A stretch of 37,908 bases of DNA from Rickettsiales bacterium (GTDB taxonomy: Bacteria; Pseudomonadota; Alphaproteobacteria; Methylaequorales; Methylaequoraceae). The translations under genes were made by a program, and so were the position numbers. Each line of letters opens with the position of its first letter. The first letter of the stretch is position 1. Below the pieces are notes generated by a model. It made no database searches. It was given only the letters and a program-made list of their open reading frames with translations, and was not told the origin of the DNA. Location of the stretch: assembly GCA_002691145.1 (NCBI GenBank), contig NZHE01000019.1, positions 1 to 37,908 of the forward strand, written 5' to 3'. Below are positions 1-37,908 of this stretch, one piece after another.

Positions 1-204
1 ACAAACAATATAGTTGGTAGCACAATAACTGCTACAAGTTTTAGAGGGGATATAAATGGATCTGTCTTTGGAGACGATTCAAGTTTATTAGTTGATGCAG
101 TAAATGGCACAATACCAGGTTACATTAAATTATCAACATTAAAATCAACAGTGGCGGCAAGTACGGATTTCGCTGACTTCAAGACAAGGATAGCGGCACT
201 ATAA
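1..204 (+). CDS. C-terminal end of a virion structural (fibre-like) protein, 5' partial
   Basis: An open frame enters from the left edge and ends at TAA 202-204, giving the last 67 residues of a protein. The tail has phrases such as GDINGSVFGDDSSLLVDAVNG and a terminal FADFKTRIAAL, low-complexity Gly/Asp/Ser-rich sequence typical of fibre or baseplate-associated proteins of marine T4-like phages. The next gene starts 11 bases later and is also fibre-like, so both probably belong to one structural cluster. The start and most of the protein lie outside the window, so no specific role can be assigned. Confidence 0.7.
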   Translation, partial: TNNIVGSTITATSFRGDINGSVFGDDSSLLVDAVNGTIPGYIKLSTLKSTVAASTDFADFKTRIAAL

Positions 205-214
205 GGATAAAGAT

Positions 215-1792
215 ATGGCAAACAGAATACCACTAATAGTAGATACAGGAGACGGCAATAAGATTAAAGAGTTGCCAATAGGTGATAATTTAAACTTAAC
301 TGGTTCTGGTATTGTAGGTGCTGGTAGTATTTCAGCAACAAGTTTAACTATTAATAATGTACCATATAATCCATTCAGTGGTGCTTATGCAGACCTTACA
401 GGTAAACCTACTATCCCTGCAACTACAGATGATATTACAGAGGGTACAAAGAAATTTTACACAGATGAAAGGGTTGATGATAGAATATCAAATCTTTTCC
501 AAGCAGGTTCAGGCATTACACTTCAATACAATGACGCAAGTAACTTGATGACAATATCCGCAACAGGCGGAGGAAGTGGTGGTTCAAGCACACTTGCAGG
601 TTTGACAGATACAACTATCGTTGCACCAATATCAAATCAATATCTAAAATGGAACGGATCAGCATTTGTAAACTCAGGAATAGCATACACAGATATTTCA
701 GGCACTCCTAATTTAGACAATGTTGCTACATCAGGAAGTTACTTAGATTTATCAAACAAACCAAGTATTCCAAATGACATTGGTGATTTAACAGACGTTG
801 ACACAACTTCTACTGCTCCAACTTCAGGACAAGTTTTAAAATGGAGTGGTACGCAATGGGCACCTGCAGATGATATTACATCAGGTGGCGGTGGACTAAA
901 TGCAGACACACTTGATGGTTTTGATAGCACATACTATCTTAACTTTAACAATTTAAATAACAAACCAACTTACGGTCAAAATGATTTAAATGATACAACA
1001 ATAGGTGGTAATTTAGCGAACGGCCATTTATTACAGTACAATGGTACTGCTTGGGTTAACGTAGACTTCCAACCTAATTTTAGTATTATACAAAATACAC
1101 CAACGACACTTGCTGGTTATGGAATCACAGATTCACCAACTAACTTAACAGACTTAGGTGGTATTGCATCTCCAAGTGGTGCAGATAAACTATTAGCATC
1201 AACAGGAACACCAAACACTTATGCCTGGCAAACAACATTAAATGGTATTTCAATTACTGCGGCAGGAACAATACAATTTGCAAATGGTACTTCAATAAAT
1301 GAATTCAGTACTGACACTACATTAAGTGGAAACAGTGACGATGCAGTACCAACAGAAAAAGCAACAAAAAGTTATGTTGACACATCAATCGCAGGAATAA
1401 GTGTAGATGGTTTAGGATCAAGAAGCACAATTACTACAACAACAAATAGTATTGCAACAGGTGTTACAGAAAATAAAAATTTAACAGGATTCAAAGCATA
1501 TGGTTTGATGAGTATCACAGTTAATAATGCGGCATGGGTAAGAGTATATACCAACAGTGCTAAACGTACTGCTGACGCATCAAGAAGTGAAGGAACAGAT
1601 CCAGCGGCTGACAGCGGAGTAATTGCAGAAGTAATTACAACTGCTTCTGGTACAGTAGACTTTACTCCTGCTATCATTGGTTACAACAATGACGCAACTG
1701 TAGGCACTGACTTTTATGTTGCAATCACAAACAAAAGTGCCGGTACGGCTACAATAGAAGCATCATTTAAAATATTGAAACTGGAGAGTTAA
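215..1792 (+). CDS. Putative tail fibre protein
   Basis: A 525-residue protein with the repetitive, Gly/Ser/Thr/Asn-rich make-up of phage fibres. Several copies of the fibre phrases L-x-x-KP-x-I (YADLTGKPTIPATTDDI, LSNKPSIPNDIGDLTDV, LNNKPTYGQNDLND) and of G-x-x-L-x-W/Y-N/S-G-x-x-W (LKWNGSAFV, LKWSGTQWAPADD, LQYNGTAWVNVD) recur through residues 50-300. There are no catalytic motifs or membrane segments. The last 120 residues look like a different beta-rich domain, possibly receptor-binding. The start follows AAGGATAAAGAT, which may be a degenerate late promoter or a weak ribosome site. Its stop abuts the ATG of the protease gene, so the two are probably co-transcribed late. The exact fibre position in the virion is inference. 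Confidence 0.75.
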   Translation: MANRIPLIVDTGDGNKIKELPIGDNLNLTGSGIVGAGSISATSLTINNVPYNPFSGAYADLTGKPTIPATTDDITEGTKKFYTDERVDDRISNLFQAGSGITLQYNDASNLMTISATGGGSGGSSTLAGLTDTTIVAPISNQYLKWNGSAFVNSGIAYTDISGTPNLDNVATSGSYLDLSNKPSIPNDIGDLTDVDTTSTAPTSGQVLKWSGTQWAPADDITSGGGGLNADTLDGFDSTYYLNFNNLNNKPTYGQNDLNDTTIGGNLANGHLLQYNGTAWVNVDFQPNFSIIQNTPTTLAGYGITDSPTNLTDLGGIASPSGADKLLASTGTPNTYAWQTTLNGISITAAGTIQFANGTSINEFSTDTTLSGNSDDAVPTEKATKSYVDTSIAGISVDGLGSRSTITTTTNSIATGVTENKNLTGFKAYGLMSITVNNAAWVRVYTNSAKRTADASRSEGTDPAADSGVIAEVITTASGTVDFTPAIIGYNNDATVGTDFYVAITNKSAGTATIEASFKILKLES

Positions 1793-4480
1793 ATGGACTT
1801 TTCCAAATATGTAAAACTTCAGGTTTACATGGTTACATTAAAAGACCATACTGACTTAGATGCGTTTTACAATGACATGGAAACACCAGGCGGAGATCTG
1901 CACATACCTGATAGACAGGTAGGTGTCAACAATCGTAGAGATATAAGTCGTACAACAGAATATCATTTAACAGAACAAGAAGCAGAACTTTTAAAGAACG
2001 ATGATAGAGTTGCTTTCGTAGAACTTAATCCTAAAGACAGAGGAGTAAATGTTTTAGAAAGTCATATCTCACAAACTGCAAACTTTCATAAATCACAAGG
2101 TGAATCATACACAAACAATACTTGGAAGAATTGGGGACTATGGAGAGTTTGGGACGGTAATCCAGCCAGTAATGCATACCGTGGTAATAACACACAAACA
2201 ATTAAATTAGGACTTACAGGAAAAAATGTTGATGCAGTAATCTGTGATGGTAATGGTGGTGCAGTAATGGACGATCACCCTGAATTCCAAAAAAATGCAG
2301 ATGGCTCAGGTGGAACAAGATTTTACGATTATAATTGGTATCAATGGAATCCGCAGGTAACAGGCGGAAGTGCAAGTACATACAACTATGCATCTAATAC
2401 AAGTAATCATGCTCATCACGTTGCAGGAACAGTTTTAGGTAATACACAAGGTTGGGCCAGAGATGCAAATTTATATCACTTGTATTATTTTTCCGGTGGA
2501 GTAAATTACAATTTTCCATACGTAATGGATTACATTAGATTATTCCACAACAACAAGGGCATTAATTCAGAAACAAAAGTAAAAAATCCTACTGTGGTTA
2601 ATAACAGTTGGGGTATGAGTATATTCCCAAGTGAATGGAGTTTTAATGATATTACAGAAGTTACGTATAGAGGAGTAGTACATCAAAGACCTGTAACTAG
2701 CATATCCGAAAATGGACAATATGGTGTATATGGTACTGGTGCAGAACTTTCAAACTTTACTGACGTACTTGTAAACAAAGCGAATAGAATTACAACGTCA
2801 GGATCTGAAACTCCTGCAAATGGAGACTTTGGATCAACACCAACTGGTTGGACAAGATCAGGTGCAGTAATGAACATAGCCATTAGTGCTAACCCTCCAT
2901 CACAAGATACAGTACAGGTACAAGGACCAGCAGTTATTGATGTACAATATGATTTAGCAAGTTCTAGTGTTAGTGGAATTCAAAGTATGTCATTAGAAAT
3001 AGATATAAGAGATGCAGGCAATAGTCCAATACAAACTAGTATTACAGGAACTGATGCATCTACAAATGATGGAGAAACTATTCAAGTCAATTTAGCACAG
3101 TCAAACATAAGTCTACCTAACAACGAAGTGTATAATGTAATTTTTAACAGTACAACTTCATTAGGTAGTACACCTACAGTATCAGGTGAAAAGAAAGTTA
3201 CAATAGTAGGTTACACAGCCGCTACTGCTCAGGCTTCTACAACAGACCTAGGAACTGTTGCTATTGCTAGTACAGATGGATTGACAGCATCAGTTACACC
3301 AACAACAGGAACAAATAATAACGGTTATTGGTCAATAAGTATTCCGTTCAATATTAGTTACATATCACAAAATTATAATACAGTACACCTAGGTACAAAT
3401 AGTTACTTAACATTTGGCGGCGGTTCAACAAACAGTACAAATATTTCTAGTACCAATCCAGGCTTTCCTAAAATTATGGTAGGTGGTGCAGATAGAAGTG
3501 CTCAAAGAGTTTGGTACGGAGTTACAGGTACAGGTGCTGATAGAATATTTAGATTAGTATATGAAGGGACAAGTACAACAACAGGTTCCGTTGGATCACC
3601 AACAGTCAGATATGAATATAAATTTTATGAAGCAAATCCATCTAGAATAGATTTAATAGTTGAACAAAATTCAAATGTTACTACAACAACCGGAAACTTT
3701 AGTTCATCTCAATTAAACGCCTGGGGATTTATTTCAGGACAACGTATTCCTGTTAGAGTAAATGCTTTAGACAGTGACTTAGAAGATTTAGAACAAGCAG
3801 GTGTAATATTCTGTGGAGCGGCGGGTAATGGTTATTGGAAGCACGATTTACCTGGAGGACCTGATTGGGATAATAAATTTAAAATGAATGACAGATATCC
3901 TGGACAAGAATATTATTACCATAGAGGAAGTTCACCGACTGCAAATGATAATGTTGCAGGAGGTGGTACACATAACATCACGAATATTTGTGTAGGTGCT
4001 ACACAAAATGAAATAGGTTCATTCCAAGAAAGTAGAGTTGACTTCAGTGATCACGGACCTGGAGTTGATATATGGGCACCTGGACATAATATTGTCAGTG
4101 CGTATTATTCAAACACAGGAGTAGGAGACACAAGAAACAATTCTAGATACTTAGGAAGAATAAGTGGTACATCTATGGCAAGTCCCCAAGTATGTGGAGT
4201 ACTTTGTTGTCTTGCAGAAAGATATCCTACATTAAATCAAGATCAAATGAAAGTATTATTACAAGGTATATCTAAAAGTGATCAAATCGAAGATGGCACG
4301 ACTGGTAGTGGTAATGATGATTATACAGATGTAAATGCATTGAATGGTGCACCTAATTTGTATCTATTTTATCCTAAATTAAGACCAGATGATGGTGTAG
4401 CATTTCCTTACATAACGCATAGGGAAAGACCTACAAGCGGAGCAGTGTATCCAAGATCTAATAGAACATATAGAGGATAA
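1793..4480 (+). CDS. Subtilisin-family (S8) serine protease, virion-associated
   Basis: An 895-residue protein with all subtilase active-site blocks: Asp152 in VICDGNGG, His206 in NHAHHVAGT, the oxyanion Asn679 in CGAAGNG, and Ser794 in SGTSMASPQ. Residues 1-110 look like an inhibitor-I9-like propeptide (YMVTLKDHTDLDAF, then AFVELNP). About 470 residues of beta-rich, Thr/Ser/Asn-rich sequence separate His206 from Asn679, far more than in ordinary subtilisins, so a second domain is inserted in the catalytic fold. No signal peptide is seen. It lies inside the fibre gene cluster and starts directly at the preceding stop, with GGAGAG as ribosome site. It may process virion proteins or degrade host surface proteins during adsorption; which is unknown. 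Confidence 0.88.
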   Translation: MDFSKYVKLQVYMVTLKDHTDLDAFYNDMETPGGDLHIPDRQVGVNNRRDISRTTEYHLTEQEAELLKNDDRVAFVELNPKDRGVNVLESHISQTANFHKSQGESYTNNTWKNWGLWRVWDGNPASNAYRGNNTQTIKLGLTGKNVDAVICDGNGGAVMDDHPEFQKNADGSGGTRFYDYNWYQWNPQVTGGSASTYNYASNTSNHAHHVAGTVLGNTQGWARDANLYHLYYFSGGVNYNFPYVMDYIRLFHNNKGINSETKVKNPTVVNNSWGMSIFPSEWSFNDITEVTYRGVVHQRPVTSISENGQYGVYGTGAELSNFTDVLVNKANRITTSGSETPANGDFGSTPTGWTRSGAVMNIAISANPPSQDTVQVQGPAVIDVQYDLASSSVSGIQSMSLEIDIRDAGNSPIQTSITGTDASTNDGETIQVNLAQSNISLPNNEVYNVIFNSTTSLGSTPTVSGEKKVTIVGYTAATAQASTTDLGTVAIASTDGLTASVTPTTGTNNNGYWSISIPFNISYISQNYNTVHLGTNSYLTFGGGSTNSTNISSTNPGFPKIMVGGADRSAQRVWYGVTGTGADRIFRLVYEGTSTTTGSVGSPTVRYEYKFYEANPSRIDLIVEQNSNVTTTTGNFSSSQLNAWGFISGQRIPVRVNALDSDLEDLEQAGVIFCGAAGNGYWKHDLPGGPDWDNKFKMNDRYPGQEYYYHRGSSPTANDNVAGGGTHNITNICVGATQNEIGSFQESRVDFSDHGPGVDIWAPGHNIVSAYYSNTGVGDTRNNSRYLGRISGTSMASPQVCGVLCCLAERYPTLNQDQMKVLLQGISKSDQIEDGTTGSGNDDYTDVNALNGAPNLYLFYPKLRPDDGVAFPYITHRERPTSGAVYPRSNRTYRG

Positions 4481-4483
4481 ATA
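4476..4483 (+). promoter_or_regulatory. T4-type late promoter (GATAAATA)
   Basis: The octamer GATAAATA matches the T4 late core (TATAAATA) in seven of eight positions and overlaps the stop of the protease gene. Five bases (TTAGT) separate it from the ATG at 4489, so transcription would begin at or next to the start codon. Confidence 0.65.
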
Positions 4484-4488
4484 TTAGT

Positions 4489-5175
4489 ATGGCAATACAA
4501 ACAATTAACATCGGAACAGTAGCAAACGACGGAACAGGTGATGATCTAAGAGAAGCATTTGTTAAAGTCAATGCCAACTTCGCAGAACTGGCGGCTAGAA
4601 ATCCAGAACAAACTACAGGTGCTAACTTGGGAGCAAGTGGTGAAGGTGTTTTTGCACAATTAAATGGTGCTGAAATGCAGTTTAAGAAGTTAATTGGTGG
4701 CGGTAATGTTACATTAACTAGTGATGGTAATGCTATTACCGTTAATAGTGTAGGAGGATTACAAACTCTTACAGTTGAAACAGACAATGGCTCACAAACA
4801 GTCACAGACGGTGATACACTTAAATTTATAGGTGGCACAAACCTCAATACAAAAATAGCAGGTGGCGGAGTTACTCTTGATAGTGTTACAGAATTATCAA
4901 GCGATTTAACACCACAACTTGGTGCTAATTTAGATGGACAAAATAACAATATTATTAATGTTAATAATATCAATGCAAAAGTATGGTATAAGGACATTAG
5001 AGATATTGCTGGTTTCAACTTTGGTACAATTACAAAATCATATAACGATATGTTTGCTTGGTTACTAGATAATCAGGATATTGAGTTTGGATTGATTGAT
5101 CAACCAGGCTTACAAGATGATAGTACCGTATCCATAAGACTCGTAGATTTAGGTACTATTAGCAATCCTCTATAA
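4489..5175 (+). CDS. Phage structural protein, baseplate or fibre-associated
   Basis: A 228-residue protein that opens with the phrase MAIQTINIGTVANDGTGDDL followed by REAFVKVNANFAEL. This N-terminus is a common one in marine T4-like phages, where the protein is usually annotated as a virion or baseplate/fibre protein. The rest is Gly/Asn/Thr-rich with phrases such as GGGNVTLTSDGNAI and LGANLDGQNNNIINVNNI, which suggest a beta-structured trimeric shaft. No enzymatic motif or membrane segment. A late promoter directly precedes the start, and it sits among structural genes, so late expression and incorporation in the virion are likely. The precise location is not known. Confidence 0.7.
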   Translation: MAIQTINIGTVANDGTGDDLREAFVKVNANFAELAARNPEQTTGANLGASGEGVFAQLNGAEMQFKKLIGGGNVTLTSDGNAITVNSVGGLQTLTVETDNGSQTVTDGDTLKFIGGTNLNTKIAGGGVTLDSVTELSSDLTPQLGANLDGQNNNIINVNNINAKVWYKDIRDIAGFNFGTITKSYNDMFAWLLDNQDIEFGLIDQPGLQDDSTVSIRLVDLGTISNPL

Positions 5176-5177
5176 CC

Positions 5178-5185
5178 GATAAATA
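5178..5185 (+). promoter_or_regulatory. T4-type late promoter (GATAAATA)
   Basis: GATAAATA lies 19 bases before the ATG at 5205, leaving room for a ribosome site (TTAGGAAAA). This is one of the late promoters that yields a normal short leader rather than a leaderless mRNA. Confidence 0.65.
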
Positions 5186-5204
5186 TACATAGTTAGGAAA
5201 AACT

Positions 5205-7748
5205 ATGGCTAATATCTGGACAGTAAAAACAAATCATGAATTAGGAGTATATGCTGAACGTGTTTCTACGACAATAGCATTGCCCCTAAATACTACCAAT
5301 TTTACCATATCAAGTGTTACACTTATTTCAGGCAGTTTACCTGCAGGATTAAGAATAGATGGCACTAACCTTATAGGTACTCCTTTTGAAGTTGAAAGAA
5401 CAACACAAAGTAGATTTGTTCTTAGAGCAAAGACTTCAACAGGCACAATAGCAGATTGTACATTATCAGCAATAGTAGAAGGTCCAGATAGTCCAACGTG
5501 GGTAACACCTACAGGAATGTTAGCACCTGCAAATCCTTTACAATATTTTATATTAGATAATACACCAGTTGATTTCCAACTAGATGCCATAGATGCAGAC
5601 TTACCAGCAGGCGATACATTAGAATACTTTATAGCAGATGGTGGCGGAACATTACCTCCAGGAATACAACTTACAACTGATGGTAGACTTGTTGGTGTTG
5701 TTGAGCCTATACTTGCACTAGATAAATTTGCAAACAGTGGTAGATATGATACTAATGTTTACGGGACATTTCCATTTGATTTTGGAATAAGAAGTGCAAG
5801 TGGTTTTGATAGTTTCTTTTACGATACAAGAATATATGACGACAACATTCCTACAAAGAGTCCAAGAAAATTAAACAGATATTATGAATTCACTGTAAGT
5901 GTAAGTGATGGAGATACAATAGCAACTAGAGACTTTAAAATTTATCTTGTTGGAGATGATTATCTAAGAGCAGACAATACAATTATGCAAGTAGCAAATG
6001 GATTGTTTACTGCTGACAACACTTATATAAGAACTCCAATTTGGTTGACACCTGGTAACTTAGGATACAAAAGAGCAAATAACTTCTTAACAGTTTACTT
6101 GGATACTTTAGATCCTTCAAATGTTGCAGGAGTAATTTCTTATTCTTTAAGAAGTTTGAATGATGATAATTCAACAAGTACATTGCCGCCAGGACTAACT
6201 TTAGATACAAGCACAGGTGAAATAGCAGGTAGAGTACCGTACCAACCTGCGGTTACAAAAACATACAAATTTACAATTAGAGCAAATAGATTAGATGCAC
6301 AGAGTACAATTGAATCCTATAAAGATAAAACATTTACACTTAACTTATTAGGAGAAATTGAATCTACAATTACATGGACAACGGCCGCTGACTTAGGCAG
6401 TATTAATGCAAACTTAATAAGCACATTCTTTGTAAATGCAACAACTAATGTTCCTAATGGTAAACTTGTTTACACATTGGCATCTGGAAAATTACCTCCA
6501 GGATTAAATTTAAGTTTATCAGGAGAGATAATTGGAAAAGTAAGGCAGTTCGGAGATGGTACATTAAAAGGACTTACAACTTTTGACAAGAGTGCCACAG
6601 AAACTACATTTGATAATAACGGAACTACAATAGATAAGGTTTATAAATTTACTGTAAATGCACAGGATAGATTTAAATTTAGTCAAACAACACGTGAATT
6701 TAAAATAACTATTTTAGACCCTGATGATAATTTATATAGTAACTTATATGTGAAACCATTCATTAAAGAAACAACAAGAAGTATATTCAATACATTTGTA
6801 AGCGACCCAAATATATTTGTTCCGGAGTATGTTTACAGAAGTGGTGATCCAGAATTTGGCGTACAAAAAGATTTAAAAATGTTAGCATACGCAGGTATTA
6901 TTACAAAAGATGTTAAGAACTATGTGGCCGCGGCCGCAAAACATCACAAGAGAAGAACTTATACTTTAGGTCAAGTTAAAACTGCAAAAGCAGTAAGACC
7001 TGGGACGAACACAACAATTTATGAAGTAGTATATGTTGAAGTAATAGATCCTGCAATGCCTACAAAAGGGAACATACTTCCGACTATCAATGTAGGCAAA
7101 GCAAGGAAACTTACAGTTGATAGTGTAGGTTTCGAAGCCAAAGATGATAACAGTAATTTAGGTAGTGGTGAAAGTATTATTACTTTTACCGGACAAGGAC
7201 AAACTGCTATACAGGTTACTAGTAACGGAACTAATTTAGAAGTAGTAACTAGGAGTGGAGTAGTTGTTATTCCTACTGCTGGTACTGTAAAAGTTACATT
7301 ATCAAATGGTACAACTGTATCATCAGATCAACAGTTTATTACTAACTTGGCAGACCCTTATAGATTTAGACCAAAGAATTCAAACACTGTAAAAGTAAGT
7401 GACGGAAATGTAAAAATTAGTGAAACTAATAATCCAAGAAAACACGTTGTGAACACGCAAACAATGAGGAATCAAATTGCTACTTTAGGACTTACTGAAA
7501 GAGACTTTTTACCATTATGGATGAGATCTGCTCAAGAGGCTAGTGTACAGGAATTAGGTTACGTAACTGCATTACCATTATGTTACACAAAACCAGGATA
7601 TTCCGATGATATATTACTTAGAATCCAAAATAGTAATTTCAACTTTAAACAAATTAATTTTGATATAGATAGATACATTATAGACAGTACAACAGGTAAT
7701 AGTAATGAGCAATATATACTGTTTCCTAATTATGAATATAATGTCTAG
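5205..7748 (+). CDS. Large virion protein with Ig-like (putative Ig, He_PIG-type) repeats
   Basis: An 847-residue protein with at least four copies of the cadherin/Ig-like signature LP-x-G-L/I-x-(6-10)-G-x-I/L-x-G: LPAGLRIDGTNLIGTP, LPPGIQLTTDGRLVGV, LPPGLTLDTSTGEIAG and LPPGLNLSLSGEIIGK, spread over residues 45-440. Repeats of this type occur on phage tail and capsid surfaces and are thought to help weak binding to cell-surface carbohydrates. The C-terminal 350 residues are less repetitive, with a KHHKRRTYTLGQVK stretch and a final region rich in Asn/Tyr. Its own late promoter precedes it. A whisker, fibre or baseplate-extension protein is likely; the assignment rests on the repeats and position only. 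Confidence 0.72.
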   Translation: MANIWTVKTNHELGVYAERVSTTIALPLNTTNFTISSVTLISGSLPAGLRIDGTNLIGTPFEVERTTQSRFVLRAKTSTGTIADCTLSAIVEGPDSPTWVTPTGMLAPANPLQYFILDNTPVDFQLDAIDADLPAGDTLEYFIADGGGTLPPGIQLTTDGRLVGVVEPILALDKFANSGRYDTNVYGTFPFDFGIRSASGFDSFFYDTRIYDDNIPTKSPRKLNRYYEFTVSVSDGDTIATRDFKIYLVGDDYLRADNTIMQVANGLFTADNTYIRTPIWLTPGNLGYKRANNFLTVYLDTLDPSNVAGVISYSLRSLNDDNSTSTLPPGLTLDTSTGEIAGRVPYQPAVTKTYKFTIRANRLDAQSTIESYKDKTFTLNLLGEIESTITWTTAADLGSINANLISTFFVNATTNVPNGKLVYTLASGKLPPGLNLSLSGEIIGKVRQFGDGTLKGLTTFDKSATETTFDNNGTTIDKVYKFTVNAQDRFKFSQTTREFKITILDPDDNLYSNLYVKPFIKETTRSIFNTFVSDPNIFVPEYVYRSGDPEFGVQKDLKMLAYAGIITKDVKNYVAAAAKHHKRRTYTLGQVKTAKAVRPGTNTTIYEVVYVEVIDPAMPTKGNILPTINVGKARKLTVDSVGFEAKDDNSNLGSGESIITFTGQGQTAIQVTSNGTNLEVVTRSGVVVIPTAGTVKVTLSNGTTVSSDQQFITNLADPYRFRPKNSNTVKVSDGNVKISETNNPRKHVVNTQTMRNQIATLGLTERDFLPLWMRSAQEASVQELGYVTALPLCYTKPGYSDDILLRIQNSNFNFKQINFDIDRYIIDSTTGNSNEQYILFPNYEYNV

Positions 7749-7753
7749 ACGTG

Positions 7754-7761
7754 GATAAATA
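7754..7761 (+). promoter_or_regulatory. T4-type late promoter (GATAAATA)
   Basis: GATAAATA lies 17 bases before the ATG at 7779, with a GAGAGGATAAATT stretch between that can act as a ribosome site. A second, partial GATAAAT copy lies within that stretch. Confidence 0.65.
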
Positions 7762-7778
7762 CATTGAGAGGATAAATT

Positions 7779-8366
7779 ATGGCAAGTGCAATAGATGATG
7801 CTAGTATTAATGCTTTATACCCAGTAGCAGGACAGGATAACGACTCACAGGGTTTTAGAGATAATTTTAGCACAATTAAAACTAATTTTACGACAGCAAA
7901 GTCCGAAATTTCAACACTTCAGACTAATACTGCTAAAAAGAATGAAGCAAACAATTTCTTAGGAAATGACGTTAGCGGAGCAAACTTTGTTAACAATACT
8001 AAAAAATTACATCCTGCTTCAGGCGAAGTACAAAACTCTCAAAATATTAACTTCACAAACGGACACTACCAAGAATTTACAATTGGTGGTAACGTAACTT
8101 TAACACTTACTGAATGGCCTGCAGACAACAAGGTTGCAGAGATAAGAGTAGTATTGAAAAATGACGGAACGCAACGTGAAGTAACTTGGGCAACAGACGT
8201 AGGTAATGTTGTTAAGTATGATAATGACTTTCCACATAAATCAGCCGCATCGGCAGATAAAGGTATAGTGAATATCATCAATGATCAAAACGTACAAGTT
8301 TTTGATTTCTTTACTATGGACGGTGGGAGTGTTGTTTACGCAAAATACATAGGCTACTTTGCATAA
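7779..8366 (+). CDS. Phage structural protein, fibre/baseplate type
   Basis: A 195-residue protein starting MASAIDDASINALYPVAGQD and continuing with NDSQGFRDNFSTIKTNF, an N-terminal module (D-N-D-S-x-G-F-R-D-N-F-x-x-I-K) that recurs in structural proteins of marine T4-like phages. A short coiled-coil-like stretch follows (AKSEISTLQTNTAKK), then a beta-rich C-terminal domain with VTLTLTEWPADNKVAEIRVV. No enzymatic motif. It has its own late promoter and ends with TAATG, overlapping the next gene by one base. A tail-fibre or decoration role is inferred from context. Confidence 0.65.
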   Translation: MASAIDDASINALYPVAGQDNDSQGFRDNFSTIKTNFTTAKSEISTLQTNTAKKNEANNFLGNDVSGANFVNNTKKLHPASGEVQNSQNINFTNGHYQEFTIGGNVTLTLTEWPADNKVAEIRVVLKNDGTQREVTWATDVGNVVKYDNDFPHKSAASADKGIVNIINDQNVQVFDFFTMDGGSVVYAKYIGYFA

Positions 8367-8590
8367 TGTTACATCCATTAGACGACGATCTATCCATCTA
8401 CAATAATCAACAATTAGAATCAAAGATTGCTGACTTAACCAAAAAGTTTGTAAGACAGAGAAATCCTCAAGTAAAAGACCAAATGATTCTTTTAATCAAT
8501 AGTTACAAAATGGAACTAAGAGAACGTATTCAAAAAGAACAACGCCAAAAAACCAATTTAGATCTTGACAAATTAATTAATATCGAGTAA
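8366..8590 (+). CDS. Small conserved phage protein of unknown function, helical
   Basis: A 74-residue charged protein predicted to be almost entirely helical: DDDLSIYNNQQLESKIADL and FVRQRNPQVKDQMILLINSY form amphipathic segments, followed by a Lys/Arg/Gln-rich stretch. It overlaps the preceding structural gene by one base (TAATG), so translational coupling is likely. There is no signal peptide, Cys motif or membrane segment. The function is not recognised. A small assembly or adaptor protein is possible, but nothing in the sequence decides this. Confidence 0.6.
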   Translation: MLHPLDDDLSIYNNQQLESKIADLTKKFVRQRNPQVKDQMILLINSYKMELRERIQKEQRQKTNLDLDKLINIE

Positions 8591-8594
8591 AATA
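8588..8594 (+). promoter_or_regulatory. Possible late promoter variant (TAAAATA)
   Basis: TAAAATA lies five bases (GTATT) before the ATG at 8600, the spacing seen at clearer late promoters at 4489, 12745, 21090 and 31125. It has one extra A relative to the consensus, so the call is weak. Confidence 0.3.
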
Positions 8595-8599
8595 GTATT

Positions 8600-9121
8600 A
8601 TGAAGTTAGATAATCTAGGTTTGCCACGGTTCGCTGATCGCGATATTGTAGATTTGATTTACAAAGGCAACGCAGACAAATTAGGAAGAATATTCGCAGA
8701 GTCAAGTGTTGACGTGAAACTGTTCAATTCCATTATGGAAGATCTACGCAAAGGTGTTCAAATTAAACAATATGAACACATGGAAATTAAGCCAGAGGAT
8801 CTTGATGCAGTATTACAAGGCGAATGGTTTATGCCAGAAAAATATAAAGTTTTAAATATCGAAGAATATCTAAGCACAATAGTATCAATTAAATCTCCGG
8901 AATGGAAAATAGTTGAAGAAGAATTAGCAGAATTTAAGAAACGTAATATGTACCCTTTATTACAGTTTTTGGTATATCTTGTAGATTTTATGAGAGAAAA
9001 CAAAATAGTATGGGGTGTAGGAAGAGGCTCTAGTGTGGCTAGTTATGTATTGTATGCAATTGGTGTACATAAGATTAATCCAATTCAATACGGACTAGAC
9101 TGGCGTGAGTTCCTTAGATAA
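8600..9121 (+). CDS. Pol III alpha-like fragment protein
   Basis: A 173-residue protein whose last 37 residues carry the bacterial replicative polymerase (DnaE/PolC) signature: WGVGRGSSVASYVLYAIGV then INPIQYGLDWREFL, compared with the family's G-x-GRGSAAGSLVAY-x-LGIT-x-(I/V)-(D/N)P-(L/I)-x-Y-x-L-x-(F/W)-x-R-F-L. In DnaE this block lies in the palm, ahead of the catalytic aspartates, but here the protein ends right after it, so it cannot be a polymerase. The first 130 residues are helical and unlike DnaE as far as can be judged. No ribosome site is evident, and a TAAAATA promoter-like element lies five bases upstream. A template-clamping, DNA-binding or host-polymerase-mimic role is possible; none is shown. 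Confidence 0.6.
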   Translation: MKLDNLGLPRFADRDIVDLIYKGNADKLGRIFAESSVDVKLFNSIMEDLRKGVQIKQYEHMEIKPEDLDAVLQGEWFMPEKYKVLNIEEYLSTIVSIKSPEWKIVEEELAEFKKRNMYPLLQFLVYLVDFMRENKIVWGVGRGSSVASYVLYAIGVHKINPIQYGLDWREFLR

Positions 9122-9124
9122 ATA
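9117..9124 (+). promoter_or_regulatory. T4-type late promoter (GATAAATA)
   Basis: GATAAATA overlaps the end of the preceding gene and lies 23 bases before the ATG at 9148. The leader contains a good ribosome site, AGGAG at 9137-9141. The following bases TACGTACAT resemble those after the octamers at 14412 and 15370. Confidence 0.65.
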
Positions 9125-9147
9125 TACGTACATAATAGGAGAAACAA

Positions 9148-9519
9148 ATGGCAGTAAGACAAACTGGTAGAAAAGTTTACAAATCCATGCAAGGTAAAAG
9201 CATTGATATGGATTTGCTACGTCAGAAAAATGAACTTACTCCGGCTGTAGGAAATGCTCGTGTAAATGCACGTGGTGATGAATTAGGCCCGGGTGGTAAA
9301 ATTGTTCGTAAAAGAGAAGACGTATTAGAAGACTACTATCGTGATACACCTAACCAAGTTCCAGATGAAGCACCTGTGGCTACAGGCGAGTCAGAGATTG
9401 AACACAAAGCAGATGCAGTTGAAGAAGAAATTGCAGAGCAAGTTCAAGATGAAGATGTTGAAAACTCAGAAAATTGGGTTGAAGACGATGATGGAAACTT
9501 TGTTAAAAAAGGTGAATAG
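9148..9519 (+). CDS. Conserved marine-phage protein of unknown function
   Basis: A 123-residue protein with a basic N-terminal part (VRQTGRKVYKSMQGKSIDMD, then LLRQKNELTPAVGNARVNARGDELGPGG) and a very acidic C-terminal half rich in Glu and Asp. The N-terminal part is of a type commonly seen in T4-like cyanophages and their relatives, without a known function. It has its own late promoter and a strong ribosome site (AGGAG, six bases before ATG), so it is likely made in quantity late in infection. A structural or assembly role would fit; there is no enzymatic motif. Confidence 0.6.
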   Translation: MAVRQTGRKVYKSMQGKSIDMDLLRQKNELTPAVGNARVNARGDELGPGGKIVRKREDVLEDYYRDTPNQVPDEAPVATGESEIEHKADAVEEEIAEQVQDEDVENSENWVEDDDGNFVKKGE

Positions 9520-9521
9520 AG

Positions 9522-9944
9522 ATGTTAACAAGTACAACTGTTCCAACAGTCAAGGGTAAAGTTAGACCTTTACACGATCGACTGATAGTAGCCGAAATGG
9601 AATTCGGTGAAGTTACCACTGCAGGTGGTATTATACTTCCAAGTGACGATGGCAAAGATGTAGGTATTAAACCTAGATGGGCCAAAGTTGTTGTGAAGGG
9701 GCATGAGAATAAAGAAGAATACGGTGAAGGCGATTGGGTATTAGTAGTACATGGTCGTTGGAGTAGAGGATTCAAAGTTCAAGAAGAAGATGACAGCGAG
9801 CCTGTTATTTTAAGGACTGTTGAAGCAGAAGGTGTGTTAGGTTGGAGCAAAGAGGCTCCAAGCGATTTAGCATACTATAACAACCAAGCCGTTGTAAATC
9901 TAGAAAACAATATCTCGGCTAAAGACTTTGCAAAAGAGGAATAA
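9522..9944 (+). CDS. 31: GroES-like co-chaperonin (T4 gp31 type)
   Basis: A 140-residue protein with the GroES fold signature: VRPLHDRLIVAEMEFGEVTT followed by AGGIILPSDDG at residues 14-44. In GroES this region starts the beta barrel and carries the mobile loop whose Ile-x-Leu tripeptide docks on GroEL; GGIIL here fills that role. The barrel continues with RWAKVVVKGHENKEEYGEGDWVLV. It is longer than GroES (about 97 residues) and near the length of T4 gp31 (111), with a C-terminal extension of about 30 residues. In T4, gp31 replaces GroES so that host GroEL can fold the major capsid protein. It follows the preceding stop by two bases. Confidence 0.85.
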   Translation: MLTSTTVPTVKGKVRPLHDRLIVAEMEFGEVTTAGGIILPSDDGKDVGIKPRWAKVVVKGHENKEEYGEGDWVLVVHGRWSRGFKVQEEDDSEPVILRTVEAEGVLGWSKEAPSDLAYYNNQAVVNLENNISAKDFAKEE

Positions 9945-10358
9945 TTGGAAAAAGTAGATCTAAACAAATACAGTCAATTTGTTGAAAAAGTAACATCACA
10001 AGAAAGTAATCAACTATCACCAATGGCTAGGAGACTATCCATTTTAGAAGGCACAGACGGCAAAATTAATATGGCGTTATTGCTAACAGGTGGAATTGGC
10101 TTATCGTCAGAAACAGGAGAATTTAATGAAATTATTAAAAAATGTATCTTCCAAGGTAAACCTTTGGATGATGAAACTGTATTTCATGCTAAACGAGAAC
10201 TTGGGGATATTATTTGGTATTGGATCAACAGTTGCCGTGCTTTGGGTCTTGACCCAAATGAAGTCATAGAAGAAAACGTACATAAGTTAAAAAGCAGATA
10301 CCCAGGTGGGGAATTTGATGTACATCATTCAGAGAATCGGAAAGAAGGCGACCTATAA
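9945..10358 (+). CDS. MazG-type nucleotide pyrophosphohydrolase
   Basis: A 137-residue all-alpha NTP pyrophosphohydrolase. The metal-binding motifs are visible: E56-x-x-E59 in SSETGEF and E85-x-x-D88 in AKRELGDIIWYW, with a C-terminal KLKSRYPGGEFDVHHSENR typical of phage MazG-like proteins. Enzymes of this family hydrolyse nucleoside triphosphates to monophosphates; phage members have been proposed to lower (p)ppGpp or recycle host nucleotides. The start is TTG at 9945, directly after the co-chaperonin stop, because no ATG lies upstream in frame and the first ATG (residue 27) would drop conserved helix 1. The ribosome site is AGAGGA, overlapping the upstream gene. A sigma70 promoter follows the stop. 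Confidence 0.8.
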   Translation: MEKVDLNKYSQFVEKVTSQESNQLSPMARRLSILEGTDGKINMALLLTGGIGLSSETGEFNEIIKKCIFQGKPLDDETVFHAKRELGDIIWYWINSCRALGLDPNEVIEENVHKLKSRYPGGEFDVHHSENRKEGDL

Positions 10359-10363
10359 AATAC

Positions 10364-10392
10364 TTGACTTTTAGGCCTTTAGACTCTATAAT
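10364..10392 (+). promoter_or_regulatory. Host-like sigma70 promoter upstream of 10422
   Basis: TTGACT at 10364-10369 and a perfect TATAAT at 10387-10392 are separated by 17 bases. This is a near-consensus bacterial promoter, likely used by unmodified host polymerase early in infection. The leader is about 20-25 bases and includes an AAAGGA ribosome site before the ATG at 10422. Confidence 0.8.
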
Positions 10393-10421
10393 AATACTAT
10401 AACTATTAAAAGGATTATAGA

Positions 10422-10604
10422 ATGGACGCAAGTATTATTTTACTTCTTGAAGAAATCAAAAAAACAAATAAAAAAGTAGATAAACTTCAGAGTAGCATTG
10501 ATGAACTTGATGCTAAACTAACTAAACATATAGGCTTTATTGATAAGACATATGATGGACTACGTAATCCAATTGATGCGGCAAAGAAATGGTTAGGTAA
10601 ATGA
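10422..10604 (+). CDS. Small coiled-coil protein of unknown function
   Basis: A 60-residue protein that is mostly a heptad-like coiled coil (LLLEEIKKTNKKVDKLQSSI, then DELDAKLTKHIGFID) with a short C-terminal segment DAAKKWLGK that could be amphipathic. It is the first gene after the strong sigma70 promoter at 10364 and has a ribosome site AAAGGAT, so early expression is probable. The following genes 10630 and 10920 (gp44) may share the transcript. No family is recognised. Confidence 0.6.
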   Translation: MDASIILLLEEIKKTNKKVDKLQSSIDELDAKLTKHIGFIDKTYDGLRNPIDAAKKWLGK

Positions 10605-10629
10605 AACTAATAAAAAGGAACTTGATATA

Positions 10630-10923
10630 ATGTGTCCAATGTGTTATATAAATGGATTATTATTTTTAATCTTTGGTGCTTCAGGAGTTGCAATAGCCAA
10701 TAATCCCTGGGTAATTGCAATAGGTGTTATTTTAACCATTGCAGGTTTTTGGTGGATGTGGAGAGCATACAAAAGAAATAAAGGTAAAGGCGGGTTCAAA
10801 AAGAATTTAAAAACCACTGTGATTTATTTGTTAATATTCGCGGCAGGCTTTGTTACTGCTTCTTATGTTACACACGATTACTTTAAAACAAAATACGAAA
10901 CAAAAATAGAGGCAAATAAATGA
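10630..10923 (+). CDS. Small membrane protein, three predicted TM segments
   Basis: A 97-residue protein with hydrophobic segments at about residues 8-24 (LLFLIFGASGVAIA), 27-46 (WVIAIGVILTIAGFWWMWRA) and 64-80 (VIYLLIFAAGFVTASYV), separated by a basic KRNKGKGGFKK loop. It begins MCPMCYI, a C-x-x-C pair that could bind a metal or form a disulfide. The stop overlaps the start of gp44 by four bases (ATGA), suggesting coupling. An inner-membrane location is likely. The function is unknown. Confidence 0.6.
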   Translation: MCPMCYINGLLFLIFGASGVAIANNPWVIAIGVILTIAGFWWMWRAYKRNKGKGGFKKNLKTTVIYLLIFAAGFVTASYVTHDYFKTKYETKIEANK

Positions 10924-11849
10924 AAGAACTTTGGGTAGAAAAATATAGACCAACAACATTGAAAGACTATGTTGTAAGGGATGAAGCACAAAGACAGCAG
11001 ATCGCGGCATGGATAAAAGAAGGTGCAATACCTCATTTGTTATTTTCAGGTGCTCCTGGTGTAGGTAAAACAACACTTGCAAAAATACTTTTTAGCGAAT
11101 TAGAAGTTGACGGATATGACATACTAGAAATAAATGCTTCTAGAGAAAACTCCGTAGACACAGTAAGAGATAAAATTATAAACTTTGTGCAAATAATGCC
11201 ATTTGGTGCGTTCAAATACGTACTGCTTGACGAGGCTGATTACATAACGCCAAACGGACAAGCGGCTTTACGTGGAGTGATGGAAACATATCACACGTCT
11301 GCAAGATTTATATTGACTTGCAATTATCCAAACAGAGTTATACCTGCACTACATTCGAGATGTCAAGGATTCCATATTGAAACAATTGATAAAAATGAAT
11401 TTACGGCAAGGGTGGCAACCATACTAATTGAAGAAAAGATTGATCAAGATATTGATACATTAGACACTTATGTGAAAGCAACATATCCGGATCTTAGAAA
11501 ATGCATTAATATGGTGCAGATGAATACAAGAGATGGTAAACTAGTACCACCGGCAAAAGGAGATTCTCACCAACAAGATTATAGATTAAAAATGGTTGAA
11601 CTTTTTAAAGCAGGACAGATTTCCGAAGCAAGGAAACTAGTTTGTAGTCAAGCAAGGCCAGAAGAATGTGAAGAAATTTACAGATGGTTGTATGATAATT
11701 TAGATATTATAACCAAAGATGAAGATGGCCAGGACAAGGCAGTGCTAATTATTAAACAAGGACTGGTAGATCATTCATTTGTAGCAGATCCAGAGATTAA
11801 TTTGGCAAGTGTGATGATCAAACTAGCAAGACTACAAAATGAAAATTAG
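10920..11849 (+). CDS. 44: Sliding-clamp loader ATPase subunit, gp44
   Basis: A 309-residue AAA+ protein of the clamp-loader family. It starts LWVEKYRPTTLKDYV, the classic RFC/gp44 N-terminus. Walker A is GAPGVGKT (44-51), Walker B LLDEAD (102-107), sensor 1 lies near LTCNYPNRV (132-140), and the arginine-finger SRC motif is at 146-148. T4 gp44 is 319 residues, so it is full length. Four gp44 subunits with one gp62 load the gp45 clamp for DNA polymerase gp43. The gp43 gene lies at 35810 in this window, but gp45 and gp62 are not seen here, and the gene after it is not a recognisable gp62. Expression is probably early, from the promoter at 10364. Confidence 0.95.
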   Translation: MKELWVEKYRPTTLKDYVVRDEAQRQQIAAWIKEGAIPHLLFSGAPGVGKTTLAKILFSELEVDGYDILEINASRENSVDTVRDKIINFVQIMPFGAFKYVLLDEADYITPNGQAALRGVMETYHTSARFILTCNYPNRVIPALHSRCQGFHIETIDKNEFTARVATILIEEKIDQDIDTLDTYVKATYPDLRKCINMVQMNTRDGKLVPPAKGDSHQQDYRLKMVELFKAGQISEARKLVCSQARPEECEEIYRWLYDNLDIITKDEDGQDKAVLIIKQGLVDHSFVADPEINLASVMIKLARLQNEN

Positions 11850-12093
11850 ATACTATAAAGATATTAACGGCTGGCGTTGGGTCGGCTTCCTACTTGCAAT
11901 GGTAGGAGCATTTATATTATCTAATGCTAATGTCGAAACTCAATGGATGGGTTGGGCAATAGCAACAGTAAGTTGTTCTATCTGGATATATATGGGTATC
12001 AAAGATAAAGACACGCCAAGGGCATTAATGGAACTGATGTATTTGTTGTTGGCAGTAAGGGCAATTTGGAATTGGTTAGGAAATGGGCATTAA
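11839..12093 (+). CDS. Small membrane protein
   Basis: An 84-residue protein with hydrophobic segments at about 13-29 (WVGFLLAMVGAFILS), 36-52 (WMGWAIATVSCSIWIYM) and 63-80 (LMELMYLLLAVRAIWNWL). It overlaps the end of gp44 by 11 bases and the next gene by 11 bases, so all three are probably translationally coupled. The Trp-rich last segment (ELMYLLLAVRAIWNW) resembles transporter or PnuC-like fragments in shape, but it is too short for a transporter and no family is claimed. Likely an inner-membrane protein. Confidence 0.55.
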   Translation: MKIRYYKDINGWRWVGFLLAMVGAFILSNANVETQWMGWAIATVSCSIWIYMGIKDKDTPRALMELMYLLLAVRAIWNWLGNGH

Positions 12094-12352
12094 ACACGCA
12101 AAAAAAAGATTTTTTATTGTAAGGTATAATATTAAACCCGATGGCAAGTTCGATGAATTTGTTGAACTTTCTAAGAAAAAGATCGGTCCAGGTAAAATTA
12201 AAGATAGTAGAGTAGTTTTGGATCTTCTCAATGAAGAAGTTGTGAAATGTGATCTTCCAAATGTGCCTGTTGATATCCCTTATGAAAATGTTTACAAGCA
12301 TTACCGTAAGTGGTATGCTGATGTTATAGATCAGTTTGTAGGTTCTAAATAA
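12083..12352 (+). CDS. Unknown small basic protein
   Basis: An 89-residue protein rich in Lys and Val with a compact alpha/beta look: KRFFIVRYNIKPDGKFDEFV, VVLDLLNEEVVKCDLPNVPV, then YKHYRKWYADVIDQF. It overlaps the upstream membrane protein by 11 bases and ends the gp44 transcription unit, because a gene-poor gap of 392 bases follows. No motif or family is recognised. Possibly a small regulator or a replication accessory, from its position next to gp44; this is inference. Confidence 0.5.
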   Translation: MGIKHAKKRFFIVRYNIKPDGKFDEFVELSKKKIGPGKIKDSRVVLDLLNEEVVKCDLPNVPVDIPYENVYKHYRKWYADVIDQFVGSK

Positions 12353-12402
12353 AATTACTGTATCTGTGTCTAAGAAATGCTAATCGTTTTGCTTTCCATA
12401 TC

Positions 12403-12624
12403 TTAGTAATAACTCTCCTTCTCCTCCTGTCTTTTTGTTTCCTTATCTTCAGCCAGTTTTGATTCAACATATATAATTTGACTCTCTTGTCGTAAACTCT
12501 TTTTTTCTTCATCTGTCGCCATAGTTTCCTTTGATATAATGGTCGCAGTTGTAGACTTTTGTAAAACAGCATATGATTCCTTTAGGTTGTGTTTGTGATA
12601 GGATGTGTCTGTGTGAGTAGACAT
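12403..12624 (-). CDS. Possible minus-strand small acidic protein
   Basis: Within the 12353-12744 gap, the only secure gene-free stretch on the + strand, the minus strand holds a 73-residue frame starting at 12624 (MSTHTDTSYHKHNLKESYAV, ending in a Lys/Glu-rich tail). On the + strand this stretch is pyrimidine-rich (CTCTCCTTCTCCTCCTGTC), while genes elsewhere here are purine-rich on their coding strand, so the reversed skew suggests coding on the minus strand. A late-promoter-like CTTAAATA (reverse strand, 12642-12635) lies 10 bases before the ATG. A second minus frame (12345-12572) overlaps it and looks less protein-like. No homologue is recognised; the gene may be spurious. Confidence 0.35.
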   Translation of the reverse strand: MSTHTDTSYHKHNLKESYAVLQKSTTATIISKETMATDEEKKSLRQESQIIYVESKLAEDKETKRQEEKESYY

Positions 12625-12731
12625 TGTGTACTAATATTTAAGGTGCAGGTGCACAAAGAAATATTGGTGTTTTACTTGTATACCTGGTCGTAATATACCT
12701 AAAAACAATATTCTCATAACACTACTCTATA
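12625..12731. other. Non-coding intergenic stretch
   Basis: About 110 bases with no supported gene on either strand. It contains a direct repeat (GGTGCAGGTGCA) at 12642-12653, AT-rich sequence, and the late promoter of the next gene at its right end. No clear rho-independent terminator is seen. Confidence 0.4.
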
Positions 12732-12739
12732 GGTAAATA
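12732..12739 (+). promoter_or_regulatory. T4-type late promoter (GGTAAATA)
   Basis: GGTAAATA lies five bases (TTGAT) before the ATG at 12745, giving a likely leaderless mRNA. The TAAATA core is intact; the first two bases vary from the consensus. Confidence 0.55.
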
Positions 12740-12744
12740 TTGAT

Positions 12745-13224
12745 ATGCATGACGTATTAGACATTATAAAAAACGTACAATCACTGTATTCAACAGGTCC
12801 TACATTAGACATTTTAAAGGACTTTGAAAGAGTGGTCGATGAACTCGATGTTTATGTTTTTAAAAATTGGGAAGATGGAGAGTTGTTAGAAGGCCCTGTT
12901 GACAAACGACATTTTGTTGAGTGCTCATTTATGTGGCCAATTGATAAAATGCCAGATCCATCTGGTGGAAAAAGACTAATCGATCATGGTTGTAAAGTTG
13001 GTTATCAAAAATCAGATCTAATGAAACCAAGACAAATAAAAGGCCCAGAAGATTATAGACCCGGCACAGTAAAAGGTAAAATTGATGCTCATCCTATTTG
13101 GATAGTTCATATAAAAATGCCAAAAGAATTAATTGCAAACTTCAAGTCAGGTTTAGAAAAAGAAGAGAACCAAGACTACATAAATGACATGGCTACAGAT
13201 TTAAATACTCTGGGTGAAGAATAA
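12745..13224 (+). CDS. Conserved phage protein of unknown function
   Basis: A 159-residue acidic-to-neutral soluble protein. The N-terminal part is helical (VLDIIKNVQSLYSTGPTLDI, LKDFERVVDELDVYVFKNW), and the middle is beta-rich with many conserved-looking Trp, Pro and Gly residues (CSFMWPIDKMPDPSGG, DYRPGTVKGKIDAHPIWIVH). It starts five bases after a late promoter, so late expression is likely, and overlaps the next gene by one base. It is of a kind seen in T4-like marine phages without a known function. It does not resemble the clamp-loader subunit gp62, which might have been expected near gp44. A virion or assembly role is a guess. Confidence 0.55.
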   Translation: MHDVLDIIKNVQSLYSTGPTLDILKDFERVVDELDVYVFKNWEDGELLEGPVDKRHFVECSFMWPIDKMPDPSGGKRLIDHGCKVGYQKSDLMKPRQIKGPEDYRPGTVKGKIDAHPIWIVHIKMPKELIANFKSGLEKEENQDYINDMATDLNTLGEE

Positions 13225-13958
13225 TGGAACTTACTGAAGGACTTAAAGCAGGCGATTTAGAAGGTCTTGTTTCAAAGAGATTTGAAGTAGACAAGTATAA
13301 ATCAAAAATGGGCGAAGACAAGGACGTTCTTGTCTTGGCATTTGTTGTAGACAGTCTAGCACCTGCAAAAGATTTAGAAAGATTTGCAGAAAAAGGATAC
13401 AAAAAAGTACTAGATGCAGACGCAACTCCTGGTTCAATGAAAGACGGGAAACATAGAGTTTTTGTAGAGTTTGCTAGGACAGAAGACTGTGACAACCACA
13501 TCGGTGATTTCCTAGAAGACCTAGGTAAACTTTGTAATATTCCTATTTGGGAATTCACATACCATAAAAAACCCCAAGTTTATGAAGCAAGTAGATCAAA
13601 TTTAAATAGTATTCTTCCAAGGAATCCTGAAATGTATATGCAAAAAATCAGTCAATTAAAACTCGGAGAAGTTAAAGATTTTTTTGATAAATTTAATTTA
13701 ATGGAATTCAAAATGGACAACAATTTAATTAATATATCAAAAGGTAAACAAAATTTAAAATTCGAACTAAAAGCATGGGGCGACACAGAATCGGTACTTA
13801 AAGAAGTAAAAGCATTCAAGATAGATAGTGATTCAATGTCAGAGTGTGTGTATCTCACAAAATTCTTCGGACCATATAATATTACTAAAACAAGTAATGA
13901 TTCATTTATATTTTCAAAGAACAATAAATCATGTGAGGTATCGAAGCACGAATGGTAA
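13224..13958 (+). CDS. Conserved phage protein of unknown function
   Basis: A 244-residue soluble protein with two apparent parts. Residues 1-115 have alternating strands and helices (KDVLVLAFVVDSLAPAKDLE, HRVFVEFARTEDCDNHIGDF, IPIWEFTYHKKPQVYEA), and residues 130-244 form a second, Lys-rich part ending in FIFSKNNKSCEVSKHEW. No catalytic motif is recognised. It is coupled to the upstream gene (TAATG) and overlaps the endolysin start by seven bases, so all three are probably on one late transcript. A structural or assembly role would fit the late promoter upstream but is not shown. Confidence 0.5.
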   Translation: MELTEGLKAGDLEGLVSKRFEVDKYKSKMGEDKDVLVLAFVVDSLAPAKDLERFAEKGYKKVLDADATPGSMKDGKHRVFVEFARTEDCDNHIGDFLEDLGKLCNIPIWEFTYHKKPQVYEASRSNLNSILPRNPEMYMQKISQLKLGEVKDFFDKFNLMEFKMDNNLINISKGKQNLKFELKAWGDTESVLKEVKAFKIDSDSMSECVYLTKFFGPYNITKTSNDSFIFSKNNKSCEVSKHEW

Positions 13959-14416
13959 GGTTATCAGAAAATTTCACACTTACAGAATATACTAAAAGCC
14001 AGACAGCATTAAGGCAAGGTATAGACAACACACCTAACGAAGAACACTTAGAAAAAGCAAAATTATTATTTGCCAATGTAGTTCAACCTGTGAGGAATCA
14101 TTTTGGTCCTACTGTGATCAACAGTGGATACAGAGGTCCTGCTTTGAATGAAGCAGTTGGTGGTTCATCTAAATCACAACACTGCAAAGGTGAGGCAGTT
14201 GATATAGAGTGTCCAGGAGTTCCAAATTGGGAAGTTGCAAAATTTATAGAGGACGAACTTGATTTCGACCAACTAATTTTAGAATTTTATACGCCGGGCA
14301 TACCAGACTCGGGTTGGGTTCATGTATCATATAAAGCAGAAGGGAATAGAAAATCTGTGCTTACTGCTATGAAGGAAAATGGCAAAACTGTTTATAAGCC
14401 AGGTTTGATAGAATAA
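13952..14416 (+). CDS. Endolysin: M15-type zinc D-Ala-D-Ala carboxypeptidase/endopeptidase
   Basis: A 154-residue protein of the peptidase M15 family. The zinc ligands are visible: S-x-H77-x-x-G-x-A-x-D84 in SQHCKGEAVDIE, and His124 in GWVHVSY. The N-terminal SENFTLTEYTKSQTALRQGI and the INSGYRGPALNEAVGGSSKS block are typical of this family. These enzymes cleave peptide stems or cross-links in peptidoglycan and serve as lysins in many phages of Gram-negative bacteria. No signal peptide is seen, so release depends on a holin, and a candidate lies at 15628. Genes for i-spanin and a lipoprotein follow directly, making a lysis cassette. Full length for the family. Confidence 0.85.
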   Translation: MVRLSENFTLTEYTKSQTALRQGIDNTPNEEHLEKAKLLFANVVQPVRNHFGPTVINSGYRGPALNEAVGGSSKSQHCKGEAVDIECPGVPNWEVAKFIEDELDFDQLILEFYTPGIPDSGWVHVSYKAEGNRKSVLTAMKENGKTVYKPGLIE

Positions 14417-14419
14417 ATA
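14412..14419 (+). promoter_or_regulatory. T4-type late promoter (AATAAATA)
   Basis: AATAAATA overlaps the end of the endolysin gene and lies eight bases (CGTATATT) before the ATG at 14428. The eight-base spacing and the sequence are almost identical to the promoter at 15370. No ribosome site fits between. Confidence 0.7.
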
Positions 14420-14427
14420 CGTATATT

Positions 14428-14901
14428 ATGTTTGGATATTTAAAAATGGCAATGACTCTAGTCATCATCGGTGGTATAGCCGGTGCTGGAATGTATGTAA
14501 TGAAATTGAGATCAGACAATGCTATTTTAAAAGCAAATCAGATAGAACTAGAACAATCAGTTGAATCACAAAAGCAGTTACTTCAAAAACAAAAGAAAGA
14601 CTTTGATGATATACTTGAGTCTAATAAACAATTGAATAAACTTATTAACACATTGAAAAAAGATATGGACGAACTAGATAAAAGATTCAACAAAGGCAAA
14701 AGAGATATAGGAAAAATTGCTATTGAGAAATCAAAAGTTATTGAAAGAATTATAAACAAAGGTGGTGACAATGCCGCACGATGTTTAGAATTGGCTTCCG
14801 GTGCAAAACACACAGAAGCAGAATTAAAAGCAACAAAGAAATCGGAGATTAACCCGGAGTGTCCGGCGTTAGCAAATCCAAGTTATGTACCTTATGAATA
14901 G
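14428..14901 (+). CDS. Inner-membrane spanin (i-spanin, Rz-like)
   Basis: A 157-residue protein with one N-terminal transmembrane anchor (residues 6-24, KMAMTLVIIGGIAGAGMYVM) followed by a long, highly charged coiled coil (about 27-115) facing the periplasm and a C-terminal part with two Cys residues. This topology and length match Rz-type i-spanins, which bridge the periplasm with an outer-membrane lipoprotein and fuse the membranes at lysis. Its position next to the endolysin and the overlapping downstream lipoprotein gene support this. It is driven by its own late promoter at 14412 with no evident ribosome site, so the mRNA may be leaderless. Confidence 0.75.
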   Translation: MFGYLKMAMTLVIIGGIAGAGMYVMKLRSDNAILKANQIELEQSVESQKQLLQKQKKDFDDILESNKQLNKLINTLKKDMDELDKRFNKGKRDIGKIAIEKSKVIERIINKGGDNAARCLELASGAKHTEAELKATKKSEINPECPALANPSYVPYE

Positions 14902-15343
14902 ATTTATTAAATGGCATAATTCCCAGATAGACTGGTGGAAGGAAAAATTAAACGTTAGTTGGTATGCCGTGTCTTGGATATCATTTATAAAAGGGGCATT
15001 ACTTGTTTTAATTATTGTTGCATTAACCGGCTGTTCAATAGGCGGCGAAAAAAAGATTAAAATATTCCAGGTAGAAGAGCCAAGGCAAAAATTAGATTAT
15101 CCGATGCCTGACGCACTAACTTTAGAAAAAGTACGTTGGATAGTCATTACAAGTGAAAATGCTCAAGAAGTATTCAAGAAATTAGAGGAAGCAGGTATTG
15201 ATCCTGTGTTGTTTGGACTTACAGATAAAGATTTTGAAATACTCTCCAAAAACTTTGCACAGATACGTGCCAAATTACAGGAAACAAACAACTTGCTTGA
15301 AGAATACAAGAAGTACTATGAAGACTCTAGCAATAAGCAATAA
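14885..15343 (+). CDS. Lipoprotein in the lysis cassette, candidate outer-membrane spanin partner
   Basis: A 152-residue protein with a long charged N-terminus, a hydrophobic stretch at about 36-48 (IKGALLVLIIVALTGC) and a lipobox LTGC with Cys50, so the mature part is probably lipid-anchored. The start overlaps the i-spanin end by 17 bases, reminiscent of nested Rz/Rz1 pairs, though this protein is larger than usual o-spanins. A second start lies at 14894. The mature domain has LDYPMPDALTLEKVRWIVIT and a C-terminal helix LLEEYKKYYEDSSNKQ. Similar proteins are common beside spanins in marine phages. An o-spanin role is inferred from the lipobox and position. Confidence 0.6.
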   Translation: MYLMNRFIKWHNSQIDWWKEKLNVSWYAVSWISFIKGALLVLIIVALTGCSIGGEKKIKIFQVEEPRQKLDYPMPDALTLEKVRWIVITSENAQEVFKKLEEAGIDPVLFGLTDKDFEILSKNFAQIRAKLQETNNLLEEYKKYYEDSSNKQ

Positions 15344-15369
15344 TCAATAAAGCAATAATATTGGAATAG

Positions 15370-15377
15370 GATAAATA
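15370..15377 (+). promoter_or_regulatory. T4-type late promoter (GATAAATA)
   Basis: GATAAATA is followed by CGTACATT and the ATG at 15386, an eight-base gap nearly identical to that at 14412-14428. Transcription would start about one to three bases before the ATG. Confidence 0.7.
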
Positions 15378-15385
15378 CGTACATT

Positions 15386-15628
15386 ATGTGGTTCTTTATA
15401 ATGAAAGCAATAGCCGGTAGCATCTTAGGACAGGCTACTAACACTTGGTTCAAAAAGACAAAAGCAGGTGTATGGTTTTATAACAAAATTGACCAATGGT
15501 ATAATTGGGCGGCAAAAAGATATGACATACAGATTTTGTCGGAAGAAGAAAAGAAAATGGCTAAATTTCCTGCATTGAAAAAAAGACTAGATGAAATAGA
15601 AAAAAAATTAAAGGAGCATAGACACTAA
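15386..15628 (+). CDS. Small protein of the lysis region, unknown function
   Basis: An 80-residue protein with a mildly hydrophobic, Trp- and Phe-rich N-terminal part (MWFFIMKAIAGSILGQATNT, then WFKKTKAGVWFYNKIDQW) and a basic helical C-terminus (FPALKKRLDEIEKKLKEH). The first 16 residues could be a membrane or amphipathic anchor. It has its own late promoter, apparently with no leader, and overlaps the holin-like gene by one base. It could be a holin regulator or a membrane-associated lysis accessory; the sequence does not decide. Confidence 0.5.
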   Translation: MWFFIMKAIAGSILGQATNTWFKKTKAGVWFYNKIDQWYNWAAKRYDIQILSEEEKKMAKFPALKKRLDEIEKKLKEHRH

Positions 15629-15969
15629 TGGCTGATTTAAAAGAAGACAAACTTATATCTAAAGAGACTTCACAAAACACATTTTATCACACTGCAAAAG
15701 ATTCTTCTTGGAATGCATTACAAAAAATTTGGTATTTCCTAAAAGAAGAACTGCCTCAATTTTTATCTAACTGGAGAACCGTACCAAGATTGATGATGAT
15801 ATTGTATGGTTTTGCATTCTATGAAGTTGTTACTTGGTTTATGGCACTAGAAAATCCTAACAACGCACAGGCTGGTTTAGTCTCAGTTGTAGTTGGTGCT
15901 GGTGCGGCCTGGTTTGGTCTATATGTAAATGGTAAGAAGACCGAAATACAAAAACACAATAAAAAATAA
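15628..15969 (+). CDS. Holin-like protein with two predicted TM segments
   Basis: A 113-residue protein with two hydrophobic segments, about residues 54-74 (LMMILYGFAFYEVVTWFMAL) and 81-102 (AGLVSVVVGAGAAWFGLYV), a short loop LENPNNAQ between them, and a Lys-rich C-terminus. Two-TM holins with a charged N-terminal domain and basic tail are common in marine phages, and this gene ends the lysis cassette of endolysin, spanins and small protein. It would form inner-membrane lesions that release the endolysin. The family is inferred from topology and context. The ribosome site is AAGGAG upstream, overlapping the previous gene. Confidence 0.65.
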   Translation: MADLKEDKLISKETSQNTFYHTAKDSSWNALQKIWYFLKEELPQFLSNWRTVPRLMMILYGFAFYEVVTWFMALENPNNAQAGLVSVVVGAGAAWFGLYVNGKKTEIQKHNKK

Positions 15970-15979
15970 TTACCAATCA

Positions 15980-16007
15980 TTGACAAAAAACAGTTCTGCT
16001 GTAAAAT
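15980..16007 (+). promoter_or_regulatory. Host-like sigma70 promoter upstream of dnaJ
   Basis: A perfect TTGACA (15980-15985) and TAAAAT (16002-16007) are 16 bases apart. Only eight bases separate the -10 box from the ATG at 16016, so the transcript would be leaderless or nearly so. It opens the DnaJ-deformylase-kinase-ClpA unit. Confidence 0.65.
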
Positions 16008-16015
16008 AATAGTAC

Positions 16016-16867
16016 ATGAAGGACTATTACAAAATTCTTGGTGTATCTGAAAATGCGGATAATAAGCAAATACATTCTGCATTTAAAGAACTTGCAAAAA
16101 AACATCACCCTGACAGAGGAGGGGATGCCGAGAAATTCAAAGAAATAAACGAAGCATATGATACATTAAAAAATGAAGAAAAAAGAAACGAATATGAAAC
16201 ACTAAGAAAATTTGGCAACGTTGGATCCGGAGGCAACTTCCATTTTAGATCTGGCAATATGGGAGATATGTTTGGTGATGAAATGTTTGAAGAATTCTTC
16301 AGTGGTTTTGGATTAAATCCTCGTACAGGAACGAGAACTCGTAGGAGAAGACCTTCGACAAATCAATCTGTAAAAATTGGCATCACTGTATCAATTAAGG
16401 AAGTAATTAATAAAATTGAAAGAACAATAAGTGTCAACCTTCCCTCCGGTAAACAAGAAATTATAAATGTATCAATACCAGCAGGCTGTCAAAACGGAGC
16501 AAGTTTTAAGTATAAAGGACTTGGTGACAATAGTGATCCAGGTGTGCAACGAGGAGATCTTATTCTTGTTGTAAATGTTTTGGACTCTGATGGTTATACA
16601 AGGAAAGGAAATGACCTTTACACAGAAAAGACCATAGACTGTTTCGAAGCAATTAGAGGTTGTGAAATCAAACTAAGATTACTAGACGAAAATGTTGTTA
16701 GGGTAAAAGTTCCTGCAGGCACACAACCAGGCACGTACTTAAATGTACAAGGGAGAGGAATGCCGGTGCATGATGCGTTAAATATACGTGGAAACATACT
16801 TGTTAAAATAAATGTTTTGATTCCTCAGTTGTCAGCACAGGAGTTAAAAAAAATAAAGGATCTATGA
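16016..16867 (+). CDS. DnaJ-type J-domain co-chaperone (class B, no zinc finger)
   Basis: A 283-residue Hsp40. Residues 1-65 form the J domain (YYKILGVSENADNKQIHSAF, HPD at 31-33, INEAYDTLKNEEKRNEYE). A short Gly/Phe-rich linker follows (GNVGSGGNFHFRSGNMGDMF), then the two C-terminal substrate domains (VSIPAGCQNGASFKYKGLGD and VKVPAGTQPGTYLNVQGRGM). The CxxCxGxG zinc-finger repeats of class A DnaJ are absent, so it is CbpA-like. It would stimulate host DnaK and steer folding during infection. It is the first gene after a sigma70 promoter and overlaps deformylase by four bases. Phages rarely carry a complete two-domain DnaJ, so host acquisition is likely. Confidence 0.92.
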   Translation: MKDYYKILGVSENADNKQIHSAFKELAKKHHPDRGGDAEKFKEINEAYDTLKNEEKRNEYETLRKFGNVGSGGNFHFRSGNMGDMFGDEMFEEFFSGFGLNPRTGTRTRRRRPSTNQSVKIGITVSIKEVINKIERTISVNLPSGKQEIINVSIPAGCQNGASFKYKGLGDNSDPGVQRGDLILVVNVLDSDGYTRKGNDLYTEKTIDCFEAIRGCEIKLRLLDENVVRVKVPAGTQPGTYLNVQGRGMPVHDALNIRGNILVKINVLIPQLSAQELKKIKDL

Positions 16868-17376
16868 TGCAAATTTTTATTAATCCCTACAAAACTTTAC
16901 ACGAAAAAAGTACGGAATTTGACTTCGAAGAAGGATTACCACAATACCAGGATTTAGAAAAATTTGAAAAAGATATGTGCAATTTAATGGTACACTCAAA
17001 TGGTATCGGGTTGGCGGCAAACCAAATTGGTATTACTAAAAGATTTTTCGCAATAGGCAGTGAGTCATTTGACAAGATACAAAAACCTGTTATAATGTGG
17101 AATCCGTCGATAGTTAGAGAAAGTGAAGAAAAAACTTTAAATGTTGAAGGATGTTTAAGTTTTCCAGGTTTATTTGTAAAAGTTCTTAGACCGGAGAGAG
17201 TAACAGTAAGGTGGCAAAATTTAAAAGGAGAGACAATGATGCAACATTTAGATGGATACGAAGCAAAATGTTTTCAACATGAGTTAGATCATCTAGATGG
17301 CATTACATTTGATCAACGTGTCAGTAAAATGCGATGGGATATGGCAAAAAAGAAAGCATCAGTAAAGGAAAGATGA
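16864..17376 (+). CDS. def: Peptide deformylase
   Basis: A 170-residue peptide deformylase with all three motifs: GIGLAANQIG (47-56), EGCLSFPG with Cys97 (95-102), and QHELDHLDG with His139, Glu140, His143 (138-146). Cys97 and the two His bind the metal. It removes the N-formyl group from nascent proteins. It has the full catalytic core and a short C-terminal tail, like other marine phage deformylases. An in-frame ATGATG allows a start at 16864 or 16867; the first overlaps the dnaJ stop. It forms a unit with dnaJ, the kinase and clpA, suggesting phage control of nascent-protein processing and turnover. Confidence 0.95.
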   Translation: MMQIFINPYKTLHEKSTEFDFEEGLPQYQDLEKFEKDMCNLMVHSNGIGLAANQIGITKRFFAIGSESFDKIQKPVIMWNPSIVRESEEKTLNVEGCLSFPGLFVKVLRPERVTVRWQNLKGETMMQHLDGYEAKCFQHELDHLDGITFDQRVSKMRWDMAKKKASVKER

Positions 17377-17828
17377 TAGTGTTAATTATGGGACTACCAG
17401 GATCAGGAAAAACAACATTAGCAGAAGTGCTTGTTCCTCGACTTAATGCTATGCACTTGAACGGTGACGCAGTAAGAAAAGAATTGAATGATTGGGATTT
17501 TACTGAGACAGGGAGAACAAGACAAGCAGACAGAATGAAAAGTTATGCTTTGGAGCACAAAAAAAATAATAGAAACGTTGTGGCGGATTTTGTTTGTCCT
17601 ACCGAACAAACACGTAAAGACTTTGGTGCGGATTATATTGTTTGGATGGACACAATAAAAGAAGGAAGATTCGAAGATACAAATAAAATGTTTGAAGAAC
17701 CAAAAAACTATGATTATAAGGTCACGCACAAAGACGCTCATATGTGGGCGTTCATGATTATGAATGACTTACGTGATAAATTTGGTTTAGGACCACACGA
17801 CGGAATGAAATTTAATAAGGAGGAATAA
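17373..17828 (+). CDS. Adenylylsulfate (APS) kinase-like P-loop kinase
   Basis: A 151-residue P-loop kinase starting MIVLIMGLPGSGKTTLAEVL, with Walker A GLPGSGKTT at 7-15, followed by LNGDAVRKELNDWDFTETGR and TRQADRMKSYALEH. The GD-x-(V/L)-R and DWDF-x-x-x-GR phrases are those of CysC-type adenylylsulfate kinases, which make PAPS from APS. It is shorter than typical CysC (about 200 residues), so another small-molecule kinase activity is possible. The start at 17373 is chosen over an upstream one at 17334 because AAAGGAAAG precedes it and it overlaps the deformylase stop as ATGA. It overlaps the clpA start by one base. Confidence 0.7.
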   Translation: MIVLIMGLPGSGKTTLAEVLVPRLNAMHLNGDAVRKELNDWDFTETGRTRQADRMKSYALEHKKNNRNVVADFVCPTEQTRKDFGADYIVWMDTIKEGRFEDTNKMFEEPKNYDYKVTHKDAHMWAFMIMNDLRDKFGLGPHDGMKFNKEE

Positions 17829-20155
17829 TGTTAGACGCAAACGAAGGCTTAGAAAATATATTTGAAAATGCAGTAAAAGAAGCAGAGAAGAGAAACCACG
17901 AGTATGTGACTATCGAACACTTGTTGTTGGCATTGATCAAAGACAAAAATGTTGGCACAGTATTGCATGATTTCAAAGTGAATGTATCTGCTCTAATTAG
18001 AGACGTAGAAACATATCTAAATGACAAGTGCGGAGACATTGTATTCAAAGGAGATGGAAAATTTACTCCTAGAAAAACAGCCTCGTTAGAAAGATTGATG
18101 AATAGAGCATTTACTCAGGCATTATTCCAAGGGAGACAAGATGTCACTGCTTTAGATGTACTATTAAGCATATTTGCTGAAAAGAAAAGTCATGCGGCAT
18201 ACTTCTTAAAATTGTACAAAATTGATAGAGAAGATTTACAAGATTTAATTAGTGCAGAAACTATACTAGATGAGGGAATGGCACCAATGGGTGGCCAAGC
18301 AGGACCAGAACAAAAACTAAGACCGAATCAAGCAGATAGGATACTGAAGCATTACACAGAAAACTTGAATCAAAAATATTTTGATAAAAAGATAGATCCA
18401 GTTATCGGAAGAGAAGAGGAATCAGATCAGTTAAAACAAATACTTGCTAGGAGGAATAAGAATAATGTCCTGCTTGTTGGTGATCCTGGTGTTGGTAAGA
18501 CAGCAGTTGTTGAAGGACTTGCTAGACGTATAGCAAAAAATAAAGGTGATGTTCCCGAATATCTTAAGGATCATGTAATATACTCACTGGACGTGGGTAG
18601 TCTATTAGCAGGGTCAAAGTATAGAGGTGACTTTGAGGAAAGATTTAAAATGATTTTGAACGCCTTAGATAAAAAAGAAAAGGGCATACTATTCGTGGAT
18701 GAAGCACATATGATGATTGGTGCTGGTACCACTAATGGTGGTGCATTAGACCTTGCAAACTTAATGAAACCTATCTTAACAAAAGGATCCATTAAAGTTA
18801 TTGCATCTACAACGTGGGGAGAATACAGAAAATATTTTGAAAAAGATAGGGCACTCATGCGTAGGTTTCAACGTGTGCAAATCGGTGAACCTACCACTGA
18901 AACCACAATAAAGATACTTAAAGGTGTTAAACATTACTATGAAAAATTCCATAAATGCACAATCACAGACGAGGCCTGTGAAGACGCAGTTGATTATTCC
19001 TTTAAATTTATTGCAGAGAAAAAATTACCAGATAAGGCAATAGACGTTATAGATAGTGCCTGTGCAAGATTAAAATTAAATGGTGTAAAAGATGGAAAGA
19101 TTGATCATGATGAAATTATACATGAAATATCTAAACTTACTGGAATATCAATCGAGCAGTTAGGCAAAAAAGAATCTAAGAACTTACAAACATTAGAAGA
19201 TAAAATGAAACTGTCAGTGTTTGGACAAGACAATGCCATACACACAATAGTAGACAAAATACTTGTGGCTAGAGCAGGACTTAAAAGTCTAAATAGACCT
19301 GTTGGGTCATTTTTATTCTTAGGACCAACAGGAGTAGGTAAAACTGAAACTGCGAAATCTTTGGCAAAAACTTTGGGTGTTGAACTTTTGAGATTTGATA
19401 TGTCTGAATACCAAGAGAAACATTCAATTGCAAAACTTATTGGATCTCCTCCGGGATACGTGGGTTATGAAGATTCGCACATGGGTGGTGGAATGCTTGT
19501 AAATGAGATTGAGAAGAATCCACACGCAGTCGTGCTTTTCGATGAGATAGAAAAGGCACACAGAGATGTTTCAAATATGCTATTGCAGGTAATGGATTAC
19601 GGAAATATTACAGGTAGTAACGGTAAGAAAGCAGACTGTAGAAATATAGTTTTAATATTGACTAGTAATCTCGGTGCAGAAGACATGGAGAGGAATAATA
19701 TCGGCTTCGGTGATTTAGAAAAAGTAGGTGCAGACGATGATGCAATGAAAAAATTCTTTGCGCCTGAATTTAGGAACAGATTAGATGCTGTGGTTAAATT
19801 TGGCAAACTTGCTCCAGAGATATGCAAGTCTATTGTTGGTAAGTTCTTGCAAGAACTGAACCAAATGACAATTGAAAAGAATGTTGAGGTAAATGCGACA
19901 CCAGTTGCTATAGATTATCTAGTTAAGAAAGGGTTTGATGCTAAGATGGGTGCTAGACCTCTTACGAGAATAATTGAAAATGAAATTAAGAAACCACTGT
20001 CTAAAATGATTCTCTTTGGTGAACTGCAAGAAGGTGGTATGGTTGAGGTTGATTTGAGTGATGGAGTAGTGCCAGAAATTAAAATTAATTTCAAACAAAA
20101 AAAGAAAGTAGAGATTAAAGCAACCGAAGAGAAAAAAGATGCGAAAACATCATAA
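17828..20155 (+). CDS. clpA: ClpA-type AAA+ unfoldase with a retained ClpP-docking loop
   Basis: A 775-residue, full-length ClpA (E. coli 758). The N-domain (about 1-145) with repeated helical motifs (HEYVTIEHLLLALI and RQDVTALDVLLSIF) is followed by D1 (Walker A GDPGVGKT near 219-226, Walker B ILFVDEAH) and D2 (Walker A GPTGVGKT near 499-506, Walker B VVLFDEIEKAH). The loop ERNNIGFGD places Ile625-Gly-Phe at the site of the IGL tripeptide by which E. coli ClpA docks on ClpP. The D2 arginine-finger region FAPEFRNRLDAVVKF is also kept. It would unfold substrates and feed them to host ClpP, because no clpP is seen here. The ribosome site is AAGGAGG, very strong. Confidence 0.93.
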   Translation: MLDANEGLENIFENAVKEAEKRNHEYVTIEHLLLALIKDKNVGTVLHDFKVNVSALIRDVETYLNDKCGDIVFKGDGKFTPRKTASLERLMNRAFTQALFQGRQDVTALDVLLSIFAEKKSHAAYFLKLYKIDREDLQDLISAETILDEGMAPMGGQAGPEQKLRPNQADRILKHYTENLNQKYFDKKIDPVIGREEESDQLKQILARRNKNNVLLVGDPGVGKTAVVEGLARRIAKNKGDVPEYLKDHVIYSLDVGSLLAGSKYRGDFEERFKMILNALDKKEKGILFVDEAHMMIGAGTTNGGALDLANLMKPILTKGSIKVIASTTWGEYRKYFEKDRALMRRFQRVQIGEPTTETTIKILKGVKHYYEKFHKCTITDEACEDAVDYSFKFIAEKKLPDKAIDVIDSACARLKLNGVKDGKIDHDEIIHEISKLTGISIEQLGKKESKNLQTLEDKMKLSVFGQDNAIHTIVDKILVARAGLKSLNRPVGSFLFLGPTGVGKTETAKSLAKTLGVELLRFDMSEYQEKHSIAKLIGSPPGYVGYEDSHMGGGMLVNEIEKNPHAVVLFDEIEKAHRDVSNMLLQVMDYGNITGSNGKKADCRNIVLILTSNLGAEDMERNNIGFGDLEKVGADDDAMKKFFAPEFRNRLDAVVKFGKLAPEICKSIVGKFLQELNQMTIEKNVEVNATPVAIDYLVKKGFDAKMGARPLTRIIENEIKKPLSKMILFGELQEGGMVEVDLSDGVVPEIKINFKQKKKVEIKATEEKKDAKTS

Positions 20156-20783
20156 CAGATTATTTTACGGCAAATACACTCACAAATGCAAATTTACAAT
20201 GCCCTTTGCTTTTAGATTATATCCTACAAGTGATGATAATCTATTTAGAACAGTGAAACACTCTGGACAGCAAGATCAAATTAGATTGGCAAAGTTTTTA
20301 TTAGAACACAGAGACAAGTTTCAGTTTAGGATAGCCACTGATAACAACATATTCAACACAGGAAAGAAGTACAATGGAAACGTTTCATTCTATTGTAATT
20401 TTGATTTTGCCATGTTTGCAATTAAAACGTTTTGGGATGATTTGTATGATGTGCAGTCTGTTGATCTAGATAATGTACAATTGATTGATAAAAACACAGT
20501 AATTTGCAAAAGATTACCACATAACAAATATGAATATCAGGTCCATGTAAACGGATACTTGCATAAAAAAATTACAACGCATGAACGAACTGCCCTAGCA
20601 AATCTAATATATGATAATGAAAGGGTAAAAATTGCGTCACACACTTTGAGAGATTTCCTTTCAGGAACAAAAAATTATTGTTGGGGTGGATATTTTTACA
20701 TAGAAGATGAAAAAATGTTATCGGCAATATACATGGTCAGTAAAAACATAATAGACAAAGTAAAAAGGTACGTAAAAGCATGA
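20139..20783 (+). CDS. Protein of unknown function downstream of clpA
   Basis: A 214-residue, basic, aromatic-rich protein (KHHNRLFYGKYTHKCKFTMP, WDDLYDVQSVDLDNV, NYCWGGYFYIEDEKMLSAIY). The C-terminal phrase W-x-x-YFYIEDEKML and a terminal KVKRYVKA look like a conserved end, but no family is recognised. Several Cys and His residues are scattered without a clear zinc motif. It starts inside clpA, overlapping by 17 bases, and overlaps the next gene by four, so all are coupled. It might be a substrate adaptor for ClpA by position, but it shows no resemblance to ClpS. The function is unknown. Confidence 0.55.
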   Translation: MRKHHNRLFYGKYTHKCKFTMPFAFRLYPTSDDNLFRTVKHSGQQDQIRLAKFLLEHRDKFQFRIATDNNIFNTGKKYNGNVSFYCNFDFAMFAIKTFWDDLYDVQSVDLDNVQLIDKNTVICKRLPHNKYEYQVHVNGYLHKKITTHERTALANLIYDNERVKIASHTLRDFLSGTKNYCWGGYFYIEDEKMLSAIYMVSKNIIDKVKRYVKA

Positions 20784-21085
20784 AGGCAGAAACAATACAA
20801 AAGTTAATAAAAAGAAAAATTTTCAATGAGCATAGTTTGATTGAATCTACTATCAAAAAGGATTTTTTTGGCTCACCTGTAGAAAAAACATCCACACTTA
20901 AAATTAGTAGCATGGGCATAGATCATTGTTACTGTGAAGAATACAATGAAGCAGATGCAAAAAAGTACAAGGTTAAGTTCAACGATATATCAAAAATAGA
21001 CGGAATGGATCCAGAAGAACTTGCCGCAGTGTACGGATTGGTTCCTAAAACAGCACGATTCAAAAGAAAAGATACAAATAAATAG
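20780..21085 (+). CDS. Unknown small protein
   Basis: A 101-residue protein, Lys/Asp/Glu-rich. Helical N-terminus (KAETIQKLIKRKIFNEHSLI), a central stretch with an HCYC motif (GIDHCYCEEYNEADAKKYKV) and a C-terminal part ending MDPEELAAVYGLVPKTARFK. It overlaps the preceding gene by four bases (ATGA), so it belongs to the dnaJ-clpA unit. No family is recognised. The DPEELAAVYGL phrase might be a small helical binding element, but nothing supports a specific role. Confidence 0.5.
   Translation: MKAETIQKLIKRKIFNEHSLIESTIKKDFFGSPVEKTSTLKISSMGIDHCYCEEYNEADAKKYKVKFNDISKIDGMDPEELAAVYGLVPKTARFKRKDTNK
21077..21084 (+). promoter_or_regulatory. T4-type late promoter (AATAAATA)
   Basis: AATAAATA overlaps the last codons of the preceding gene and lies five bases (GTAGT) before the ATG at 21090. 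The close spacing argues for a leaderless mRNA and for 21090 as the true start rather than an in-frame upstream start at 21021. Confidence 0.65.
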
Positions 21086-21089
21086 TAGT

Positions 21090-21686
21090 ATGGCACAGTC
21101 AAGCACAACATTAATAGGGCAAACCACAATGGAGACGGTTTCCGCTAGAGCCACTATTTCTTTCAATTCCACTGAAAAGAAAGTTAGTGATTCAGACAAC
21201 GGATTCGGCAACCTAGTTGTAAATGACATTGTGACAATATCAGGCACATCAAAAAATAATGGTGATTTTACAATCACAGCGGTAGCAACAGACGGTTCTC
21301 ACTTTACCGTTGCAGAAACAATTAATAAGTTGGATAACGGCGATGAAGAAACAGCAGACGGTAGTACAAATTTCACGGTTACACAGACAGGATTAGTTTC
21401 TGATAAGGTTGCAGGCGACGGATACTATTCGCAACCAGACGGCGTACATACGGTAGCCTACCAAATTACTGATGCAGTACCGGTCACAGCAAATTTTAGA
21501 ATGCAAGGTTCGTTGGCAACAACCCCAACCGAAAGTGATTGGTTTGATATAACTGGATCAGGACTAACACCTGACCTATCCACCCTAGGATTTTATGCAA
21601 ACTTCACAGGAAACTTTGTTTGGGTAAGATGTAAAGCAACTGGCATCACTGCTGGTGCAATAACAAAAGTATTATACAACAATTAA
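21090..21686 (+). CDS. Virion-type structural protein
   Basis: A 198-residue protein starting MAQSSTTLIGQTTMETVSAR, beta-rich and Thr/Ser/Asn/Asp-rich, with VNDIVTISGTSKNNGDFTIT and PVTANFRMQGSLATTPTESD, and a C-terminal FYANFTGNFVWVRCKATGI. The VNDIVTISGTSxNNGDFT-like block recurs in structural proteins of marine phages, where it may be a small beta-domain on the virion surface. It is preceded by a late promoter, unlike the genes on either side, which fits a virion component placed between early-type units. The frame upstream of 21090 overlaps the previous gene and is unlikely to be translated. Confidence 0.65.
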   Translation: MAQSSTTLIGQTTMETVSARATISFNSTEKKVSDSDNGFGNLVVNDIVTISGTSKNNGDFTITAVATDGSHFTVAETINKLDNGDEETADGSTNFTVTQTGLVSDKVAGDGYYSQPDGVHTVAYQITDAVPVTANFRMQGSLATTPTESDWFDITGSGLTPDLSTLGFYANFTGNFVWVRCKATGITAGAITKVLYNN

Positions 21687-21701
21687 GCGACTTTTTTAAG
21701 G

Positions 21702-21729
21702 TTGACAATTTCCAAACCTATGTTATATT
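21702..21729 (+). promoter_or_regulatory. Host-like sigma70 promoter upstream of 21736
   Basis: A perfect TTGACA (21702-21707) and TATATT (21724-21729) are 16 bases apart, with only six bases (AATAGT) before the ATG at 21736, so the transcript should begin at or next to the start codon. Confidence 0.65.
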
Positions 21730-21735
21730 AATAGT

Positions 21736-21927
21736 ATGACTGATAATGAACTAGAAAATATTCATACAGTAGACGTTAAAGTCACTGCTGAATCTATGGA
21801 TGCCCATGTACAATGTTTAAGAGATAATGGGTATTCTGTCACAAAAAAAATTACATTTACTAAAATGAGTTTTTGGTTGATGATATACACATTAGGACTT
21901 TTTACAATGGCGGTTTATCTTAAATGA
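21736..21927 (+). CDS. Small protein with a C-terminal membrane segment
   Basis: A 63-residue protein with a soluble N-terminal part (ELENIHTVDVKVTAESMDAH, CLRDNGYSVTKKITFTK) and one predicted transmembrane segment at about 44-62 (MSFWLMIYTLGLFTMAVYL), a tail-anchored arrangement. It is transcribed from a strong sigma70-like promoter six bases upstream of the ATG, with no ribosome site, so it is probably made early from a leaderless mRNA. It overlaps the next gene by four bases. The function is unknown; an early host-membrane-modifying protein is possible. Confidence 0.55.
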   Translation: MTDNELENIHTVDVKVTAESMDAHVQCLRDNGYSVTKKITFTKMSFWLMIYTLGLFTMAVYLK

Positions 21928-22109
21928 TCGACTTGACTTGTACAAATAATGGTTTATCAAAACCCGCAGAAATTCTAAACGAAAGCGACAAATATATGAA
22001 AGTTGTGGTCGAAGGAACAGCCATGACTATTGAACTTTATAGGAATGAACCTAAGGGTCCTTATGTTGGTCATAAAGCAGGGTTAGAATTTAAATACCAA
22101 CCCGAATAG
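21924..22109 (+). CDS. Small conserved phage protein of unknown function
   Basis: A 61-residue protein (MIDLTCTNNGLSKPAEILNE, SDKYMKVVVEGTAMTIELYR, ending YVGHKAGLEFKYQPE). The compact beta-rich layout and the KYM-(K/R)-V-V-x-EGT phrase are of a type seen in small proteins of marine T4-like phages. It is coupled to the previous gene (ATGA) and probably shares its early promoter. Its stop codon TAG coincides with the start of a tRNA-like 3' end at 22107-22133. The protein appears to end naturally rather than being cut by that element. The function is unknown. Confidence 0.55.
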   Translation: MIDLTCTNNGLSKPAEILNESDKYMKVVVEGTAMTIELYRNEPKGPYVGHKAGLEFKYQPE

Positions 22110-22133
22110 GTTCGAATCCTAGTGGGCCGGCCA
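22107..22133 (+). other. Isolated tRNA 3' end (T arm, acceptor strand and CCA)
   Basis: The sequence GGTTCGAATCC (22109-22119) is a canonical T-loop with its stem: TAGG pairs with CCTA around the loop TTCGAAT. It is followed by an acceptor-like strand TGGGCCG, one discriminator base and CCA at 22131-22133. No proper 5' half is found: the upstream 75 bases belong to a coding gene, and only a loose GGTCC/GGGCC pairing and a hairpin TTATG-TTGGT-CATAA could be drawn, with no valid seven-base anticodon loop. It therefore looks like a tRNA-gene 3' remnant or an att-like site, not a working tRNA. Confidence 0.6.
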
Positions 22134-22134
22134 G

Positions 22135-22142
22135 TATAAATA
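22135..22142 (+). promoter_or_regulatory. T4-type late promoter (TATAAATA, exact consensus)
   Basis: A perfect T4 late octamer lies one base after the CCA of the tRNA-like element and seven bases before the ATG at 22150. It opens the long run of genes with shared N-termini. Confidence 0.78.
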
Positions 22143-22149
22143 TGTTATT

Positions 22150-22506
22150 ATGAGAGCCAAAGAGTTTATTTTAGAAGCGGAAGACAGTGATGCAGTAAGG
22201 GAACTAGACCTTTACATCATGAACAACGAAGATCTATATAGACGTAGATTTATGCCTATCATTACTAATTTAAAAAGAAAAATTACTAAAGGCGTATACG
22301 ATCACGAATTAGCACAGAAACTTTGGATGTATCTTGTAGACGATGCCGCTAAAGAATATGTTAAGGAATTTGGCTCAACAGCAGATGACGTCAAAGATAT
22401 GTTTCCCAAAGAAACTAGAATGCAAGTTGCCAAAATCATAGCAGACAGAGAAAAAGAAAACATAGAGCAAGGGGAATACGATGTTGTTAAAGGAACTGTT
22501 TCTTAA
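22150..22506 (+). CDS. Unknown protein with T4 internal-protein-like N-terminal tag
   Basis: A 118-residue, mainly helical, charged protein. It opens MRAKEFILEAEDSDA, closely resembling the capsid-targeting sequence of T4 internal head proteins (MKTYQEFIAEA), with Glu5, the hydrophobic FIL and a possible gp21-type cleavage after Glu9. The remainder (LDLYIMNNEDLYRRRFMPII, YDHELAQKLWMYLVDDAAKE) is helical and unrecognised. It follows an exact late promoter, consistent with a head protein made late. It overlaps the next gene by 26 bases. The tag interpretation is inference from resemblance and from its recurrence in later genes. Confidence 0.6.
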   Translation: MRAKEFILEAEDSDAVRELDLYIMNNEDLYRRRFMPIITNLKRKITKGVYDHELAQKLWMYLVDDAAKEYVKEFGSTADDVKDMFPKETRMQVAKIIADREKENIEQGEYDVVKGTVS

Positions 22507-23641
22507 GGAAGACGATCGCTCAACAGCAGTTTTTGCCTTTGGTCGATTCAATCCTCCCACAATTGGTCACGATAAACTAATCCAAACTTTACTAAACACT
22601 GCTCAAAAGGCTAACGGAAAAGCATATCTTTTCCTATCTCACAAACAAAACAACAAGACAGATCCATTATCATTTGAACAAAAACAATCTTACATACAAA
22701 AATTTTATCCATCTCTAGCAGTGGGAGATGCAAATGCCAACACTATAATTAAAGCATTGCAGGTAATACAGGCCGAGGGAAGAACAAGAATAATAATGGT
22801 GGCAGGTTCAGACAGGGTTGACGAATTTGAAAAACTATTAAATCAATACAATGGTAAACCAGATAAGCAAGGCAACGATCTATACAAGTTTGATAATATT
22901 AGAGTTGTGAATGCAGGTCAAAGAGATCCTGATTCAGATGGGGTAGCAGGAGCATCTGCATCAAAGGCCAGAGAGTTAGCGGCAAAAGGCCAATATAACG
23001 AATTTGCTAGAATTATCCTTGGTGGTAATAATGGTAAAGTTATCTACGATAAAATACAAGACGCATTGGGCGTAGAGGTTGCAGAAAACAACAAAAAGTT
23101 GTATAATGAAGACATGACTGACGGTGAACCAGTAGTGTACCTCGACATGGACGGAGTCCTTGCAGACTTTTTTGGTGGTGTAGAAAACCTTTATGGGGTA
23201 TCACACTGGAAGGAACTTACAAACGATAAAACAAAAGATTTAAAACAAGAGGTCATTAATAGAATTACTGGCACAGACTTCTTTGCAACCTTGCCAAAAT
23301 TCAACAATGCAGATGCATTAATTGATATGGTCAAGAAATTTACAGGTGGAAAATTCAGCATTAACACATCTCCATTAAGAGGTGATCATGAAAATTCAGG
23401 AAAATATAAAAAAGTTTGGATATCGAACAACATTGAACAACCAGATGAAATAATTGTTACAGGTAGAAAAGAATCCTACGCAAAGGATAAGGCAACAGGT
23501 ACGCCAAACATTTTGATAGACGACAGGCCAGTAAACATACAACGTTGGCAAGGTGCGGGTGGATATGGAATATTATATCAAGCAAATAGAGATTCATTAG
23601 ATAAAGTAAAAAAAGGTCTGGAGGCTTATGGAAAGAACTAA
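22481..23641 (+). CDS. Nucleotidyltransferase fused to HAD-type phosphatase/nucleotidase
   Basis: A 386-residue two-domain protein. Residues 15-195 form a cytidylyltransferase-like domain with GRFNPPTIGH at 21-30 (T/H-x-GH), MVAGSDRVDEF at 106-116 and GASASKAREL near 157-166 (the ISSTxxR-like loop), as in NMN, pantetheine or FAD adenylyltransferases. Residues 218-386 form a HAD domain of the 5'(3')-deoxyribonucleotidase type, with DMDGVLADFF at 222-231 and LIDDRPVNI near 350. The start gives MLLKELFLKEDD, a variant of the N-terminal tag seen in neighbouring genes. The linker (LYNEDMTDGEP) has possible protease sites. A role in NAD or nucleotide metabolism is inferred; the substrate is unknown. 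Confidence 0.8.
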   Translation: MLLKELFLKEDDRSTAVFAFGRFNPPTIGHDKLIQTLLNTAQKANGKAYLFLSHKQNNKTDPLSFEQKQSYIQKFYPSLAVGDANANTIIKALQVIQAEGRTRIIMVAGSDRVDEFEKLLNQYNGKPDKQGNDLYKFDNIRVVNAGQRDPDSDGVAGASASKARELAAKGQYNEFARIILGGNNGKVIYDKIQDALGVEVAENNKKLYNEDMTDGEPVVYLDMDGVLADFFGGVENLYGVSHWKELTNDKTKDLKQEVINRITGTDFFATLPKFNNADALIDMVKKFTGGKFSINTSPLRGDHENSGKYKKVWISNNIEQPDEIIVTGRKESYAKDKATGTPNILIDDRPVNIQRWQGAGGYGILYQANRDSLDKVKKGLEAYGKN

Positions 23642-23963
23642 AGAAGAAGTAGTAAAAGATATCAAAGATGTATTACAAAAGTTTGTAGCACCTGTTGTTG
23701 ATCAACATGGCGGTGTTGTGAACTATGTTGATTTTGACAACGGTGTACTTAAACTAGAAATGAGTGGTGCCTGTTCTGGTTGTGCTGGTAGCACACAGAC
23801 TTTACAGTACGGAATAGAAAACACAATGAAACACTATGTCAAAGAAGTTACAACAATAGAAGCACAAGACGACATGAACAGTGGAGTAGACCCATATTTC
23901 ACAGATTGGCCTATGCAGGATGATATGGATATGGGAATGGACTACGACACAGACAAGGAGTAA
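23628..23963 (+). CDS. Nfu/NifU C-terminal-type Fe-S cluster scaffold
   Basis: A 111-residue protein matching the NifU C-terminal (Nfu) domain: VAPVVDQHGGVVNYVDFDNG, then LKLEMSGACSGCAGSTQTL with the cluster ligands Cys49-x-x-Cys52, then YGIENTMKHYVKEVTTIEA. Such proteins assemble or carry [4Fe-4S] clusters to target enzymes. The C-terminal 25 residues are an acidic Asp/Met-rich tail not usual in bacterial Nfu. It overlaps the nucleotidyltransferase gene by 14 bases. The window also encodes a radical SAM protein (26542), which needs a [4Fe-4S] cluster, and a diiron rubrerythrin (34172), so supporting phage-encoded metalloenzymes is a plausible job. Confidence 0.9.
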   Translation: MERTKEEVVKDIKDVLQKFVAPVVDQHGGVVNYVDFDNGVLKLEMSGACSGCAGSTQTLQYGIENTMKHYVKEVTTIEAQDDMNSGVDPYFTDWPMQDDMDMGMDYDTDKE

Positions 23964-23964
23964 T

Positions 23965-24141
23965 ATGGCAAAATACAGTGGTATCAATAGGAACTATGGT
24001 GGACCAACAGACAAATCACCTGAAGAAAAACAAAAAGAACTAGACGAACTTATGAAACAATTCCTAGCCAAAGGTGGCAAGGTAGAAAAAGTAAAAGCAC
24101 ACAAACCCACAAAAGAACAATTAAGATCATGGAAGATATAG
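23965..24141 (+). CDS. Small unknown protein
   Basis: A 58-residue Lys-rich protein (MAKYSGINRNYGGPTDKSPE, then a helical EKQKELDELMKQFLAKGGKV and a basic tail THK-like KAHKPTKEQLRSWKI). The start at 23965 is chosen because AAGGAG lies seven bases upstream and it begins just after the Nfu stop; a longer frame from 23920 would overlap Nfu. It overlaps the next gene by 13 bases. It may be a small nucleic-acid-binding or head protein given its basic charge and neighbours. No family is recognised. Confidence 0.55.
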   Translation: MAKYSGINRNYGGPTDKSPEEKQKELDELMKQFLAKGGKVEKVKAHKPTKEQLRSWKI

Positions 24142-24350
24142 AACGTTTAAAAAAACTAGCAGGCGTAAACGAACCTAAACCAGAAGAAGGATCGATGGGT
24201 GAAAATCTTTCATACACAGGAACCGAAAAAGCACAATACCAAAGAAAACATAACATACAACCGGGCACACAAGATTGGTTCAAATTATGGTTCGCAAGAC
24301 CTAAATTGACTGGGGAAAACCCAATGCCCAAAGCCAAAACTAAAAAATAA
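24129..24350 (+). CDS. Small conserved phage protein of unknown function
   Basis: A 73-residue protein: MEDIERLKKLAGVNEPKPEE, then SLTGTEKA-like SYTGTEKAQYQRKHNIQPGT and DWFKLWFARPKLTGENPMPK. The (L/I)xxLAG(V/I) opening helix and the TGTEKAxxxxxxxIxPGTxxWFxLWFxRPxLTGExP phrase are of a type seen repeatedly in T4-like marine phages, function unknown. LAGI/LAGV helices recur in this window, for example DIAKLAGIKEYE in the 31125 product. It overlaps the previous gene by 13 bases and is followed by the late promoter of the superoxide dismutase gene. Confidence 0.55.
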   Translation: MEDIERLKKLAGVNEPKPEEGSMGENLSYTGTEKAQYQRKHNIQPGTQDWFKLWFARPKLTGENPMPKAKTKK

Positions 24351-24355
24351 TTCAC

Positions 24356-24363
24356 AATAAATA
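24356..24363 (+). promoter_or_regulatory. T4-type late promoter (AATAAATA)
   Basis: AATAAATA is followed by CTCGTACT and the ATG at 24372, an eight-base spacer like those at 14412, 15370 and 32030. It places the superoxide dismutase gene under late control. Confidence 0.68.
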
Positions 24364-24371
24364 CTCGTACT

Positions 24372-25037
24372 ATGCGAGCCAAAGAATTCATTATAATGCC
24401 AGGCACTGCTGATGCGATGGGACTTGTACACAAACCCGGATTTGGACCTAACAACAGGTTTGACTTTAAAAACAAAGGTAATAACAGAGCCAACGAAGCA
24501 AGTTGTCCACGAACAAAAGCAAAAGAATGCTCTTGTAGCCAAGTAAAAAGTTTAACAGAATCAGAAGACACAATGATAGCACAATGCGAATTGATGCACA
24601 GTGACAAAGTTAAAGGCACAATATTATTGATGCAAAAAACAAACACACCAACATTAATTAAAGGCACAATAACAGGATTAGAACCAGGTGAACATGGGTT
24701 CCACATACATGAGTATGGCGATATGAGCGATGGTTGTGCTTCAATGGGAGGACATTACAATCCAGACGCTGAGGACCATGCCGGCATGGACAATGGTCAC
24801 GTAGGAGACCTAGGTAACATTACAGCAGACGAAAAAGGTGTTGCTGTTGTAAATATTAAAGCAGATAGAGTTGACCTAATGGGTGAAAGATCTGTTGTAG
24901 GCAGAGGAATAGTAGTCCATGCAGACAAAGACGATCTCGGACAAGGTGGTGATGAAGAAAGTTTAAAAACAGGTAACGCCGGCGACAGGCTAGCCTGTGG
25001 TGTTATAGTATTAAGAGGTGATAATGAAGATAAGTGA
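24372..25037 (+). CDS. Cu/Zn superoxide dismutase with N-terminal tag
   Basis: A 221-residue protein whose last 150 residues are a complete Cu/Zn superoxide dismutase. Copper ligands His111, His113 (GFHIHEYGD), His128 and His183; zinc ligands His128, His136, His143 and Asp146; the structural Cys122-Cys209 pair; and active-site Arg206 (GNAGDRLACGV) are all present. It would convert superoxide to peroxide and oxygen. It begins MRAKEFIIMPGTADA, the tag shared with the 22150 product, followed by a Cys-rich linker (SCPRTKAKECSCSQ) that has no signal-peptide character. Late promoter plus tag suggest virion packaging rather than early use in the cytoplasm; that is inference. It overlaps the next gene by 14 bases. 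Confidence 0.9.
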   Translation: MRAKEFIIMPGTADAMGLVHKPGFGPNNRFDFKNKGNNRANEASCPRTKAKECSCSQVKSLTESEDTMIAQCELMHSDKVKGTILLMQKTNTPTLIKGTITGLEPGEHGFHIHEYGDMSDGCASMGGHYNPDAEDHAGMDNGHVGDLGNITADEKGVAVVNIKADRVDLMGERSVVGRGIVVHADKDDLGQGGDEESLKTGNAGDRLACGVIVLRGDNEDK

Positions 25038-25308
25038 GATAATTTCTGAATTAAACAGGCGAGACTTTCTTAAGAAAGTAGGCAAAGGTGCGGCGGCAAC
25101 AGCGGCTTTTGGTGCCGGTGCATTAGTACCATCGACAGCATGGCCTAAAGATATACCACAGAACTTTGATTTTATGGATCAATATTTCAGTGATAAAGTT
25201 TTAAAAGATCCAAAATACCAAGAATTCAAAGACATAGGAAAAGAATTCTTGAACATGATTCAACAAATAGAAAAAAATAAAAAGCAGAAGCAAGGAATAG
25301 ACACGTGA
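25024..25308 (+). CDS. Small protein with Tat-like signal behind an N-terminal tag
   Basis: A 94-residue protein, MKISEIISELNRRDFLKKVG, followed by an Ala/Gly-rich hydrophobic stretch KGAAATAAFGAGALVPSTAW. The NRRDFLKK motif matches the twin-arginine consensus (S/T-R-R-x-F-L-K) with a hydrophobic region and a possible cleavage near residue 42. The first ten residues also fit the shared tag (Glu5, Ile6, Glu10). The start is placed at ATG 25024 rather than the GTG at 25018 because the ATG gives the tag and lies five bases after AGAGG. The mature part is helical and Lys-rich (PKYQEFKDIGKEFLNMIQQI). It overlaps the next gene as GTGA. Function unknown; Tat export is inference. Confidence 0.65.
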   Translation: MKISEIISELNRRDFLKKVGKGAAATAAFGAGALVPSTAWPKDIPQNFDFMDQYFSDKVLKDPKYQEFKDIGKEFLNMIQQIEKNKKQKQGIDT

Positions 25309-25946
25309 ACCTGACTTATGTATCTTGGCCGAGTGAACTCACGGATGCATTTTCAGAACTTGCAGGTAAGATTCTAGATAAAGAAATTGGTATAGACATT
25401 TATAAAACAGAACAAATAAAAAGTCTTACAGGAGCACCAAAAAAACATCATTATAGAAATCTCTACAAGCATGATAGCAAATGGAATAATCTTATTCCCA
25501 AAAATTATATTGCTATTTTTGACAAACATCTTGCACCTGTTATAAAAACAATATCAGAAATTAAAATATTCACATTCGACAATTATTCTAGTCTACCTTT
25601 ACACGTTGATATTGGAAGACATTGTGTAATAAATTTTCCAATAAAAATTAATAAAGAACAAAAATTGTTAGTTCTTAACAGAGAAATGCAAGAAGGAGAA
25701 ATTGACTTGTACATAGATTCCAAAGCAGATGGCACATGGAATGAAAAAAGGAATCAAAAACTAGAAAGTTTAGGTGCAGATTTAGTTGAACGTGAAATGA
25801 AACAGTGTGCAATTTTAAATACTAAAGTGTGGCACACCGTGATAAACAAAACTGCGGACGAGAGAATTCAAATAGCATTTGAACCACACAGAGATTATTA
25901 CTATAAAGATATTGTTAATCTGTTTAATGAAAACGGCTGGGTATAA
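25305..25946 (+). CDS. 2OG-Fe(II) oxygenase-like protein (copy 1)
   Basis: A 213-residue protein with the double-stranded beta-helix iron motif: His100-x-Asp102 in LHVDIGRHCVINFPI and His177 in KVWHTVI, with Arg187 (ERIQIAFE) as a probable 2-oxoglutarate anchor. These enzymes hydroxylate proteins, nucleic acids or small molecules using Fe(II), O2 and 2-oxoglutarate. The start is GTG at 25305, in a four-base overlap with the preceding stop. The next gene is a clear paralogue: H-x-D-x-GR-x-x-x-IN-x-P is kept and both end in Y-x-(K/E)-D-x-(V/I)-x-(L/F)-F-N-E-x-x-W. The substrate is unknown. Such oxygenases are frequent in marine phages. Confidence 0.75.
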   Translation: MNLTYVSWPSELTDAFSELAGKILDKEIGIDIYKTEQIKSLTGAPKKHHYRNLYKHDSKWNNLIPKNYIAIFDKHLAPVIKTISEIKIFTFDNYSSLPLHVDIGRHCVINFPIKINKEQKLLVLNREMQEGEIDLYIDSKADGTWNEKRNQKLESLGADLVEREMKQCAILNTKVWHTVINKTADERIQIAFEPHRDYYYKDIVNLFNENGWV

Positions 25947-26533
25947 TGAAAAATTACATCGAAATAAACAAACCTGATTTTATTCAAGAGATGATAGAGT
26001 TTGGCAAAATTGTTGTTGCTAATACTCCCAAGAAACACATCGTAGAGCCATGGGGTTGGCGAGCAACGACGTGGTCTGCATTCGAGGATACTTGCGAATA
26101 TTACAACGAGTGTAATGAATTGATGAAAAAATATCCATGGACAGAATACGTAAGCAGTGTAAATGTATACTGGATGAAACCGGATAAACGCCAAATGAGA
26201 GTACACAGGGATAGAGGCAGAAGGGCCGCTATAAACCTACCTGTGATAATACCCGAGGATTCATGGTTAGGCGTATCGGATTACAAATTTAACAACGAGA
26301 TAGACCCTATGGTTAGAACACCAGACGAGCAAGGACTTTCAGCACAAAAAGTAGAAGACCTAGGACATAAGTTTAACATGAAAAATGGTGTTATTATAAA
26401 TGTCAGTGCATGGCATTGGGTGAAAAATAATTCTAACAAGGAAAGGTCGATCATATCAATGGACATCAAAGAACAATACTCATACGAAGACACTATTAAA
26501 TTCTTCAATGAACTAAATTGGTGTGTAATATAA
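25946..26533 (+). CDS. 2OG-Fe(II) oxygenase-like protein (copy 2)
   Basis: A 195-residue paralogue of the preceding gene, overlapping its stop by one base. The metal and cosubstrate residues are in the same order: His87-x-Asp89 in RVHRDRGRRAAINLPV, His157 in SAWHWVKNN and Arg167 in ERSIISMD. The ending YSYEDTIKFFNELNW parallels YYYKDIVNLFNENGW of copy 1. The N-terminal half differs (PWGWRATTWSAFEDTCEYYN), so the copies have diverged in substrate-facing parts. A radical SAM gene follows nine bases later. The pair may act in sequence on one target or on two related ones; this is inference. Confidence 0.75.
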   Translation: MKNYIEINKPDFIQEMIEFGKIVVANTPKKHIVEPWGWRATTWSAFEDTCEYYNECNELMKKYPWTEYVSSVNVYWMKPDKRQMRVHRDRGRRAAINLPVIIPEDSWLGVSDYKFNNEIDPMVRTPDEQGLSAQKVEDLGHKFNMKNGVIINVSAWHWVKNNSNKERSIISMDIKEQYSYEDTIKFFNELNWCVI

Positions 26534-26541
26534 GTATTACG

Positions 26542-27771
26542 ATGCAAGACGATCTTTTCTTAAACAATGATGAAATTAAAGAGAAGCCAACCAATCCATG
26601 CTTGGCTCCACTTACTTCTTTGTATGTGACTAACAATCACCAATTTAAACCATGTTGTTGGTTTAGAAAAGAAGAAGATCCTATGCACGTTGAATACCAC
26701 AAGAGTCCTCTAAAGACTCCTATATCAGATTACAGAGAAAAGATATTGTTTCCAATGTATGAGGAGATGAAGAAAGGTAATTGGAGCAAAGGTTGTCGTA
26801 GATGTATGCTCCCAGGAAAGAAAAGATTACAAACATACGAACACCATAGAACAGAGCACGGAATAGATAATTTAGAAAAAAATAAGAAAATTTTACAATT
26901 GGATCTAAGATTTAGTATTTTATGTAACCTTGGTTGTATAATGTGCAACGCCGGATCCAGTGACCAGTTCTGGAAACACGAAGAGCAGGGCAAGTTCATG
27001 ATGGAGAGCAACTACTGGTATGGCAAAAGGACGAAACCCCAAAAAAACTTTGTAAAAAATACAAAATTTAAAAACTGGACATGGCATGAAGATGAAGACT
27101 CCATGCAGGAGATTATAGATTTATTGCCCAACCTAGAAGTAATATACATGACCGGCGGAGAACCTAGCATTAATCCAGGCGTACATAGAATTATGGAACA
27201 CTGCATCAAACACGGATACAATAAAAACATCAGACTTGAATTTAACACCAACTGCACAAACGCCAATCCTAAATTCGTAGAACTGTTAAGCCAATTTAAA
27301 ACTGACTTAATGTTTAGTATAGATGCGTATGGAAGGCTAAATGATATTATAAGATTTCCAAGTGATTTCAAAACATTAGAAAGAAATATAATAAAATTAA
27401 TAGAGGCCCAAACAGCAGGTAAGTCATATTTTTGTCCTTCTATACACGTATACAATTTTTTCAAGACCCACGAACTTGTGGAATGGATGGAGGGATTTAA
27501 AGAGCGATATGATAATGTCACCGATACTTACTACAACATAATTTTTGATCCTTTCTACATGAACATAGCAAACATACCAGAAGAGCATTTCGACAAATAT
27601 ATGCAAGAGCACGGATATAAACTACCAGAAAAACTTCGAAACAGTATACTGAACAAAAAGCATCCACACACAGACAAAGGATACGACTGGAACAAGATTA
27701 AAGATGTGGGGAAAAAATGGTTTGAAAGCAGAAAGGGTGATTTTGCTCTTACCGGGATACCCAATTTTTAA
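26542..27771 (+). CDS. Radical SAM protein with extra N-terminal Cys cluster (twitch/SPASM-like)
   Basis: A 409-residue radical SAM protein. The [4Fe-4S] motif is Cys128-x3-Cys132-x2-Cys135 (CNLGCIMC), followed by a GGEPS block (TGGEPSINP, 205-212) for S-adenosylmethionine binding, and LEFNTNCT and LMFSIDAYG as later barrel strands. The N-terminal 90 residues have Cys20, Cys38, Cys39, Cys85 and Cys88, which could hold a second cluster as in SPASM/twitch proteins, though at the opposite end from most. The start at ATG 26542 is preferred over a TTG at 26518 inside the upstream gene. No clear ribosome site. It follows the two oxygenases, suggesting a joint modification pathway; the substrate is unknown. 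It depends on Fe-S supply. Confidence 0.85.
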   Translation: MQDDLFLNNDEIKEKPTNPCLAPLTSLYVTNNHQFKPCCWFRKEEDPMHVEYHKSPLKTPISDYREKILFPMYEEMKKGNWSKGCRRCMLPGKKRLQTYEHHRTEHGIDNLEKNKKILQLDLRFSILCNLGCIMCNAGSSDQFWKHEEQGKFMMESNYWYGKRTKPQKNFVKNTKFKNWTWHEDEDSMQEIIDLLPNLEVIYMTGGEPSINPGVHRIMEHCIKHGYNKNIRLEFNTNCTNANPKFVELLSQFKTDLMFSIDAYGRLNDIIRFPSDFKTLERNIIKLIEAQTAGKSYFCPSIHVYNFFKTHELVEWMEGFKERYDNVTDTYYNIIFDPFYMNIANIPEEHFDKYMQEHGYKLPEKLRNSILNKKHPHTDKGYDWNKIKDVGKKWFESRKGDFALTGIPNF

Positions 27772-27793
27772 TCACTATTGGCTGTAAGCATAA

Positions 27794-27801
27794 GATAAGT
27801 A
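27794..27801 (+). promoter_or_regulatory. Late promoter variant (GATAAGTA)
   Basis: GATAAGTA differs from the T4 late core by one A-to-G change and lies nine bases (CATAATATT) before the ATG at 27811, near the spacing of other late promoters. It would begin the run of small basic tagged proteins. Confidence 0.45.
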
Positions 27802-27810
27802 CATAATATT

Positions 27811-28053
27811 ATGAGAATCATTGAAATATATGAATATGCAACAAAATATGCTCACCCTGATGTGGAAAAGCAACTCAAAAAGTATGAGAAAAGAGCCACA
27901 AACCGTATGAGAATGGGTTACGCACCTGGCTTTATTTCCTATCCTTTTAGAGTTAGAGAAGGTTGGAGTAAAAAATATAAAAAATCTATCAACTGCAACA
28001 ATCCAAAAGGTTTCTCACAGAAGGCCCATTGTGCAGGCAGGAAGAAAAAATGA
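27811..28053 (+). CDS. Small basic tagged protein
   Basis: An 80-residue, strongly basic protein. It begins MRIIEIYEYATKYAHPDV, fitting the shared tag (Glu5, Ile6, Glu8), and ends with a conserved-looking module GWSKKYKKSINCNNPKGFSQ and KAHCAGRKKK. That Cys-containing module recurs in many marine phage proteins, without known function. It overlaps the next gene by four bases (ATGA). The high positive charge and tag fit a DNA-binding internal head protein, by analogy with the basic internal proteins of T4. That role is inference; no catalytic motif is present. Confidence 0.6.
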   Translation: MRIIEIYEYATKYAHPDVEKQLKKYEKRATNRMRMGYAPGFISYPFRVREGWSKKYKKSINCNNPKGFSQKAHCAGRKKK

Positions 28054-28490
28054 AGATCAAAGAAATATTAGGTTTTGCAACTACCCGTCCTAGAACTACA
28101 TATAGGACTGTCAAGAAGAAACCTATAACAAAAGATTATGATCCAAGACCATTGAATCAAAGGGTGCAAGACAAGTTATCACAATACAGAAAAACAGGTA
28201 AAATGTCCAATATTAAAACAGAAGATGCGGCAGGTGTTGGAATTATTACAAAACAGAACGCAACCAAGGATGTTAAAATTGGTGATGAAAGAAAAAATGT
28301 TAAAAAATTAGGACTTGAAAATTTTGATGATGGGAAAAATCCTGGTAGAAAAGGTTTAAGTCAAAGGGTAGGTATTCCAAAAAATGCCACAATGGCGCAG
28401 TTACAAAAGGCGGCCAAGTCAGGAGGCGAGAAAGGCAGACTGGCAAGATGGCAAATAAATATGCGTAGGGGACGTAAGAAAAAGAAATGA
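28050..28490 (+). CDS. Small basic tagged protein
   Basis: A 146-residue basic protein starting MKIKEILGFATTRPRTTYRT, with the tag's Glu5 and Ile6. The true start is ATG 28050, overlapping the previous stop as ATGA; an upstream start at 28029 would add residues from an overlapping frame. The C-terminal module (GLSQRVGIPKNATMAQLQKA, then AKSGGEKGRLARWQINMRRG, ending KKKK) is of a type seen across marine phages and ends in a poly-Lys tail. The middle (DEVRKNVKKL-like GDERKNVKKLGLENFDDGKN) is Lys/Asp rich. It fits a nucleic-acid-binding or packaged head protein; no enzymatic motif. Confidence 0.6.
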   Translation: MKIKEILGFATTRPRTTYRTVKKKPITKDYDPRPLNQRVQDKLSQYRKTGKMSNIKTEDAAGVGIITKQNATKDVKIGDERKNVKKLGLENFDDGKNPGRKGLSQRVGIPKNATMAQLQKAAKSGGEKGRLARWQINMRRGRKKKK

Positions 28491-28750
28491 AGATAAACGA
28501 AGTCATAATAAGAGAATATGCCACAGACGGAGCCACTAGTGCAGGAAACGTTTCAACTGTCGTAAGTCCTCACATAGCGATAGGTAAAGATAGATTTAAA
28601 AAGTCTTATCATGGATCACCGGGTAGATCGGGAACTAAGGCTCCAAAATTACCAAAAGTTGTTCAGCCAAAAAACCCTAACGGAACTGTCAAAGGTGCTC
28701 ATGCTTTAAAAGGAGTAAATATATTTGGCGGACCAGGAATAAAAAGATGA
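28487..28750 (+). CDS. Small basic tagged protein
   Basis: An 87-residue basic protein starting MKINEVIIREYATDGATSAG, fitting the tag with Glu5 and Glu10. The rest is Lys/Gly/Pro-rich and likely extended: VSPHIAIGKDRFKKSYHGSP, then SGTKAPKLPKVVQPKNPNGT and GGPGIKR. This IGKDR-x-KKSY-x-G-x-PG module is of a type common in marine phages, function unknown. It overlaps both neighbours by four bases. The first 15 bases of the gene (ATGAAGATAAACGAA) are identical to those of the gene at 29183, so the tag is shared at the DNA level too. Confidence 0.6.
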   Translation: MKINEVIIREYATDGATSAGNVSTVVSPHIAIGKDRFKKSYHGSPGRSGTKAPKLPKVVQPKNPNGTVKGAHALKGVNIFGGPGIKR

Positions 28751-29181
28751 GATTTAAAGAATTCAACATAAAAGAAGGTGCATCAATGATGCCTTACTAC
28801 AAAGATCCAAAAGATGCAGAGGGAAAAACCTGGACATTTCCAGATGAATGGTCGAAAGATGAACCATTAGACACACCTTATATGAGCAACGCAAGTATGA
28901 GAATGTTTCTTGACACATTAGGATATGATCCAGATTTTGAAGATGCCGGTCCTGTACCAGCAAAAGAATTTATAGCAAGATCAACACAATGGTTACAAAA
29001 AAATATAGATAAGCCGTCGGCAGAGATTCCAACAACAGTTGACCAAAATCCAGGTGGACCAACTATGTATTCAGGTGGAAGACCAGAAGGACACATGAAT
29101 CAACAGATTAAAGCACACAACGAATTAGCAAGAAAAATTATAGCAAAGTATCCAGAAGTTACACATTTCGGATTTAATTAA
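28747..29181 (+). CDS. Tagged protein of unknown function
   Basis: A 144-residue protein starting MRFKEFNIKEGASMMPYYKD, fitting the tag with Glu5, Phe6 and Glu10. The body (WTFPDEWSKDEPLDTPYMSN, MRMFLDTLGYDPDFEDAGPV, ARSTQWLQKNIDKPSAEIPT) is neutral to acidic and aromatic, unlike its basic neighbours, and the phrase FLDTLGYDPDFED with an Asp/Glu patch is likely a folded domain. The C-terminus LARKIIAKYPEVTHFGFN is helical. It overlaps the upstream gene by four bases. No enzymatic motif is recognised. Confidence 0.6.
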   Translation: MRFKEFNIKEGASMMPYYKDPKDAEGKTWTFPDEWSKDEPLDTPYMSNASMRMFLDTLGYDPDFEDAGPVPAKEFIARSTQWLQKNIDKPSAEIPTTVDQNPGGPTMYSGGRPEGHMNQQIKAHNELARKIIAKYPEVTHFGFN

Positions 29182-29182
29182 T

Positions 29183-31099
29183 ATGAAGATAAACGAACTA
29201 CACAACCAACCAGTAAAACCAGACACATACGAAGCAAGTATGGCTCTAAACCAATTGCTTAAAATTGGAAAACACTCTATCAAAATCCATAACATGATCG
29301 ACGATGCCGCTGAAATGGAATCATGGGTAGCAAAAAAGATTGATCTAGCAGGTGACTATGTAAAGAAAGTCCATGGTTATATGCAAGGCGAAAAGGCTGG
29401 CCTATACGATGACGGTGGTATGACTGAAGACGCTTCTGGTTGGAAATTGGTTTCAAAAGCAAAAGATATCGCTAAAAAGATGGCGGGTAATTATACTGGT
29501 GCTGTAAAACAAATTGAAAAATTACAAAAAGATCTATCAAAAAATACTTCAGTAAAAAAAGCATTATTACAATTTAATGAAGACGCACCATTTGGCTCAG
29601 GTATGGACCTGGTAAGAATGGCTGTGATGAGGAAATTTATTTCAGCAGATGAATATGTGAACTACGCAAAAGAATTAAAAGCGGCAGGAGAGCAAGTAGA
29701 ACAAGAATATGATGACTGGCCAGAAGGTGAAGGCTTTGGATCATCAGACGGAAACTTTGCAATTAAAAGTATGATGTCGGCCGCAGGCTATGAATTTGAC
29801 GAACAAGATACAAGTGGTAGTTTTGTTGTAACGAAGATGCCTGAGAAGTTAGAAAAGATGGGCATCAAGAATGCAAGGATGAGAGACGCAGTCACAACGG
29901 AAGACGCAGGCGAGGGACACATGAGCAAAAGCACTTTGTATCACACTGCCAAGTACGCAATCGAGTTAATGGACATGATTAAAAAGGGTGACGACCTAGA
30001 GGGTTGGGTGCAGAGCAAACTGAACAAAGCGGCGGACTATTTACAGGGTGTTCACAACTACGAAGAATATCAAAAATTAAATCCATACAGAGAAGAGATA
30101 GATTCACAAACATTTGCTAAACATTCAGAAATTGTTAAAAAGAATATCGATGAAATACTAGCACGTGAAACAAAATTAGATGACATCGATACAAAACCGG
30201 GAATGATGAGAATTTTAAACAAGAGGGTGCAAGAATTTGAGAAAAAAATGGCCAAAGAAGCACGTACAGATGAATATGCAGATACTAAACCAAGAGACAT
30301 GGCACATTACAGAGAACTTATGAAAGCACTACAAGACCTTGAGAGAGATGAAAAGGTAATGACAGATCCCGTGGCAAAGGCAGAAGTGAAAAGACGTAAG
30401 TTAAAATTAATGAAGGATAAACCAACCAACGAAGACAAATATAATTTTAGAGGAAATCCTTTTCCAGTGCTAGGCAAAGCACAAAGTTATTTGGGTTATG
30501 GGGCAGAACTTGCCAAAGCAGTAATTGACAAAGACCCTAGTGCTAAAGTAAAAGCAGAAACATATCTAGATAGAGTGCCTAGTTTCATTAACACCGAAAT
30601 GAAAGAGATCATGCCAACTAATGAAAGCGGAATCATGTACAGGGCAGGAGTTAAGAAGTATGGAAAAGCAGGAATGAAGGCCATACAGAGTGCCGCTGGT
30701 AAAGGTGCCAATCATCAAGAAATAGGCAAAATAAAAGATAGATATTTAAAGGACGAAGAATTGGATGAAGGACTTAAAGATTGGGCAAGGAATTTAACTG
30801 CCGCTGGCATCATTGTTGGAGCAGTTGCGGGTCTTGGATCAATCAATAATGCAATAGACAATAGTGTACCTGCTGTCAAAGCCATGAACACTGCACTTGA
30901 AATGGCCAAAGAAAAAGGTGATACAGAATTGGCCAAAGCAATTGAAAAAGACTTGAAAGATGCAAAAATTAGACTAGACATAGGCAAGGATTTAAATCAC
31001 GTCACCTACTTACAAGACAAATACAGCAAGTTTATGCCGACAGAAGGACTGGCATACGAGTCAAAATTGGCTATTGAGTTAAATAAACGCCTTAAATAA
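29183..31099 (+). CDS. Large tagged protein with duplicated helical domain, possible internal head protein
   Basis: A 638-residue, helical, charged protein starting MKINELHNQPVKPDTYEA. A domain occurs twice: near 20-75 (LLKIGKHSIKIHNMIDDAAE, MESWVAKKIDLAGDYVKKVH) and near 250-300 (TAKYAIELMDMIKKGDDLEG, WVQSKLNKAADYLQGVHNYE). A third module around 480-520 (MYRAGVKKYGKAGMKAIQSA, AGKGANHQEIGKIKDRYLKD) is a common phage/bacterial small-protein type. The tail has one hydrophobic stretch (LTAAGIIVGAVAGLGSINN). Several (T/N)-E-(D/S/G) sites between modules (NEDAP, TEDAG, NEDKY, TEGLA) could be prohead-protease cuts. This looks like a polyprotein or beads-on-a-string head component; function unproven. 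Confidence 0.6.
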   Translation: MKINELHNQPVKPDTYEASMALNQLLKIGKHSIKIHNMIDDAAEMESWVAKKIDLAGDYVKKVHGYMQGEKAGLYDDGGMTEDASGWKLVSKAKDIAKKMAGNYTGAVKQIEKLQKDLSKNTSVKKALLQFNEDAPFGSGMDLVRMAVMRKFISADEYVNYAKELKAAGEQVEQEYDDWPEGEGFGSSDGNFAIKSMMSAAGYEFDEQDTSGSFVVTKMPEKLEKMGIKNARMRDAVTTEDAGEGHMSKSTLYHTAKYAIELMDMIKKGDDLEGWVQSKLNKAADYLQGVHNYEEYQKLNPYREEIDSQTFAKHSEIVKKNIDEILARETKLDDIDTKPGMMRILNKRVQEFEKKMAKEARTDEYADTKPRDMAHYRELMKALQDLERDEKVMTDPVAKAEVKRRKLKLMKDKPTNEDKYNFRGNPFPVLGKAQSYLGYGAELAKAVIDKDPSAKVKAETYLDRVPSFINTEMKEIMPTNESGIMYRAGVKKYGKAGMKAIQSAAGKGANHQEIGKIKDRYLKDEELDEGLKDWARNLTAAGIIVGAVAGLGSINNAIDNSVPAVKAMNTALEMAKEKGDTELAKAIEKDLKDAKIRLDIGKDLNHVTYLQDKYSKFMPTEGLAYESKLAIELNKRLK

Positions 31100-31111
31100 A
31101 ACTGTAACAAG

Positions 31112-31119
31112 ACTAAATA
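31112..31119 (+). promoter_or_regulatory. Late promoter (ACTAAATA)
   Basis: ACTAAATA contains the CTAAATA core reported for some T4-like marine phages, five bases (ATCAT) before the ATG at 31125. No ribosome site lies between, so a leaderless mRNA is likely. Confidence 0.58.
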
Positions 31120-31124
31120 ATCAT

Positions 31125-31955
31125 ATGGCACGTAACAAAAAACAAAAAGACAGCACATTTGCGGATCTAGTGGCGAGACTTAACCAGTTAAGCAACTTTT
31201 CTCCTGAGCAAGAAAGAAACTCTCTCATGGAAGCCGCATCGGCAGAACCACAAGTTTTAGATAATAAAGATGTTTCATTAGCAGATATCGCCAAGTTGGC
31301 AGGAATTAAAGAATATGAACAACCAGCATCTATTTCAAAAGACGCTGAAAAACTTGTTGATAGAATAACTCATGAAGACAAAGACGAACAAACAGAAAAA
31401 TCATCCATCACAAAAGCAATAGAGGAATCAGATGCAGATGATTCTATTTCTACAACAATCAAAAAAACAGTTACAGAAGAAGACAAAAGGTTAACAAAAA
31501 TTGCTGAACTTGAACAGCAACTCGCAGAGTTAAAAGCAGAAGAAAAAGAAGAAGCAACTTTAGACATAGAAGGATTCAAATCTAAATTTATCGAAGACGT
31601 CACTGAATATGTTAAAGAAGCAGAGGGAGAAGATTTAGTTGAACTTTACAATAAATTTTCAAACAATCAAGTTGATATGAATGAAGATTCATTTGTTATA
31701 AGCACACCAGAAACTAAAGATGTAATTGCAGATGCTGAAAAGGCTGAACAACCGGAAGAAGAAGTGGTTGTTGAGAAAGATAAAGACGAAGAAAAAGACA
31801 ACAAAGAAGAAGAAGATGATACTGGTGAAGTGCCAATGCTAGACAAAGAGTTTGATGATCAACCTAGACAAAAAGGACAACGTCTAGACGTTGGAGAAGC
31901 ACCTGTTGAAAAAGAGGACGTAAAGTTCTCAAATGACTTATCAGAGCAAAAATAG
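31125..31955 (+). CDS. Acidic coiled-coil protein, possible structural or scaffold protein
   Basis: A 276-residue, very acidic protein (Glu/Asp/Lys-rich, no Cys) with a helical N-terminal part (STFADLVARLNQLSNFSPEQ, ISLADIAKLAGI-like VSLADIAKLAGIKEYEQPAS), a coiled-coil stretch near 120-145 (LTKIAELEQQLAELKAEEKE) and an unstructured acidic C-terminus (EEVVVEKDKDEEKDNKEEED). The composition resembles scaffold or head-core proteins, but the length and motifs are not decisive. It lacks the MKxxE tag. It is driven by its own late promoter and followed by a 90-base spacer with a small hairpin. Confidence 0.55.
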   Translation: MARNKKQKDSTFADLVARLNQLSNFSPEQERNSLMEAASAEPQVLDNKDVSLADIAKLAGIKEYEQPASISKDAEKLVDRITHEDKDEQTEKSSITKAIEESDADDSISTTIKKTVTEEDKRLTKIAELEQQLAELKAEEKEEATLDIEGFKSKFIEDVTEYVKEAEGEDLVELYNKFSNNQVDMNEDSFVISTPETKDVIADAEKAEQPEEEVVVEKDKDEEKDNKEEEDDTGEVPMLDKEFDDQPRQKGQRLDVGEAPVEKEDVKFSNDLSEQK

Positions 31956-31965
31956 TCAACAATTA

Positions 31966-31979
31966 ACGCATTAGTGCGT
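31966..31979 (+). other. Short hairpin in the 31956-32045 intergenic spacer
   Basis: ACGCA (31966-31970), loop TTAG, TGCGT (31975-31979) forms a perfect five-base stem just after the 31125 gene stop. It lacks a following T run, so it is at best a weak terminator or processing site. The rest of the spacer holds nothing but the next late promoter. Confidence 0.35.
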
Positions 31980-32029
31980 ATTTCCACAATAATCAAAACC
32001 GTAGATTAAATTAGCAATAAGGCAAGTTT

Positions 32030-32037
32030 AATAAATA
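32030..32037 (+). promoter_or_regulatory. T4-type late promoter (AATAAATA)
   Basis: AATAAATA is followed by CAACTACT and the ATG at 32046, the eight-base spacing seen at 14412, 15370 and 24356. Confidence 0.68.
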
Positions 32038-32045
32038 CAACTACT

Positions 32046-32825
32046 ATGAGCGGTTCACAATTTTCATACCAAAAATATCTAGATGATGTTACTAGATTGA
32101 CCCAAAGAGGGCACGTTGACTCTGATGAACAGAAGCAAAGTCCTAACTCCGCAGGCAGTAGAGGACTACGTAAAACAGATGATTTTACTAAAGCACCAAA
32201 CCAAATGATGAAAGCAAACATGACAGAGAGTTTTAGTTTTGAAAATATGAAAGATATAATAAGCAGGATTGACGGTCTCAACGCACCTGTACAAGAAGAA
32301 CCGAAACAAAGCGACATAGATTACACAAAATTAATGCTTGACATCTCAGCAATGAAAGATAGAATAGCAGAACTACCTATAGATGATGATGCAAAAACAT
32401 CGGCACTGACAGCATTGGGACAGGTTGAAGATGACCTATCTATGGATGAACATGAGTACACACCATTTCCAGAAGGCGATGAATTTGATATAGAAGAAGA
32501 CGAAGACTTTGAAGAAGTTTTAGGTCCACTAGGTTTCCCAGAAGACGAGACAGAATTATTTGATGCAGAATACAGAGGACGAAAAGTTCCACTTAACAAA
32601 CCAATGAGAGGTGATGTCAAGAAGTTTAAAGTTTATGTAAAAGATCCAAAATCCGGAAATGTTAAAAAAGTCAACTTCGGACACGGTGGTACAAGTGCTA
32701 AAAGAAAAACCATGAGGATCAGAAAATCAAATCCTAAAGCAAGGAAAAGTTTTAGAGCACGTCACAACTGTGCAAATCCAGGTCCAAAAACAAAAGCAAG
32801 ATATTGGAGTTGTAGGAAATGGTAA
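32046..32825 (+). CDS. Protein with conserved basic C-terminal module of marine phages
   Basis: A 259-residue bipartite protein. The N-terminal 190 residues are acidic and helical (SYQKYLDDVTRLTQRGHVDS, YTKLMLDISAMKDRIAELPI, GDEFDIEEDEDFEEVLGPLG). The last 70 are strongly basic: RKVPLNKPMRGDVKKFKVYV, KDPKSGNVKKVNFGHGGTSA, then IRKSNPKARKSFRARHNCAN and PGPKTKARYWSCRKW. This C-terminal module, with the KVYVKDPKSGNVKKVNFG and FRARHNC phrases, is widespread in marine phages without known function. Two Cys residues could bind a metal. It has its own late promoter. A DNA-binding or internal virion role is likely but inferred. Confidence 0.65.
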   Translation: MSGSQFSYQKYLDDVTRLTQRGHVDSDEQKQSPNSAGSRGLRKTDDFTKAPNQMMKANMTESFSFENMKDIISRIDGLNAPVQEEPKQSDIDYTKLMLDISAMKDRIAELPIDDDAKTSALTALGQVEDDLSMDEHEYTPFPEGDEFDIEEDEDFEEVLGPLGFPEDETELFDAEYRGRKVPLNKPMRGDVKKFKVYVKDPKSGNVKKVNFGHGGTSAKRKTMRIRKSNPKARKSFRARHNCANPGPKTKARYWSCRKW

Positions 32826-33007
32826 AAGTAAACGAAGTCACAGGAATCACTGAAGAAGAATTTGAAGTGTTGGCAGAGAAAAAAGACGCCTGCTATCACA
32901 AAGTTAAATCAAGATACAAAGTTTGGCCATCCGCTTATGCTTCTGGTGCCTTAGTCCGTTGCCGAAAAGTTGGTGCGGCTAACTGGGGTAACAAAAGCAA
33001 GAAGTAA
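32819..33007 (+). CDS. Small basic tagged-like protein with conserved Cys module
   Basis: A 62-residue protein starting MVKVNEVTGITEEEF, a shifted version of the tag (one extra residue before Glu6). The rest is a conserved-looking module: KKDACYHKVKSRYKVWPSAY, ASGALVRCRKVGAANWGNKS and a KK end. The module recurs in many marine phage and some algal virus proteins; function unknown. Its two Cys residues and basic charge suggest nucleic-acid or metal binding. It overlaps both neighbours. Late expression is likely through the promoter at 32030. Confidence 0.6.
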   Translation: MVKVNEVTGITEEEFEVLAEKKDACYHKVKSRYKVWPSAYASGALVRCRKVGAANWGNKSKK

Positions 33008-33618
33008 TGAAATTTATTATTTACAATGGAAGCCTAAAGCCGGACGCTGAATCAAATACATTCGCAGTATGTAAAATGCTTCAATTGGCATTTGAAAAAT
33101 TAAATCATGAATGTGAAATTATTACATTAAGAGAATTAAATTACGAAGGTTCAACATCTGATCTTGATGATGAACTAAAACCACATCTTTTAAAAATGTT
33201 TAAAGCAGATGGTGTAGTATTTGCAACACCGATATGGTGGGGTGGACACAGTTGTCACATACAAGCAATGTTTGAAAGAATGGATCCAATATACAGTTGG
33301 GCAAAGGATAATAAATTCCAACCTTTTTATAATAAAGTATTTGGTACTTTAGTATCAGGCGGCGGAGATGGATTCCAACATATACACGGAAACTGTTTTA
33401 ATTTTGCAAGTAATTTAGGATTTACTATTCCACCACAATGTAACGTAGAATCAAAAGCACAAGGACTAGATGAAATTAAAAAGGATGATGATACTTTCAA
33501 TCAAGTTAAAAATTGTGCAATTAATATGACCACTTGGGCAAAAGTATTACAAGAAGGTAATCCAACCAAAGATGCACGACACGGTTCAGTCGATATTAAT
33601 GAAAGTTTTAATAAATGA
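33007..33618 (+). CDS. NAD(P)H-dependent FMN reductase-like flavodoxin-fold protein
   Basis: A 203-residue flavodoxin-fold protein. It starts MKFIIYNGSLKPDAESNTFA, where NGSLKPDAESNT matches the flavin phosphate-binding loop of NADPH-dependent FMN reductases, and carries VVFATPIWWGGHSCHIQAMF as the second flavin-contact segment and FGTLVSGGGDGFQHI as the third. It would pass electrons from NAD(P)H to FMN or other acceptors. It lies among small basic head-type proteins but has no tag. In this window it could support redox chemistry of the metalloenzymes (radical SAM protein, rubrerythrin), which need an electron source; that link is inference. It overlaps the next gene by four bases. Confidence 0.75.
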   Translation: MKFIIYNGSLKPDAESNTFAVCKMLQLAFEKLNHECEIITLRELNYEGSTSDLDDELKPHLLKMFKADGVVFATPIWWGGHSCHIQAMFERMDPIYSWAKDNKFQPFYNKVFGTLVSGGGDGFQHIHGNCFNFASNLGFTIPPQCNVESKAQGLDEIKKDDDTFNQVKNCAINMTTWAKVLQEGNPTKDARHGSVDINESFNK

Positions 33619-34118
33619 AAATTTTAGAAATTTTAGAAGGAACTAGATGTTGGAAAGGTTACACCAAAAAAGGAACCAAAATGCTTTTTGGAAAACGTGT
33701 ACCTAACTGCGTTAAAAATGAAAATACTTTTCAAGTTATAGATAAATTTAATGAAGTTGTATTTGAATCTCAGGATGAATCATCTGCTTTAAATTTCTTA
33801 AGAAGAAACTACAATGCTCTTTCTCAGTGCGACTTACACGAAGATTTAAGAGCCTGGTTCGGCAAAGGCAAAAAAGGTGGTGCCGGCGGAGGTGGCTGGG
33901 ACAGATATAACGCCAAAGGTGAACGTATTGGCAAGTGTGGCGATAGGGGCAAAGGTGAAGGAAAACCTAAATGTTTGTCTAAAGCCAGAGCGGCCTCATT
34001 GAGATCCAAAGGTGGTAAAAAAGCCATTGCTTCGGCAGTAAGGCGAAAACGATCAAAAGATAAAAATCCAGACAGACGTGGTAAAGCAATAAACGTTTCA
34101 AACAAATCAAAAAAATAG
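33615..34118 (+). CDS. Small basic tagged protein with Gly-rich, Cys-containing modules
   Basis: A 167-residue, strongly basic protein starting MKILEILEGTRCWKGYTKKG, fitting the tag (Glu5, Ile6, Glu8). Two conserved-looking modules follow: CWKGYTKKGTKMLFGKRVPN with a NCVKNE end, and near the C-terminus WDRYNAKGERIGKCGDRGKG, EGKPKCLSKARAASLRSKGG and KNPDRRGKAINVSNKSKK. Similar modules are widespread in marine phages. The Gly-rich stretch (GKKGGAGGGG) may be a linker. The charge and tag suggest packaged, DNA-associated protein. It overlaps the FMN reductase by four bases, and a sigma70 promoter starts at its stop codon. Confidence 0.62.
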   Translation: MKILEILEGTRCWKGYTKKGTKMLFGKRVPNCVKNENTFQVIDKFNEVVFESQDESSALNFLRRNYNALSQCDLHEDLRAWFGKGKKGGAGGGGWDRYNAKGERIGKCGDRGKGEGKPKCLSKARAASLRSKGGKKAIASAVRRKRSKDKNPDRRGKAINVSNKSKK

Positions 34119-34147
34119 TTGCATCTAGTCAAATTCTGTTATATAAT
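34119..34147 (+). promoter_or_regulatory. Host-like sigma70 promoter upstream of rubrerythrin
   Basis: TTGCAT (34119-34124) and a perfect TATAAT (34142-34147) lie 17 bases apart. The leader of about 18 bases contains AACAGGAG (34156-34163), a strong ribosome site, nine bases before ATG 34172. It is near consensus and probably early. Confidence 0.75.
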
Positions 34148-34171
34148 ACAAATATAACAGGAGAAAAAAAA

Positions 34172-34594
34172 ATGGAACTAAAAGAAAGCAAAACAGCACA
34201 AAACTTAAAAGACGCTTTTGCCGGCGAATCAATGGCTAACAGAAGATATCTATACTTTGCTCAAAAGGCAGACATAGAAGGCGCACCTGACGTGGCATCT
34301 GTATTTAGATCAACAGCAGAAGGTGAGACAGGACACGCACACGGACATCTAGAATACTTGGAAGAAGTGGGAGATCCAGCAACAGGTGAACCAATGGGTG
34401 AGACGGAACAAAATCTGTCATCGGCCATACACGGAGAGACGCACGAGTATACAGATATGTATCCAGGCATGGCTAGGACAGCCAGAGATGAAGGTTTCGA
34501 TGAAATCGCAGACTGGTTCGAAACATTAGCAAAGGCAGAAAAATCACACGCAGGTAAATTTCAAAGAACTTTAGACGCCTACAAAGGAGCATAA
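34172..34594 (+). CDS. Rubrerythrin-type diiron protein
   Basis: A 140-residue rubrerythrin-fold four-helix bundle. Iron-ligand candidates are Glu19 in [10 protein letters not shown], Glu52-x-x-His55 in [10 protein letters not shown], Glu89/Glu92 in [10 protein letters not shown] and Glu123-x-x-His126 in [10 protein letters not shown]. The C-terminal rubredoxin-like CxxC domain of classic rubrerythrin is absent, as in the shorter erythrin group. Rubrerythrins reduce hydrogen peroxide or peroxides with an external electron donor. It follows a strong sigma70-like promoter and a good ribosome site, so early, abundant expression is likely. The window also encodes superoxide dismutase, which makes its substrate peroxide. 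It is followed immediately by the DsbA-like gene. Confidence 0.88.
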
Positions 34595-34852
34595 ATGTCA
34601 GTTAGAAATTTTAATGATGCAGAAAAGCAGAAAATAATTCAAATAATATCTCAAGGTTCACAGGTACTTGGAGAAGTCGAGGATTTGAAATCCGGTCTCA
34701 AAGATACTGTGAAAGCAGTGGCGGAAGAACTTGAATTGAAACCAGCACTTATAAACAAAGCAATATCAGTGGCACACAAAGGAAACTACCAAAACATTGC
34801 CGATGATATGGATACACTTGAAAGCATACTGAACTCAGCCGGGAAATTATAA
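34595..34852 (+). CDS. dsbA: DsbA-like dsDNA-binding late-transcription protein (T4 type)
   Basis: An 85-residue helical protein (KQKIIQIISQGSQVLGEVED, LKSGLKDTVKAVAEELELKP, ALINKAISVAHKGNYQNIAD). The layout of an N-terminal helix, a central (E/D)-L-x-(V/L)-x-x-x-x-(I/F)-N-(K/R) segment, then an H-K-x-N phrase and a C-terminal helix matches T4 DsbA (89 residues), a double-stranded DNA-binding protein that modulates late transcription. The name refers to dsDNA binding, not the thiol oxidase. In T4 dsbA is near genes 33, 59 and 32. It is co-transcribed with rubrerythrin here and overlaps the next gene (TAATG). The identification is by resemblance of a small helical protein and is not certain. 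Confidence 0.55.
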   Translation: MSVRNFNDAEKQKIIQIISQGSQVLGEVEDLKSGLKDTVKAVAEELELKPALINKAISVAHKGNYQNIADDMDTLESILNSAGKL

Positions 34853-35133
34853 TGTTGAAATTACTCAAAGAATTTTGGGTAAGCAGTTATAAGTCAGACA
34901 AATTATCATTTTGGTTTGAGTTGGTTTCGGTATCGTTTACCATTGCAGGATCTTGCTTCTTGACATTTACTTCGCCTAATCCTATAATGAGTATAGTGTT
35001 TCCCCTTTACTTGGTAGGGTCAAGCACTTTGCTAGTTGCGGCAATTAGACGTAGGCAAATCTGGTTATGTACTTTGACTGCTTGGTTTACACTAATGAAT
35101 ATAATTGGCAATTTGAAAGTATTTGTATTTTAA
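34852..35133 (+). CDS. Small membrane protein
   Basis: A 93-residue protein with predicted transmembrane segments at about 22-40 (ELVSVSFTIAGSCFLTF), 45-65 (IMSIVFPLYLVGSSTLLVAAI) and 70-90 (IWLCTLTAWFTLMNIIGNL). It resembles the 84-residue membrane protein after gp44 (11839) in size, Trp content and layout, and may be distantly related. It overlaps its upstream neighbour by one base and the next gene by one base (TAATG). The inner membrane is the likely location; function unknown. Confidence 0.55.
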   Translation: MLKLLKEFWVSSYKSDKLSFWFELVSVSFTIAGSCFLTFTSPNPIMSIVFPLYLVGSSTLLVAAIRRRQIWLCTLTAWFTLMNIIGNLKVFVF

Positions 35134-35813
35134 TGAACGCATTAATTATAGGTGATGAACATTGTGTAGGTCTTGAGTACGTTCTCGATGACATATTCCA
35201 AAAAGAAGATATCACATGGTATAACAAATCTGCTCCAGGAATGGGTAACGAATATATTTCTTCTATGCTCTTCGAATGGGATAATACAATAAAAACAAAG
35301 TTGGATTATGTATTTTTGCAGTTCACAGGACTGACAAGAGTTGATATGCAATTAAGAAAGGATCAAAAATTAAAAGATTATCCTTATCAGGTGGAAACAT
35401 CAGATAAAAACTGGTGCGGATGTGGGAGATTCAAAAACGGTGAGTGGCAGGAACATTACAGGTCGCAAAAACTTTGGCATCACTTCTTCCAGTTAAATGA
35501 TCAAACAAAACTGTATAATGATAGTTTCAAACATATTTTCACTGCAATAAGTTTTTGTAAGTCAAAGAACATTCCATTCAACTGGACCAGTTATTATGAT
35601 TATTTGTCGCCACCAGATGCTTTTACCACAAGAGAAGGACACGCACTTAATATACCTGATTACATAGATATGAGTAGACATCTTGGACTTTATCCGTTAA
35701 ACTATGCATACGAGACCGGACAACTATCTGCAGAGAGCACGGTGTTGGATAAAGAGGTTGCAAAAAAGTTTTACAATATATGCAAAGATAAATTTCAATT
35801 GGAAAATAAATGA
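35133..35813 (+). CDS. SGNH/GDSL hydrolase-like protein, possibly inactive
   Basis: A 226-residue protein starting MNALIIGDEHCVGLEYVLDD. The IGD-x-H-x-x-G block, then YNKSAPGMGNEYISSMLFEW (the block resembling N-x-(A/S)-x-x-G) and VFLQFTGLTRVD match the layout of SGNH-like proteins of marine T4-like phages. The usual catalytic Ser of GDS is Glu here (GDEH), so it may be inactive or use another nucleophile. The C-terminal part has FTAISFCKSKNIPFNWTSYY and an H-x-D-like DMSRHLGLYPL. The start at ATG 35133 overlaps the previous stop (TAATG); an upstream frame from 35067 is not used. It overlaps the polymerase gene by four bases. Confidence 0.5.
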   Translation: MNALIIGDEHCVGLEYVLDDIFQKEDITWYNKSAPGMGNEYISSMLFEWDNTIKTKLDYVFLQFTGLTRVDMQLRKDQKLKDYPYQVETSDKNWCGCGRFKNGEWQEHYRSQKLWHHFFQLNDQTKLYNDSFKHIFTAISFCKSKNIPFNWTSYYDYLSPPDAFTTREGHALNIPDYIDMSRHLGLYPLNYAYETGQLSAESTVLDKEVAKKFYNICKDKFQLENK

Positions 35814-37908
35814 GTTACATAGACGCACTTTATAAAAAAGACGAAGATAAAGTATACGTGGTTGAAAGAAATCAAGAAGGTAGACGTGTTTTTACAGACT
35901 ATCCTGCTAGATACACTTTTTACTATCCCGATGCACGTGGAAAATACAAAGCGATGACCGGGGAGAAATTACAAAAAGTTTCTTGTACTACCCACAAAGA
36001 ATTTATAAAAGAACAACGTATGAGATCAAAATATGAATTGTTTGAACAGGATATAAATCCTGTGTTTCGTTGCTTGGAAGAAAATTACTTAGGAAAAGAA
36101 ACTCCAAAACTAAACGTTTGTTTTTTTGATATTGAGGTTGACTTTGATCCAGAAAGAGGATATTCCACTACAGATGATCCTTTCATGCCGATAACTGCAA
36201 TCAGTTGTTATCTTAATTGGACTGATCAATTAATAACTTTGGCAATGCCACCAAAGGGTATGAATATGAGTCATGCAAAACAACAAGTAGAGAGGTTTGA
36301 GAACGTTTTACTGTTTGAAAAAGAAAAGGATATGCTTGATGCTTTCCTTACTTTGATAGATGACGCTGATATATTAAGTGGATGGAACTCCGAAGGTTAT
36401 GATATTCCTTACACTGTTGGAAGAATACAAAAAGTTTTAACCGGCGACGATACGAGAAGACTTTGCTTTTGGGGTGAAAAGCCTAGGAAAAGAACATTTG
36501 AAAAATATGGGAGAGAGCAATTAAGTTATGATCTAATAGGAAGAGTGCATTTAGACTTACTAGAACTTTATAGGAAATACACATACGAAGAACGACATTC
36601 ATACAGATTAGATGCTATCGGTGAACATGAACTAGGAGAAAAGAAAACTGTATATGAAGGGTCACTGGATAACCTATACAAAAATGATTTTGGCTTGTTC
36701 ATAGAATATAACAGGCAAGACACCAACCTACTTGCTAAACTTGAAAAGAAATTAAAATTTATTGAATTAGCAAACGAAATTGCACACCAAAACACTGTGT
36801 TGCTACAAACTACAATGGGTGCTGTGGCAGTTACGGAACAAGCAATAGTAAATGAAACGCACAGAAGAGGCATGATAGTACCTGGTAGAAAATACAGAAA
36901 CAAAGATGACAATGAAGAACCTGTGACGGCCGCAGGTGCTTATGTGGCCACTCCAAAAAAAGGTGTACATGATTGGATCGGATCAATAGACATTAATTCC
37001 CTGTATCCTAGTGTTATTCGTGCTTTGAATATGGGTCCTGAATCTATTGTTGGTCAGATACGTCCAGTGATTACATCTGCAGAAATTAATCGAGCAAGAT
37101 ACCAGAAGAAATCTTTCGCGGCGGCATGGGAAGGACAATTTGGTAGTTGGGAATATCAAGCGGTAATGAATAAAGAAAAAGGAACAGAAATAATTGTGGA
37201 TTGGGAAGATGATACAAGTGTAAAAATGTCAGCGGCTCAATTATATGATTTGATATTTGAAGGCAATAATCAATGGATGATCAGTGCCAACGGAACTATT
37301 TTCACATATGAGTTCGAAGCAATAATTCCTGGACTTCTAAAACGTTGGTATGCTGAACGACAAGAAATGCAACAAAAAATGATAGATTGTGGAGATAATA
37401 ATATTGAAAGAGAATTTTGGGATAAAAGGCAACTTGTTAAAAAAATTAATTTGAACTCTCTGTATGGTGCAATATTGAATCCAGGTTGTAGATTTTTTGA
37501 CATACGTATTGGACAATCTGTAACTTTGACTGGTAGGTGCATAACAAAGCACATGGCCGCTAAAACAAATGAAGTAATTACAGGAACATACAATCATACA
37601 GGAGACAGTATAATATATGGAGACACTGATTCTGCTTATTTTAGTGCATACAGTCCACTCAAAAAAGAAATTGATTCTGGAGCGATTCAATGGGATAAGG
37701 AAAATATTATAGAACTTTACAACAAAATTGCGGATGAAGTAAATGTAAGTTTTCCTAATTTTATGACTAAAGCATTTCATTGTCCAAAAACAAGAGGTGA
37801 AGTTATTAGAGGTGGTAGAGAACTTGTTGCACAAAAAGGCTTGTTTATTACAAAGAAAAGATATGCGGTATTATATTACGACAAGGAAGGTGAACGTTAT
37901 GACACTGC
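35810..37908 (+). CDS. 43: Family B DNA polymerase, gp43-like (3' partial)
   Basis: The frame is open to the window edge, giving the first 699 residues. Exonuclease motifs are present: DIE in FFDIEVDFD (about 105-113), LSGWNSEGYDIPYT as Exo II, and YNRQDTNLL as Exo III. Polymerase motif A is DINSLYPSV (about 393-402), motif B is KKINLNSLYGAI (about 543), and motif C is YGDTDSAYF (about 602). T4 gp43 is 898 residues, so roughly three quarters is present. It is the replicative polymerase with proofreading. The ATG at 35810 overlaps the previous stop. No intein or frameshift is seen through motif C and the KKRYA block (ITKKRYAVL). The partner clamp loader gp44 is encoded at 10920. Confidence 0.96.
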   Translation, partial: MSYIDALYKKDEDKVYVVERNQEGRRVFTDYPARYTFYYPDARGKYKAMTGEKLQKVSCTTHKEFIKEQRMRSKYELFEQDINPVFRCLEENYLGKETPKLNVCFFDIEVDFDPERGYSTTDDPFMPITAISCYLNWTDQLITLAMPPKGMNMSHAKQQVERFENVLLFEKEKDMLDAFLTLIDDADILSGWNSEGYDIPYTVGRIQKVLTGDDTRRLCFWGEKPRKRTFEKYGREQLSYDLIGRVHLDLLELYRKYTYEERHSYRLDAIGEHELGEKKTVYEGSLDNLYKNDFGLFIEYNRQDTNLLAKLEKKLKFIELANEIAHQNTVLLQTTMGAVAVTEQAIVNETHRRGMIVPGRKYRNKDDNEEPVTAAGAYVATPKKGVHDWIGSIDINSLYPSVIRALNMGPESIVGQIRPVITSAEINRARYQKKSFAAAWEGQFGSWEYQAVMNKEKGTEIIVDWEDDTSVKMSAAQLYDLIFEGNNQWMISANGTIFTYEFEAIIPGLLKRWYAERQEMQQKMIDCGDNNIEREFWDKRQLVKKINLNSLYGAILNPGCRFFDIRIGQSVTLTGRCITKHMAAKTNEVITGTYNHTGDSIIYGDTDSAYFSAYSPLKKEIDSGAIQWDKENIIELYNKIADEVNVSFPNFMTKAFHCPKTRGEVIRGGRELVAQKGLFITKKRYAVLYYDKEGERYDT

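Follow-up and report, generated by a model that had tools for sequence, protein, structure and literature searches.

This locus raises the question of whether a start shared by otherwise unrelated proteins is a capsid-targeting sequence of the kind known from phage T4. The window (the whole stretch of DNA analysed, 37,908 nucleotides) is one contig of a 29-contig, 2.03 Mb genome bin (C13). It is a piece of a T4-like marine phage, with structural proteins at the start followed by small enzymes and then by a module at 22-34 kb. A megablast search against phages gave no match, and a host call from the named bins was dropped because relatives sit in three bins of different groups. The criteria applied to the module were a short N-terminal peptide common to unrelated bodies, a conserved L/I-x-E site ending this tag, a cognate gp21-type protease, and a junction of like type in the major capsid protein of the same phage. 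We conclude that the region very likely is an internal-head-protein module with tag-directed packaging and cutting of cargo.

A shared start in the 22-34 kb module

The ten N-termini quoted by the initial annotation (22150 to 33615) are all exact. The pattern M-x-x-x-E-[ILVFMY] opens 10 of the 21 genes with starts at 22.0-34.2 kb, compared with 2 of the other 31 window genes (one of these a mis-called start) and 6 of 471 same-strand ATGs other than gene starts (1.3%). The enrichment over this background is strong (binomial p=2e-12), and shuffling residues 2-20 in 5000 trials yielded a mean of 1.4 matches and a maximum of 7. The annotation had named as its own refutation a motif no commoner than in random AT-rich ORF starts. 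The motif is far commoner and the claim held: with an ATG background of 1.3% and shuffles never above 7, AT-rich chance is as good as ruled out. The products discussed here are listed below, with a slash marking the putative cut.

22150..22506, + strand: tagged protein, 118 aa; tag MRAKEFILE/ at 22150-22176
22481..23641, + strand: tagged cytidylyltransferase/NMNAT-like and NT5C-type HAD fusion, 386 aa; tag MLLKELFLKE/ at 22481-22510
24372..25037, + strand: Cu/Zn superoxide dismutase, N-terminus fused to the adjoining small ORF; start MRAKEFIIMP, without cut site
25024..25308, + strand: 94 aa protein; tag MKISEIISE/ at 25024-25050, then a twin-arginine-type signal NRRDFLKK
27811..28053, + strand: basic protein (+16); tag-like start MRIIEIYE/, site unconserved in relatives
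28050..28490, + strand: basic protein (+27); tag-like start MKIKEILGF, without cut site
28487..28750, + strand: tagged basic protein, 87 aa; tag MKINEVIIRE/ at 28487-28516
28747..29181, + strand: tagged protein, 144 aa; tag MRFKEFNIKE/ at 28747-28776
29183..31099, + strand: multi-domain protein, 638 aa; start MKINELHNQP, without cut site beside the tag
32819..33007, + strand: basic Cys protein, 62 aa (DACYHKVKSRY domain); hydrophobic-x-E at LAE/K, tag part at 32819-32878
33615..34118, + strand: tagged basic protein (+26) with CWKGY and LRxWF-type domains; tag MKILEILE/ at 33615-33638

The criterion of a short N-terminal peptide common to unrelated bodies is met in this module. The tool-listed start of 25024 is a GTG two codons upstream; the ATG is nonetheless present.

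Conservation of the junction between tag and body

Conservation was compared across 51 related loci from IMG/VR. Relatives keep the hydrophobic-x-Glu where the tag joins the body, not Glu5, and in five families tags are exchanged or lengthened while this junction persists. Relatives of 22150 that cover the N-terminal end keep F-[IVL]-x-E (for example MRASQFITE/A and MRASQFIKE/N), giving a family consensus of MRASQFI[KTSNI]E/[NAQG]. Across 14 forms, residues 2, 3, 6 and 9 are invariant (Phe6, Glu9), residue 7 is I, V or L, residue 8 is free (2.35 bits of entropy), and residue 5 is Gln in 11. The tags of the 28487 family (MKINEVIIRE/Y, MKINEVIIRRVQE/Q, MKIREILSTRVDE/Y and MRIRDIISE/V) all precede ATxGATSAGN or close variants. 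The 28747 relatives keep [IV]-x-E/GA behind quite different tags (MRAQEFIRE/GAEM, MKVNEVLRE/GADF, MRFHEFKSEINE/GADF and MEPRQDLTDGEIQE/GAEM). Comparable variety is seen in the 33615 family (MKVNEILE/GTRCWKGY, MRASEIITE/KCWKGY and MKHGAINPNYDLNALVDE/GTRCWKGY) and in the 22481 family (MLLKELFLKE/D, MLITEIVE/A and MLNFREYLKE/E). A fixed junction next to a tag that varies in sequence and length is the pattern of a protease site, and the motif is the L/I-x-E of T4 gp21; this reading is inferred from sequence alone.

The requirement for a conserved L/I-x-E ending the tag is thus met in 22150, 22481, 28487, 28747 and 33615, and in 32819 as LAE/K. The site is also present in 25024, for which only one relative was found besides the same phage, too few to judge conservation. 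No hydrophobic-x-Glu was found after the tag in 24372, 28050 and 29183, which were not counted as members, and the one present in 27811 is not kept by relatives. Three parts of the initial annotation were not supported as written. Glu5 is not the key residue of the tag and was rejected as its defining feature, since relatives carry Gln or Asp there; the junction Glu is what they conserve. Support is also lacking for all ten products being processed cargo, and for the superoxide dismutase as simple tagged cargo in the window, where the gene is a fusion and the tag lacks a site; relatives have a separate superoxide dismutase gene with its own tag, MRAQEFTE/TSCP. The four exceptions could be targeted but uncut, or they could be unrelated. 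In T4 IPIII, targeting depends on residues 4 and 7 and processing on residues 8 and 10, and a variant with Asp at residue 10 retains targeting but loses processing. The site-less starts of 24372, 28050 and 29183 could therefore still target, a point that remains open.

Among 61 gene clusters surveyed in the 51 loci, only six are tagged in at least half of their members; five of these are module families (22481 in two forms, 28487, 32819 and 33615), and the sixth has no counterpart in the window. The three-residue site alone was rejected as a marker. Loose [ILVFM]-x-E counts near gene starts separate S-CREM2 virion proteins from other proteins poorly (p=0.07) and match 55 of 276 T4 proteins, so the whole tag is needed.

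T4 likeness, head protease and virion proteomes

The starts of T4 gp24 (MAKINELLRE), IPII/IPIII (MKTYQEFIAE) and Alt (MELITELFDE) have counterparts in the window in MKINEVIIRE, MRAKEFILE and MLLKELFLKE. When a position matrix trained on marine tags alone was applied to 276 T4 proteins, 5 of the 10 T4 head-protease substrates (gp22, Alt, gp24, IPII and IPIII) ranked in the top 12 (p=1.4e-5). Over the whole T4 proteome the count of matrix matches did not exceed that of shuffled sequences; significance is confined to how the known substrates rank. A scan of the window for T4 late promoters found one TATAAATA, below chance expectation, and was given no evidential use.

A cognate gp21-type protease is encoded by the same bin and by a relative. 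Contig C10 carries a Peptidase_S77 gene (34388-35017) and gp23 (36124-37302), and a 196 kb relative (G001) has Peptidase_S77 and Gp23 genes and the tag module on a single contig. The marine protease matches the T4 gp21 structure 5jbl_A, with GEVDHP and GVSSRG where the solved chain carries Ala; from the sequences only, we read these Ala residues as inactivating mutations. The head genes lie on contigs other than the window, so only binning, together with the relative that holds both, connects C10 to the window. The criterion of a like junction in the major capsid protein is met as well. The gp23 junction of this relative, KYLSE/QATAGATSAGNVATL, nearly equals VQE/QATAGATSAGNIATV of the 28487 family, and the 15 residues behind the 28487 tag match the expected N-terminus of mature gp23. 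The window protein scores 59 against the C10 gp23, a value reached by 2 of 2000 shuffles; no other window protein scores above 33 against the same stretch. That gp23 is cut at KYLSE/ is inferred by analogy, by comparing its position with that of the cut known in T4, FLTE/AEIG.

Orthologs or domains of some module products have been detected in purified cyanophage virions. The 22481 ortholog was detected in S-SM1 virions as citidylyltransferase T4-GC190 (PMC3037559), in S-CREM2 as cytidylyltransferase (PMC10665884) and in S-SCSM1 as NMNAT (PMC9602691), the last with the N-terminus MKSFLQFLKE/A. Alignment of the cyanophage orthologs begins at residue 12, just behind the tag, and all 80 of 80 cyanophage homologs in IMG/VR start with MKKFSAFL[STNID]E/A or a close variant (F-L-x-E/A). 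We also scanned the 217 S-CREM2 proteins for the T4-derived pattern F[ILVFM]xE within residues 2-12. Six match and five of the six are virion-detected, none a known structural part: a SAM hydrolase (MKDFDSFLEE), a kinase (MKRFDAFLTE), the cytidylyltransferase (MKNFSSFLTE), gp13 (MKDLHSFLTE) and gp136 (MQTFSMFFSE). The association with virion detection is significant (Fisher p=0.003, or 0.0002 for non-structural virion proteins versus undetected ones). In the S-CREM2 virion a Cas9-like nuclease also carries this motif, at residues 18-25, and gp160, likewise virion-detected, includes the domains seen in 33615 and 32819. The authors of the S-CREM2 and S-SCSM1 studies were themselves unable to rule out contamination, which possibly explains part of the detection. 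The presence of the window's own products in virions is an analogy drawn from these orthologs and domains, not an observation on the window phage.

The basic domains also occur in a chained design. In cyanophages (Syn9 gp114, S-E7 GC0119 and P-TIM68) they are joined in one protein, and hydrophobic-x-Glu falls just before the DACY, CWxGY and AAWT domains at 80, 85 and 68% of unique junctions, versus 33, 23 and 22% in the shuffled control. The 28747 domain is a separate tagged gene in the window and is chained in the 196 kb relative, where it lies inside a longer protein (158836) directly after ELNRITKLAGLGE/. A blind scan of IMG/VR used only a DNA pattern for MKxFxxF[LF]xEA. In a sample of 80 matches, 72 were open frames of at least 40 aa, mostly cytidylyltransferases; ten others that were scanned include two phrog_727 basic-domain proteins, a DUF6267 and a DUF192 protein, one that is kinase-like and one with weak likeness to a peptidase. 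The tag alone thus recovers the window's two cargo families.

Proposed mechanism, alternatives and known systems

We propose that at least six products (22150, 22481, 25024, 28487, 28747 and 33615, and probably 32819) bear at the N-terminus a capsid-targeting propeptide, about 8-20 residues long, whose last residues form a gp21-type site, hydrophobic-x-Glu. The propeptide would dock each protein into the prohead scaffold core, where the phage gp21 protease would cut after the Glu and free the cargo inside the head before DNA filling. The cargo would then exit with the DNA at the next infection. It would comprise the NMNAT/cytidylyltransferase-nucleotidase enzyme, several proteins whose role is unknown, and small basic proteins that contain Cys and might serve to bind or condense DNA; in the cyanophage version the same basic domains are chained, with like putative cut sites at the domain borders. 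Packaging is well supported through the orthologs, cutting in the window phage is inferred from the conserved sites, and docking and the tasks of the cargo in the host are likewise inferences. The T4 capsid-targeting reading of the initial annotation held, on junction conservation, T4 likeness, the protease, the capsid junction and the tagged orthologs in purified virions. Its claim that tags front otherwise unrelated proteins for modular packaging into the head is very probably right for at least six products. The motif count, compared with shuffled starts, showed enrichment in the module, and proteins with a T4-type tag were virion-detected in 5 of 6 S-CREM2 cases. Delivery into the host, which it also proposed, is not shown and is inferred from T4 IPI-III and Alt.

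The shared start could instead reflect chance, the composition of AT-rich gene starts, or preferences in translation initiation. AT-rich genomes often show Lys or Arg at position 2 and an A-rich second codon, but the pattern occurs at only 1.3% of other ATGs and in 2 of the 31 window genes outside the module, shuffles fall short, and both the Glu and the hydrophobic position two residues ahead of it stay constant although the residue in between varies; this explanation is hardly tenable. We also regard as very unlikely a leader spread by recombination that serves another role, such as a chaperone or degradation signal or membrane binding. Swapping of tags between bodies does demonstrate mobility rather than function, but one junction is near-identical to that of gp23, the tags resemble T4 gp21 substrates, and tagged orthologs are found in virions.

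The remaining rival is that the tag is a core-assembly propeptide only, and that its bearers belong to the scaffold or core, as gp22, gp67 and gp68 do, and are cut, largely lost and never delivered. In its favour, 29183 and 31125 resemble long multi-domain or acidic core proteins, and T4 gp22 tops the marine-matrix ranking. Against it, tagged enzymes (cytidylyltransferase, SAM hydrolase and kinase) occur in mature virions and the bodies behind the cut are intact domains, and we consider it unlikely.

Under the preferred reading of packaged cargo, the module represents a capsid-targeting system of the T4 type whose cargo set is larger and includes enzymes, and to which a polyprotein alternative exists. 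For marine T4-like phages such a system seems not to have been described. In the open-access literature searched (subscription journals were missing), 'capsid targeting' and 'cyanophage' were joined only in a T4 review, and the tag is unmentioned in the sections consulted of the S-SM1, S-CREM2 and S-SCSM1 papers. A bolder reading, which we favour only slightly, is that the tag is a sequence-readable virion-cargo address across marine T4-like phages (Kyanoviridae and relatives) with two exchangeable designs, separately tagged proteins and one chain cut internally by the head protease. If true, injected enzymes (NMNAT-like, SAM hydrolase, kinase, superoxide dismutase and Cas9-like nuclease) could be listed from genomes alone. 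Cyanophage virion papers report particle enzymes without deciding between packaging and contamination, a question on which sequence alone can now give evidence, through a tag that ends in a head-protease site. Such a tag offers a means to list likely injected proteins of uncultured ocean phages, makes it possible to test what the cargo does in the first minutes of infection, and would extend a natural cargo-loading code beyond the T-even group, with a likely processed-polyprotein version.

The closest known system is the capsid-targeting sequence of T4 IPI, IPII, IPIII and Alt, an N-terminal peptide of about 10 residues (Mullaney and Black; review PMC9026906). Both systems have hydrophobic residues followed by L/I-x-E, the gp21 site, and unrelated bodies behind the tag. 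Compared with T4, the window has more tagged families per module, enzymes and basic Cys proteins among the cargo, some longer spacers, and two tag flavours, gp24-like (MKINE..RE) and IPIII-like (MRASQFITE). The cyanophage virion enzymes (cytidylyltransferase/NMNAT, kinase and SAM hydrolase of S-SM1, S-CREM2 and S-SCSM1) include the 22481 ortholog with a T4-type tag, whereas the window enzyme carries an NT5C-type HAD fusion. Syn9 gp114 and phrog_727 multi-domain proteins share the basic Cys domains but hold them in one chain with hydrophobic-x-E at the borders, while the window has separate genes with their own tags. The DarB packaging signal of phage P1 (PMC9024508) likewise directs proteins into the head from the N-terminus, with a different sequence. 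The SPN3US/phiKZ propeptides (PMC5694885) are also N-terminal signals into the head, cut after Glu, but they differ in sequence, are mostly far longer than the window tags and, in SPN3US, end in an A-x-E site.

Features within and just before the tag module

In the window, a small ORF (IIMPGTADAMGL...) is fused in front of a Cu/Zn superoxide dismutase gene (24372-25037). The two are separate in relatives, where the superoxide dismutase bears its own tag, MRAQEFTE/TSCPRTK (slash, predicted gp21-type cut). The product of 25024-25308 begins with a tag and cut site, immediately followed by a twin-arginine-type signal (LNRRDFLKKVGKGAAATAAFGAGAL). We infer from these residues that, if the tag is cut, cleavage would leave a packaged protein with its export signal uncovered. 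NifU-like, radical SAM, hydroxylase-like, FMN reductase and rubrerythrin genes, all without tags, are interspersed with the tagged genes (23628-27768 and 33007-34594).

Directly before the first tagged gene (22150-22506, + strand) lies ggttcgaatcctagtgggccggcca (22109-22133), which resembles a tRNA 3' half. Neither the window nor any of 15 relatives yielded a tRNA call with ARAGORN. The sole TATAAATA of the window, a pattern sought in a T4 late-promoter scan, occurs at 22135-22142, 7 bases upstream of the ATG at 22150.

Bin composition and host

The bin contains two assemblies of the phage, because window positions 28000-30000 recur at 5959-7959 of a second contig, C22, in a match reported as 100%. 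Bins that hold relatives carry the names Betaproteobacteria, Verrucomicrobia and Pelagibacter; since these names differ, no host is assigned to the phage.

A second common motif and a cyanophage peptide

Several module proteins and the scaffold protein C-terminus share a second motif, [ILM]xxLAG[IVL], found in:

Window 24129-24350
Window 31125-31955
The gp22-like scaffold protein of L064, a compared sequence (C-terminal, as SIRQLAGIN)
Several proteins of G001, a 196 kb relative

G001 contains 7 occurrences versus 0.8 in shuffles. The motif could possibly bind the core.

Cyanophage S-SCSM1 encodes a 69 aa virion protein, gp93 (31626-31835), whose C-terminus, ...RTFKEFLEYIE, is a tag-like peptide.
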